A stretch of 64,000 nucleotides of DNA from Eutreptiella sp. 'Long Island Sound 2002' (taxonomy: Eukaryota > Euglenozoa > Euglenophyceae > Eutreptiales > Eutreptiaceae). Numbering within the stretch: position 1 is the first letter of the stretch; every line of letters starts with the position of its first letter. The notes beneath the pieces are model-generated. The model ran no database searches, had not been told where the DNA came from, and saw nothing but the letters and a program-made list of their open reading frames with translations. Where the stretch lies: contig OZ038378.1 of NCBI GenBank assembly GCA_964036045.1, forward strand, positions 22,678,441 to 22,742,440, read 5' to 3'. This document shows, one piece after another, positions 1 to 64,000 of this stretch. Both the position numbers and the translations under genes were made by a program.

Positions 1-382
1 TGCAGACACGTGTGCTGGCTCACACAATGTGTTGAGGCTGAATGATCAAGTGAGGAGGAGGATTCTACCTCAAATACCTCAAAATGCTGCCCTGCTTAAC
101 ACACGCACCATGCAGTACAACATTGTACACATACACGCACCCGTACGCAGAGAAACAGCTGTTTTAATACAGAAGTGTTGCCCGGGTTTTTCAGGCTGGC
201 CCGCGCAGATATGTGCATGCCGCACATCCCTCTTTTGGGACCCTCCCTTCAAACCCAGCCACCGCAGACATTTTGCTCGTTTCATCCATCCATTTGCAGA
301 CCAATGCACACGGGAAACATATGTTCAGCACCCATCCCCACTCTCCCCCTCTGGCACCCCCCCCCCCCCGCCGCCGCTGCAG

Positions 383-1940
383 TGAAAGTGGTAGATCAGC
401 AGGTGAGGCAGAGTGCTATTGCCCAAATTGGGCTGGGCTGCAACCACGCTCTCAATTTACAGGTGGTGGTGACGCTTGGGCAAATTGTTGTGCTAAAGCA
501 GAGCTTTCAAGAGGCAGACCGCAAGGGGACTGGACTGCTGGCCTACAGCGAAGTCGAAAAATGGGTTGAGGGTCGCTACCGCGCTGGTCTGACGGCAGAT
601 GCTGCTGCAACCATGGTAGCCAAGGTGTGTGTGTGTGTGGGTGGGTGTGTGGGGGGGGCATGGGCGCGGGCGCGGGCGCGGGCGCCCGTGCGAGCGTGCG
701 TGCGCACGTGTGCACGTGTGCATGCACGTCTGCGTGTGTGTGCATGTGCCGAAGACGCTGTTCCCCAAAGGCATAGGCCGGGACGCCAGCAGATGGTAGC
801 ATGTCATCAGGAATCTCCAGACGGCCCGCGCCCCCTACAGCGTATACCTGGGCAAAGGAGGCTCCAGGGGGATACGAACACGTGGTCAGGTCAGATATCC
901 CCAGCGTCCACCGTGCATCAGCCCACCCTTCGGGGACGTTGCCATTGCCTCTTGGTATACAGATGAGCTGGAGGGAGGAGGGGGCTGCGGATTGTCACGC
1001 ATTGGGTCCTGCTGTGCTGCCATTCCACACAGTGCCGGCGTCCATTGCATGCCTCACAGGCCGACACTGACAACAAGGGCGGGCTGTCCATGTGGGAGTT
1101 CATCGTCATCCAGCTCTTTAACATCCTGGACCTGCCCCCTGGGGACCTCGGGCCTTGGCTGCGATTCTGCACCACTGGCTCCAGCCGTCTCACCACCCCC
1201 GACCGGTATGGGCATACGTACCCACCCGCCCACCCCGTGTCCGATGTTCCCCGACTACCCTCCATCCAGCCGGCCCCCCCTGCAGCCCGGCCGGCGCTGA
1301 ATCCCCGCCATTCAAGTGACGTTGTGAGCCTTCCAGTCCTGGCCTGGGATGGCCAGAAATGACCCGTTGTGTTGTGCACATCCGACATGATGCTGATCCC
1401 GATGGCCCCTCAATACTGCCCGGCCCAACTAATGTGACCCAGCCCCCAACAACATTGAAGCCCCCAAGAGTGAGAAAGTTGCCCCCAATAGGACCCCGAA
1501 CCCCCGACAATACCCGTCCCCAAATATGGCCTCAGCAATGAAACCCCATGAAAACCCAAAACTGGAGTACGGCACAGTCCCAGAGCCTGCAGTGCAGCAA
1601 GCGCGGCGTGTGACGGGGGGGGGGGGGGGTAGAGGGGGATTTCTGTGACCACCGCAGTGGGTGTGCAGAGGCCACCACGAGAGAAACCTGCCCCCCATTG
1701 ATCATTGAGGGAGGGTGCTGTTGGTGAGCACGTGCATTGCCCCGCAGCCCCGAAACAGCTCACAGTTCCTGGAGTGGATAAGACAAAGGGGTGCCGCCAG
1801 GGATTTGTGGGCGGACAATGTGTTCAACAGCCGTTCCACGGCGTTCATTTGTGGCCAGCCTTGCCACCGAGTCCGGCAGCTTTGTTTTTCGCATGAGTTT
1901 TTCTCAAGGATGCTCAGTGCACACTCAGGACAGGATGTGC
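383..1940 (+). CDS. EF-hand protein, internal exons (partial gene)
   Basis: Four pieces join in frame. A 20-nt mini-exon at 383-402 (after GCAG, before GTGAGG) is followed by exon 463-624 (after TTTACAG, before GTGTGT). Exon 1060-1205 lies after CTCACAG and before GTATGG. An exon starting near 1758 stays open to about 1940. Exon 463-624 encodes a helix-loop-helix with loop DRKGTGLLAYSE. Exon 1060-1205 encodes loop DTDNKGGLSMWE, with Asp at 1 and 3, Gly at 6 and Glu at 12. The pair therefore looks like an EF-hand Ca2+-binding unit. The last piece begins SQFLEWIRQRG and I do not recognise it. The first loop is degenerate (Lys at position 3), so only the second looks a good Ca2+ site. The start codon is not in the window or not recognised, and the splice choices after 1205 are uncertain. 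A final exon ending at the TAA at 2269-2271 is possible. The function beyond probable Ca2+ sensing is unknown. Confidence 0.5.
625..752. repeat. Alternating purine-pyrimidine microsatellite in an intron
   Basis: Directly after the donor of the EF-hand exon comes a (GT)n tract, then GGGCGC repeats, then mixed GTGC/GCAC steps for about 125 bases. This pattern is prone to Z-DNA. It lies inside the intron 625-1059. Confidence 0.7.
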
Positions 1941-2271
1941 CTGCGTCCGGGAGCCAGGAACGGGGTGTGTGTAGCAAAGTCCAAGTACAGAGAGGGGACG
2001 CTGTGTGTTGGTACACCCTGTCCTTGGCTTCATGAAGGGGGGGGGGGGGGTTGCAGAGCGCTGGTGTCAGGCTTGCCAAGAATGCGGCCATGCCTCCTTT
2101 ATGGCCTTTCATCACCTCCCATCCGCTGAACAGTGTGAGACAGCCAGAGCGCCACCAGCCCCGCCAGAAATGGCATCACTGACCAATTTGGTGGATTTTC
2201 ACAGAAAAACTGTGTGGCCATCTACCGTGGGACACAAATACTTCTTTGACGTTTCAGAGACGCTTGTATAA

Positions 2272-5200
2272 GGCTGCCTCTGTTTGGTTGTCTATTTGTT
2301 GTATTAATTGTTTGTCTGGTCCGGTGCTTGTGTTGCATGTTCGTTCCCATCTGGTTCTCCAGAAATGTGCTTTTGTTGCTGGACTGCTTGTTGCATGTAG
2401 TGGTCAAATTATTCCCTGATGTCATGCCATCGGTCTTGCCATTCATTTGTCTTGTCTGTCTGTTTGTTTATTTTTGTGTTTGGTGCCCAGGTCTGTCCTG
2501 GGTATATGTGCATGCATGGGTGAGATGCCTGGGGTGGCGGCCTTCGCAGTAACACCAAAAAAGCTAGTTCCGTATCTGTTGACCCCATACAGTTGCCTGT
2601 CCTGTGATTTGTCCACACCTGTGATTGATGATCTTCACAACCATTGATTATACCCGTTGACAATCCTGTTGTGTTGTTTGCCTTGATCCCGCCATGCATG
2701 GCCTGCAGCTGCAGCCCCCGCAACCGAGGGTGCTGCGGTGCCGTGTTTCTGATTTTCACAACAATGTGCAAGGTTTGAAGATTGCTAGGGCAATACCACA
2801 ATTTTTTTTCGCTGGTAGGTCTGATTGGCCAGGCCAGATGCACCATGGAATATGGCAGCCAGCCAGACTTTTTCTGATTTTCAGAATCTTCTGCACTGAA
2901 TTCTCTCCGTGCACAATTTGGGGAGCACCATTTTCTGACCATATAAGCATTTTCCTCTGCATTGGATCTCTGCAGTTGACCTGTGCTAGCAAACGTGTTC
3001 GTTGAATAAAAGACAGGCTCCACAGGGAAACCCATTCTGCGTTGCGGTGTTGGAGCACCTGAGGCAGGTAGTTTTCATGAGGCAGGCCCGTCGCATTGTG
3101 GGCGATGTTTCTATTGTTTGTTAGGTGTAATGCAATGGATTTTGTCATAGGACCATTGAATACTTATCAGCATCTGGTGCCATGCAAGGATATATTTCTC
3201 TGAGGGTGTTATGAGCATCTGGTGCCATGCAAGCATACATTTCTCTGAGGGTATTTTTCTGCAACCCAATTGTACATATTGTGTGGTTTGAAGTGATGCT
3301 GTCACATTACAAAATTTGCAAGTAGTTCTTGTGCTACTACATACTATTTCATTGTTGTTCTCATTCTATGGTGCTAAATTTTATTGCAAGGGGGACAGAG
3401 TGTTTTCACCAGATGCGAAGTTTTCTTCTGCTTGTTTCAATTGCACTGTGCAGCTGGGGGGGGCATTGTAGCCCTAGTTGGGGGGGGGGGGGGTGCAGAC
3501 ATTTTTTCAATAATGTTTGATGTGTCAGTGTTTGCAAATGGGTGTCTTTCTCCCAGGGCACCAGCTTGTTGTACTGTGGCACCAAAGTGCAAGTGCTGAA
3601 GAAGACAATGGTTTAAGGACACCCGGTATTTGAGGTTGTCAATTTCAGGTATTTTCAATGATTTTGATTCAAATTGTTTTTCATTAACACAAGAAACCAG
3701 TATGCTGCATGACGAAAGCATGTATTTTTATTTTAGATTGGGACTGCAAACTGCCATGAAACAAGCTATTTTTGCCAACAAAATATTAGCAGTTTTTTCT
3801 TTGTAATTTAAGGCGTGTAGGTTTACCACAACACATGCCACATTTGCAGATAGGAGTTGAATCAAGTTGGCCCCAAGATTTCATTCACGGGTTATACCAA
3901 AGGTCCCGAAGAAAAAACTCAGTCTTTATAATGCTTGCTTGCTTGCTTGTTTGCGAAATGCTTGCTTTGTATCGAAATGTGCAGTTGCTACTTCGTTCAT
4001 TCTAGAAAACTCAGATGGCATCCTTTTCAATACATCCCATTGTTGCATCTTTTCTCCCTCTTCTGTCCATGTTGGCTCTAGCGGCTGCCAAAACGACACA
4101 GTGACTCACCATGAATGAGATATAAAATGCCCCAGGTTTAGGTCTTGGAAGGGGATGCAACCACAAATCAATCAGTGAGAAAATGCATCAGCAATTGGGA
4201 TTGTCATTTTTGAGCTTTTCGGCCCAAAGCAGAGAGGAAATTTTTTGAAACCTCTTGGGACCCTGCACCCCCAAGGGGGAGTTGTGGCTATATCTCTCAT
4301 CCTAGGGGTATCCAACTACCATTTAGAGAAGCATTTGATGGTGCCGCGGCTTTTGCCCAATCTGTATTGATGTCTACATACGATGAGCTCTGATGGAAGC
4401 TCGTGTGATTCAAGAGGGTGGCACCCACCATCGACCACAGACACTCAATGCTTCTCATAGGGTTTTAGCACAACAGAATGCAAGCGGCTCGTTCTCCAAG
4501 CACCGTGATTTGCTAGTCGATCAGTCCGTTCGGATCGAAGAGGTGAGCGGCTTGAGTCCTTTGCATTTGAAGCCTTTTCTGCATCATACATGCATTACCC
4601 AGTCCCTATTTCCACTACAACGGTCTCAATTCCGTGTGATCTTACAATCTCAACCACAGAACTGAGACAAGATCGTGTTTATACAGAGGGGTGACTGTAA
4701 TCCATGTTCAGCAGGTAGCGTGGCTGTCAAACAGCGTAACACTCATTAATAAGACCGGGACTAGTGTAGGCATGAGCTAGGGCACACACCTGCCGACCTA
4801 TGTGGTAGCAGGTAAATGGTGGGTGCACCTAGTTGTTTTTGCTCATAACAACGTTGTAACATGGACTGCAACCTAGGTCTCCGAATCAGCTTGGAAACTG
4901 CGGTCCAATCCTTGCTCAGTAAGCACGGCCTCACTGAACCAAGCCATCAATGTGTGACCCTCGTTTCTTTGACCTGGGCCCCGGGTCACATTATGTTCTC
5001 AATCTCTATGGATTGGGACGAAACATGTGCTCCGCGGCAACGCTCAGCAAAGATGCACCAGCGAGTGTGACAATACTTGTGTGCTCTGCACACAGTGCTT
5101 AAGCCTCTGTGACAGTTGCCGAAGCTCAGGAAAGGTGTCAGAGCTCCGGGAAGTGGGAACAACTGACTGAATTATTGGAGCGAGAATTTCATTTTCCTGC

Positions 5201-5400
5201 ACGTTTGTTCCGTTACCCTCCCTTTTTTGGACCACTTGTTTTGCAGTTTTCTCCCGGCCTTAAAGCATCTACCCTCCCCCTGCCCCTCCAACTCGGCCTC
5301 TTGCTCTTCGCAAATTTTACTTTGGCGACCTGTATCTAGGGCTGTTACGGTAGGTAGGAGATGGCCGCTCTTGACAATCGCCGACCCTGCACCTCAGGAG
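2272..5400. other. No recognisable gene
   Basis: All frames are interrupted and no domain is recognised. Notable content is long G homopolymers at about 2038-2050, 3458-3465 and 3480-3493, and a short near-direct repeat around 3168-3250 (GCATCTGGTGCCATGCAAG followed by ATTTCTCTGAGGGT). It is probably intergenic or repeat-derived. Confidence 0.4.
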
Positions 5401-5404
5401 CCAG

Positions 5405-5630
5405 CTCGTTAGGAGCACCGACCATGGGTCCTTAGGAGCACCGACCCTAGTAGTACTCCCCAGAAGGACCGCCCCCGTGCTAGCTGCAGAGCGGCAGTTT
5501 TCGTGTCAAGCATTTTGCTCCTAAGGAGCCAGGAGCATTGCTCCCGAGGAGCTAGGGGCGTGGCTCTTGGGGAACTAGGGTCAAAGGTTGGCATTGCTCC
5601 TCAAGAGCTAGGAGCGAAGGAACGGCTGGG
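5405..5630. repeat. Cluster of short GGAGC/GCTCC palindromes
   Basis: TTAGGAGCACCGACC occurs twice 25 bases apart. Then come GCTCCTAAGGAGC, GCTCCCGAGGAGC and GCTCCTCAAGAGC, each self-complementary. The last two lie in a repeated context starting ATTGCTCC, at about 5536 and 5593. I see no gene here. Confidence 0.6.
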
Positions 5631-7200
5631 GTAAATTTTCGAAAATTGACTGTCAACTATAGTCTATGTATGGTCTTTTCCATGTTGAATGCATTTGGAA
5701 GTGGAATCGTTGTCCTGAAATTTCATACGTTGGTTTTCCTCAGAGGAGTTGCCATAATTGATTGCACTAATATTTGTTACTGTGGAATCAAATCTATCAT
5801 GGGCTTAGTGGAGGGAAAAAAGTAAGGCCATTGAACCAGAAAACACCCCAACAAGGCATCGTGATTTGCACGTCGCGAAGCACCCTAACTGACGCAGTGG
5901 GAGAGACTGAAATCAGGGCTCATTCCCTTTCAAACACGAACCATACACAAATGTTCATTCGTACATACTAATGCACTCCGGCAACAATAGAAGCTTTCAC
6001 CGTGCTCCAACTTTCGCCTGTCCACGATTCGTTGTAAGTCGTTTGTGATGAATGGTGGATAACGGACGTTGATGGGGAGTTTCAGGAAATTTGTGTGCAT
6101 TTTCACGAGTACAATTATTACTTGCAGCCGCACGTGCTAGAGATCACGATTATTGACTTCGACGGCCAAGAAAGCGAACTGGAGGGTCAGTGACATTTGG
6201 AAATCACGCTCACCTTACTCTGATTGTGGTGCACCTCCTGGTTTCACCTACTTGATACTCACATTCAGCAACATACATCAAGAGATCTCATAGCAGGGAG
6301 TCCGTACTACTGTCGTTGTCAACCAAAGACCGTTGCACTAGGGCTTCAGCCACAAACTATCCGACGTTTCGCCACGGCTCTCGTCAACGTGCTGGTCCAA
6401 GAGTAGGCGACAATCACTTCAAATGGCAAATAACTAGCATGTGAGCTAGAAAGCTGCACTTTGTGTTTTCAAGCATGATGGTTGAGTAAAGCCATCCACG
6501 AGCAATTTTGTCACCTGCCTTTTGGTCCACAGCACTAGACGTTAGCTGTTTTTGTCGAGAATGCCGATCTAAGGTTTCACTGGCAGTGGGAGTCAGCCGA
6601 GATCGTTGTTCTAATCCTTTGTTAACCGTGCAAGTCTGTGTTGGTGACTACCCTTGGCCTGGTCAGGAAAGCATTTCGGTTTCTGTGTTTCAGAATGCAC
6701 CTACACCGCAATACGAGGATATATGTACAACATGCGAATGCCGATGTAGTCGGGTTTGAGCTACATAGTTATCGCACCGCCGCCAAAATGTTTCTCACAC
6801 GCCAAAGGCATACATAATCTGTGGCGGTTATGGAACTTCGGGCACGCACCGGACGCATTGGGGACACAGGTGGAGGTCACGGTGTCTCATTCTGCAGGCA
6901 ACTTGAGTAGAAGTTGGGGACACACGGTACTTTTTCTGATAAGCGTGAGAGGGCAACTATGTCGGCGCTCAAGAAACTGAAGGAATCCAAGGGTTCAGTC
7001 CAGTATGCAAAGTCTTAAGCGGCTCAAGTTGCATGGTCAAAAATACTTGCGAACATGGAAATTGGACAGGTTTAGAACGGCAGCGAAAAAGTATTCTTTT
7101 GACTGATTGGGTGAGCGCCTCGTAGGAGATCTTCAAGAAATATATCATTTAAGTGGAGTGACTCAGCCCCCGGGTGTTTCCACAACAACAATTGTTTTAT
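5631..7200. other. No recognisable gene
   Basis: Only short, unrelated open frames occur here, with no domain or repeat that I can name. Confidence 0.4.
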
Positions 7201-7210
7201 GGTGATCTTA

Positions 7211-7510
7211 TGCGCGAGACCTCGCACATAGGGGGATGTTCATGGCAGAATAATGTGTTACTGCACGATACATTAAGCAAGTTGTGGACAAGGAGGAAAA
7301 TACTGTAGGCAGTTACCTAACCTTGTACCCTTATCATGTACCGGCAAACGCGCATGCAAGAATACATATATTTCCATTTTATTCCATAGGGTAATATATA
7401 AATGTATAATTGTTACCGCAGGAACCGCGATTCGATGCGCGAGGCCTCGCGCATAGAATGGTTCGTCGCAAATGATAAATTTTCACCCTCCAATGCGCGA
7501 GGCCTCGCGC
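7211..7510. repeat. Three copies of the GCGCGAGGCCTCGCGC palindrome
   Basis: Copies lie at 7211-7228 (degenerate), 7435-7454 (perfect 20-base palindrome ATGCGCGAGGCCTCGCGCAT) and 7495-7510 (perfect 16-base core). The same core occurs ten times in the 12-kb DNA transposon at 47-59 kb. These three lie just upstream of a fragment homologous to gene Y of that element. In that element gene Y likewise has three copies upstream. Confidence 0.85.
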
Positions 7511-7713
7511 CATGGAGGTGTCCGACAATTTGTACAAATGAAAATGGGCAGATCTACCAACTACAAAGCATGTACATTCCCTTTGAGGTGGCGCTGCTGT
7601 ATGGCCGACCCTATAAATCCCGCAGGCATCGCTAGTTTTCATCCTATGGTCATGGCTGACTTCACGGCTCAACAACGTTCGTAGCGCCGCGCAACTGGGT
7701 ACAAGCAGGTAGC

Positions 7714-8190
7714 ATGAACCATCAGAATGCGGGAGCACCTGACAGTTCCTGTGAACCAAAAATAGTGCGTGCGACAAACGAATTGTCAAGAAGTGGTCGC
7801 GCGAGAAGTGTACCACAGGAAGATGATTACTACATGAGGTTTTTTTCCAATTGCGAAATGCTAGTGATACATTTACAGAAAGTTTGTGACAATGCCATAC
7901 GCAAGGGGTGGGACCTGGAGAAAATAGTTGCAGCGGCATCTGGGATATTCCGCGATTTGTGCTCAGAGTAACCGCCGTACCACACGGCCGAAGAGTTCTG
8001 GGAAGGGCTAAAAAAAACGGCATAAGGGCGTGCGATTACTTCTTACCTTTTTCCTACTACTACACAAAAATGAAAAAACGTGTTGCAACGTTCGAAAAGC
8101 AATCGAGTCAGAGGGAAAGAGATGGGTAATCGTTTCGAAAGAGGAGACTTGGCGACTTTATTCATGGATTAAAGAAGGTCTGTAGGACAG
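7714..8190 (+). pseudogene. Diverged fragment of the gene-Y family (DNA-transposon gene)
   Basis: An 85-codon frame starts at ATG 7714 and ends at TAA 7969-7971. In the same frame after the stop come YHTAEEFWEGLKK and then TAA. In other frames follow an aromatic-rich stretch (CDYFLPFSYYY) and, near 8120-8185, GKRWVIVSKEETWRLYSW. These match the N-terminal part of gene Y at 57.4-57.1 kb in order: AYQTADDLWKGLKQ, then DKRWVRILRQEGWNLYLL. The similarity is clear but low, and nonsense codons and frameshifts break the frame, so this is a decayed relative rather than a recent copy. The three upstream palindromes strengthen the link. I see neither the rest of the gene nor terminal arrays here. The alternative of an intact unrelated 85-residue gene is less likely. 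Confidence 0.55.
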
Positions 8191-8199
8191 GCTCCTGAC

Positions 8200-9465
8200 A
8201 TTGAACGAGCTCTACCGCCTCTACGCAATTTCTCCACCCTTTTCCCCGTGACTACCCATGCTTCCATGTTTCTCAAAAACCAACCAAATCCCGTAGCCAC
8301 CCTCTTTGGCAACCCTTGCAATAAAATACAAACACTTGATCAATAAATGTTCAATGACCAATGAAGTCAAATAATCGATCACTAAATTGAGTTGAGTGTA
8401 CCCTCATAAATACATGGACATGATCATGGAAAGGGAACAAATAATAACAGTGTTGGGCAAGAGGAGAGGAAGAGAAACAGAATAGAAAAGAAGTAGAAGC
8501 CCTGGAATAGAATATGCGAGCATCGAAAACACTGTTGCATCCCTACTCCCGGAATCAATTTCATATACCATGCACATTCAAACTATGTGTTCCTTTGTGC
8601 ACGTATGACACCATGCTAGCACAACCAGGATTCACCACATTGAGAAAAATGACGTTGACTCATGGGATCAGGCACGACAAAGTGACATCAAAAAAGTCCA
8701 TATGGTACATGGCAAAACAAACGGAAATGGTACACAACACAATGGCATCATTCAATTCTACATAAGCATGGCCCCACATGGCCCATCCTCACCCTTGCTA
8801 CAAGACGGCAAAACTAGAATGGAGAAACATGAGTTCCAAAGATGAAAAGTGTTCTCACTGTGGATCAAGTGTGACACCATGGCCTCCACGACTTGTCCAC
8901 ACCCATGAATCACCAATGAACACATATAAAGAGCTTGCAATGAGTATTACCAAATATGCATCCGGAGAGGGACATCACGGCAATACCTGACACCTGGCAT
9001 GTGTGACACATGCTGGCTATACCTCGGTACTTCACACCGGACACCGGGTGACTATCACTCAGCAATAACATACTCAATGGCAAGCAAGTGAACAAACTTG
9101 GTGGGTTTACTTGCTGCTTGCGAACAAGGCATCAAGAAGGGCCAGCCCACCAAACCTCACCTGGTTACTGTATGCAACATACCATTTGCCGGGCTCCCTA
9201 CGGTTGGAGTGTCGCGAACCAAAGGCATGAATGAAATGCAAAGCCAACAGATAACATATACCTCATGCCTTCACATGCGTGGACATGCCACTCAGTCCCA
9301 TCACCTGGTGCCTAATTGGTTGGGACCCAATGGCATTGGCATACACAAATCTTCATGTGCATTAGAAACAATCGGCAAATGGACATGTGAAATCAACATT
9401 GCCTAAACGCATGTTCGTGTGACACCGAACGAAATCAATGCATGCTACTTAGAGAGAGTTTGGGT
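8200..9465. other. No recognisable gene
   Basis: Short scattered frames only. AATAAA-like motifs lie near 8325-8345. No repeats or domains are recognised. Confidence 0.4.
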
Positions 9466-9470
9466 ATGTT

Positions 9471-9571
9471 GTGACGCGGGACATCTCTTTACCCAAACTC
9501 TCTTTTTTTTTTTTTTTACAGAGCAAAAAAAAAAAAAAAGAGAGTTTGGGTAAAGAGATGTCCCGCGTCAC
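9471..9571. repeat. Perfect 47-bp inverted repeat (hairpin)
   Basis: Arm 9471-9517 (starts GTGACGCGGGACATCTC, ends in 15 T) is exactly complementary to 9525-9571, with loop ACAGAGC. A partial third copy of the AGAGAGTTTGGGTA segment lies at about 9452-9466. It may be a snap-back MITE remnant, a small-RNA hairpin, or a fold-back sequencing or assembly artefact. I see no transposon ends or target duplication. Confidence 0.9.
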
Positions 9572-10630
9572 ATGAAGAGACCTAGACCCGGCCCGGAGAG
9601 AGAGTACACATGGAGAGATATCCCATGTCCAATGAGAGCACATCGATGGTGACATTGTCCTATCCCAAGTAGAGATAGTCCCGCCTCAAAGAGAGACGGT
9701 CCCGCTCCAATGTAGGCCTTGAGAGAGATGAACTTGCCGCTACCCGCAGATGGTGCACTGGAACTGCTGCTTGTTGTCGTAGTACCTTGTGTTGTACTGC
9801 TTGAACTATTGTTTGCTGCCTTTGATGCCTTGTGTTGCCATGAATGAAAATCTCAAAGAATTGTTGTGTGCTTCCCATAGACACCACCACCATCAGGCAG
9901 CAGTTGACCCCTGGACATTGAGCTGCGAAAGAGTCACGTACATTGTTGAATAGTGTGAACCGCACGGTCTTCGTCGATGAAGAGGTTCTGTATGACGTAC
10001 AAAAAACACAGCGTCAGTTGACATCGCGTCTCATCTCTATGATGTGTATGCACTCAGTGCATGCTGCAAACATTAACGGGCAACCATTAGATATCAACGT
10101 AACCATGACTCTCCTTTTTGGGCACCATTGCGAAGACATGGCGATGCTCCCCATTCTTCTATTCTTAGCCTCCCTTTCCATTCCCGATGCCTGAAAATCA
10201 CATCAAAGCAGACAGCACCAGTTTGCCAGGAGGAACGACCACAAGCGAACCGCGTCACTATCTTACATTTCTGACCACCAAAACCGCGGTCACACAAAAC
10301 CAAGAAAACAACAGTCAGACAGGCTCCCGTGCTTGGACAACGTAGTGCTTGTGCAGGGCATCAAATGGTCCGTCGGCAGAACTAGGTGTCCCCGCCATAG
10401 AAAATTCCAGCCAATGTGCTCAGGAAATTCTCAGCGGGTACCCAACGCATCCTGGTTTTTGCTTGCACACGGGGGGGGGGGGGGCTATGTGGAGATGTTT
10501 GGCCTGCGCACACCCGGCGCTTTACTTTTCTATTAATTATCCCGACTGCAGCCCTAGATTTACCCTCTCATCGAGAAGCCCCCCAAGTAGACCACGTTGC
10601 ACTGCACACCTTCCCTACAAAGCACGTTGC
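9572..10630. other. No recognisable gene
   Basis: Purine-rich GAGAGA/GTCCC-type short repeats lie at 9580-9730, and a G13 homopolymer lies near 10470. An 83-codon plus-strand frame (9943-10194) shows no domain I know, and I do not call it a gene. Confidence 0.35.
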
Positions 10631-10639
10631 ATAATAAAG

Positions 10640-11480
10640 CAATATCTGTGAGTTGAGCAACTGTCATTTGTATTGTACTTAACAAACAACATTGGTCCCA
10701 CAAGTGTGGGTGTCAATACATTCAGAACAATAGTGCTCCTTACAATCATCACAGACTGCGACGGTGGACCGCTTCTGGCAACACACCACAGGCACTTTTG
10801 CCTCATCCTCTGCCTCATCTTGCGTACCACAACCGAGCAAACAGCTGCTCAGTGCGTGCCCTATACCACCCGTGCACGTCATTGTAACATTGTTGGCGGG
10901 CTGTCAAAGTGCCATTCTTTCTTCCAATGAGAGGCACAAAGACATGAATCCGGCCTTTATAAGAACCATCATGGCCGCCAAATTGAAAATCAAAGAAATC
11001 ACCTCTGGTACGAGAAGGTCCATACCCATCCCAAATCAAAACATCTGCTGATGTCCCGGGGGCTAAGGGGCGAATCCATATAATGTTGCCCAACATATGA
11101 ACAGCAACAGTCCACCGGTAGGGCAGGGGTCACAAGAGATGCCCGGCGCGCTAACGTTCCCCCATGGGACTGGGTTTGGGATGTATTTCAGTGTAAAACG
11201 ACAACCTTGGGTTGCCCTCGGGATGTCAAGTCACTGGACAAATTGTAACAACCTATTATGACACATTTTTCGTGCAATGCGCTGTGTGCTCATCCAGCAC
11301 TGGGTTGGACACTGTCATTTCCTGATTTCTGTCAAGTTCCCTGTTTGCCTGGAGTACCAACTTCGATGGGTCACTCGGGTGTGCCATGAAGGGCATGGTT
11401 CTGTCCCACAGCGAAATGAGGCCATGAGTTGTATAATCTGGTCCCCGGTGGAAATGCATAGGGTGCAAAACATCCACATT
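10640..11480 (-). pseudogene. Harbinger/PIF-like DDE transposase remnant with a C-terminal zinc finger
   Basis: On the minus strand, 11096-10815 encodes APGTSADVLIWDGYG, then FGGHDGSYKGRIHVFVP, then LTARQQCYNDVHGWYRARTE. This order (Asp-containing strand, GxHDGxYKG, RxxE helix) fits the C-terminal half of a DDE_Tnp_4 (PIF/Harbinger-type) transposase, which cuts and joins DNA at its element's ends. A shifted frame continues to 10679 with a Cys/His cluster (CCQKRSTVAVCDDC, then YCSEC and HTCG) like a B-box or RING-type zinc finger. An upstream frame at 11477-11256 may be more of the gene. The frame changes and stops say it is dead. I see no terminal inverted repeats. It ends close to the outer edge of LTR element A. 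Confidence 0.5.
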
Positions 11481-11545
11481 CTACCGCTGCCATACTATTT
11501 TTGGTGTCCACAAATGTGTCCCTAGATTATGGTATGGGTGTTTGG

Positions 11546-12332
11546 AGAACGTTTTATAGTGATTTCAACACTGTGTTTGTGCCTCTCCTGCTGCTTGCTG
11601 CTGGTGTAGGGTTTCCTGCTGCTTGTTTTTGATGAGTAAAATGTTTTATTTGCTGAAGTACAACCTATCCAGGATAGCACAAGCCAGAGATAAGCAAGTA
11701 GAAGAGAATCAGGATCAAAGCATGAAGGGCTGCAGTGTAAATAGTGAAAGATGTTAGAATATTCACAGAAACTGCAACTCAGGGCAAATCGGATTGCATA
11801 TTCACAAAGATAGCTGAAATGTTTTGGAAAAAGAGTTGGAAAACTGCCCCATGGTCACTCAATCTCCATAGTGCCATCTCAGGAGATGTGCACTCTTTGT
11901 TTTGGGTCGCATATGTGCTGAGGTGGCAGGGCATGTGGCGATGAGGTTATTGCCATGTCACATGGGATCTTCCTACTTAGCTAGGCTGACCGGGAATTGA
12001 ACCCAGGACCTCTCAAAAAGAGGTGCCCAGCCCCCTAGGGTGCATACCACTAGGATAGCTAAGAATTCATGAGAAAACATAGATAAATTCATAGGCTCTG
12101 CCCTGGATATGTCAGTTCTCAGTCGACTCAGGAAAAGATGAATTGCCTCACACTGATAGGGGATTAAGGGGTCCACTCCATAACCTGATTTAGTGTTTGG
12201 TTCCATAGGTCAAAATGTGTTATCCCCACTTTTGGTTGGACCAATACTAAGATAGAAATGCCTGTGTGCTCAGTGCATCTCTAATACAACTAGAGTATGC
12301 CTCAAAGCATTGGAAAAGCACTTTTTCTTACT
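11546..12332 (-). repeat. Element A, 3' LTR
   Basis: It is repeated at 44845-45632 with one length difference and about 22-25 substitutions by eye (about 3%). It is followed on the inside by a polypurine tract. The ends do not carry the canonical TG...CA. Confidence 0.85.
11981..12060 (-). other. tRNA-like sequence with a pol III B-box-type motif inside the LTR
   Basis: Read on the minus strand, GGGTTCAATTCC (11993-12004) matches the B box GGTTCGANNCC except for one base. It sits in a T-arm-like hairpin (CTGGG loop CCCGG), preceded by ACCTC-TTTTTGA-GAGGT, an anticodon-arm-like hairpin. No matching acceptor stem forms and the variable region is too short, so it is not a standard tRNA gene. 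The other LTR has the same block at 45281-45360 with one B-box change. Confidence 0.35.
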
Positions 12333-12341
12333 CCCCCCTTG
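12331..12341 (-). promoter_or_regulatory. Element A polypurine tract
   Basis: The minus strand reads CAAGGGGGGAG immediately before the 3' LTR. This is the expected place and composition for the plus-strand primer of reverse transcription. Confidence 0.7.
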
Positions 12342-14515
12342 TGCTGTGGTGGCCACCACTGTCGCACCTTCAGGAAAAAGGGATTTTTTCTTGGCCTTTC
12401 CTTGGTTTCCACATCTACTTTAAAATACCTATAGTTTCCCTCACACAGAAAAATGGGCGCTCACCATGGCTGGCGCCTTTTTGCTGCTTTGTTCGTAACA
12501 TTTCCTACAGAAAGCTCAGCGCTCATGGCGCTGCCGGGGTTCCTGTGGCTTGGTTGGGTTAGTTTGGGAGCATGCCAAAAACATATGCATGTGCATCCCT
12601 CCTCCAAGACGCAGCGCGACACTAACCCAACGCCAGACTCTGTATGGACATCCGCTCTGGTTGTGAAAGCCTGCTGGCGACCTGCTGTCCTGATCTTAGG
12701 GCGAAGGGAGTCGTTAGAAAATCAAATTGCCCCTTGGTGGGGTCTTGGGTTCTGCTCAGTCTCCTGGCTGCTGCTTTTCGGCCCAGAAAGCGGCCTACTC
12801 AGCGACGCTTTCGCGAGGATATCTGCAGAGGCAGGAATGGGAGAATTATGGACGAATCCACGCAAGCGCGAAGCGACAACACCTAAATCCGTCAATCGAC
12901 GGCCTAGAATTTTTCTAAGACAACACACCTGAGCAGAATCCAATTGTGCATCAGAAGCACATTTTTATAAAAATTGTAGTCATCACTCGATTTTTTAAAT
13001 CAAGAAATTCCTACGCATAAAAAGGCGGCGCGCAGGAGCGGCTCCTAGCGAAGCGCCGGAAAATACAGAAATAATGAGATTATAAATGTATGTCTGACGT
13101 AGACTGGAAAATGACGAGACACACATTAATAAATAAACATACAGATTCCACCCACACTGACAGTAAGAATCAAATATCCAAGAATTCCAAAATCAACGAA
13201 AAGACTTCAATGAATCAGGTATAAACCACAGGTGTGCTCGTCTCGTATGCAGCATGCACATTGCTCGTCCCGTGTCTCCGTGAACGAGTCTTGTAGCAGC
13301 GCTAACATACGATAGAGGGCTAGATTAGAAAGATTGCAGATGATTAGAGGTCAGATCAGGGTGATTAGACATACACAGAAGTGCATAGCGACGTTTTTCG
13401 CTTGCGCCTCATTTCACGTTCCCACTTGCTCTTTCTCTCCAGCGGTAGGTAAGGTAGGTAAGCCCAGGTGGGGCCACCCCCTGGTGGAGTTCGTGATCGT
13501 GGGTTAGATTTGTAGGAAAAATAATGATCCGAACAGGTTGTTCGCAAACTCGTGCATGCTCGTGCATTCACACACGCATTAAAGGGTAGGCCACGCGAAA
13601 TGCGCACGGTAAACCTTGTTTAGGTTACCCAGGGGCTCCTCGGTACGTTCTTTAAGAGAACCTGAGGAGTCTCTTAACGCTTGCTTGCTTGACAGGGCGT
13701 GTTTGAGGACAGTGTATTATAGGTCACACTGAGAAGCGTATAATACGTGTAGTGTGGCTTGGTTCCTCAGCCGCAAACACCCCTTCATTGGTCTTTGCTT
13801 TACAGGTGGGCAGGTAGGGTGATTGGTGCAGCAGCATACCATTTTTTTCTAGCCCTGCTAAACAAGGGCGCTGATCACACAAACAATTGACTGCACCTCC
13901 GCCAGGAGTGGTGAGGGCAGTTCGACTCCATCGACATCCACGCTGTGCACGCAACAAGAGCACCCCTTCCCTCCAAGCCCTAGCAGGGGAAACGCGTTGT
14001 GGCGTCCCCTGTTAGGCCCACAGTTGCTTAGCAGCGCTGTTTTCTCTTGTCTTCTTCACAGGAGGGTCATTAGGACTCACGACTTGACCTCCAACAACAC
14101 CCAGTAGAGCGTGTGTGTAGGAGTGGTAATCCTGAGTGGGGGCTGGAGCCAGTTGCAGAAGTGCTCGCCCACCAGGATGGTGCCACTGTAGGTAGGGTGT
14201 GTAGTGTAGTGGTGTCTTCTGCCCCGTGTGCTTTTCCTCGTGGGCAGGGGAGTGCGTTAGCTTTTGGCCTTTAGCAAAAATGGGCGTTTTGTATGCCCTT
14301 AGCACACTTGGCCACCTCTCCCCTCTAGTAGGTAGGGCTTTCGCCGTCTTCCCCCAAGGATAGGCGCCAGCACAGAAATTGGGCGCCATAGGAGTGGTAC
14401 GGGTACCTGACTAGGACCTTCGGTCCGACATCAGCGAAGCCCGGTCTCCGGGAGCCACGCCCGGGAGAGAAGTGAGACACACACAGACATACGTAGCACA
14501 CTTAGGGGTAAGGTT
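12342..14515 (-). other. Element A 3' untranslated region
   Basis: This is about 2.2 kb between the chromodomain and the polypurine tract. A 125-codon minus-strand frame (14389-14012, starting MAPNFCAGAYPWG) could be a small 3' ORF, but nothing in it is recognisable. A hairpin GGAGCGGCTCC lies near 13035. Otherwise no gene is seen. Confidence 0.4.
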
Positions 14516-15100
14516 CAGTCCCTAGCTTTAGTCTTGGAGGCAAGCGTCTCAGCGAGCCTCAGCAACTCACCAAGGTTGTTCTGGGACAATTAGTCAACCA
14601 GAACTGAGTTTAGGCGTCCCTCAGGTAGAACAAACGCAGAGAAGGGCTCCCAGGTGGCCTCTTCGACTCCAAACCCTTCTCAGAGGGTGAGGAAGCGCCA
14701 ACCCTGGCGATAGCGGTGGCGTAGGACAGACTTCACCAGGTAGAAGCCCTCCTTAGCCATGTCCTCGGCGTTCATGTCGGGGAGTTCCCCTTCAACTTCC
14801 ATAGGGCTGGCAGCCCCTTGTAGGTCTAGGGCGGCGATTTCCTCGTCGTTCAGCTCCCACTCTTCCCCACAGAGGTCTTCAGGATCATAGTAGCGCTTCA
14901 GGTGTTGAGCAGCGCACACCAGGGTCCCCCCTAGACGGCGAGAACACCGCACGGTGATACGGTGTCCATCCACTGATGGAATCTTGTACGGCCCGAAGTA
15001 TGGGTCATCGCTGGTAGAGCGTGGCCAGGCGGGTAGTCGACTGTGGTGCACCAGCACCCAGTCCCCCTCTTGGTAGGTGGCCTGTACTCGGTGCTTGTTC
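14516..15100 (-). pseudogene. Element A integrase C-terminal domain and chromodomain
   Basis: The reading frame of the integrase resumes here once the 15101-16906 insertion and one target copy are removed: QWNKKNK continues into HRVQATYQEGDWVLVHH. DPYFGPYKI is a GPY/F-type module of gypsy integrases. GFYLVKSVLRHRYRQG and then ATWEPFSAF is a chromodomain fold, which in chromoviruses directs integration to marked chromatin. A TGA at 14680-14682 splits the chromodomain where TGG would give Trp. A second stop follows 38 codons on, and the frame ends at TGA 14516-14518. The copy is inactive. Confidence 0.75.
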
Positions 15101-16906
15101 ACCTCCCCCCCCATGGGGGGCTTTTAATTGGGGGGCCGGGGAAAGGGGCCCCGCCCCCCTCCAAAAGCTGTCCTTATGCCATTATATACGATCCGCGCGC
15201 CGAAATGAAACATATCCCAAAAGTGTACGATGCAGCCCCTCTAAATGACCGCCTCAAAGAGCTGATTTGCGCCGTCATATTCGTTTCGATCAATTATGGC
15301 TGTTTTGCAAAGTTAGGACGTTTACAAGGTTTCAACTTCTTTACCAGCATCCACTAATTCCATATAAGCTAGGGATGCGATTTAAAGGTGCACTAGCAAG
15401 GTTGAGGTGCCGAACAACACTATATATAAGCCACAGGCCCCAAATCCCAAGAAATCTATTTGACATATTATTTATTTGCTGTGCACGCGTGCATTTTGCA
15501 GTCGCCGGCGTTTGCGATCTTTTATTTTGACTGTCCAAGGTGAAATCGGGCTACAATGCACGGAATTTCGATCTAAGACCAAATTTATAAATGATTCTAA
15601 AAGCCTCGTCTTGCTGTTTTTTTGAGAAACCGCCTTCATTTTGTTTTAGCACCGCTTTTCGATTTGACAGTTTTCAGCGCACTCAGCCTACTTTCTAAGC
15701 TCAAAAATGAAAAAAAAAACCCCGAATTGACCAAAATTGCCCTTGATTTCGTCAAAATCCGATACAATAGGCCCGAGTTATGAATATGTCAATTGTATGC
15801 TATTTGCACTTTGTGTTGCCAATCTTGCCCAATGCACCTCCCCTGTCCTTGCGCTGCTAGCTTAAACATAAGGCAAAGGAGTGTTTTTGCGTTTGTTTGT
15901 CACCGCCCGGTTCCATTTCCGACATAGAAAGGTGACCCGAAAATGGCTCAAAACGTAATAAGGCTTTTCTTTTGATGGTGCTTCGCACCAGCAAAGGAAA
16001 AGCCAGACCAAGCACGAAAGACGAAGGATTCATTTGACCTTACTTTTCCACACCCTCCGCAACATATCATGTATCATTGCTTCATTGAAATTTCCTCAAC
16101 ATGCTCATCGTTCTTTGTTATCAATAGCTGATCATGCACGTGCATATTGTGCAATCTGAGTTCGTCGTCCGACAGATACCCTTCAGAGGCGATGGCAGCC
16201 CGCACACTGCCTTTCCCCATCTCGTGGAGCCCCCCTCCGCTTGTTCACCTCCCCCCCCATGATTCTAAAAGCCTCGTGTTGCTGTTCAATCGAAAAACCG
16301 CCGTTGTTTTGTTTTAGCACCGCTTTTCGATTTGACGGTTTTCAGCGCCCTCAGCCGCCTTTTTAACCTCAAAAATGGAAAGAACAACCCCAAATTGACC
16401 AAAATTGCCCTTGATTTCGTCAAAGTCCGATACAATAGGCCCGAGTTATGAATATGTCAATTGTATGCTTTTTGCAGCCTGTATCGCTAATCTTGCCCAA
16501 TGCACCCTCCATGTCCTTGCGCTGCTAGCTTAAACATAAGGCAAAGGAGTGTTTTTGCGTTTGTTTGTCACCACCCGGCTCCATTTCCGACATAGAAAAG
16601 TGACCCGAAAATGGCTAAAAACGTAATAAGGCTTTTCTTTTGATGGTGCTTCGCACCAGCAAAGGAAAAGCCACACCAAGCACGAAAGACGAAGGATTCA
16701 TTTAACCTTACTTTTCCACACCCTCCGCAACATATCATGTATCATTGCTTCATTGAAATTTCCTCAACATGCTCATCTTTCTTTGTTATAAGTACGTGAT
16801 CATGCGCGTGCATATCGTGCAATCTGAATTCGTCGTCCGACAGATACCCTTCGGAGGCGATCACAGCCCGCACACTGCCCTTCCCAATCTCGTGGAGCCC
16901 CCCTCC
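15101..16906. mobile_element. Two head-to-tail copies of a small transposon sharing an 8-bp target site
   Basis: The target GCTTGTTC occurs at 15093-15100, 16239-16246 and 16907-16914. Copy 1 is 15101-16238 (1,138 bp). Copy 2 is 16247-16906 (660 bp) and equals copy 1 with about 478 bp removed. The junction is at ATG, where left-end sequence ACCTCCCCCCCCATG meets ATTCTAAAAGCC, which in copy 1 begins at about 15594. Both copies end GAGCCCCCCTCC. Both contain a hairpin around GATGGTGC-TTC-GCACCAGC (about 15975-15991 and 16643-16659), and copy 1 has a GC-rich hairpin near its left end. No gene and no terminal inverted repeats are visible. The element is non-autonomous and unclassified; the 8-bp duplication would fit hAT, P, Mutator-like or KDZ families. 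Confidence 0.75.
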
Positions 16907-19898
16907 GCTTGTTCTTCTTGTTCCACTGACGCTCCCTCACTCTCTGGAGCATAGCCTTGGCCTTGTCCACCTTCGCTTGTTGCTCTTGGACCCATTCACC
17001 CACAGAAGAATGGGTGTCCTCTGGATAGGGGGCATGTAGGAACCATGCCGGGCGCCCCAGGAATAGCTCATGGGGCGAGTAGCCAGTAGCTGAACTCTCT
17101 TGGGAGTTCATCATCAAGGATATGACGGGGAGTAGTCTCACCCAGTCTCTGGTGCGTTTAGGTTTGCACCATATCCTTACATTCTCCTTGAGGACACAGA
17201 TCTGTCGCTCACATAGGGGGTTGCTCGTGTGCGAGTAGGGAATCCCCGTAGACACCTGGACATTGAGGGATCTCAGGACCCTCTTGTACCAGCCAGTATC
17301 TGGGCGTACTCGTACGTCCTCATCGGAGTTGATCTCTTTGGGCGCCCCATAGACACAGAACCACTCCTCCAGGAGTATCCTGATAGTCTCCTCCCCGGTA
17401 ATGTGCTTGGTACATGGGAACACCCTGGTAAACCTGGTCAACCCACAGGTTACCACGAGGGCGAAGTCATAGCCCCCGAACTTCGGCATCTCCGTGTAGT
17501 CCACGTGGAGAACACTGTTAGCACAGTGAGGGATGGGGAGGGTCGAGTAGAGACCTCTGTCCCTGATATCCCCGGGTTTGCAGGACCTGCACGGGCACTT
17601 GTCCACGATGGGCTGGAGGGTTTTCCGCAGTTGGTCGTGAGTCCACGTAGTGTGGAACCACTGCTTGAATAACCTCAGGGTACGCTCAGCACCCACATGA
17701 CCGCTGCACTCATGGGTCCACTTCAGCAGAGCTGGGACTCTGTCACTAGGCACCACGATGCGGTCCTCGTGCCAGAGGTAGCTCTTGTCCCTCTTCCACT
17801 GATCTTGGTTGACCAGGAGGGGTTCAAGGCGTTTCTCCAGGCGCTTGTAGATATCCCCAAACTCCTTCAGGTACTCCGATTGTTGGAGTCCATCCAGGGG
17901 GCGTATCATCGTCATGTTGAGGTCCAAGTGGACGTCCATACGGCTGAACGCCTCCTTAGCCAGCGCTTCAGACCGGGCACCAATCAGGGCGTCGAAGTTG
18001 TTGCGGCTGATGTAGTCTGCACACTCGTTCTCCACTCCCTGGATATGGTGTACCATCAGCCGTAGCTGACTGAGGTAGGTCCACCAGCGCCGTAGCTTGG
18101 CCTTCTCAGGTGGGGGGCCCTTCTGGAAACTGCGGACCGGTCCTTGGTCGCGCAGCCAGACCACAGGGTTACTCCCCAACAGTCGTGCTTGTGAGGATAG
18201 CACTAGCATACCCGCGAGCAATTCCTGCTCATAAGTGGAGTAGTTCCCCCTGGCCTGGTTCCATTTCCAGTTCCAGTGGCCCAGAGGTACTAGGACCCAC
18301 TTGTCGTCAGGGTAGCTGTGCTTGAGGGTTCCATCTCGGTTGAGACCTTCCGTCCCCCACTGGGAAATGGCCGAGTCGAACTCCTCCTTCTCTAGTGCTT
18401 GCCATTGGAACAATGTTCCACCACCGCCCACATTGCTGGCGTCGGTCACCAGGATAATCTCCCCTTGTGCCCTAGGCACGCCCAAGCACTTAGCGTTGGC
18501 CACCTTGTCTTTGAGCTCGTCAAACGCTTGTTGCTCTTGTGCACCCCAGCGCCAAATAGTACTCTTCTTGATCAAGTCCGTCAGAATTGCGCTGGTGTAG
18601 GTGAAGTTTTTGATCTGGCGGCGATAGAAGTTGCACGCCCCAATGAAACTGCGTACATCGCGAAGTCCTTTCTTGGGGTCTTCGTGTCGTACCTTAGCAT
18701 CCATCAGGGGTTTGGCCTTAGAGGCCCCTGGGGTCCACCACCCATAGCCAACGTCAAACCCCAGGTATTGCATGGTCTCCTGCATGAAGTCACACTTCTC
18801 CAGCTTCAGTCGTGTGTGGTTCTCCTGGCAGACCGCAAAGAACTCACGCAAGAGGATTAGGTGGTCCTCCTGGGTATTGGTCCCGAGGCATACATCGTCG
18901 ATGTGAGCTTCCATCTGGGGCCCACGGGATATAAGCTCCTGCACCTTAGGTCTCCTCCGTAGGATGGACAAGATCTTGTTCATCGGCTCTTGGAATAGAG
19001 CGGGTGCGTTGGCCACGCCAAATGGCATGACCTTCCACTTGAACACCCTCCCCTGAGGGGTGATGAAGGCCAGTAGCTCCTGAGCGTTGGGCGTCAGGTC
19101 CACTTGCCAGAATCCGCTCCTCTTGTCCATCTTGGTCTTGTAGCGACAGGAGGCTATCTTCTCAAGGTTAGACTCCATATTAGGAATGGACCCTGAGTGG
19201 TTCAACGTTTTCTTGAACAGCTCTCCGTAGTCCACTACCAGCCGTTTCGCTGTACACGCAGGTTTAGCCACCAGGAAACAGGGGCTGCAGTGTAGGGGGT
19301 AGTCCCCGTCCTTGTACTCCAGGACTAGACCAGCGTCGATACATTCTTGTATCTGTCGCTCAATGTTGTCGGCCTGCTCTTTAGGAGCTCGATAGGGTCT
19401 CCTCCGGATCTTGTGACCCACGAACTCGGGTTTCAGCTTGAGGTCCATCTGTACCAGCTTGTCACATGAAGCTGGAGGGGGTAGTTTTCCGAACACCTCC
19501 AGATAGGTCCTTATAAGCTTCTGCACCCGCAGGTCCAATAGCTTGATCTTGTCCTCCATGTCCTCGCCAGAGTGTAAGTTGCCTGCCCCCTGAGTAATAG
19601 ACGTCGGGAGGTGATCCTCCACCGACTCTTTGCCCTTGGTAGTGTCCTTCAACCCTTGGAAGGCATATAGGAGGTCTTGTTCAACCATCTCCGATGGACG
19701 ATGGCAACATAGGCACGCTCGAGGGGGTTCACATACATATTCCTCCGAGAGGTCGTCCTCCTCTGGGGTCCTCACATGGGCGCCCCACAGGCTCTTCATG
19801 AGCTTAAGATCTACCTCCCTTTGCCAGGTGGTAATCTTCTGTTCGAGGTCCTCCTTCAATTGGGATAGATCTCCCATACGTCCTTGCTTCAGTGGCCA
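16907..19898 (-). pseudogene. Element A Pol: reverse transcriptase, RNase H, integrase
   Basis: The frame runs from after TAA 19899-19901 to the integrase break at 16906. Reverse transcriptase comes first: RRRPYRAPKEQ, VVDYGELF, WKVMPFGVANAP, and the active site MEAHIDDVCLG, where the usual Tyr of YxDD is His. RNase H follows with ILVTDASNVGGGG and YSTYEQELLA. The integrase has an HHCC zinc motif (HECSGHVGAERTL, then CPCRSC) and a D,D35E core: HVDYTEM, the second Asp of SDED, and CERQI. The protein converts the element RNA to DNA and inserts it. Upstream is the methylase-like domain in the same frame. His in the RT motif and the flanking stops suggest loss of activity, though the domain itself is open for about 1,000 codons. 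Confidence 0.85.
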
Positions 19899-20567
19899 TT
19901 AGCTGCGGGTAGGCTTAGCGTAGCATAGCTTTTTCGCCACCAACTTCCTCTTGGAGTCCACATACTCCCTTAGCCTGGATCGAGGGTCCAGCTCTTCGTC
20001 CACGGGGTCTTCCACCCTCATGGAGAGTAGGGGTTTCAGTGGGGCGACGTACTCGGCGTTCTCCAGTTCCTCCACACAGGTCTGCACGAAGAAGGCGTCG
20101 TGCTCAGTTTCGTCATCTGAGTGGATAGAGCTAGGTAGCTCAGATAGTCCACACTCAGAGACTCCATCAGGAACAGGTACATGACAGGGAGAGTTAGGGG
20201 CGTTAGTGTCAGTCACGACGTACTCATCTCCTCCGGGTATAGTCTCAATAGCATCTTGAGGTCGTAGTCGATCCTTCAAGTCACCCAAGGCGAGTCCATC
20301 GCTTTCTCGTTGTATAGCCTGGACCACAGTCGGGTCCAGATCCTCCCAGGGGATGGAGGTAAGACCTCCGTCCACCACGCTGAGCGTACTCCCCCATCCG
20401 GGTTTCCCAATAGGCGTCTTACGCCCCAGAGGCACGTAGATGGCCTCATCAGGTAACTGAACAGAGCTGATAGTCAGCCTGTCCAGGAGGTTTCACCAGT
20501 ACTCGTTGCCCCCATGGGCTCCCCAATTAGGGGAACGCAGGACCATACGGGAACGTTCCAAGGCCAC
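19899..20567 (-). pseudogene. Element A Pol: C-terminal part of the methylase-like domain and linker
   Basis: This continues the domain cut by element B at 28990. After excision the frame reads KVVTKVALERSRMVL, then PNWG, a TGA at 20493-20495 in place of a sense codon, then LLDRLTISSVQLPDEAIYV, GKPGWGSTLSVVDGG and LDPTVVQAIQRESDG. This is followed by an acidic linker (DDETEHDAFF) and a TAA at 19899-19901, after which the RT frame carries on without a shift. It corresponds in order to the PSPGQAWGTKAFLVDGA region of element C. Confidence 0.65.
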
Positions 20568-20854
20568 TGTTGTGGTTTGTTTCTTGGGAACTCGACTGCA
20601 CTCCTGTGCCTCTTTGTTTCTCAAAATCCGAAATCCAAAATCCCAATCGACAAACCTCGCAGGATCTTTAGACGGGGCACCAATAATAACACAATCTCGA
20701 AGACATAAACCCTGTTCAAAGATCGATGTATCTTACAGCGCTCATTCACAGTTGGCATTCGATGCTTCTTTATTATTCACAGACTGTCAGCGCGATTGCG
20801 ACTGCGACTTGCGATTTGCGCGCTGCTGCGCTGCTGCTGTTGGAAGCCATAACA
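20568..20854 (-). repeat. Element B, 3' LTR
   Basis: 287 bp, TGTTGTGG...ATAACA. It is preceded on its inner side (minus strand) by the polypurine tract AACGGGGGGGTAG. Confidence 0.9.
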
Positions 20855-21306
20855 CTACCCCCCCGTTGAGACCTCGAAGAGGTCTCACTCACCTGGGCGG
20901 GCGTCACAATGTCAAATACAGAGCAGGCCCAGAGAAAAAACATTTTTGGGCCTCGACATGTGTTGGCTACAGAAGCATAACAGTGGACCAATCCTGGTCG
21001 AAACAGTGAACCAATCCTGGTCAAAACTCACACACCGAGGTGCAGTCATGGTACACCCGTCGTCAGCGCCTCATTCACACGCCGTGTTCGACTCTGCCAC
21101 GGCTGTGGCTCTCGGCGGAAGCTGCAGAAGACAACCTCGCCAGGCACACTGCACGGGCGCTGTACCCGCAGCAAGGCTGTGGGCACGTTGAACCATAACA
21201 TACCATAACATTGGGCACAGGTATCGAAGCTGGATGCTCAGCAGACCAACAGGCCTACACATCTGTCAGCTCGACAGGACATATGAAGGCAGTCGATACC
21301 ATTAAT

Positions 21307-21395
21307 GGCATCCAGACTGTCGAATAAGCCATTACTTGGCATCCAGGCTGTCGAATAAGCCATTACTTGGCATCCAGACATGTCGAATCAGCAGT
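21307..21395. repeat. 31-bp tandem repeat in the element B 3' region
   Basis: Units starting GGCATCCAGACTGTCGAAT begin at 21307, 21338 and 21369; the third is partial and altered. It lies in the non-coding stretch between the 3' ORF and the polypurine tract (20855-21576). Confidence 0.85.
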
Positions 21396-21576
21396 CCGTG
21401 CCCCACGTAAACGTGAATGAACGATCCACCGGGAGTCGACATACTTCATGCACTTCCTTCAGTGTCTGGAAGACCAGCCATGGTACTCGACGCAATAGTG
21501 AGTACCGATGGTTCGAGCTTAGTGTATTCCGTCTTCATCGGATCATCCTAATGTGTCCCAAATCGATAGGGTGGCT

Positions 21577-22554
21577 TCAATACGAACGTGCCCAAGTGCC
21601 GGAGTTTGTCGATGGTCTCGATTTCATGATTGTACTGCGGCATGTTATAGGGCTGCCACTTCGACTCCGGCAATCGTAGCTGGGTGGTGCTGTCGACCAC
21701 GCGGGCTCGTAAGGATATTCTTCTTCGTCGTCGGACTCGAGTGGCCAGGGTTCAGCGTCGTAGTTGTGGTCATCGTCGTGGTAATAGGAGTCGGATTGGT
21801 GCGTTCGAGTAGAAGCTTGTGTTTTCGGGGCATTCGAATGCCAGGATTGGTCGACCCAGTCGTCTTCGACTTTCGGTTCTCCGGTACCCGGGTCGTCTCT
21901 GCATGACCTTGATGTCCAGGTGTTCGGCCTCGATGTCCAAGAACTGTCGACCCATCCGGGCGCTGAACAGAGGAAGGAAGATCAATTGTCGTACCCCGTG
22001 TAGCAAGCAAGATCTTCATCAGAATCGAACCAGTCAGGGCTTGAGCACCGCTCTCGAAAGTATTCTGCATCGACCGGGGGAGGGGGCCCGTACAGCTTAC
22101 AGAGTTCTGGCTGCATGTCGGGTGGGGTCCCTCCCTTCGTCGGTTCCAGAACAGGCAAGTTGGCCAGGGCTATCTCGAGCACCTCCAAGCCTTCGGCGCC
22201 TCCTGATACGACGGGCCGTCCACTCGGCGCTATTCCTGCAAATTTCCCGCGAGGGAACACACCTCCCTTGCCTCCTTTCGACGGGCCTCCTTTTCCTTTC
22301 GAGCTCCCAGCATATGCCGACTGGCTGTAGTTCGGCGGTTCGAATGGATCGAGAGGTGGACTCGGACGAGTTGGCGCTGATGCTACCGACAAGCAGCGGC
22401 CAGTTGAAGTCGTCCTCGCTGGGGGTTCGATCGCATCAACATCGATGACGTTCGACGGTGTCGCTCGAGAAGGTGGAGGTCGAGAGGAAGTTCGGGGCGT
22501 CCGGGATGTAGTACCATAGGCGGAGGCTCCGGTGATCGACCCGGAACCTCGCAT
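21577..22554 (-). pseudogene. Element B extra 3' ORF (acidic, low-complexity protein)
   Basis: A frame from ATG 22554 (MRGSGSITGASAYG) runs 190 codons through a Gly/Lys-rich stretch (GKGGPSKGGKGG) to FDSDEDLACYTGYDN and a stop at 21982. One frame away the same style of coding continues: VEDDWVDQSWH, SYYHDDDHNYDAE, ESDDEEEYPYEPAW, ending at TGA 21577-21579. I infer one protein of about 310 residues broken by a single-base indel near 21.98 kb. It sits after the chromodomain, where some gypsy elements carry env-like or accessory ORFs, but no signal peptide or membrane segment is seen. The function is unknown. Confidence 0.5.
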
Positions 22555-22603
22555 GAGTTTTTCGAAAAACCACGCTGCAGAGAAGAGTAAGGGTGTTACT
22601 CAG

Positions 22604-25600
22604 TTACTCAGGGTGGAGTCGAAGGAACTCAAGGTACACAGGATCCTCCTCTAGAGCCTTGCTCGACTCCCAAGACCATGTGTCGTCATCCCGTTCACAA
22701 CGGTACAGGAATGTGCGGCGCTTTTCAGATCCCACTCGACGTCTAGCCACAATCTTGACAAGTCGAGGAGATTCTCCAGTTTTGACAGGGGGCATCGGAA
22801 ACTCCCACACCGGCTGTCCCTCTCGATGGACGTAGGGTTTTATGCTGTCTCGATTGAAAACTCGCAACCCATCGAAGGGGGCAGGGATGTCCAGTTTGAC
22901 ATTCTCGCCCTTGTTCAGTACCTCGAGTATTTTGTAAGGGCCGCACCAGACAACACCGAGTTTCCCTTTATGTCGATATTCCGGCACCAACACCCACCAT
23001 CGTTCACCGACTTCAGACACTCGAACATGTCGGTCCATTTGCAGGACCACATGCATCTGGCGTCCACGTTCCTCGGCAAGCATTGCACGCACAGAATCGA
23101 AGGTACGTTCCGCTCGTTGCATGTAATCATTCACGGTCGATGGTTCATGTGCATGAGAAGTCATTCGGGGAAAATCCAATGGAAAATGGGGTGTTCGTCC
23201 TTCATCTATCTCGAACGGGGATAGTCGAAGACTATTGGATGTCAGGTTGTTGAACTGGATTTCGGCGAACAGGAGGTCGACATCCCACTCGTTGTTGCCG
23301 AAGATGCCGTGTGTACGCAGGCGCTGGAGGATGGACTGATTGCTGCGCTCCGCCAGGCCATTGCCTCGAGGGCGGTTGGCCACTGTTTGATGCATCTCAA
23401 TCTTGAAGCGCTGAGCCAACTCCTTCCACGCCTGAGACTCGAACAGCTTGTCTCGGTCAGAAACAATTTGTCGAGGGCATCCTTTCAATCGAATAACCTC
23501 ACGTAGGAACACATAGATAAGGTCGTCGGCTGTCATATCCTTGCGACAAGGGATGAACATTCCACGCTTGAAGAATCGGTCGACTACAGTCATGATGGCG
23601 TCATGGCCCCTTGTGGTCGGCGGCAATCCCGAAACCCAATCGATGGACACACTGTGCCATTTGGTGTCGGGCACCGGCAATGGTCTTGGCACTCTGGCGG
23701 TGTCGACTCGTCTTGATTTCGCCGCTTGACAGACATCGCAACTTAGTATGTATCGCTCGACATAGTGTCGTAGGTGTGAACATACGTAGTCGCGCTTAAT
23801 CAGGGCCATGGTTCGAAGGACTCCTGAGTGGCCATAGAACTCCGACTCGTGATACATAGCCACAATCGACGTAACCAGCGTTCGGGGGACAAGCACACAT
23901 TTGCCCGTCGTCGACAAATGGAAAAATTTGCCATCATCGAAGGACAACTTGGCATCTCGAAGCTGGTGTCGTGCTGCAGGGCTTCGAATCGCGACTTCGT
24001 AGGTGTGTTTCGTCCGGGGGTCCTCCCGATAGGCTGCCGCCCACACAGCTATCGAAGTCAAGTCTTTGCACTGATAATGTCGATGTACTCGGCGGTGTGT
24101 ACCCTTAAGACTCGAAGGGTACGGCGTATTGGACCCAACCTTCGGCAAGGGAACTGATTGCAACGTGCCGTCACGGTGACGTCGACAGCGAATCAGTTCC
24201 GCCATGGTCGGAGCGTATCGAAGTTCATTGCCAAAGGTGACTCGAAGGGGGCGATCAATGCTTACATCGGGGAGGTCGTCGGTGTCGGTAGACGTGTCTG
24301 GCTCATTGCCAGCCTCATCAAGATGCATGTCTGGTTGGTGTGAATTCTCAGCCATGATCTCGTCCGATGGTGCTGGATCCAGTCTCAGGTCCTCCGGCTC
24401 AGCAGTTGTCGCGCTCGACGGTAGCGGCTCCAGGTCCTCCGGCTCCACGGCGGGTTCCGTGTCGAATTGGAGGGCTGGTTCCGCAAGCTCATCTGCGTCC
24501 TTCCCCACGGAGTGTCCGCTTCGTAGTGAAACGTACAGGTGGTCGTACGGCTGGGGCCACACCTCGTCATGAGAGAATGAGTCTTCGAGTACATGTAGGA
24601 ACTCATCGACAGGTTCTCCTTCCGGTGAAGCCCAATCTTCGACCAGGGGAATTGTGAAAGCCCGTGTACGTGTGGCATTTTCGATATCCATCAACTGCCG
24701 CGAAGTTAGACGGGAGCAGGCGTCTGCCGCAGGGTTCTCGAGGCCCGGCACGTACCACAACGTCAGGTTGTATTCCTCGAGGAATTGGGACCATCGTGCT
24801 TGCCGTGGTGTCAGCGGTCGAGGACAGGTCTTGAGATATTGAAGACTTTCGTGGTCAGTGTGCACGTGCACCTGCTGCGGTCCTCGAAGTAGGTGAAACC
24901 ATTGTTTTAAGGCTAATACGATGGCCAACAACTCCTGTTCTCGAATCGGGTATCGAGTTTCGGCAGGCTGCATTTTCCGCGACATGAAGGCAATAGGTCG
25001 AAGATGTCCCTTGTACTTCCCATGCGCACATCGTTGCGCCAGCGTAGCACCGACGCAGTCTTTCGAAGCGTCTGTGTACAGGTGATACGGCTGTCGGGGG
25101 TCGATAGCACCGAGATGTGTCGCACTGATCATCGCCTGCTTCAGCTTGTCGAAGGAAGCCTGGTGGACGGCTGTCCATTCCCACTCGAAGTCTGCCTTAA
25201 ACATTGCAGTCAGAGGGGCTGCGACAGCTTGGAACCCTTCGACAAACTGCTGGTAAAATCCACACAATCCAATGAACTGTCGAACTTCATGGACCATAGT
25301 TGGTGGAGGCCAACCTCGAATGACCTTGATCTTTTCGGGGTCCATGTGTACTCCATCTTGGTCGATGATGTATCCGCAGAAGGGCACTCGACTCTGAAAG
25401 AATGTGGATTTATCGATGCAGGGGAAGAGCTGGTGCTTACAGAGTAGTTCATGTACCAGGTCGAGGTGTCATTGGTGTTCGTCCGCATCCTTCGAGAAGA
25501 CGAGGATGTCGTCAATGTACACCCATACAAAGATCCCCAAGTGGTCTCGAAGGACATCGTTCACGACGCGTTGGAACGTCGATGGCGCATTACAGAGGCC

Positions 25601-27286
25601 AAAGGGCATAACAACCCACTCGAAGGCGCCAAATTGTGTGTTGAAGGCGGTTTTCTCGATATCTTCATCTTGAATTCGGATCTGGTGGAACCCACTAACA
25701 AGGTCAATCTTTGAGAATACGGTGGAACCCCCCAGTGTACTCAGGATGGATTGGATCGATGGCAAGGGATATCGATCTCGTACAGTTCGTGTATTCAACG
25801 CTCGGTAGTCGACGCACATACGCCATTTACCATTCGCTTTCTTCACCAGTAGGCAACCCGCTCCGTATGGACTCGAGGATGGTCTGATGCGACCAGATCG
25901 ATGCAACTTGTCCAAATGTCGTCGAAGTTTATCTAGTTGGCTCGGATCCATTTTGTAAGGGTGTACCCACGGTGGATTGTCTTCCGAATCGAGGCGTATT
26001 CGATGATCTCTTCCAGGTCGATGCGGAGGTAGGTCTCCATACTCCGCTTTCTCCCGGTCGTAGAGGTCCGCCCACTTGTGTAATCGATTCGGCAGTTTGC
26101 GTCGAACAGGGTCAAGCCCGTCATCATTGCCATCGCTGGCTTGCATCTTATATATTTCATCGACCGGCACTGCTGGTCGAGGCATGCAACACAGAAATAC
26201 TTGATCTCCCGTGAGATCAGATCGACGGATCTCTCTTTTGAGTTTCGGCAACGAAATGTACTCAATCTCCATATCGCTGCACTCCTCATCGGTGATACCA
26301 TCGTCCGTTTCGGACTCATCGTACATGTCAGTACCGCGCTGAACGTGTGTCTACGAGTGTAGGTCAGGGTGTTCGTGGGCATGTGGGGTAGGATTCCCAA
26401 CCGGACTCGCTTTCGAGGAACTGGATGAAAGTATCGAAAGAAGGTCCAGCTTCGAAGCTGCTTGAAACTGCAGCTGGGTGGAATGTCTTGATTCGCCAAA
26501 AGACAACCGGTACGAAATCGAACCATGTTGGATGTCGGCGTATCGCTCCTTCCAGTTGACAGTTGGATTGTAGCTTCGAAGCCATGGTAGTCCAAGCACT
26601 ACATCCGGCAAAATCTCCAAGACCTTGAAGTGATGACGAAATACAAGCTCTCCAACTCGAACATAAGCTCGTGTGTAGTACCGTACTTCGACTTGGACAC
26701 CTCCGGCTGTCAAGACATGTCCAGGGTTTCTCAGTTTATAGAGGGGAAGTCGCGCGCTCTTTGCTGTTTGCATCGACATAAAGTCACTGGTCGCTCCACA
26801 GTCGACCAACAGTTCCACGCTGGAGTCAAAGGAGTCTTCACGACATCCGCAAATGCGCCCTCGAACCGTGAACAGAGACGCATGCTCAGGTTCGGTTCCT
26901 TCGACAGTGACACCTCCAAGCGTCGAATTCTTTTCGGGTTTATCGGTGCTGGTGGTGGTGTTCAGCTCTTCTCGAGGACGTCCGCCACCAGGTCTTCGGA
27001 ATTGTTTTCTAGGCCGTTGTAGGCCTTTCTCTGCTCTTGGAGCGGGATCGAAACCGTCACTTGCTGTCTCGACTTTGATCTCGTTTCGGTGTGTTCGACC
27101 GTGATTCCCGACGTTCTCGTCCTCGGGATGGCGGTCGACCTTTTGGACAGTCACGGGCCAAGTGTCCTTGTTCGCCACAATTGTAGCAACGTCTGCTTTC
27201 TCGACCATCTTGGCGTCCGCCATGTTGACGTCCGAACCGTTCACCAATGTAGGCATGTAACTCGTCTCGGAGCTTGGCAATTGCAT
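22604..27286 (-). pseudogene. Element B Pol: protease, RT, RNase H, integrase, chromodomain
   Basis: One frame, shifted +1 relative to gag and overlapping its end (27286-27057), carries all domains. Aspartic protease: LLVDCGATSDFMSM, then VVLGLPWL. RT: VDYRALNTRTVRDRYPLP, MPFGLCNAPSTFQ, VYIDDILVFS near 25.5 kb. RNase H: LYTDASKDCVGATL, TDHESLQYL. Integrase: zinc motif with CDVCQAAK and a D,D35E core (SIDWVSG, SDRDKLF, GNGLAERSN). The C-terminal chromodomain reads RLVKIVARRRVGSEKRR and then TWSWESS. Stops are TAG 26351-26353 between protease and RT and TGA 25469-25471 in the RT just after the active site. Both are single transitions from sense codons. Otherwise the frame is intact to the TAA or TGA near 22604. 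Confidence 0.9.
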
Positions 27287-28622
27287 CGAGATTCATCGGC
27301 TCTGCCACGGTCGAAGCCGTGGGCGCCGCAGCTGGGGTCGGAATCGGGGTGACGTGTGGCGTTGGCATAGGGTTGGATGGAAACGTGGAAGTCGAAGTAG
27401 GTGGGACCATCATAGGCAGGGGTCTCGACACTGCAGGACCCAGGGTGTGATCTGATGTCGTTCTCGATGCGTTCTGTACCTCTTCCAGTTGATACCCAGC
27501 TGCAATGTAGGCTTCCGCGATGGTCTCTACCAAAGTATCGAATCCAAATGGATTATTAGAACGCCATCTCGAACGGACTTCAACGATGTACTGCCGACGC
27601 ACAGCGTCATTCGACAAACCTTCAACGAATCGAGGGCTGACGAGGAAACCCATCTGGAGTTCACTCGTGTTGACCTTCGACTTGATAACGCATGTACGAA
27701 ATTCTCGAACGTAATCTGCATGTCGGGGAAACTCGCTCTCTTTGAAGCTCAACATTCTCGACAAATACAGTGGCTCATGGGATATGCAGTCGAAACGCTG
27801 GCCTAACACACGCATGAGCTCGAACCAGTCATCTTGTACAACTTTCGTCAGGCTATGATAGTACTCAGCGGCATCACCATCGAGGAGGAATGACATCGTT
27901 GCTGCCTGATCGACGGGTGAGGTGATGTCCGACAAAGTGAAGGCTCGTAGTAAGTCTTCTTTCCATGTTCGAAATTCTCCACATCCAGGTTTACCCGTGA
28001 ACCTCTTGACCAGTTTGTTCAGGCCCTCGACGCGGCGTCCCAAAATCTCCTGCGAAGGAGCACGTTGAACTACGAACTGGGGTAGTGGTTCGAAGGTAGG
28101 CCGCTGTGGGAGTGGTTGTTGTGGAGGGTGAGGTTGGTTCGAATTCGAAGAAGACGGTGGTTGCGGAAACTGTTGTTGTTGTGGTTCCGGAAACTGGATG
28201 TTGTTCGGAGGTGGTCGACTCGAAGTTCGTATGAATTCGTTGAGAAGAGCGTAACATTGCGACAATTCATGTTCTACGCGTCGAAGTTCATTTGCAGCAG
28301 GTTGAGTTGCATTTTCCGTCGAGGACTGCAAGGTATCGATGCGCTGGCCAGTTGCTGCTGTAGCACTTGCTGCTGTTGCCTGCAATACATCGATGCGTTG
28401 TTCCAATTCGATAACTTTGGCTTGAGTATCTGCAAGCTTCTGCGAACAGCTGTGAAGATCACGAGAGAGACATGGAAACCACTCGCTTCCTCGACTAGCG
28501 ATGCGCTCTGCGATGAACTTCTCTAACGAGGTCGAAAATTCGTGATGCAAGGGTGAATCACTTCGAAACAAACTGTCTCTGATGAAATGCAGCATAGCTG
28601 CGTCGTCGAAGGGCCGCTCCAT
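27057..28622 (-). CDS. Element B Gag
   Basis: Starts at ATG 28622 (MERPFDDAAMLHFIRDS), 521 residues. A helical N-terminus and Gln/Pro-rich spacer (QQQQFPQPPSSS) are followed by a capsid-like core (VKRFTGKPGCGEFRTWKED, DAAEYYHSLTKV, LRMLSFKESEF type). The C-terminal nucleocapsid has a CCHC knuckle CYNCGEQGHLARDC and a basic tail. It forms the particle that packages element RNA. The frame is intact. Pol overlaps the last 230 bases in the +1 frame, implying programmed +1 frameshifting or an equivalent mechanism. Confidence 0.85.
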   Translation of the reverse strand: MERPFDDAAMLHFIRDSLFRSDSPLHHEFSTSLEKFIAERIASRGSEWFPCLSRDLHSCSQKLADTQAKVIELEQRIDVLQATAASATAATGQRIDTLQSSTENATQPAANELRRVEHELSQCYALLNEFIRTSSRPPPNNIQFPEPQQQQFPQPPSSSNSNQPHPPQQPLPQRPTFEPLPQFVVQRAPSQEILGRRVEGLNKLVKRFTGKPGCGEFRTWKEDLLRAFTLSDITSPVDQAATMSFLLDGDAAEYYHSLTKVVQDDWFELMRVLGQRFDCISHEPLYLSRMLSFKESEFPRHADYVREFRTCVIKSKVNTSELQMGFLVSPRFVEGLSNDAVRRQYIVEVRSRWRSNNPFGFDTLVETIAEAYIAAGYQLEEVQNASRTTSDHTLGPAVSRPLPMMVPPTSTSTFPSNPMPTPHVTPIPTPAAAPTASTVAEPMNLDAIAKLRDELHAYIGERFGRQHGGRQDGRESRRCYNCGEQGHLARDCPKGRPPSRGRERRESRSNTPKRDQSRDSK

Positions 28623-28690
28623 TGTAGATCGAAGTACAAATCAAGTTGACGGCGTTGCGGCGTCGAAGATTGATCCTCCCCGCCACCTAG

Positions 28691-28700
28691 CTGGCTACCA
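28691..28700 (-). promoter_or_regulatory. Element B primer-binding-site-like sequence
   Basis: Two bases inside the 5' LTR, the minus strand reads TGGTAGCCAG. TGG is the complement of a tRNA CCA end. The match to initiator Met is only partial beyond TGGTAGC. Confidence 0.5.
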
Positions 28701-28702
28701 CT

Positions 28703-28989
28703 TGTTGTGGTTTGTTTCTTGGGAACTCGACTGCACTCCTGTGCCTCTTTGTTTCTCAAAATCCGAAATCCAAAATCCCAATCGACAAACCTCGCAGGAT
28801 CTTTAGACGGGGCACCAATAATAACACAATCTCGAAGACATAAACCCTGTTCAAAGATCGAAGTATCTTACAGCGCGCATTCACAGTTGGCATTCGATGC
28901 TTCTTTATTATTCACAGAATTTCAGCGCGATTGCGACTGCGACTTGCGATTTGCGCGCTGCTGCGCTGCTGCTGTTCCAAGCCAGAACA
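28703..28989 (-). repeat. Element B, 5' LTR
   Basis: 287 bp, the same length as the 3' LTR. It is flanked outside by the target duplication CCAC. Confidence 0.9.
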
Positions 28990-29690
28990 CCACCTTGGTC
29001 ACGACCTTCCCCAGTTCACTGAACCTGGGGTTCCCGTAGGCCATCCCGAAAGAGGGCCAGTAAAATTTGTAGCTGCAGTTCTTCCCCTTGCTGCAGTAAA
29101 GGTCCAGTACATGCTGCTTGTCGCTGGCGAACAACTCCACATTCAGGTCTTCTCTAGAGTAACCCAACTCCTTCAGACCTTGGTCTAGGAATTCCCCCAA
29201 TAATTGATAGTCCTCAGTTTTGGAGGCCGCCATCATGTTCGAAGGCTCCCCCTTCGATAGCCTCAGGTAGCTCGAGGTATGTTCCGACTGCTCCAGTGGC
29301 ACAGACTCTCTGCCACTGCCGTGGTCCACGTAGAGGAGGTAGGGCGCTTGCAGCGTCAGGGATTGTATCTGGGAGTGCTGCACGAAGAAGTCAGTCCCCA
29401 ATACAAAGTCGAAGGCCTCAGTGTCCATCACATAGAACCGATGGGCGATAGTCCGGGAGCCCATAGGTACCTCCACTTCACAGTCCCCGCAGCTGTGCAC
29501 CACATGTCCATCCCCCATTCGTATAGCCGCGGTGGTCATGGTGGTCTTTCAGGCTCCCACAAGGTAAAATTTTCTTGGCCACTATAGATATGGTGGCGCC
29601 AGTATCCAATACCCCCAGGTATTCGCGTCCCCCTAGTCGGATACGTACCCAAAACACCAGGTCCTGGGTGCCACCTGAGCGTCCCGGTCA
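28990..29690 (-). pseudogene. Element A Pol: aspartic protease and N-terminal half of a Dam-like methylase domain
   Basis: Protease: LGVLDTGATISIVAK (about 29.63-29.58 kb), a frameshift near 29.55 kb, then IRMGDGHVVHSCGDCEVEV and FDFVLGTDFF, the second conserved protease motif. It processes Gag-Pol. After an Asp/Glu-rich spacer comes LNVELFASDKQHVLD and then FGMAYGNPRFSELGKVVTK. This resembles the DLFA...NPPF signature of Dam-type N6-adenine methylase-like domains carried by some retroelements, but with NPRF in place of NPPF. Element B cuts it after KVVTKV; the rest is at 20567-20200. Catalytic activity is doubtful. Confidence 0.65.
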
Positions 29691-30050
29691 GAACTCCGCG
29701 GGACAGGTCACCTCGAATCCCTTGTTCCGCAGCTTGCGGGCCATCCTCATGAAACAGCTTCTCTTCTTGGCGTTGCCGTCATCACCACCTTCGTGCTCCC
29801 GCTTGGCCCCTTGTTCTTTCTGGGCCTGCGTCTGTGAGCGTGTGGTAGGACCAGACTGCCCTCCAGAGGTCTCGGAGTTCCCCCCTGGATTAGGGTTGTA
29901 GTTGCCTCCGTCCTTGTCCGTGTTCTTGTTGTCCTTGTCTGGCTGGCGGTTAGCGCCTCCTCCTCGTCCACCTTGACTCTTGTCTTGCCCTTGTCCACGT
30001 CCTTTCGACTTGCCCTTGCCGGAGTCGTTGCCTTTGCCTTTGCCTCCACC
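29688..30050 (-). pseudogene. Element A Gag, C-terminal Gly/Lys-rich tail
   Basis: This continues the frame of the zinc-finger segment at 42.6-43.1 kb once element C is removed (KGSGKG then GGGKGKG). It has a basic, low-complexity nucleocapsid tail, then KRSCFMRMARKLRNKGFEV and a TGA at 29688-29690 where CGA would be sense. The protease follows in the same frame, so gag and pol were one reading frame in this element. Confidence 0.6.
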
Positions 30051-32405
30051 TAAAGAAGGTCCCTACCAGGACCGGCCCCCGCTGTGCCCCTTCCGCCTGT
30101 AACCCCTGCTGATTTACTCCGGATCAACGATTGCATTCCTCAATTTCCAGGGTCCAAATCCAAAAATATAGAAATAAAATCCTCCTTCAACCCTGAAACA
30201 GCAACCAGGTCCCGCAAATACAACAATAACCCAATTCACAATCCAAATCAGGCTGCGGGCTTTCGTTCAGCACACCGGTATTCCCACGGTGGCGGGCATG
30301 TACAAGAATTGCACCAAGGAAGAAAGCCCTGAAATTGGCATATGAACACAAATAAAGCAAAGTTGGGGAAAGAGGTAAACATACACATTCACAGCCATAA
30401 ACCCCTCATTCCCTGGACTCAAGACCTTCCCTTGACTCACCAACATATTGCCCTGAACCCGGTCAAATGAGATGGCTGAATGCCATGTGTCACAAGTCAC
30501 TACATAAACCCCAAAAATGTGTTCACTCCCAAGCCTCTAATTCCTAGCCCAATAGGAGAGGTGGCGTGTCATGGCCTAGAGTGGCACTCAGGACCATGCC
30601 CTACCCTGACATAACCTTGGTTGGACTTGGAGTCGAATGGGCTTAGAGAAATGACCTATGGGTTTGAACTCATAACATGTCAAAAAACTGCCAATTCACA
30701 CCATATTGGCCATATATCAAAAATATGCTCAAAATTGAAGTTACTACTTATCCGAAGGCTCAAAGCATGCATGGAATCGAAGTCTAGTATTCATGGAGGA
30801 TAGAGACCAAAGGCCAATGCCCATGTACATCCCCACTTTACCCTCGAAACCCCTTCGGATATGGGCGCCACGCACTGCCCAAGTCAGCCCATGATTTTGA
30901 GACCAATTCTTGTGATCCTTCGTGCGCCAAGCCAAATGGAGTACACGATCCGGCATATGGTGGTGTTCAACTCCAAAGCATATGCCAACATATGAACAAT
31001 ATACCATGGTTCGACTCTCCATAGGCTTCTTGCTGTAAGCTGACCAGGTGAGTACACAAAACGCAAAAATGAGCAAAAATTGAGGTCAAAAACATGAAAA
31101 TATGACCAAATACAAAGTTGTCATGATAGTATATCTCTATGCTCACCCATGATATCCGCTCATGATTCAATACACAAATGATTGGTACCATTTGCGAACA
31201 ATTCCCCCACTTGGATCCCCAATCGGGCGCATGGAGATACCTTCGCCACTAATATCTACATGCCCCATGAAAAGGGGAGTGCACCCATGGATCTCTTTGT
31301 CAAACATACCATGAGCAATACATACGCGGTAGACTTGGTCTAGCGCGTTGAATTCCACAATTGGGACATGGGCAAAACCCTTGTCACGTATGGCTCCCCA
31401 TCTCTTCGGCCACACGAAGATATATAACATGGGCGTGAGCATATCAAGACATATACCATGCATATAAAACATACCCTCAAATGTGGCTCCCACCATGATA
31501 TGCCATGTCCCTCCATTGGCATAACTTCACGTTAAAAATACGTAGGAACCCAAGGAAAGTTGCCATGCAACCCCAATACTCATGCGGTACACTCGAAAGT
31601 CACAATAAATGTTCGGTTGCACGGTCCAAGAGTTATATATCACTTTATACCCTCTTGACCATTATCCCTTGCTATATCGGGCATGTGTACACACCAAAGG
31701 CGTTTGATGCTTCCTAAATTAAGTTGAGACCCAGGCCGTTCCAACCCAACCTTTCTTATTCTCTTTCCTCACACTCGCTCGTAGATATGGCTCTTCAAAG
31801 TGGTCCCACGATTCGCTTTTGTTTCCCTTATATCTTCAAGTCAAATGGGTGGCAGGTATAAGGGAAACCTGATTCGGGCATAGGGAAAAGAGTACGACCA
31901 CTCGAAGAAGTCCAAATCAAGTGCGGCGATGTCGAAGTCGAAAATCCGATTTCGACATCGCGAAAAATTCTGATTAAAATTTCGAGTGCTTATCTAGAGA
32001 ATTGCGGATGCAACGAACCCTTTGCTGATGAAATCTGACCCTTCAACGGAATATCCGCCAAAATATCTGGAAATAACAGTTAACCAATCGGTTAACGCAA
32101 AATCGCGAGCCAACTGACAGTCGCCGATACATTGACCATCGGAACGAAAGGCTGAAAAATTACGGAAACATTATGATAATAAAACCCTGTTGATTCCTGA
32201 TATTCCGATATATAAATCTCCGCTGGCGGCGCCTCGGTTCTGAATATGGCCGCTCATAGCCGGAATGGCCAAACCTATCACACTATCACATCGGGTTAGA
32301 TCAGGTGGATGGGAGAGTATGATATCAGCCAATGGCGGCTTGCCGGCACATAGATACACAGCCCAAGTGACCCCAAGATGGCCACGGGGGTCCGAACCGG
32401 CTTCA
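30051..32405 (-). repeat. Element C, 3' LTR (2.36 kb)
   Basis: Long LTR with no convincing gene. The small frames it contains recur in the other LTR only because the sequence is repeated. Confidence 0.9.
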
Positions 32406-32798
32406 CCCCCCTTCTCAGAGCGTTGTATCCGCTCGGAAACCAATGAAGAGAGGACGGGAGGACCCCAATGGGCTCCAACCCCCCCCTCCATGTCCCAAGG
32501 ACACATGGAGGCCCCACACACGTCGTAGGCGTCCCCCATGCCCCAAGAGAGGGGTGAGGACACTGATACTCAGCGCCCTACGCCATATCCGGTCTCCTCT
32601 TGATCTACAACATGGACCAAGGGGATCAAAGATAGAAAAACGTCGTCGGTCGACCTAAAGGAGTATACCACAATGAAATATATATGTGGAGATCGAGTGA
32701 AGGGGGTATATGGCCAATCAAGGCCGAAAAATCCCCGGATGAACGCCCTCACCCGTCTCTCCAAGCACAGAAACAAACAAAATGCCAAGGGGGATCCA
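32406..32798 (-). promoter_or_regulatory. Element C 3' UTR and polypurine tract
   Basis: The minus strand reads GAGAAGGGGGG directly before the 3' LTR start TGAAG, a textbook polypurine tract at 32406-32416. The rest is non-coding. Confidence 0.7.
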
Positions 32799-34715
32799 TT
32801 ACGGTGCTACAGCAGCAACCAAATGGACCAATACGTCCTTGACATCCAAAGAAATACCCTTTTTCTTTAGGTAGTCCATCCAGACCGTGGTGTACCTCGG
32901 CACAAAACTGCTCGGAGGTTCCCACGAGTCCCTGGATGCGGCGAATCCTTTCCAACGGACTTTATAAAGCCTACCCCCAGGCGTCCCCGGGTCCGGCTTG
33001 TCCGCCAGGATCTTCTCAGCGGTGAAGTCGTCGTCCTCACCCTCGTCGTCCGAGTCCACATCGCCGGCCGTGAACTCGAAGGTGACGGGACGTCCGCTGG
33101 GGTCTGGTGCTCGGGGACGAAGCTGGGTATGGTCGCGGTCCAGGATCTTGTTATCCCCCACACGAACCGCATACACATCCTGCCCGACCTTCCGCACGAT
33201 TACCCCCGGCACATACCAAGATGCCTGCCGATGTCTGGACAGGACATCCTTGTGGTGCCGCTCCACCCACACAGTGTCTTGGAGAGCATACTTCTGGAGC
33301 TTTCCCTGCTTGAAGTACTTGGCCCTCTTGTCGTGCTCGTCCTGAAGTGCCTTGCACACCTTGGCCGCCGTGTCGTCCGCCTCAGACATCATAGCGTTCG
33401 CATCCCGGGCCACCTTGCCATGGTTCATCCACGGGAGAGTGCGCGACACTCGATCCCGTAGGAACAGGATGCGATGGGGCGACAGTCCAGTGGGTCCCGG
33501 AAGGTCGTGATACGCTTGGAGCACTCTCCACAGCGAATTGTACCACTTCCGGCCCGGTTCGTCAATGTGCAGCTGGCGGAACTTCTCGAACATCTGCCGC
33601 CCGGCAACTTCAGCACGGCCATTCGACCGGCTGTGGTAAGCCACGGTCTTGGCGTGCCGAATCCCCATGTGCTTACACATCGTCTTGAACCACGTCCCCA
33701 CGAATTGACTGCCCCGATCGCTGCAGATGACAGCTGGGACATCGAAAATCGTCAGCCAATGTCTGATCATGGCATTGGCGACAGTCTTGGCCTGCAACCC
33801 CACTCCATGCTTGTCCTTCTTGTCCTTCTTCTTGGACTTCTTGCCCGGGACTGCCACGATATACCCGCTGTGCCTGTCCACCGCCAGGATGACACAGTCG
33901 TAGGTCTCTCCGTCCACGGTGACCTCAGGCATGGCGAATACATCCATGGCCACGGACCGCATAGGGGCCTCCGGTATAGCCGTATACACCGGGTTGCCCG
34001 CTGTGGAGTGGTTGGGGCTCTTCGTGGCCCGACACACGGCACAATCGCTGCAGTACCTATCCAGGATGGCGTAGTACCCCGGAGGGAACTTGAAACGCCA
34101 CTCCAGGTCCTGCTGCATCTTGTCTCGGCCAGGGTGCATGAGCTGGGCGTTGTGCCAATGATCAATGAGCTCCTCCACTCGGTTCTCGGGCACCAGCAGC
34201 TTGTCCTTGAGGAACAACTTGTCGCCATCCTCGGTCAAGCCCTCGGGCCAATCGTCGTCCGACGGGGCGCTCACGGCGTTCCAGTACCTGCTCCAGTGCT
34301 CGGATGCCGCGTAGTCATCCGACCAGTCCTCTGTGAGCACCGACCTGACTAGCTCTACAGGGGCCACCATCCATTGCTCGAGGGTTTCCTCTCGAATAGC
34401 CTGGACGCGGGCACCCCGGAACTTGGCCAGGTCCGTACGGTTTGCCATCACCACAAAGCACTTGACCCCCTCTTGCTCCATGACCTTCTCCATCTCGATG
34501 ATGCGCTTGGCCTCCTCGGTCTCCTCGGCGTCGCCATGGCTGGATATGTCCATCCATGCCTTGCCCGCGGGGTAGGCCCAGCGACTGAGGCAATCCGCCA
34601 CAGTGTTGTCCTTCCCCGGGACGTACACGACGCTGAGGTCGAACTTGGCGAACGTCTCGTGCCATCGGGCCCTCCTAGCCGCTGGTCCTGAGGGGGTGTC
34701 GACATGCTCCTTGTG
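32799..34715 (-). pseudogene. Element C Pol: end of RNase H, integrase, chromodomain
   Basis: After TAG 34716-34718 the same frame continues with DTPSGPAARRARWHE and YVPGKDNTVADCLSRW (end of RNase H). The integrase has an HHCC motif (HPGRDKMQQDL, then CAVCRATK) and a D,D35E core (SVAMDVFAM, CSDRGSQFVGTWF, SNGRAEVAG). A C-terminal chromodomain follows: FTAEKILADKPDPGTPGG, LYKVRWKGF, SWEPPSSF. The frame is intact for 600 codons. The integrase inserts element DNA, and the chromodomain probably guides it to particular chromatin. Confidence 0.85.
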
Positions 34716-37700
34716 CTAGCTCTGTAGGGACTGGTGGTCTGTGCAAACCACCACCGGCTGCAGTCCGATGTGGCCAGACCACTTCCTGAGCGCACATACA
34801 ATGGCGTATGTCTCCTTCTCCCTCGCGGTCCATGTTCGGCGTTGGCCCTCGGCCAGGATCCTGCTCCAAAACGCCACGGGAACATGAGTCCCGTCGTCCC
34901 GGACTTGCTCGAGGACTGCCCCCACGGCATAGTCCGAAGCGTCTGTCCGTAACACGAATCCCTTGTCCGGGTCCACCAAGAACAGCCCCAACTGCCCCAG
35001 GAGTCGCTCCTTCAGGCGGTTGAACGCATCCTCAGCCTCAGGGGTCCAGGCAAGCTTCTTCTTGCTCCCCTTCCGGCCATCGAACTTGCCCACTTGCAGC
35101 ATCTTGTGCAGCGGCCCCGAGAGTTCTGCATACATCCGGACATAGCCCGAATAGTAGTTGCAGAACCCCATGAAGGATCGGAGTTCGCTGATGGTCTGGG
35201 GCTTCTCCCAGTGGTGCAGGGACGCCAGCTTCCCAGGCATGGGACGGCGTTGCCCGTGACCAACAACGTGACCCGCGAACTCCACTTCCTTCACGAAGAG
35301 TGAGGCTTTGGTGGGCTTGCACACCATGTTGTGCTTGTCCAACTCGCTGAGCACTCGGCGCAGATCCTTCTCATGCGCGTCGATGAGCTCGTCCTCAGTC
35401 ATGTTCTCCGTGCCGGACCCGATGATGATGTCATCCACGAAGGGATCGGCACAGTCCCGGACAGGACCGAGTAGGTCCTCCATCATGCGCTGGAAAGCGG
35501 CGTTGCCATTCTTAGCGCCCATAGGCACCACTTTCCACTGCATGGGCCCCAGCGGCGTCGACATCGCTGTGCAGGGCCTGGAGTCCGGGTGTAGCGGCAT
35601 CTGGTGATAACCATGTTTCAGGTCCAACACCGTGAAGATCCGCTTTTTCTGCTGTTTTTGGAGGATGGAGTCGATCAGGGGAAGCGAGTACGAGTTGTGC
35701 TCGGTCTGCTCGTTCAAACCTCTGTAATCAACCACCAACCTCCACTCGCCCTTCTCCTTCTTGGGTACGATGAAAGCTGGGCTGGCCCACTCACTGTCGG
35801 AGGGTTCGATCCATCCCCGCTCAATGAACTCGGCCAACAGCTTCTTAATGGCCCCGGCCCGATCGCCCTGAAGTTGGTACTCCCGATGACGATAGATCTT
35901 CGGGTTCGGCTTCAGCTTGATCTTCGCTGTACCAAACCTCCCGCGATCTGGAGGGTTCTTCTTGGCGACGCCACTGAACAGCCGCGGATAGGCCTTGATC
36001 AGCCTCTCCTTCAGCTCGGCGACCTTCGGGTTCTCCTGGGCCTCTTCAGCCGCTTGCTTCGGTATAGACACAACCGACCGCACTGCGGTATAGGCCTCTT
36101 CTGGGTCCGATTCCGACTTCTCCTCGTCCGACATGCCGTCTTCATCGTCGTGGGGAGCTCTTCCCACCGATAATCTTCGGAAATTTGCGGCATCGGGCTG
36201 GTGACTGTCGCTATCGGCACCCATTCTTGGAAAATCCCATGTTGGTGGGTCCGACCCAACCGGACCATCGTATTGGTCCGCGATGTGATCCATGACCCTC
36301 GCCACGAACTCGTCCTTCTCGTACTTGCCGGTGACCAACATCTTGTCATCCCACCAATGCGGAGATGTGACCATGGCCCGCCTCTTCTTGGCTGCCACAC
36401 GGTCGTGTATCCCCATCCGCATGTAGTTGACGACGTCGTCGATCTCGGCGTCGGACAGGACGTCAATGCCATCAATAGGCTGATCCGTCCCCTCCTTGGG
36501 CTCAAACATGACCTTCATGGGCACCGCCTCCACCCTACGGATGAATGCTTCATCACCCGTGGGCTGGGCTTGCGCCCCATCCACCAGGAAAGCCTTGGTA
36601 CCCCACGCTTGACCCGGGGAGGGCATTGATACACCCTTGGCGTCGATGAACAACTCCTCCTCTGGCCCGAATGACATCTCGTTCAGGGTGATGGAGTCCA
36701 GCGTCGACTTGAGACCCTCCAGCGGACATGGGGTGGATACTATGCCGGTTATGACCAGGATCCCCTTCGCCCTATCCGCGATGATCTTCTCCACCGTACG
36801 TCTGGTATTGTCCAGGGAGCCATGCCAATACATGGGCCCCCACTCCTTCAAACCCCAATGCCTGTGCCAGGCTGAGTCTCCTCGATGCCAATGCCTCCTA
36901 CACTTCCGCAGAAGTGGGGCATCCCAGGAAGCGAAGACGTCCGTCTCGGGCACTTCAGCTCCCAGCGTCTGAATCATCCTGGCGTACACTTGCGGCGCCA
37001 TTCCATACTCCGTAAGCTGAACTCCACGGTCTCCTCTGGACTTGGCACCCACAGCTTGCACCTCTCGGACGATCCGATCCTCTTCCTCAGCATTCCATTG
37101 GGATGACCCGCACGCATAATCCGTGGACAGCCATGTGAGGCATTCGTCGTCCTCCCGGACCAGCGTTGCGCGATGGGGAAGGGCTCCAATGGCGTTGGCC
37201 ACCATGAAGTCGTACCCCATGATCATATCCCAATCGGTAATGTCGGCCACATAGAAGTTCCCGGATAGAGTGCTTCTCTTCGCCTGATCAGGGCGGTTCA
37301 AGCGCTCCAACGTCCTCAACATGTCCTCAGCAACCTCCTCGATCGACCTCACTCGTCGGTCTTGGCCAGGTCCACCACCATAGCCTCTTCCTCCGCTTTT
37401 TCCTTGGCCTTTGCCTTGGCCTTTTCCCCCGTCTCCGCCCTTCGCCTTCCAGTCGGAAATCCGCTGCTCCTTGGGCTTCTTCTCGGGGTGAGCGGCGAAA
37501 TAGGCCTTCTTGTCCGCCTCATACACCTTGCACTGACGGTGTTCGTGTGCATGGTTATTTCCCTTGCCATAACAGACCCAGCACCCGTCGTGCTGAGACC
37601 TGTACTCCCGGAAGGAGAGCGGTGGGTTCCCGATCCTCCTTGGCTCTTTGCCCTTCTTGGGTCCCACCTGGCTCCATCTGGACCGATCCTGCCCATGGTT

Positions 37701-38204
37701 CTTCACGTTGTGCGCCACAAACGCGAAGAAATGGGCCTCCTCGTGATCCTCCCGGGACCAGTGGTCTTGGCCACTTCCACTACCATCCTCCGCGGAGTTG
37801 GCCGTGTCCTCCTGGATCTCTCGATGATGGCGGTCTTCTCGGTGGCCTCGTTGTCCATGACCATGTCGATCCTGCACGTGGGCCTCGTTCTTCGCATTGA
37901 GCTTCAACTCCACCGTGATGTACTTCACGATCTCGTCAAGGCTCATGCGGGCGAAGATGACTTGCATCCTCAGCGGCTCCCCGCGCCTCCACTCCACGTT
38001 GTTGAGGCGCAGCAACCTTTGCCCCATGGAGTCTCCAAACACCTCCACGTACGCGGCGTTCTTCAGTCCCAACATCCGGTCGGGTTCGCCCAGGTTCCTC
38101 CTGAAGAACTCCATGATACCCGCATGGGTATCCTCCGCCGCCATGATCCTCACCGCCACCCATCTCTTGGCGCGCTTCTTCTCCTCGTCCTCCACTCTCC
38201 TTTT
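34716..38204 (-). pseudogene. Element C Pol: nucleocapsid, protease remnant, methylase-like domain, RT, RNase H
   Basis: In order: a basic region with a Cys/His knuckle (CWVCYGKGNNHAHEHRQC), then FYVADITDWDMIMGYDFM, the C-terminal half of an aspartic protease. I find no D-T/S-G active-site motif before it, so that half may be deleted. Then PETDVFASWDAPLLRKCRR, WGPMYWHG and PSPGQAWGTKAFLVDGA, a domain parallel to the methylase-like domain of element A but with YWHG where NPPF is expected. RT: VVDYRGLNEQTEHNSYSLP, VPMGAKNGNAAFQ, active site PFVDDIIIG. RNase H: LRTDASDYAVGAVL, TAREKETYAIV, TDHQSLQS, then TAG 34716-34718 at a conserved Trp position. It is preceded by Gag in the same frame. Confidence 0.8.
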
Positions 38205-40031
38205 CTAGCTGCCGGGGAGGACGTCCTTCAGGAGGTGGCGGATCTCGCTGGCCTCGTTCCAATCCTCCACCAGCTTGAGGCATCTGCGGTACTTCCGCAG
38301 ATACCGGTTCCACTCCCGGACCCGCAACTCACCGCGGTCCAGCGGCAGTGGAATGGACCACAGGTCCTCCAGCTTCTGATTCGGAGTGTCCACCCGCTCC
38401 TCATCCTCCAACCACTGGAGGCAGGCCTGCTCCGTCCTGATCAGTCCTTCCCGGATCTGATCCCGCAGCTCCTCCTTCAGGTCCTGCGCCAGGCGGTGTG
38501 GGAATGTCCGGCATACCCACTTATCCCGCGGCGCTCCCCGCATCTCGCCGACGACCTCCTCGGCGAAATCCTCCCAATCCAGGATGAAGTCATCCAGATT
38601 GGAGGGGTTACCATCGTAGTAGGGGATTTTGATTCCCCTGAGGTCGTCAATCCTGATGGCGTCTCCGACGTCTCCAGCCACCACTCCACCGAGACGGATA
38701 CCACCTGTGGCCGGGGGGTGTGAGTACACTCCCCGTACATCCCTCTCCTCCATGGAGTGCGGTCCAGTTGGGCCTGAACCCATGGGGTTTGGAATGCGGG
38801 AAGGAGTTGCTCCATCGGCTGTCCATATCCCCGTATTGGGGTCCTTCGCCCACAGGTTTCCGCTTGGATGGCCTCGACCATGTCCGTCGGCGCCTCCCAT
38901 GATTCGCCCCTGCATGGTCTGGTTCTGGATCTCGATCTTCTCTTCCGCATAGACTGCCATATTCGTCGTGAGCGGTACATCCTGGGCGGCATGGGACATC
39001 TGTACCGTCAGGCTCCTCGGGTCCGTGGTCACGTGCCCTCCCCGCATGGACCCAGCCGGTGCCGTGTGTTCCCCGAGCATTGTGGACTCGCTGAACAGGG
39101 GAACATACGGCAGCGCACCCGGGTCAACACGCGGAGGCGCGTATGGTGCCTCTGCAGGGCCGCCCATGGGTTTCTCCATGGCGCTCCTGAGGGTCTTAAC
39201 CCGCTCCACCAGCTCTACCGCGGCCGGCTTTGCCGGGAGCTCCGGACCCGAGGCGAGGGGCTGTCGCTCCTCTAGCCTTCTCAGGCGTCCCGACATGTCC
39301 TCCACTAAGTGGAGGAGGCTATCCACCACTTGCTGCTGTTTCTGCAGGGCCAGCTTCAGATTCTCCCGGTACCGGGCCTGATCCGCTCGCAGCTCCTCCA
39401 TGTGGTTCTCCGCGGCCGACTGGTCGTCCAGGATCCCCGCGACGTCCTCCTCTAGAGCGTCCTTGGCGTTGTCCAGGCGGTCAAGGTGATGCACGATGGC
39501 GTCCATCCCCATCTTTGGGTACTTGCCCATGAGGAAGGACACGTGCTCGCAGTGACACGCAGCGTGCTTTCCGCCGGATTCAGCGCATCCCGCGGTTCCC
39601 GGCACCTCGGACTCATCGCCCATGGGCGTATCGCCTATGGCGTCCGTCTCTGGGCCCGTGTGCCGGGGCACAGGTGCCGTCCGGGCCCTGGCTGGCCTCT
39701 CCAAGCCCTCGGCATCGTGCTTCAGGGCGGGCTCGGGGGCCGTATGCGCCCTGGCGATCGGCGCGGACATCTCCGGCTCCGAAGGTGGCTCGTGGGCTGT
39801 CCGATAGCCCTCGGAGTGCCCCTCGGATTCCCACAGCCTGACCGGGCTGGGGTCCGTGTCCATAGCCCCGGCGTCCCTTGCCGCGGACTTGGGTGACCCG
39901 CGCTTCCGGTAGCGCCGGGCCCGTCCTCCACTGCTGCCTGAATGGCAAGCCTCATCAGAGTCCTCCGCGGCGGAGCGGAGGTTGCATGCCTTTCGGCAGC
40001 GACGCTCACACATGGAGACCAGGTCCTCCAT
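38205..40031 (-). pseudogene. Element C Gag
   Basis: ATG at 40031 (MEDLVSMCERRC) is the first inside the element leader; the frame is open further up but runs into the LTR. 608 codons: a Pro/Ala-rich N-terminus, a coiled coil (ENHMEELRADQARYRENLK, LLHLVEDMSGRLRRLEERQ), and a capsid-type helical region (IKIPYYDGNPSNLDDFILD, WLEDEERVDTPNQKLEDLW). It ends at TAG 38205-38207 after KDVLPGS. Downstream the same frame continues into nucleocapsid and pol. The TAG may be a nonsense mutation of CAG or a readthrough signal of the murine-leukaemia-virus type. It is short of the expected zinc knuckle, so mutation is likelier. Confidence 0.75.
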
Positions 40032-40239
40032 GTCACGTCCTCCTCTTCCCGAGTGTCGTTCTTCTCTTCGGGCTTCAACTTCCGGAGTTCGCCATGCTCT
40101 TGAACGTCTCGGTCCTTCTATGGCTCCAATCTCCGGCGTGGTCTCCACCGAGTCCACAATACGCACCCGGGGCGTACTTGGGCAGGGCTCATAAGGGCCC
40201 AAGTCCCCGGGTCGGCGGTTGGTAGGGGCAGCAGGTAAG

Positions 40240-40250
40240 CCTCTGCTACA
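40240..40250 (-). promoter_or_regulatory. Element C primer-binding site (initiator tRNA-Met type)
   Basis: The minus strand just inside the 5' LTR reads TGTAGCAGAGG. This matches the complement of an initiator tRNA-Met 3' end (TGGTAGCAGAGG) except for one missing G. Confidence 0.5.
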
Positions 40251-40251
40251 A

Positions 40252-42606
40252 TAAAGAAGGTCCCTACCAGGACCGGCCCCCGCTGTGCCCCTTTCGCCTG
40301 TAACCCCTGCTGATTTACTCCGGATCAACGATTGCATTCCTCAATTTCCAGGGTCCAAATCCAAAAATATAGAAATAAAATCCTCCTTCAACCCTGAAAC
40401 AGCAACCAGGTCCCGCAAATACAACAATAACCCAATTCACAATCCAAATCAGGCTGCGGGCTTTCGTTCAGCACACCGGTATTCCCACGGTGGCGGGCAT
40501 GTACAAGAATTGCACCAAGGAAGAAAGCCCTGAAATTGGCATATGAACACAAATAAAGCAAAGTTGGGGAAAGAGGTAAACATACACATTCACAGCCATA
40601 AACCCCTCATTCCCTGGACTCAAGACCTTCCCTTGACTCACCAACATATTGCCCTGAACCCGGTCAAATGAGATGGCTGAATGCCATGTGTCACAAGTCA
40701 CTACATAAACCCCAAAAATGTGTTCACTCCCAAGCCTCTAATTCCTAGCCCAATAGGAGAGGTGGCGTGTCATGGCCTAGAGTGGCACTCAGGACCATGC
40801 CCTACCGTGACATAAACTTGGTTGGACTTGGAGTCGAATGGGCTTAGAGAAATGACCTATGGGTTTGAACTCATAACATGTCAAAAAACTGCCAATTCAC
40901 ACCATATTGGCCATATATCAAAAATATGCTCAAAATTGAAGTTACTACTTATCCGAAGGCCCAAAGCATGCATGGAATCGAAGTCTAGTATTCATGGAGG
41001 ATAGAGACCGAAAGCCAATGCCCATGTACATCCCCACTTTACCCTCGAAACCCCTTCGGATATGGGCGCCACGCACTGCCCAAGTCAGCCCATGATTTTG
41101 AGACCAATTCTTGTGATCCTTCGTGCGCCAAGCCAAATGGAGTACACGATCCGGCATATGGTGGTGTTCAACTCCAAAGCATATGCCAACATATGAACAA
41201 TATACCATGGTTCGACTCTCCATAGGCTTCTTGCTGTAAGCTGACCAGGTGAGTACACAAAACGCAAAAATGAGCAAAAATTGAGGTCAAAAACATGAAA
41301 AAATGACCAAATACAAAGTTGTCATGATAGTATATCTCTATGCTCACCCATGATATCCGCTCATGATTCAATACACAAATGATTGGTACCATTTGCGAAC
41401 AATTCCCCCACTTGGATCCCCAATCGGGCGCATGGAGATACCTTTGCCACTAATATCTACATGCCCCATGAAAATGGGAGTGCACCCATGGATCTCTTTG
41501 TCAAACATACCATGAGCAATACATACGCGGTAGACTTGGTCTAGCGCTTTGAATTCCACAATTGGGACATGGGCAAAACCCTTGTCACGTATGGCTCCCC
41601 ATCTCTTCGGCCACACGAAGATATATAACATGGGCGTGAGCATATCAAGACATATACCATGCATATAAAACATACCCTCAAATGTGGCTCCCACCATGAT
41701 ATGCCATGTCCCTCCATTGGCATAACTTCACGTTAAAAATACGTAGGAACCCAAGGAAAGTTGCCATGCAACCCCAATACTCATGCGGTACACTCGAAAG
41801 TCACAATAAATGTTCGGTTGCACGGTCCAAGAGTTATATATCACTTTATACCCTCTTGACCATTATCCCTTGCTATATCGGGCATGTGTACACACCAAAG
41901 GCGTTTGATGCTTCCTAAATTAAGTTGAGACCCAGGCCGTTCCAACCCAACCTTTCTTATTCTCTTTCCTCACACTCGCTCGTAGATATGGCTCTTCAAA
42001 GTGGTCCCACGATTCGCTTTTGTTTCCCTTATATCTCCAAGTCAAATGGGTGGCAAGTATAAGGGAAACCTGATTCGGGCATAGGGAAAAGAGTACGACC
42101 ACTCGAAGAAGTCCAAATCAAGTGCGGCGATGTCGAAGTCGAAAATCCGATTTCGACATCGCGAAAAATTCTGATTGAAATTTCGAGTGCTTATCTAGAG
42201 AATTGCGGATGCAACGAACCCTTTGCTGATGAAATCTGACCCTTCAACGGAATATCCGCCGAAATATCTGGAAATAACAGTTAACCAATCGGTTAACGCA
42301 AAATCGCGAGCCAACTGACAGTCGCCGATACATTGACCATCAGAACGAAAGGCTGAAAAATTACGGAAACATTATGATAATAAAACCCTGTTGATTCCTG
42401 ATATTCCGATATATAAATCTCCGCTGGCGGCGCCTCGGTTCTGAATATGGCCGCTCATAGCCGGAATGGCCAAACCTATCACACTATCACATCGGGTTAG
42501 ATCAGGTGGATGGGAGAGTATGATATCAGCCAATGGCGGCTTGCCGGCACATAGATACACACCCCAAGTGACCCCAAGATGGCCACGGGGGTCCGAACCG
42601 GCTTCA
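40252..42606 (-). repeat. Element C, 5' LTR (2.36 kb)
   Basis: Same length as the 3' LTR (constant offset of 10,201 bases). It should hold the promoter of the element. No TATA box is assigned. Confidence 0.9.
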
Positions 42607-43111
42607 CACCTTTGCCTGAGCCTTTGCCAGGATCCTCACCCTTAAGCTTCGCCGATAGGCGTTGCTTGTGGTAGCACTCATCCTCGTAGTGCTTCCTCTT
42701 CCCACAGAAGGCACACGTGATGGTGCACCTGTAATGATCCGGCAGCTTCGCTTTGGCGCCGGTGTTCTTCTCCTGCTGCTTCCCCTGGACTACGAAGCAG
42801 TCTCGCTGCTCGCAGTCAGGGGCGTGCTGCAGGTGTCCCTGCTCGTCTCTGGCATCACACCAGAAGAGCTCCTTAACGTTTTCCATGATACGGGCATGGG
42901 CGTGTTTGGGGGTAGTCCCCTGCCCAGGTCTGGATCCTTGGTACCCTTTGCCATGGCTTCCAGAGCCTCTACCTCCAGGACGGTAGTTGTTCAGGTGCTG
43001 GTCGCTTTCTTTCTCCAGCGCCAGCTCCAGGAGTAGCACGCATACATCCTCGTAGCGGAGGGATCTAGCCTTGCGCTCTGCCGTCGAACGGCACTCGTCC
43101 CACAGCTCTCA
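42607..43111 (-). pseudogene. Element A Gag: nucleocapsid zinc-finger segment
   Basis: In frame with the capsid segment upstream after TGA 43109-43111. It contains SLRYEDVCVLLLELALEK, a Gly-rich stretch, and a Cys/His cluster CTITCAFCGKRKHYEDECYH of the retroviral zinc-knuckle type that binds RNA. It is cut by element C just after KGSGKG. Confidence 0.65.
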
Positions 43112-44744
43112 AGGGAGCTTAGCCACCAACCAGAAAAGCAGGTCGTCGCTGCTGTAGGAACCGGGCGTCAATCGTCCAGCCCAGTGATCCAAGTCAGCCA
43201 ACAGCTCAGAGACTCTGCCAGGTTTGGGGTTGTTGGGCAGCACGGGCAGGTTCTGGATCTCGGCCCTGATGGAGACGTCGGTTTCATAGGTCGGGTACTG
43301 CCTCTCCAAGGCAACCAACACATCCGCAAAGGTGGCGGAATTAGTCACGATCTGTCTGACCTGCTTCTCCAGGTACTTGGTCTTGCAGCACTGCAGGAGC
43401 AGATCGCACTTGACCCGTCCACTAGCGTGGGTTTGGCCAGTCAATCGGAGAAACCGGCCAAAATTCTCAGCAAACTCGCTGAGGTCCTTGCCTGTGAACT
43501 GAGGCAGGTTCACCACGATCTTGGAGGTGGCAATAGCCTTAACCTCCTGAGACCTGCGTCCCTCAGGCAGTCGGGTCTTTCTCTTCTTCTTCTTTGTCTT
43601 CCCACTTGGGTTCTCGGGGTCCTCCGGGTCGTCGTCCTCCGAGGGCGAAGCAGAAGTCATCGACGGCGGCTCATCATCGGAGGGTTCTCCGCCTAGATCA
43701 CTAGAGCTGTAGGGCTCCACGTCAACCATTGCCCTCAAGGCTGTCAGCCCCAGCCGGTCCAGCTCGGCTCTCGTAGAATTCGTCACGTGGCTGTAGGGCG
43801 GCTGGGCCGTTCTCGGTACGAAAGGGCTTCTCGGTATCGCTGCAGGGGTCGGCATCGGTCGGCTCCTCAGGCTCCCCAGGGTGTTTGTCAGCCCTGCCAC
43901 CAGGTGGTTGGCCTGTACTCGATGGGGTGACACTCCCACAGTGGTAGGTGACGCTTGGGGCGGTATCATCAGGGGCTCCAGTTTCTCTCGAATCTCTTGA
44001 GTGAGGTCGCCAACAATTTTAGAGGTAGCTCCTCGGAGCACCTCGTTGATCTCCGACCGCGTCAGGGACCTGTTGGAGGATCTCCCCGATCCTCTACTCC
44101 TGCGTCCAAGAGACTCAGGTCCTCTCCTCAGCCCACTCAAGGTTGCATACCCAGGAGCATCCACATAGGCTCCCGTAGCGGGTAGAGGATGGTGATAGTC
44201 AGCCGCATACCATCGCGGCGCAGAACTGGAGATCACCGGCTCACTGGCAGTAGTTGCCTCAGGGAACGCAGTGGTAGGTGGGCCCATACCATAGGCAGGG
44301 TAGGTAGGCATACCAGTAACGCCTGTGCCCTCAGCCATAGGTGGGTTGGTTATGGGTGTGGATGTTGCAGCGCCTGGGTCTGGAATTGGGAGTGTGGTGG
44401 TTCTAGGAGAGGGTGATGCGTGGAGGCCAGAAGCGCTTGGTGCGCCCTCGAAGGTAGGATTATTCGTTGGGTCTTGCCCTTGGTCTGCTCCTTCGTCTGC
44501 TTCGTCTCCAGCATCCTTCTCTCTCTCTCTCTTTCTCTTCACAGGTTGAGTGTCCACCTGCTCGACTGAGAGGCCCCGGAAGGCCAACTGGAGTCCTTCC
44601 AGCGAAATCGTCCGCCACGTCCACTGGTCCATGTAAGGGCTCCGAAGGTACAGCGCTAGGTCCAGGTCCAGGTTCACCAGGTGCTGGCATTGCTGATACC
44701 TCAGGCGCTGTCTTCACGTCGGTGTCCTCTTTCTTTGTGTCCAT
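43112..44744 (-). pseudogene. Element A Gag: N-terminal and capsid segment
   Basis: The capsid frame runs from about 44677 (first ATG 44632, MDQWTWRTISLEGLQLAF) to TGA 43109-43111. A different-frame ATG at 44744 (MDTKKEDTDVKTAPEVSA) looks like a natural N-terminus, so a frameshift near 44.68 kb is possible. Features: a basic stretch (VKRKREREKD), Pro/Ser-rich spacers, an acidic patch (EDDDPEDPEN) next to a basic one (GKTKKKKRKTRLPEG), and a capsid-like core (NLPQFTGKDLSEFAENFGR, YLEKQVRQIV, DLDHWAGRLTPG). It packages element RNA. TGA replaces a likely CGA, so the copy is inactive. Confidence 0.65.
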
Positions 44745-44831
44745 CTTCGTTCGCCCTTCTGCTTATATATGACTGATCTCGGCGCACTGGTTGTACGGCA
44801 CGGGGTTGCTGCCGGTACGCAGAGACAGCCT

Positions 44832-44845
44832 GCCTCTTGCTACCA
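44832..44845 (-). promoter_or_regulatory. Element A primer-binding site (initiator tRNA-Met type)
   Basis: The minus strand next to the 5' LTR reads TGGTAGCAAGAGGC, like TGGTAGCAGAGG with one extra base. Confidence 0.55.
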
Positions 44846-45632
44846 GAAGGTTTTATAGTGATTTCAACACTGTGTTTGTGCCTCTCCTGCTGCTTGCTGC
44901 TGGTGTAGGGATTCCTGCTGCTTGTTTTTGATGAGTAAAATGTTTTATTTGCTGAAATACAACCAATCCAGGATAGCCCCAGCCAGAGATAAGCAAGTAG
45001 AAGACAATCAGGATCAAAGCATGAAGGGCTGCAGTGTAAACAGTGAAAGATGTTAGAATATTCACAGAAACTGCAACTCAGGGCAAATCGGATTGCATAT
45101 CCACAAAGATAGCTGCAATTTTTTGGGAAAAAGAGTTGGAAAACTGCCCCATGGTCACTCAATCTCCATAGTGCCATCTGAGGAGATGTGCACTCTTTGT
45201 TTTGGGTCCCATATGTGCTGAGGTGGCAGGGCATGTGGCGATGAGGTCACTGCCATGTCACATGGGATCTTCCTACTTAGCTAGGCTGACCGGGAATGGA
45301 ACCCAGGACCTCTCAAAAAGAGGTGCCCAGCCCCCTAGGGTGCATACCACTAGGATAGCTAAGATTTCATGAGAAAACATAGATAAATTCATAGGCTCTG
45401 CCCTGGATATGTCAGTTCTCAGTCGACTCAGGAAAAGATGAATTGCCTGACATTGATAGGGGATTAAGGGGTCCACTCCATAACCTGATTTAGTGTTTGG
45501 TTCCATAGGTCAAAATGTGTTATCCCCACTTTTGGTTGGACCAATACTAAGATAGAAATGCCTGTGTGCTCAGTGCATCTCTAATACAACTAGAGTATGC
45601 CTCAAAGCATTGAAAAAGCTCTTTTTCTTATT
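44845..45632 (-). repeat. Element A, 5' LTR
   Basis: Matches 11546-12332 in order and direction. It includes the second tRNA-like block (45281-45360). Confidence 0.85.
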
Positions 45633-45637
45633 TTTGG

Positions 45638-46984
45638 TGTTTGGTGTAACCTCATGGTTGGGAAACAAATTGCTAAGTCTGTCTAGATGGCCAAACAGCT
45701 GCACTACACTGCACCGGTCAGCAACCACCCCCGGAGGTTGCCTGAAGCAGAAATATTGACATTGGGCATGGCAACAACAGACAATAGACAAGAGACATGC
45801 ATCAAATATCACATGCTGTGCAAGACACCGGTAAAATGCAAACCAACATCCCCGATCACAACTGAATCTACGAATCCCAATCTTGCATCACCTTTGGGTC
45901 CCAAGGACAAGAACGGTAAAATATTTGGACAAACAGCCCAAATAGTGCACTGACAAATCAAAAATTAACAGATGATAATGCGATTCCCCAATCGTGCCTT
46001 ATATCTCGTGTCGACAAAGCTTTGCCAAACCTGACGAACACCAAACTCACAACCGTAGAAGTGCCAGTTTAGGCAACCTGATGCCACCAGCAACAGCCCA
46101 CCAAGCAATTCCGTGTGCTTGTGCTGTAGGTGAGGCAACCTTGGGACTGTGATCCTGCAAGACAGGACAGGTTGGGCTGAGGCAGAGCTGAGAAAATACG
46201 CAGTACTAAGACAGATTTGCAGCTGAATGAAGCTTGATGTGTGCGTTAGAGTGCACCAAAAACAAGAGTGCTTCTGCCTTTGCACCATCCAAATTGGAGC
46301 AGTTTGCCGGGGGTCCACCCAAGGATGGCCTGATGAGACACAGCAAGGGCTCTGCAAAATGCATGCAAACTCATCATTGGTTCAAAGGGCTGCCACAAGG
46401 GCATGCCAACAGTGCTGGCTGCTTGGCTCTGGGGTCCAATAACTCTGTCAAATCAAAATGGCAAAATCAGGGTTCACAATTCGCAGAAAATCACTGAGGA
46501 AAAGGCATGAGAAAAATGAATCTTGCGTCTTTGTATCAGCGGGACGTTCAAGGGTCCCGTAGCCCCGGCAGCAGCGAGCATCGTGATTGCTGCGAGAGAC
46601 ATATTCACCGGTGATTGGTGAAGATTGCCCTATTGAACCTGTCATTGCTACTGCTTTGTTGACACAGAACAAGGAATAGCACTAGCATAGAGCAAGCAAT
46701 GCCAGATGCAACGTGGACAAGCTGGACATGATTCTGTGTGCTTCCGTGTGCTTGTCTGAAATGCTGCATTTTCTGGACCAAAAACGTGAGATCTTTGCAG
46801 ATCATTTCTTTGGCTCTTGCGTTTAGTCTGTTTAGTTTGAAACGTTGACGTGATAGCCTGCTACTGCAGCTCTGCGTGAATGTGGCACTTATTGGGAAGC
46901 ACATATTGTACTGTGCGAACTCCGTCCAGCTTTGCAACACCTGGCATCTGAGAGCGCACGCACACCACAAACCCGGTAGCGTGG
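45638..46984. other. No recognisable gene
   Basis: This is the flank between element A and DNA transposon D. A 127-codon minus-strand frame (46988-46605) has no domain I can name and is cut by the D insertion site at its 5' end. Confidence 0.35.
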
Positions 46985-46992
46985 CCATCGTG
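46985..46992. repeat. Element D target-site duplication (left)
   Basis: CCATCGTG; the partner is at 59240-59247. Confidence 0.7.
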
Positions 46993-47170
46993 TAGGTTCT
47001 GTATTTTTTTTAGATGCGCATTTTTTTAGAGGAAATATTTTTTCTTAGCTAAAAAAATATTCCGCACGAAAAAAAATATTCCACGCTAAAAAAAAATATT
47101 CCGCACTAAAAAAAAAAACTCAGCCATTTTTTTTCTGCGCGCAGTATTTTTTTTAGCGCAAACGCCGCAA
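46993..47170. repeat. Element D left terminal array of T-run motifs
   Basis: About eight copies of a TATTTTTTTTAG(A/C)-type motif in both orientations, e.g. 47002-47018, TTTTTTTAGAGG and GCTAAAAAAAAATATTCCGC. The inverted copies can fold on each other. Confidence 0.7.
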
Positions 47171-47689
47171 ATTTCAGAAGTAGTAAAAAAAGTGTTATGG
47201 GCAATACCCTGGGCACCTGTGGGTGACGTGGTGTGTGCGGGGACCCCATGATAGCACGGGTGATGAAGCAAGTGTACTTTTGACGCCCCCCCCCTCTTCC
47301 GTGAGCTTGGACCACCAACCCCCTGCCCACCCCTCTAGACCCCCTCTGGAGCGCCAGATTAGCAAGACGAGGCGCTATACAAATGTTGTTTGTTGCCAAG
47401 ACATGTTAAATGCAATCGTCAGCCCGCGGACAAGGGGCCCCTGGCGCGGGATGCTGCCACCCACATTGAGCATTGTGTCCGATCCATTTACTCCTCAAGC
47501 GGAGCTGCTAGCCTTGCTAGCGGTGCTCCACTCAGCAATGAGTGTGGGCACAGCGTGGAACGGCGTGGCCACCAGTGTTTGGTGGCCCGTTGTGGAAACC
47601 CGGGAGTGGAATTGCGGTACACAATGTGAAATGTGGGGTGTTCCACTTGTTTCTTTGTTTCGAGACCCGTTATTGGTCAGTATTGTTGC

Positions 47690-47890
47690 GCCCCTTGAGT
47701 TGGGGTTAGGGATTCACAATCCACGCGTTGTTGCGGGGCCCCTTGAGGTGGGGTTAGGGACTCGCAATTCACGCTTTGTTGTGTGGCCCCTACAGTTGGG
47801 GTTAGGGACTCGTAGTCCGCGCTTTGTGGCGTGGCCCCCTGAGTTGGGGTTAGGGACTCGCAATGCACGTAGTCATGTTGCCATGTGTGC
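47690..47890. repeat. 48-bp tandem repeat, four units
   Basis: GGGGTTAGGGA recurs at 47702, 47750, 47798 and 47846, each within a 48-bp unit that also holds CGC(G/T)TTGTNGCGNGGCCCC-like sequence. It lies 5' of gene Z. GGTTAGGG looks telomere-like but the unit is not a telomere repeat. Confidence 0.85.
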
Positions 47891-48029
47891 CAATTAAGAT
47901 GCAAGGGGTTGGTTTATTGGACTTTACCTTAGGCTCCTCAACCATAGGGTACCTTACCTTCCCTTTTCTCACCCTAACCTGCCCCGTTTTGACATACAGC
48001 TCTCCAAACCGTAAAATGTCTTAGAAGTG

Positions 48030-50463
48030 TGTTTGTGGGGCAGTTGGCGAGCCACCTATTGCTAGCCTGGGAACCGGCTTGCAGCAGGCGTTTGCTGCCA
48101 TCTCAACCAACACCACAGCGGCATGCATGGGCTGTTTCAAGCTTGCCGTTTCCAACGCAGCTGCCCTACAGAGCCTCTCTGCTGCTACCCCGTCCCCGCA
48201 ACCTACCGTGGCAGTACCAACGTCGGCAACAACCGAACCAACGCCGGAGACGCCAAGTGACGAGGACACTGGGTTCGCAACTTTGGACAGGCAAGCCCTC
48301 CCGAAGAAAAAACTTGCAAGCACGGCGGCTAGAACTATTGACGGTCGTTTTGTGTCCCAACCCGGTCACAAATGTCGCTATGATTGTGCACAGCAAGGTT
48401 CCGGAACCCAGTGATGGGTCTACCACGACCACGATGCTGGCTTTTGGAGGGTCAAGAAGGTCGGGATCTGTGAGCACAACACGTGTTTAGCATACATGCA
48501 AGGCACAGCCCTGCACCTGCCGCGGTGTAAGGCCATGCCCGGTCTGTATCCTAACAAGGCGCAAATTGCGCGGATAGCAGCTACGCGTGACGAGCACATG
48601 GTGTAACGCGGGGGATATTGGTGGTCAAAAGCGACTGCAAATGGTGTGCCGTGTGCCATCACCGAGCAAGGGGCCATCACGCTGCACCAAGCATTGCAAG
48701 CGGGGCCGCTCGACCAGGAGGCTTGCAACTTGCTTGAGGAGTACCGACGCTTCAACGCGGAACGTTGCGTATGCACCGAGTTTTCGAAGTATGCGTGATG
48801 TTGGCTCGTATTTTGGGCGCAACAAAAAGTGGATAGGGTGTGGGGCGTAGTCCGCATCCGCAATGCACGACGAATAGGTCACGAACAACATCCCCCTACA
48901 AAGAAACAGAAGACAACAGTGCAGGAGGCTGACGAGGAACGGTCGGTCCATTCCGCGGAAGTCCCGAAGGCAGGACGCCCGGAGTGTGCTCCAAAACAAA
49001 AAAACCCCTCAGGCGCCACTTTGCTATTGTGAATACTACCGCACAAAGTGTTGCGGGTGCAGGGGAGCAAGGCAAACATTGGATTGTTGTTGACTTTGAT
49101 GGCCGTTTGCCGGACACGCATGCCTTTACAGTTTATGCGTGGGACCCCATGGATAGTGACAGGCTACTTCGCCCTTTTTTGAGGATTTGCCATGAAAACA
49201 ACATCAAGGTGCAGCACACATTCCTCGGGCACGAAAAAGATGGGTGGACATGTGGCTATCGTGCCCTAGCATTCATTAGCATTTTGGCCCGTACCGACAG
49301 TCATGTCGACCTAGGTGCTATTACCCTACCACCCATGGAACATGGGTTTGTTGAGGAGGTCCAATTGGTGTTAAAGGACATGGTTGCGCGTGAACAGGAC
49401 ATCATTGATCAGGAGATCCAGGGCATTGCGGCAGGGCATCTTCTGTGTCCAAGTAGGAAAAGTTGTGGCTTGCACAAGTTCTCCATTGTCGCAATGAAAC
49501 GAAAGTCGTTTGGACTCAAGTTACCGTGACGGGAAGCTTGAAGCAGCAGCGTGTCCCAGTACGCTCGGTTCTTCCACCTCACACCGAGCTTCAGGCGCCC
49601 TTGAAGCACTTGCATAAGGAACAAACACCACAAATGTTGCCCTCAGATGATGACAACATTCCGGCGGACAGCCCAGAGGGCCCTCATCCGCCCCCTAGCC
49701 CTAGTGCAACGCCTAACCCTGCTGAATGTGACAAGGAGCCTGGCCAGTGTTTTCCTACTACTAGCATTGATTCCCTCATCGGTGCCGTGGATAAGGTTTG
49801 GTAACCCCGGGGCCTTGTGTGGGCTGTTTATGTGCACCATTTGCCATCTGGTCCGAAGACTTTTCTACATAAAGGACGTGTTGTTGCCGTGCAGGACACT
49901 GAGGTCACTGTTAAGTGGGCCACGGATAGGAACCACACAAAGGTTACCGCCTCGGAGGTCCACGAGAACGAAGAAGCAGCATGGGCAGCTTTCCACAAAG
50001 CCCAGATGAGTTCATCTCCTGGTTCCGCAAGGGGCACTCGGTCTGGCAACTCTGATACCGACGTTGTTTTGCTGTATCCGCAACACAACCAGCCCCCCTC
50101 CCCTCCCCTACCCCCCAAGAAACCCCCGCAAAAGTACCACCAACGCCCCAGCAAGAGACGCAAGGTGCCCTTGTGCCCATTGAGGGAGGGGATTCTGAGG
50201 TGTTCCATAATCGCCCGGTTGTCAAGGTAGGCTGGAGAGGCTACCTAGTGCCACGAAACTACGGTGGTAACCTCGATTGTGACCACGCAAACTACAGACA
50301 ACTGGAGAAGTGTAGGGGTGGCACGGAGGAAGTCACACGCTGCCTGGATGCCCAAAACAGGGATTTTGCACAGCGTGTGAACGCTGATCGGTTGACATGC
50401 ATTTTCCTTCGTGTTTTCAGGAAATGGATGACTGAGGCGGACATCCTTGAGTTGTGTGGTTAA
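48030..50463 (+). pseudogene. Element D gene Z: zinc-finger, Ulp1-like protease and Tudor-like regions
   Basis: One frame runs from about 48030 to 49032 with stops TGA 48412, TAA 48604 and TGA 48796. It encodes GHKCRYDC, then WVYHDHDAGFWRVKKVG and CEHNTC. This C-x3-C ... W ... H-x2-C layout is like the WRKY/GCM/FLYWCH zinc fingers of transposon proteins. A frameshift in an A7 run near 49.0 kb leads to a Ulp1 (C48)-like cysteine protease: HWIVVDFDGRLPD, WDPMDSDRL and DGWTCGYRALAFI supply His, Asp and Cys. A further shift near 49.5 kb leads through a Pro/Ser-rich linker and TAA 49802 to VVAVQDTEVTVKWATDRNH, a small beta-barrel (Tudor/chromo-like) guess. A last shift near 50.17 kb leads to GWRGYLVPRNYGGNLDCDH and TAA 50461. 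Ulp1 proteases are common passengers of large DNA transposons. It is decayed by point changes; the true start is unknown. Confidence 0.55.
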
Positions 50464-50559
50464 CTCCATTCAATGCACAGCATTCTATGGACCGATCCCC
50501 CTCCCCCCCCCCACCTTCCCACTGCAGACAGTGCCCAGGTGTCTATGGGCGCAATTCTG

Positions 50560-51222
50560 TTTGGGGATGCATGTGGTCATATCAGAGAGTTCATCGCAGG
50601 GGATCAGAGGTACTATCCGATTGTTGTAAAGTAGGGTACTAAGCCACGTTGGCCAGAGCCCATGTGCCCAGATTCATCTGCTCGGAGAACGTGGGTCTTA
50701 GTTCGCTGGGGGACGTATGCTGGGAGTTCATCGCAAAGGATCACAGGTACTATCCGAATGTTGTAAAGTAGGGTACTGAGCTACCTTGGCCAGAGCCCAT
50801 GTGCACAGATTCATCTGCTCAGAGAACAGGGGTCTTCGTTCGCTGGGGGACGTATGCAGATAGTTCATCGCAAAGGATCACAGGTACTATCTGAATGTTA
50901 TGAAGTAGGATACTCAGCCACCTTGGCCAGAGCCCATGTGCACAGATTCATCTGCTCAGAGAACAGGGGTCTTCCTTCACTTGGGGACCTATCCAGAGAG
51001 TTCATCGCAAAGGATCACAGGTACTATCTGAATTTTGTAAAGTAGGATACTCAGCCACCTTGGCCAGAGCCCACGTGCACAGATTCATCTGCTCAGAGAA
51101 CAGGGGTCTTCCTTCACTGGGAGACCTATGTAGAGAGGTCATTTGAACGGATCATACAAAATGTCTGAATTTTGTGAAGCAGGGTACTCAGCCACTTTGG
51201 CCAGAGCCCAGGGGCACAATTT
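50560..51222. repeat. 137-bp tandem repeat, about 4.8 units
   Basis: GTTCATCGCA recurs at 50589, 50726, 50863 and 51000, and as GTCATTTGAACGG at 51138, giving a 137-138 base period. Units share GATCACAGGTACTATC, GGCCAGAGCCCATGTG and TCTGCTC(A/G)GAGAAC. The array begins just after the gene Z stop and runs directly into a second Tudor-like segment. Confidence 0.9.
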
Positions 51223-51530
51223 CAAGGGTTGGGATAACGTGCTCGCAGTGGAGGGCTCTGAGTGCACGATCAAGTGGCAGACAAAAAAGAAAGCCAGTTC
51301 CCATTCTATTACAGATGTGTTTCTCACTGCTCTTCATAGCATTCCGAGGTGGATAGTGCATCTGAGGCCCCTTTGTATCTGGAGTCTCAGCACGAAGCTA
51401 CTGACCCAAAAACGTCCCTACGCTCAGCTGCCCAGCAGAATACCCAAACACAGAGTGATACAGCCAAGCTTTTTCTGCTCGTTTCTTCTGAAGTACCGCG
51501 TGCCACTCACGTGGCTGTGCTACAGTGCCT
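51223..51530 (+). pseudogene. Second copy of the gene Z Tudor-like segment
   Basis: NVLAVEGSECTIKWQTKKK, followed by ITDVF, parallels GRVVAVQDTEVTVKWATDR followed by ASEVH in gene Z at about 49.87-49.97 kb, and is then followed by a similar Ser/Gln-rich stretch. No start codon or complete frame is seen. It looks like the end of a duplicated or related gene separated from gene Z by the 137-bp array. Confidence 0.4.
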
Positions 51531-51987
51531 GACAGCCAGAGTTATCAACTCCTTATAACCCTGCATCCCACCACAAAGTTTTGTGCATTTTCTGCGGCTT
51601 TCGCAGTCTGCCCAGTCAGTCCCAAGTTCTAGATTCCTTGCTTAGACTTAGCCCACGCAAACTGCACCCCTTTTTGGAAGAGAAAAACCCAAAAAACGAC
51701 AGCCCCAAAAACTATTCTTTTTGGACATTTGCAGCACACATGACCCAGATACCACCAAAAAAAATACAATTTTACCCAATTTGCGGCTTTTTTCCACTTT
51801 TTTTTTATTAAAATAACCTATTATTTTGTCTGATTTGAAGGGTGTGTTTTACAAATCTTCTGGTTTTTGTATTTCAAAAACCAACCGGTGCGTGCCTTTT
51901 CGGGAGCTCATTTTCAAAAATGACATTCTGCGGGTCTCCAGTTGCACCTATGTTTGTCCTGCGAAATAAATTGCTTTTTTGTGTACC

Positions 51988-52013
51988 TGAGTGCGCGAGG
52001 CCTCGCGCACTCA
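51988..52013. repeat. Element palindrome, perfect over 26 bp
   Basis: GTGCGCGAGGCCTCGCGCAC at 51991-52010, extended by TGA on the left and TCA on the right. It lies about 200 bases past the gene X stop codon. Confidence 0.95.
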
Positions 52014-52149
52014 AGGTCACGGAAACAATTGTGTACAGAAGGCAACAAAACCAGGACAGGAAGTGTACAACCTACAAACACTGAAATAAAAGCTCGGCAA
52101 AAATGTACAAGCCCTTAAGGGCATATAATTGCATTCACGTCGAAAGCGA

Positions 52150-52169
52150 GTGCGGGAGGCCTCGCGCAC
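52150..52169. repeat. Element palindrome, one mismatch
   Basis: GTGCGGGAGGCCTCGCGCAC, 44 bases past the gene X stop codon, so probably in its 3' UTR. Confidence 0.9.
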
Positions 52170-52212
52170 ACATGACTGCAAAAAGAGGCGAAACACTTGG
52201 GTTAATGGTGAC

Positions 52213-55167
52213 TTATTTCTTCTTCGGTCCAGCAACCTTAGCCAACCTGGAACCCAGGCTTCTTGCCACCGCACTTGTCCCACTTGGGGAGGCAACGGTA
52301 CCACGAGACGGCTGGGCACCAGAACGTGAGGGCGGCTTGAACTCTGCACTAGCACTGGCAGCAGTCTTCGCTTTCTTCTTCGGCTGTTCCTTACCAGATT
52401 CGGGGCTTGCATCGAAGTGAGCGGCGGGTGACCGCTTGCGCTTCTGCCCGGTCTCCAGTACTTGCTCCGGATCCTCTTCTTCCTCCTCCTCGTCGGCATC
52501 GTCGTCGTCTGATTCCGCGGGCTTATCCGATTCCTTCTCTTTTCCTTTTGCCTGCTTCTTGCTACTCGAGGGGGTTCCCTTTCCGGCTGTACCCTGAGTT
52601 GGTATAACTTTGGCAGTCTTCTTCACCTTGGCTTGCATTGGCAAGGTAGGTGCTGGCGCAACAGGCTCAGTGTCGTCAGCGGGGGCCTCAGTCACGACAT
52701 TTTCATGGACGGCTTCTGCAGCCAGCACCTTCTGGTGCCCTTCATATCCTCGGCTGCTGTCCAAAACCCACAGTGGAATACCACGCAGAAGCCACTCTTC
52801 TTGAGTATCCCAAGCTGCAGCCGTTGCTCCCTGCTCCGTCTGATCAGCCTCCAACATGTACCGCATGATGATCGCATGCTGCAGAGCACCTCCAACGGCA
52901 TTGGCAAGGTCCTTTTGCCTGATCGCTGACACAGCCAGAAACCCCACTTTAGTCCTCCCCGTCTCGTCCGACATCGCAATCTTTGCGGCCATGGCAGGCG
53001 TGTCGTCCACAACAACCACTGCATCAGCATGGCAACTGCCCAAAAGATATTTGTCCAGGTACCACAGCACGTGAATCAGAGGCATGAAACCACCGAGGTT
53101 CTTGTTCTGCATCTCTTCGAAATGTCCAGCGGAATACGTCACATAGTTCGGCAACTGTAAATGTGATGAAGGAATACGAACAACGGAGGCAGCAGTGCGC
53201 GAGGCCTCGCGCACACAACGGCATCGTAACCGGCAAAAGAAGCAGATATACCTGCTTATCCCAGCGACTCGTTGTTCCGATCCACATACAGTGCTCGTCG
53301 AACTGATACATATTGCTGGTCACGGGACCCGATAACCAAGAGTATACCGACAACCGGACATGGTAGAATGGCACTGTGGTTGGATCCTTGTTATTCTCCA
53401 TACGCCACAGCCTCTGCATGTCGCGGCCAATACGGTGCACAACATCAGCCTCGCCATAGAAAATGACGTCCTTCCCCAGCATCATCACATCGAACAGCCA
53501 CTTCGGAACAAATCCTGCAGAGTCATATTCAACCAAAACGTCAGCGTTGATGACCCACAACGGGTACTGCAGATCCCAGAAACGGGCTGGCGGTGTCTCT
53601 TCAATATCCTCAATACGGCATGCCGTCAAAGCGAATGTGCTCCCTTGCTCGTCCTGCTTGGAGACATTGATCACATCGCCAGTACTCAGCTGTGTCTGTG
53701 GCGGTGCCAATGATGGTGCCTCAGTCTTCCTTTGCAATTGTTTCCGCACGGCCAGCGTCTGCGGTAATGGAGGTGCGCCCTTGTCCCCAGTCCGCCACAG
53801 AGGTGCACTGGTCAACGTCTTCCATTTTGGCCACGGCGACCGAAACTTCGTACTTTTTGCGTCCTCCCAATAACCCCGATTTCCGAGCCCAATTTTCAGT
53901 TGCGCCGTGCCCAGTGCTGCGACTTCTGCTCGGATCTTCGCATCGGCAGCTGTACGGATGTGAAAAAGGTGGTTGAGTGCGCGAGTCCTCGCGCACTGAA
54001 GCTGCGACACTGACGCATACCTGCGGTCTGGTTGACATACTGCTTATTGTCCGGATGGTCAAGATGGAAAATAACCCATTGTTCCGTAATCAGCGCGTCA
54101 ATGTAGTTCTGGATGGAGCGTAAGGTCGAGTCCTTCAGGTTCATGTGCGCACAGAGTTTCTGCAATAAGCTCGGTAGATGCAGCCCCTCCAGCTTCTTGA
54201 AGGTATTCCTTCCAACTTCCTCTTTCCTGCTCTTACTCTCGAGGTTCTTCATACCAGTAACCGCCTCACGGCCGCAGTAATACGCCAGGGAGAAGATGTC
54301 CCTCCAGTTCTTGAATGTCGAGTCCTGCGAGGGAAAACAGTGTCATGGAGTGCGCAAGGCCTCGCGCACTATAACCGTGCGATACACGAATACATACTGT
54401 GTGTCCTGCTTCCTCCAAAGCCTCAGGTGCAAGAAACGCAGAGTTGACGGCAGCCTGGACAACAGCAATCTTGAACCGCTCGAAATCTTGTGGTTCTTTT
54501 TCCCGCTTCTGGTCCTCAATGTACAACAACATGTTGTCCAGCGCCTCGGACAGCGGAATCCACGTCACAGACTGGCTGCCAGTTTGTTGCAATCCTGCAA
54601 CCTTGGACCGGATCCTCCAAGGCGTTTCGTACTTCAGAATGTCAACGTAGCAAAACTCCTGCCAGTCCTCCAATTCTTTGCCTTCTGCAAGACGCAGTTC
54701 CTGAATCTTTCTGCATGTTTCTGTGCCATGTTGACCATTCAGAACGTAAAGTGAGCCATCTCCAAAGCAAATCATGTACCAAAGCAAAGAGAAGAAACGT
54801 CTTCGATCGAACGCGAAGCGAGTCATACCCCTATCCTCCCAGGCCGTTACGCGCAACAGTCCGGGTGGTGGCAGTGCTTCGTATCCCGTCACTTTCCTGG
54901 CAACGTCGTCACAGTTGATAGATCGGATCTGTCCGCGCTCCTTGGTCTTGTCAATTTTCAAATCAGTAATCTTACCTTCACGGCTTTACCATTCTCCTGC
55001 CGCAGCCACTGTTGCATGTCGACTGTGAGCTTCATCTCCGGTATTGGCTTCTTCTCACCCTTCTTTTTGCGTCCTTTCTTCGGCGTGTCCCCTTGGTCGG
55101 TCCCTGGTGACGACTCCATGGCCTCTGCGTCTGGTGCTGGACGTTCTGGCGACCCTGGTTCACTCAT
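52213..55167 (-). CDS. Element D gene X: four-exon nuclear-type protein with a possible ParB/DGQHR-like region
   Basis: Exons 55167-54398, 54324-54021, 53949-53252 and 53154-52213 join in frame through introns of 73, 71 and 97 bp, all GTAT...CAG. Summed exon length is one base short of a multiple of three. A single-base deletion near 54.97-54.98 kb (VKV then KITDLKIDKTKERG in another frame) explains it, so this copy is probably broken or misassembled there. Length about 904 residues. The N-terminus is basic (KKGRKKKGEKK). FGDGSLYVLNGQHGTETCR near residue 143 resembles the NGQHR/DGQHR motif of ParB-like folds. Residues about 500-730 are unrecognised. The C-terminal about 180 residues are acidic then Lys-rich (DDDDADEEEEEEDPEQ, GQKRKRSP, KKKAK) with likely nuclear signals. 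Each intron holds one palindrome. The function is unknown; a DNA-binding or accessory role is inferred. Confidence 0.65.
53155..53251 (-). other. Gene X intron 3 (97 bp) with palindrome
   Basis: GTATATCTGC...TTTACAG; it joins RWDKQ to LPNYVTY in phase 0. Perfect GTGCGCGAGGCCTCGCGCAC at 53195-53214. Confidence 0.85.
53950..54020 (-). other. Gene X intron 2 (71 bp) with palindrome
   Basis: GTATGCGTCA...CGTACAG; it joins VNQTA to ADAKIRAEV in phase 1. The palindrome at 53977-53996 has one central mismatch (GAGTCCTC on the plus strand). Confidence 0.85.
54325..54397 (-). other. Gene X intron 1 (73 bp) with palindrome
   Basis: GTATGTATTC...CTCGCAG; it joins EEAGHT to DSTFKNWRDIF in phase 0. The palindrome at 54350-54369 has one mismatch. 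Confidence 0.85.
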
Positions 55168-55216
55168 GATGCCAAAAAATACCTGAAAAGGGCAAATGCC
55201 ATGACATGAAACACGG

Positions 55217-57415
55217 TCATTTGAACTCTGAAATCAGTTGAAACGGTATTTTGCAGGTCGTTTTTGCAAATCTGTTCCACAACCGTCTTTGTTGTGACTT
55301 ATTCCACAGCACTTAGCGAACTACTCAGTGCGCGAGGCCTCGCGCACTCACATCGCATTGCATACCTGTTTTTCGTAACGTTTAGTGCGCGAGGCCTCGC
55401 GCACTGCGGGTGTCAGTTACCGCAAGCGTTGCCGCACGTTGCGTGTTGCTGCTTCCTGTCTGTCGGCATGCATATCTGTTCTCCGCCCCACAACAGCATC
55501 CAGTTTCCATTTCAGTTGGTTGGTGGGATTTGTTTTCTGGTCAATGAGGGCATCTAGTACGCTGTGACCAAGTAGCCGGTAGTGGTCGAAACCAAGGGGT
55601 TGTGTAGGTGAGGGTGGAAAATCTTGGTAACCTCCGCGGCCACGAAGTTGCAACGGTGCTGACTCTGTCCGACTCCCATTCCGGATAGGCCATGCAAATC
55701 CGGTCTGTCGCCAAAAATCTTGTCAGTCGTTGTCGCACCCTGTGTACCAGGTTCTTGGGAACGTTTTGCACCCCCACGCGTTTGCCACCAGGACCAACCT
55801 TTAGTAACAAGTAATGGTTTTCCACCTCCTCAACAGTAACAGAACCCGTGTTTCTCGCCTTGTCCCGCACCAGCTTGCTCAACATCCCTTCTCCAAACTT
55901 TTCTGAGTGTGCCTGACCGGGCAGGTCCTGGTGCCACTTGCTGTTGTACAACAATGTGCACATGATTGTGCGTTCGTACTTCAGTACGGTGTCTCAAGGT
56001 CCTCGACGCAGCCTCCGCAACAGACACAAACTCAACTGCAACACCTCCTGAGCTCGTGACCCTGTACCGTTGCTCTCCCCCGACCAGTTGCATTCCCGTA
56101 CCACGTGGCCCAAGTACAACAACAACGGGCACCATTCGGACAACAAATGCAAGACTGCGTTTGCCACTGCTGCCTTGTTGGCATGCGCAGTGTCACGACC
56201 ACTGATCGCGGTTGCAGCTTGAGCCTTGCGCCGATACGGGCGTAGTATTCGGGGTGTGGCAAGCATCAGCGCAGCAATAATTTTTTCCATACCTATCAGT
56301 TTGGGGTATGATAGTATGGTTGAACCAGGTCGTAGCAGACCTTTCCGTAGGTAGGTTAGAATAGGCCAAAACACCCGAAAAGTATGAGTAACAACGAACT
56401 TGTAGGCATGCCAGACACCGTAAACTACAGGCACATAACGCAGGTACGCACGCATGTTCCATCGTTGGTTCTTGGCACCATACAACAACTGTAGTATCCT
56501 GTAGTGTATGTTTTCGTCAACCAACAGCGGTAGAACACTGTTTGTCTGTTGTGCTACGTCCTTTGCAAAGTGTAACAGGTTTAATAGACCAACACCACCA
56601 GTTATCTTTTCTTTTGACACGGCAAACGGGCGCCACACCGGTGCCTGCACAGTCCTTGCATCCCTCATCACATCCAACGGTGCTGTCAAGTTTCCAGTGT
56701 CTGGTACACACCCATCTGCATGCCCCAGATCACGCAAAGTCTGGGGGATTCTTCGTTCACGCTGTTGCAGAGCCCTTGCGACTGTCGTTATCCGTGCTGC
56801 TAGGTCCTCAATGGCTGGATGTCCTGCCCAATACGTGGGCCTCTGTTTCAGTTGAAGTACTGCCATTGCACTACAGTTTTGCGACCGGTCACTTTCGTCT
56901 GGGTGTGTCGTGTATTGTGCCCGGTACCAGTTGTCTATGCACAGCACACAACACGACGAAAGCACCAGTGATCACGTTGCTTTAAGTGCTGCTCCTGCCT
57001 GTCCGTCCACTGTTTCTGCGGCAGCGTCTGCTTGCCCAGGTCGTACTTTTGTTCGTCTTTCTGTTTGCGTTAGGTACCCTGTTGTGTTTCCCGGTTTTTT
57101 CCTGTTTGGTACTGCCCGTTGACGCATCAACAAGTACAAGTTCCAGCCCTCCTGTCGCAAAATGCGCACCCAGCGCTTGTCCTCCTGCCTTTTAGCTGCT
57201 GGTAAACCGTGGCGCGTTCTTTTGTTGAACCTGAGTCGCTGTGCGAATGATAACACCAGTTGCGCCGCCAGGTCGTTTTGTTTCAGTCCTTTCCACAGGT
57301 CGTCTGCTGTTTGGTATGCTGGTTCTGCTGCGCATGCCTCTCGTAGTGCTGCTGCTCCTTTGCTTACTTCTGCTATCAGCACATGCGTTACGGATTTTCT
57401 GGCTCGAAGTGGCAT
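55217..57415 (-). pseudogene. Element D gene Y: possible transposase
   Basis: One frame carries MPLRARKSVTHVLI (57415), AYQTADDLWKGLKQ, DKRWVRILRQEGWNLYLL, CVLCIDNWYRAQYTTHPDE, LLVDENIHYRILQLLYG, VYGVWHAYKFVVTHTF and MCTLLYNSKWHQDLPGQ. It is interrupted by TGA at 56972-56974 and 55994-55996, then a shift near 55.64 kb to LQLRGRGGYQDFPP, ending RNVRQRL. Splicing across 55420-55272 would add about 18 residues to TGA 55217-55219, 50 bases before the gene X start. Length about 680 residues. Asp in CIDNWY and LVDENIHY and a later Glu could be a DDE triad, but I cannot place the family; KDZ-type transposases are worth testing. A relative lies at 7.7-8.2 kb. The true N-terminus upstream of 57415 is unresolved. 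Confidence 0.5.
55272..55420 (-). other. Gene Y last intron: two abutting intron units, one palindrome each
   Basis: Unit 1, 55420-55366: GTAACTGACA...AAAAACAG (55 bp), palindrome 55385-55404. Unit 2, 55365-55272: GTATGCAATG...GGAACAG (94 bp), palindrome 55328-55347. They meet at CAG|GTATGC with no exon between, a recursive-splice-site arrangement. Both palindromes are perfect. The downstream exon assignment is tentative. Confidence 0.6.
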
Positions 57416-58287
57416 TTTGCGTTTTTCTCTGTGGAATCAAATTTGCGCACATATTTTGGTTATCGTTTCCCACAGCGATCTTTAAAAAAAGTGTGTTTGA
57501 AAACATCTGGCCTTTTCCTGTCGTCATTTCTGGTGCGCGTGCTGCCGCCGCAAATTGTATTTGGTGTCTGCGTGCGCTCCGTTCCCGGTAACCGAAAACT
57601 GTTTTTGCAACCACAATTTCCTGTTCTGTTTCCGTCTTTAAACCCAGTTGGAAAAAAAACCATATCTATCGGGCAGCGAAGGCTACGGCCGCTATTAGAA
57701 CGGGACACGTCTGCCATTGAGTGGCTGTTGGAAAAAAGCAAGTCATTCCCCTGATCCCCTGAAAAATATGACGAAGGTTACCGATGTATAATCGACTGTC
57801 ACAGGTGGTAGTCGTGAAAGGGAAAGAAAATACCGGCGTAGCCTGACCTGCCTGCTTTTTCATTTTCTTCCGTTGTTTGAGTGCGCGAGGCCTCGCGCAC
57901 TAATTGTTTCCGGGGGGCAATGTTCTGTACCGTGTTATATCTGACCAACACTGTGTCTACACACACGTACACCGGAAAAAATCAACTGTGTTCGTCTGTC
58001 TGGTATTGTACGTGCAATTGTACGCGTCATATCCATTCCGTAAATTAATACATAACGTGACCTGAGTGCGCGAGGCCTCGCACATTCCGGATGCCGAAAT
58101 TTGTATTTCATTTTCACTTTACAATACATGTGTTTCCCCTAACATGGGAAGTCCGACAGTCATACACTTCCAATGCTCCTTGGGCAACACAATCCTACTT
58201 TTAATACCGTTTGGGAGCTGCGTATTTCCGCAAACGCCAGTCCTTACGGGTTTTTAGGTTTCGTGATAAACTCTACTTTGAATATCT
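57416..58287 (-). other. Gene Y upstream region with palindromes at 57881-57900 and 58066-58083
   Basis: 57881-57900 is a perfect copy. 58066-58083 lacks two bases of the right arm. A CAG acceptor follows each closely on the minus strand (AAAAAGCAG near 57.86 kb, CACTCAG at 58.06 kb), so they may be 5' introns of gene Y, but I cannot fix donors or exons. Minus-strand ATG frames near 57741 and 58129 are short and unrecognised. Confidence 0.4.
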
Positions 58288-58313
58288 TGAGTGCGCGAGG
58301 CCTCGCGCACTCA
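58288..58313. repeat. Element palindrome, perfect over 26 bp
   Basis: GTGCGCGAGGCCTCGCGCAC at 58291-58310 with TGA/TCA extensions, identical to the 26-bp palindrome at 51988-52013. It lies in the non-coding right part of element D. Confidence 0.95.
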
Positions 58314-58435
58314 GAACGCCAGAGAAATGTAAAAAACGTCACATTGAGGAACGCGGAGTTGCACAACACTAAAAAAGCAATTTATTTCACTACGCCCAAA
58401 ATCACGTTCATCAAACATCCAAAAAAATATTTTTT

Positions 58436-58745
58436 TTGCCCTGTTGCGAACCGGTCCTTTTCTGCGTGTTCGACGCGCAAAACAGGGTGCAGTTTGCGTG
58501 GGCTAAGTTAGACTCTGAGAAGTGGTATTCAAGCACTACTCAGTCGGTGCACAAGTTTGCCCATAATTGCATGCTCAAGTGTTGCTCTTTCCAAATGTCC
58601 TCATATGATGGGTCAACATCGGCCGACCAGGGTGCACACAGGGAGGGATGCTGGTTCTGTATTTGTTTGGGTCATGTCCAAGAATCCATGGCACTCCAGC
58701 CCTCGTCCACAACGAAGGCGTCTTGTGCATCAGTTGCACAGTGAC
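58436..58745 (+). pseudogene. Possible coding remnant near the element D right end
   Basis: A 102-codon plus-strand frame contains VLFCVFDAQNRVQFAWAKL and SEKWYSSTTQSVHKFAHNC, which read like protein-coding sequence. It has no domain I recognise and becomes low quality after 58.6 kb. It could be an old gene fragment or chance. Confidence 0.2.
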
Positions 58746-58976
58746 AGGTTCCTATGCCATCAAGTGGGTTGCATTATCCATCATCCTCACGTAATCTAAA
58801 GTGTACTGCAACAACACGTTCGGAAAGTGCATCTGGCATCAGGCAATCTTGTTGGCAGCGGTGTCATACTGGGCGTCATGTTGTCCCGAGATGCAACGCA
58901 GTGTGAATCAGTGGTTTCTATTGCATGTTGCCTGTAAGGGCAGGGCAGGGACGTGGGGGTAGCGTTATCCGTTATT

Positions 58977-59239
58977 CTATTTTTTTTTAGGTGCGGTATT
59001 TTTTTTAGAGGTTGTATTTTTTCTTAGATCTCAAAGTCTGTTCCTGAAACGTTGTTTTATTTTTTTTTAGATTTGCAGCGATTTATTTTTTAGAGAGCCA
59101 TCTAAAATTTTGGTCACTTTCGACCTTTTTTTTAGATGTTTTTATTAAATTTTAGATGTTTTGTATTTTTTTTAGAGGTTCTATTATTTTTTAGCGCATC
59201 TAAAAAAAATATTTTCGCATCTAAAAAAAAATATTATCT
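58977..59239. repeat. Element D right terminal array of T-run motifs
   Basis: About ten copies of T7-9 AG(A/G) motifs (TTTTTTTTAGAGG, TTTTTTTAGATG), with inverted copies 59195-59211 and 59216-59233 at the very end. Same motif family as 46993-47170. Confidence 0.7.
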
Positions 59240-59247
59240 CCATCGTG

Positions 59248-62200
59248 CACCACGGTGTCCACAAGCGCAGTTCGACGGGGTTTCCATCTTTGAACAAGCC
59301 AGTGCTCAGCCACACAACGAATGATGGCTGTCGCAGTCGAGCAGCATTCAGCTGAAGTGTCGCATGATCCACAGTCCACATGAAGCCACAGCAAATCCTT
59401 TCCTCACCATAGACACAGCAAAGGCTCTGCAGTAAAGGCAGCCTACACAAACCCTGGACTCGGAGACACTTGTTCATGCATCACAGAGAAGCCCATCATG
59501 CAACTGACCCCCCCACCAGATATCGCACACAGGACACTGACTCAGAGCACATGGAACATTCTGCAGAACAGAAGCACCAAATCCGAATTCTACAGACCGT
59601 AGTAAAAAGGCAAGGGACAGTACAGTGCAGGGCAGCCACCAGCGACAGCGACCATGCTTGCGCTGGAGGGCCTGTTCGCATCACGCATGGAGCACATGCG
59701 ATGCACACATTTGACAGTAGGAAAGCCCGAGAGCAGACCTTCCTTGTGTTCCTCGATGAAGCAACATGCAGCAGGCAGTACTCAAAGGCCACCACAACCA
59801 ACAGATTTCGCCTGGTTGCTGAACCAAACTGCCGTGTCCAGGGTCAAGAGCAGTGCAGGGGTTAGGTCAAGGCAGTCTGATTATGATGTCAGAAGACAGC
59901 AGCAGGGAAATGGAAGTTGCTGGGCCAGAGATCGGCAAAACGGCTTGGCAGGACCGCAAAAGCTTGGTCTGAAAGGCGTCACAAACCCGCAGGTATGTGT
60001 TGGCAATCATCTCCATTGCATGTGGCACAGGCCAGAGCGCACGGAGGTCCCGCTTTCTGCGCTCTGTCCACAACTCCCACCACACCGTCATCCAGCAAAT
60101 CAAGCAGTGTGCAGGCATCTGAAGGACCCAGACACAACACCCCAGCCACAAAACTGAAACACAATGCCATGAAAGACAAGAAAAACGTGAGACCAATGCA
60201 TGCAGCACACACACACACACACACACCGTGCCTGCTACTTCCCTGCTACTCCCCTTTATGCTTGAGTTTCAGATGGGTATTTCGGCTTTGCTTAGCGGTG
60301 AACCAATCACATGAGTAACCAAAGCCAAACCCAAAGTAGTGTTGGAATTGTCCTGCCAAGGGAGGGTGGTACAAAAGCAAAAAGAGTGTACTACATGCTA
60401 CTTGCACCTTCTGGCCAATGGGCAACCATTGAAATTTCCCTCCTGTCTCCAACTGAAACCATTCGTCACAGGCACTGTCCGAAAAATGGTACACACGGCC
60501 TTGTTTGCGACCAATAAATGCTTTGTTCGCCTCATACACTCTTCATGTGTTCTCAGGCATTCCACTTACATCCCTCATCTCAACACCAAATCCGGGACGA
60601 TGACAACTCTACCTCAACATGAATGCAGCAGTGGGAAGCCAAAGCACGCAAAGAAGCAAAGAGCTGGTTGGCTGTCTCTATGGCCACAAAATGAGCAGGC
60701 TACAACACCTTGTCAGAACTCCAATATTGCTGACGTGTCTCCGAACTGCCCATGCATCTTGTCACTGACGTCAGGAGACCAAATTTTCATGGGCCTTAGA
60801 AGAACAAAATTGTCTGAAATGCTCAGCAAATGCACCGGAGTTTCTTAACACGTGAAAAAAATTGGGTGGCCATGGGCTGGCCCGACAATGCTCTCAAAAC
60901 CTACCGTTTGGCTCGAAATCATTGTCTCAAGCAACATGACCAGTCATCAGATCTGTGGCTTCGCTAGGAGAGGTGAAAACTTGGACATGGCCTCTTTGAG
61001 GGCTGCTGGACACAAATAGCCTCGTGGAGTTCCACAGAACAAATGTGAAGGCAAACCAGAAAAGCGCAGGTTGGCTTGTGCAACAACACCTTTGCTGGGC
61101 CCAGCATGCTGTTGGTTACGGGATTGCAAGTGGTTACCAGGGATTAGATATAGATAGCTGACAAAGGACTCCGGGGGAAGTGGTCATAAATGGTAGGGAC
61201 CTTCGGGCATGCATGTATAACATACAACTTGATCTTCGAGGGATCTGTGGGTCTGGTTGTGTTGAACATTGACATTGCACACAGCAGTGGAATCGATTTC
61301 AAGTCAAACAGTCATATGCTCGTGCGACGCACCTGTTTGCCCAGAGGCACATTTGGCCGTCTTCTGTCGCATCGGTGTGCTGACTTCTCGCCACATGTTG
61401 ACTGGGATGCTTCCATATGGTATATTGAGTATTTGATGCCGTGTGGAGTGCTGATGGTACAACAAGTCATATTATGCGCACGATTTGCGGGACATTAATG
61501 AACAAAGGTCGAGCTAAGATTCTACTGTCACCCACAAGGTTCCGTCTTGGGAAAAACCGAAATACACTGTGCACACAATATGTGAAAGTTTTATAGTGTG
61601 CACAGTGGTATTGCTGAAAATGTTTTATATCGCGTCCAAGGGGTTGGCTTACCTCTGTTGGCATGCTTGCTGGGCTTTCTGCTACAGCTGCGGCTACTGC
61701 TGCTGACTTTCTACAAACTGCGATGAACCATGATATCACTGAGGGGTGGGGCGTCGGTATCACACTGGACACAGAGCTTTGTTGCAGCATCATCACACTT
61801 TGGGTACATAAGGAAGCAAATCCCTCCATGGCACCAAGCATGTATGACCCCGTGCACAAGCTGCCTCAAAACCTGTTTGCTACGTCCATCTGGAAATACA
61901 ACCACCAGGTTTCAGCTTGCCATAAGCCTTGTGCAACATTCAACAGAATCTGGAGCCACAGTCCAACCTGTTTTCCAGCCTGGGCAGCACACCATTCCTG
62001 TGATCTCTAACTGTGGCACAGCCATTCAATACAATACACGTATACACTCCTTCTTCCCCAATTGCATCGCTCAATCAAGAATAGAAATTTCCACTACTCT
62101 GGGCAGCACAGCGGGGAGGTATGCAAGAAAGCTGCCCAATTCGTAAGCTCTCAATGTGAAAAAAAATTCCGGAGTCAATACTCACAAATACACGCAATCA

Positions 62201-62590
62201 TATTTTGTGATCTGGTGCCCCCAGTTCTCACCCCACTACCACAGCTTATTTTACCACAGTAAACAGCATCCTTGATGATGCATTGCAATGCCTCTCAGTC
62301 CAGGTGAACTCTGTCAATCCAAATACATTTCTTGGTTGAAAAAAAAATTGGCACTCCAACCAAAGAAGGGGGCAACAGGGAAACAAGAAGGTTGGTGTTG
62401 GCCAGCGCACTAGACCACCCAATGCGGAATGAAGCGACGCGGCAGGTGGGCACACTGAGGAGCAAGTTGGGAAAATGGGGAGGGTAGTCATAAAATCAGC
62501 TGAAGGAGGGAGCAGAGTGAGAGAAGCAGGAAGCAAGGGTTTCGGAACACAAAGAGCAAAACTAGAGAGATCAATAGAGAAAAGGGCGGG
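59248..62590. other. No recognisable gene
   Basis: A (CA)n microsatellite lies at about 60207-60228. Several 100-170-codon frames exist on both strands, but none shows a domain, codon bias or splice pattern I can support. The 3' UTR of the minus-strand DEP/C2 gene presumably extends into 62.2-62.6 kb. Confidence 0.35.
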
Positions 62591-62601
62591 GGGATGGGGG
62601 G

Positions 62602-63714
62602 CTAATGCTTCTTTGGTGTGCCTGCTTTACCCTTCCCCTTGGACTTCGCAGTCAGCTCGCCCAGCTGCTCAATCCGCTCCTGTGTGGTTTTGCGCTGGCG
62701 CCCGGTGATGGCGCTGGCCAACTCCCGGAAGTTCGTGAACTGCCGATTGACGATGCGCACCACCACTTTGCCAGCGGGCTGATCCTGTTTGGTCAGCTCT
62801 ATGGTCTTCGAGACGCCGGCAGTGTTCTGCTGCAGCTCCGCTTCCAAGGCCTTGTCCACCAGGATGCTGCCCGTGCCAATGAGGCCCGACTCGTCCTTGC
62901 TGTCCTTGTTCTCCACCACAAACCTGATCTCGTTGATCTTGCGGACCTTCACGACCAGCTCGTCGTTCCAGACAGGGCTGGTGCCCTTCCGCGGCTGCGT
63001 CTTCCACACGTGCTCGCCGCCGGCGTACACACTCAGCGTGGACTCGATGGAATTGAACATGGATTCCTCAACATTCAGGTCCGAGGCATACTCCACGACA
63101 AGCTTCAGCCCTCGCAGGCCATGTAGATCGGGGTGAAGGATGTCGTCGAACATCTCATCCAACTGACTGCACACCTCGAACAGATTCCCGACCTTCTGGT
63201 CCAGCTTCTTGATCCGCGTCACCAGCATCCGCGTGCCCACGTGCATGGCCTCCTCTTTCCGTCGCATCATGATGTCCTGCAGCAGGTCGATGCCCTTCTG
63301 CTCGGGTGGGGGCAACTGATTGGCTTCCTCCGCCACCTTCAGGGGCACGATCCTGTACAGCAGCTTGGGCTGGTCCAGGAACGGGTACTCGAGGTGCACG
63401 TGCTCGATGAACCCCTTCTTGCCCCAGTACGACAGCAGCTCCACGCAGTCCTTCCTTGGCCGACTGGCGTAGATGTTCTTCTGCACCCAATCTGTCGCCT
63501 CAGTCCCGGTAAACACCTCCGTGTACTTCCGCATCAGCACTCGCTTCGACTGGAGCAGGCCCCCTTGGCTTACATCTTGGTGCATCCGCATGAAGGACTG
63601 CTGCACGTCAACGTACGGGTCCGGGTTCATCATCTGCAGCATCCTCTCATCGCCCCCGAGGAGCTCCGCCGAGTCCCGGCGTTCCTCGTCAGAATCCCCG
63701 TCCGCGTCCCAGAC
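62602..63714 (-). CDS. DEP and C2 domain protein, last exon
   Basis: The exon starts at the acceptor CCCATAG| before GTC (63712-63714); an in-frame TAG lies directly upstream, so an intron boundary is required. It ends at TAG 62602-62604, about 370 codons. Acidic start (VWDADGDSDEERRDSAELL), then a DEP domain (LLQSKRVLMRKYTEVFTGTE, ATDWVQKN, LSYWGKKGFIEHV, LLYRIV), often a membrane or GPCR-signalling targeting module. A helical linker with likely coiled coil (RTRMLVTRIKKLDQKVGNL-like) follows. Next is a C2 domain (LKLVVEYASDLNVEES, STLSVYAGGEHVWKTQ, SPVWNDELVVKV, LIGTGSILVDKAL), then a Lys-rich tail (KSKGKGKAGTPKKH). Few of the usual C2 Asp ligands are seen, so Ca2+ binding is doubtful. It has no stops or shifts and looks like the one intact host gene here. 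Confidence 0.8.
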   Translation of the reverse strand, partial: VWDADGDSDEERRDSAELLGGDERMLQMMNPDPYVDVQQSFMRMHQDVSQGGLLQSKRVLMRKYTEVFTGTEATDWVQKNIYASRPRKDCVELLSYWGKKGFIEHVHLEYPFLDQPKLLYRIVPLKVAEEANQLPPPEQKGIDLLQDIMMRRKEEAMHVGTRMLVTRIKKLDQKVGNLFEVCSQLDEMFDDILHPDLHGLRGLKLVVEYASDLNVEESMFNSIESTLSVYAGGEHVWKTQPRKGTSPVWNDELVVKVRKINEIRFVVENKDSKDESGLIGTGSILVDKALEAELQQNTAGVSKTIELTKQDQPAGKVVVRIVNRQFTNFRELASAITGRQRKTTQERIEQLGELTAKSKGKGKAGTPKKH

Positions 63715-64000
63715 CTATGGGTATGTGCGCGGCTGTGAGCGTGGGCAGGGCATCCACAGCAGGGCCTTGAGCAGCGGTGGCAAGTGGCAGTAGCAGGTGC
63801 GGGGCATGAACTCCCAGAGCAGTAGGAGGCAGGTGGCGAACACAACAGAGGATGATCACTGATCACGGCACTACCCCAAGCTGCATTATAAATGAATGGG
63901 GTAACGGGTGCTTTGCGGCAACTCACACACACATCCACCCACCCAAACACACACACACACGTGTTGAGAGGGGGGACAAGACGCCGGCGGCGCACAAGAT
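63715..64000 (-). other. Intron or upstream part of the DEP/C2 gene
   Basis: No exon is identified. A (CA)n tract lies at 63945-63960. The upstream exon or exons are probably beyond the window. Confidence 0.4.

What the first reader, a model, noticed from the sequence alone, without database searches (positions are those of the whole stretch)
51988..58313. A 20-26 bp perfect palindrome repeated ten times within one transposon
GTGCGCGAGGCCTCGCGCAC occurs exactly at 51991, 53195, 55328, 55385, 57881 and 58291, and with 1-2 changes at 52150, 53977, 54350 and 58066. A random 20-mer should not recur at all. All copies avoid coding exons. Two are extended to identical 26-bp palindromes (TGA...TCA). 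Three more relatives lie at 7211, 7435 and 7495 beside a homologous gene fragment. Conservation in neutral sequence of a decayed element suggests function: a dimeric protein-binding site, a cruciform or RNA hairpin, or a mobile unit. I know of no described element with this signature.
Basis: seen in the sequence. Interest (0 to 1): 0.88.

Follow-up and report, generated by a model that had tools for sequence, protein, structure and literature searches.

The report
Palindromic control sites of a transposon
A jumping-gene family in a large eukaryotic genome carries the same 20-letter palindrome about ten times per copy, in the introns and gaps between genes and at set distances from its ends, most likely as landing sites for one of its own proteins.

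Summary
The ten copies lie in one 6,861-bp DNA transposon (51647-58507) with a perfect 23-bp TIR and 5-bp TSD. All lie outside exons; each gene-1 intron has one at its centre. In the 2.28-Gb genome the 20-mer (<=2 mismatches) occurs 13,901 times, against 20 for the reversed control. Of 50 exact sites listed on C1 (0-21.9 Mb), 47 lie just inside a family TIR and three in a fragment of the element. Five of six two-ended long copies read have all ten sites; the sixth, read in part, lost one in a deletion. A second family, with a ~45% identical transposase and otherwise unmatched noncoding DNA, keeps the 18-bp core, also in the homologous intron. The shorter end-to-first-site distance is 196-199 bp in both families and in non-autonomous N1 (206 in a family-2 derivative); the longer one is 340-345 bp in family 1 and N1, 370-376 in family-2 derivatives. 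Gene 2 models as a DDE transposase (hAT/P-like). Best reading: a duplex, dimer-type binding site for an element-encoded protein. Which protein binds, and whether for synapsis, transcription or anti-silencing, is not shown. RNA-hairpin and self-mobile readings fit worse.

The parts
51647..58507 (.). family-1 DNA transposon, 6,861 bp, 5-bp TSD TTAGA
   Evidence: perfect 23-bp TIRs and flanks; same structure in other copies
51647..51669 (+). left TIR CTTAGCCCACGCAAACTGCACCC
   Evidence: 1,230 + 1,211 genome matches at <=2 mismatches, control 1 and 0
58485..58507 (-). right TIR
52213..55167 (-). gene 1: unknown protein, coding exons separated by three introns, acidic/lysine-rich tail; one frameshift near 54977
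   Evidence: spliced frame open from just after the frameshift to the stop; 12 homologues at E<=1; no Pfam match reaching the curated cut-off, best CDC45 at E 0.0023 on the acidic tail; no NCBIfam or PHROGs match at E<=1 for the pieces given
54325..54397 (-). gene 1 intron 1, 73 bp, palindrome central (28/25)
53950..54020 (-). gene 1 intron 2, 71 bp, palindrome central (24/27)
53155..53251 (-). gene 1 intron 3, 97 bp, palindrome central (37/40)
55420..57415 (-). gene 2: DDE-type transposase candidate (653 aa in P0133); two in-frame TGA and a frameshift near 55620 in this copy
51991..52010 (.). palindrome 1, 344 bp from left end (26-bp form 51988-52013)
52150..52169 (.). palindrome 2, downstream of gene 1 stop
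53195..53214 (.). palindrome 3, intron 3
53977..53996 (.). palindrome 4, intron 2 (AGCCC centre in six of six other copies read: L022, L026, L027, L028, L033, L034)
54350..54369 (.). palindrome 5, intron 1
55328..55347 (.). palindrome 6, between gene 2 and gene 1
55385..55404 (.). palindrome 7, just after gene 2 stop
57881..57900 (.). palindrome 8, upstream of gene 2
58066..58085 (.). palindrome 9, upstream of gene 2 (two changes here)
58291..58310 (.). palindrome 10, 197 bp from right end (26-bp form 58288-58313)
7014..7037 (+). TIR of a truncated family-2 element
7210..7229 (.). family-2 palindrome, 196 bp from that end
7435..7454 (.). family-2 palindrome ATGCGCGAGGCCTCGCGCAT
7493..7513 (.). 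family-2 palindrome with one inserted base
7897..8173 (+). fragment of family-2 gene 2 (61-63% to P0136, 33-37% to P0133)

Best explanation
The palindrome is a cis-acting, double-stranded DNA binding site for a homodimeric protein that the element itself encodes (the gene-2 transposase or the gene-1 protein). The outermost sites, ~197 bp from one end and ~344 bp from the other in family 1, help the protein recognise and pair the two ends; the other sites, in the introns and noncoding gaps, let the same protein coat or control the whole element (transcription, chromatin state or self-regulation). SHOWN: positions, association with the family, conservation of the core across two families, spacing of the short end, retention in gene-less relatives, transposase-like fold of gene 2. 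INFERRED: that a protein binds, that it is dimeric and element-encoded, and the split between end-pairing and internal roles.
For: The same ten sites in 5 of 6 two-ended long copies read (window, L026, L027, L028, L033; the sixth, L022/L023, was read in part and lost one site in a deletion). Family 2, whose transposase is ~45% identical and about 1.1 changes per column away in the tree, keeps the 18-bp core; blastn at E<=1e-5 finds no other match between the family-1 element and the family-2 loci L035 and L036. The core is also central in the homologous intron 3 (L037:1191-1260). Short-end spacing: 197-198 bp (family 1), 199 (N1), 196 and 196 (family 2, window and L037); 197 and 197 in L040 and L041 by coordinates; 206 in the derivative L035. 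Spacer sequences match over little more than the TIR in standard blastn. L030, L031 (N1) and L035 have no tblastn match to genes 1 or 2 yet keep 3-4 sites. Letters that an RNA hairpin would leave in its loop are about as conserved as the arms: positions 9, 11, 12 changed in 1, 3, 1 of 81 sites. Sites vary half as much as other noncoding DNA (13 of 200 vs 26.6 expected, P 0.0019, four copies).
Against: No binding was measured. Position 10 (centre) varies in 12 of 81 sites, 10 of them C, an old state at particular sites. Single sites can be lost: L023 lacks site 10, and in the fragment L032 one of four expected sites is badly changed. Within family 2 the outer pair is not clearly symmetric: 20 of 28 sites, or 13 of 21 after dropping exact A..T sites from loci selected by that query, 11.1 expected. 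The 81 sites come from related copies (three are the window's family-2 sites) and are not independent. The long-end spacing is not the same in family 2 (370-376 bp, derivatives only). A more permissive alignment found 64.5% identity over 186 columns between an N1 end and the family-1 left end, so part of the 344/345 agreement may be descent. The gene-1 model is unusable (pLDDT 38), so no DNA-binding domain was identified there.
Confidence: 0.7

Rival explanations
1. RNA hairpin: the palindrome acts in the transcript (splicing of short introns, export, stability), holding splice sites together.
For: Central in four of four introns seen (28/25, 24/27, 37/40, 27/23; a-posteriori product 2.6e-4 under a uniform placement model); predicted 9-bp stem, -14.8 kcal/mol alone, and introns 1 and 2 fold better than shuffles (z -2.24, -1.63).
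Against: Gene-less L030, L031 and L035 keep sites; putative loop letters are conserved; intron 3 folds no better than shuffles (z -0.39); sites also lie outside introns.
Confidence: 0.12
2. Binding site of a host factor (transcription factor, insulator or CpG-reading protein) that the element exploits.
For: Palindromic, four CpGs per strand; cluster of sites upstream of gene 2.
Against: Sites go with the element family: 47 of 50 listed exact sites in 21.9 Mb just inside a TIR and three in an element fragment, none in 202 kb sampled; a set distance to the TIR is not expected for a host promoter factor.
Confidence: 0.12
3. Self-mobile short palindromic repeat that inserts into noncoding DNA, as proposed for Volvox organelles.
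For: Short palindrome in introns and intergenic DNA only, like Volvox (passages of PMC2670323).
Against: Same places in long copies, homologous places in family 2, not found outside the families in the samples, no shared flanks beyond the extended palindrome seen by eye.
Confidence: 0.03
4. Element-wide anti-silencing site (VANC-like): the gene-1 protein binds the sites to strip host silencing marks.
For: Motif spread over noncoding regions and repeated within one element, as reported for VANDAL (abstract and passages of PMC10398659); accessory gene 1 beside the transposase.
Against: Set spacing to the ends and retention in non-autonomous elements point to transposition; gene 1 has no match reaching a curated cut-off.
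Confidence: 0.25

Closest known systems
P element and zebrafish THAP9 transposons (TIR plus subterminal inverted repeats)
   Different: P elements have 8-bp TSDs and 11-12-bp subterminal repeats; here 5-bp TSDs, a 20-26-bp palindrome and eight further internal copies.
VANDAL transposons and VANC proteins (Arabidopsis)
   Same: Short motif repeated through noncoding regions of one element family (abstract and passages of PMC10398659).
   Different: VANC targets form tandem repeats that diverge quickly between families; here single dispersed palindromes with a core kept across two families.
hAT (Hermes) and Transib/RAG transposases
   Different: No Pfam match at E<=0.1; hAT TSD is 8 bp (recalled); TIR begins CTTAG.
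Galileo THAP-binding sites
   Same: Several transposase-domain sites inside the element, away from the tip (abstract and passages of PMC3688188).
   Different: Those sites are in long TIRs; no palindrome or intron sites are mentioned in the passages seen.
Volvox organelle palindromic repeats
   Same: Short palindromes largely confined to introns and intergenic DNA (abstract and passages of PMC2670323).
   Different: Organelle-wide, many classes, spreading; here set places in one nuclear transposon group.

Membership tests
cut-and-paste DNA transposon | inverted termini | tested here: met
   23-bp TIR, 1,230 + 1,211 matches genome-wide
cut-and-paste DNA transposon | target-site duplication | tested here: met
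   5 bp exact in 7 of 8 two-ended elements with both flanks read (TTAGA, TCAAC, TAAGT, AAGGA twice, CAGAA, ACTTA); L033 matches 4 of 5
cut-and-paste DNA transposon | DDE/RNase H-like transposase | tested here: met
   gene 2 model pLDDT 86.8; nearest chains are Hermes and P element, then Transib and RAG1; but Foldseek alone gave no match at E<=0.001
hAT superfamily | 8-bp TSD (recalled) | tested here: not met
   5 bp
hAT superfamily | hAT sequence domain | tested here: inconclusive
   no Pfam match at E<=0.1, fold similar
P superfamily | 8-bp TSD | tested here: not met
   5 bp; 8 bp for P per PMC7776569
P superfamily | THAP domain | tested here: inconclusive
   no Pfam match for P0133 at E<=0.1
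Transib | 5-bp TSD (recalled) | tested here: met
Transib | TIR beginning CACWRTG (recalled) | tested here: not met
   CTTAG in both families
VANDAL/VANC-type anti-silencing | motif in noncoding regions of one family | tested here: met
VANDAL/VANC-type anti-silencing | tandem-repeat organisation | tested here: not met
   sites are dispersed singly
VANDAL/VANC-type anti-silencing | encoded protein removes methylation | not testable with these tools
   needs expression in cells
introner / mobile intron unit | whole introns homologous to each other | tested here: not met
   the introns share only splice ends and the palindrome

The most novel reading that the evidence does not exclude
An undescribed transposase superfamily (hAT/P/Transib-like fold, 5-bp TSD, CTTAG ends) with an element-wide palindrome code: one dimeric element protein occupies ten sites at set geometry (one end ~197 bp, the other ~344 bp in family 1 and N1, differing by about one nucleosome length, 147 bp) and uses introns as dedicated holders of its binding sites, coupling end-pairing to control of the element's own chromatin or expression.
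Probability: 0.22. Interest if true: 0.82.

Novelty: new variant of a known kind. Interest (0 to 1): 0.64.

Why it matters
Transposons are known to carry short binding sites near their ends, but a 20-bp palindrome kept in the introns and gaps of an element, at a set distance from the ends, across families whose other noncoding DNA no longer matches, is a clean and testable case of an element marking itself from end to end. It gives a ready substrate for asking whether the sites serve synapsis, self-regulation or escape from silencing, and why introns are kept as their holders.

Tried and rejected
Searches without yield: palindrome in viral contigs; gene 2 in viral contigs and genome contigs; element in phages; Rfam at gathering scores and tRNAs on the window; PDB by sequence for P0111 (one match, E 0.41) and gene 1 (none at E<=1); the 16-bp core in the 5.39 million open papers (0). 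Literature searches gave comparators; in the listings I saw no description of this element, and subscription journals are mostly not covered.

Rejected: chance; self-mobile palindrome; an intron-only function. A suspicion that gene 1 holds a ParB-like fold (GQHG motif, recalled resemblance) could not be tested: the model has pLDDT 38 and was not searched. No sequence match to a known superfamily was found for gene 2; its first ~120 residues are barely tested. The intended genome-wide counts of T..A and mixed outer pairs did not complete, so I used 28 sites from eight family-2 places, which did not support symmetric covariation of the outer pair inside family 2. Read-through peptides in homologous proteins agree with conserved positions (core 104 of 129 residues identical, other noncoding 582 of 810) but add little.
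Full report
Observation. One search confirms the coordinates to within two bases: six exact copies, four with 1-2 changes, and relatives near 7.2-7.5 kb; none expected in shuffled sequence. The two outermost copies share 29 bp in inverted orientation.

The element. Perfect 23-bp TIRs lie at 51647-51669 and 58485-58507, flanked by TTAGA on both sides. Two genes run on the minus strand. Gene 1 (52213-55167) has three introns of 73, 71 and 97 bp; removing them gives one open frame from just after a one-base frameshift to the stop. Each intron has one palindrome, with arms that differ by 3 nt (28/25, 24/27, 37/40). Gene 2 (about 55420-57415) has 193 homologues at E<=1; of the 120 listed, 119 are on ENA contigs of 81 kb or more. 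The window copy has two in-frame TGA codons and a frameshift near 55620. Gene 2 has no Pfam match; gene-1 pieces have only matches below Pfam's cut-offs, the best CDC45 at E 0.0023 on the acidic tail.

Genome-wide. The window is at C1:22678441-22742440 of a 2.28-Gb assembly. The 20-mer at <=2 mismatches has 13,901 sites against 20 for the reversed control; this count includes family-2 forms with a changed outer pair. The TIR has 1,230 + 1,211 matches, control 1 and 0. Of the 50 exact palindromes listed on C1:0-21.9 Mb (a capped list), 47 lie within 7 kb on the inner side of a listed TIR, a zone that covers 0.54% of the stretch; the other three are in L032, a fragment of the element. By eye the 50 sites form 15 clusters; I fetched 11 of them, and all 11 are elements or fragments of the family. 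Twenty-one stretches taken without regard to the palindrome (202 kb) have none at <=4 mismatches. The 33 TIR pairs that I formed from the capped listing comprise 12 of 1,161-1,214 bp, 15 of 6,820-6,861 bp and six of other lengths.

Copies. Five of six two-ended long copies (window, L026, L027, L028, L033) have exactly ten sites at corresponding places. The sixth (L022 and L023, read in part) keeps seven of the eight sites in the parts read and has lost site 10 in a small deletion. The partial copies L034 and L029 keep the seven and two sites of the parts they have; L032 keeps three of four, the fourth being badly changed. L026 and L027 have different TSDs and differ at 1 of 4,410 coding positions compared, so the family moved recently. 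In four copies 13 of 200 palindrome positions vary, against 26.6 expected from other noncoding 20-mers (P 0.0019).

Non-autonomous family N1. L025, L030 and the one-ended L031 are ~1.2-kb elements with the same TIR, 5-bp TSDs in the two-ended ones, and three palindromes. L030 and L031 have no tblastn match to genes 1 or 2; L025 was compared with the element by DNA only.

Family 2. ATGCGCGAGGCCTCGCGCAT occurs 610 times exactly. Seven of seven places fetched from that search (L035, L036/L037, L038-L042) and the window place at 7014 have a family-2 TIR, CTTAGGCGGCTCAAGTTGCATGGT, with up to two mismatches or one insertion. L035 has the TSD ACTTA. Family-2 transposases (P0136-P0138) are ~45% identical to family 1 and lie about 1.1 changes per column away. 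In L037 the third intron of gene 1 (1191-1260, 70 bp) again has the palindrome near its centre, 27/23, with T..A in place of G..C outside. Palindromes also follow the stop codons in both families: P0196 shows one just after gene 2 and L037 has two after gene 1, one of them with three changes.

Geometry. From the end to the first site: 197-198 and 340-344 bp in family 1; 199 and 344-345 in N1; 196 in the window's family-2 copy and in L037; 206 and 376 in the non-autonomous L035. From the coordinates, L040 and L041 give 197, and L038, L039, L042 give 370-375. So the short end agrees between families; the long end agrees between family 1 and N1 but is longer in family-2 derivatives. Spacers match in the first ~30 bp and little else between families and N1 with standard blastn; permissive scoring found a 64.5% match over 186 columns between one N1 end and the family-1 left end, so common descent may explain part of it. 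The difference between the two ends, 147 and 146 bp in family 1 and N1 but 170 in L035, equals a nucleosome core in the first two; this may be coincidence.

DNA or RNA. Gene-less elements keep the sites, and letters 9, 11 and 12, which a hairpin would leave unpaired, are nearly invariant (1, 3 and 1 changes in 81 sites; position 10 has 12). This favours recognition as a duplex. The central placement in introns, and the better-than-shuffled folding of introns 1 and 2, are the best arguments for an RNA role, but short introns leave little room once splice signals are allowed for.

Limits. No protein-DNA contact was tested. The 81 sites are from related copies and include the window's three family-2 sites. 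Inside family 2 the outer pair is A or T in all 28 sites read, but symmetry is not clearly above expectation (20 of 28; 13 of 21 vs 11.1); the symmetry claim rests on the 18-bp core. The gene-1 model was unusable.

Verdict. A real, family-wide palindrome of a recently mobile DNA transposon, best explained as the cis-acting binding site of an element-encoded dimer. The kind (internal and subterminal transposon sites) is known; I found this layout, length and intron use in none of the papers listed, of which I saw passages of four and only listings of the rest.

Noticed in passing
window 7014-8173: Truncated family-2 relative of the element: TIR, three palindromes and a gene-2 fragment; no right TIR found in the window.
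   Followed up: yes
window 50583-51218: 137-bp tandem repeat, 4.6 copies, just outside the left end of the element.
   Followed up: no
window 16800-19898, 22604-28640, 32799-40340: Long open frames; the first matches reverse transcriptase, RNase H and integrase models, the others look like gypsy-type retroelements by eye.
   Followed up: partly
window 62602-63714 (-): Likely host gene with DEP and C2 domains.
   Followed up: partly
window 47690-47869: 48-bp tandem repeat, 3.8 copies.
   Followed up: no
L035 294-2002: Non-autonomous family-2 element inserted in what looks by eye like a retroelement gag gene; its first palindrome lies inside a 56-bp near-perfect inverted repeat.
   Followed up: partly
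L025 about 1415-2015: In the N1 element a stretch of about 100 bp that ends in a palindrome is present twice in diverged form (read by eye): sites can multiply by local duplication.
   Followed up: no
L016: 10-kb stretch rich in long GCGCGC runs, unlike the other sampled stretches.
   Followed up: no
P0139-P0143, P0177-P0208: Distant gene-2 relatives, many on contigs of a few kb from other sources: the transposase family seems wider than this genome.
   Followed up: partly
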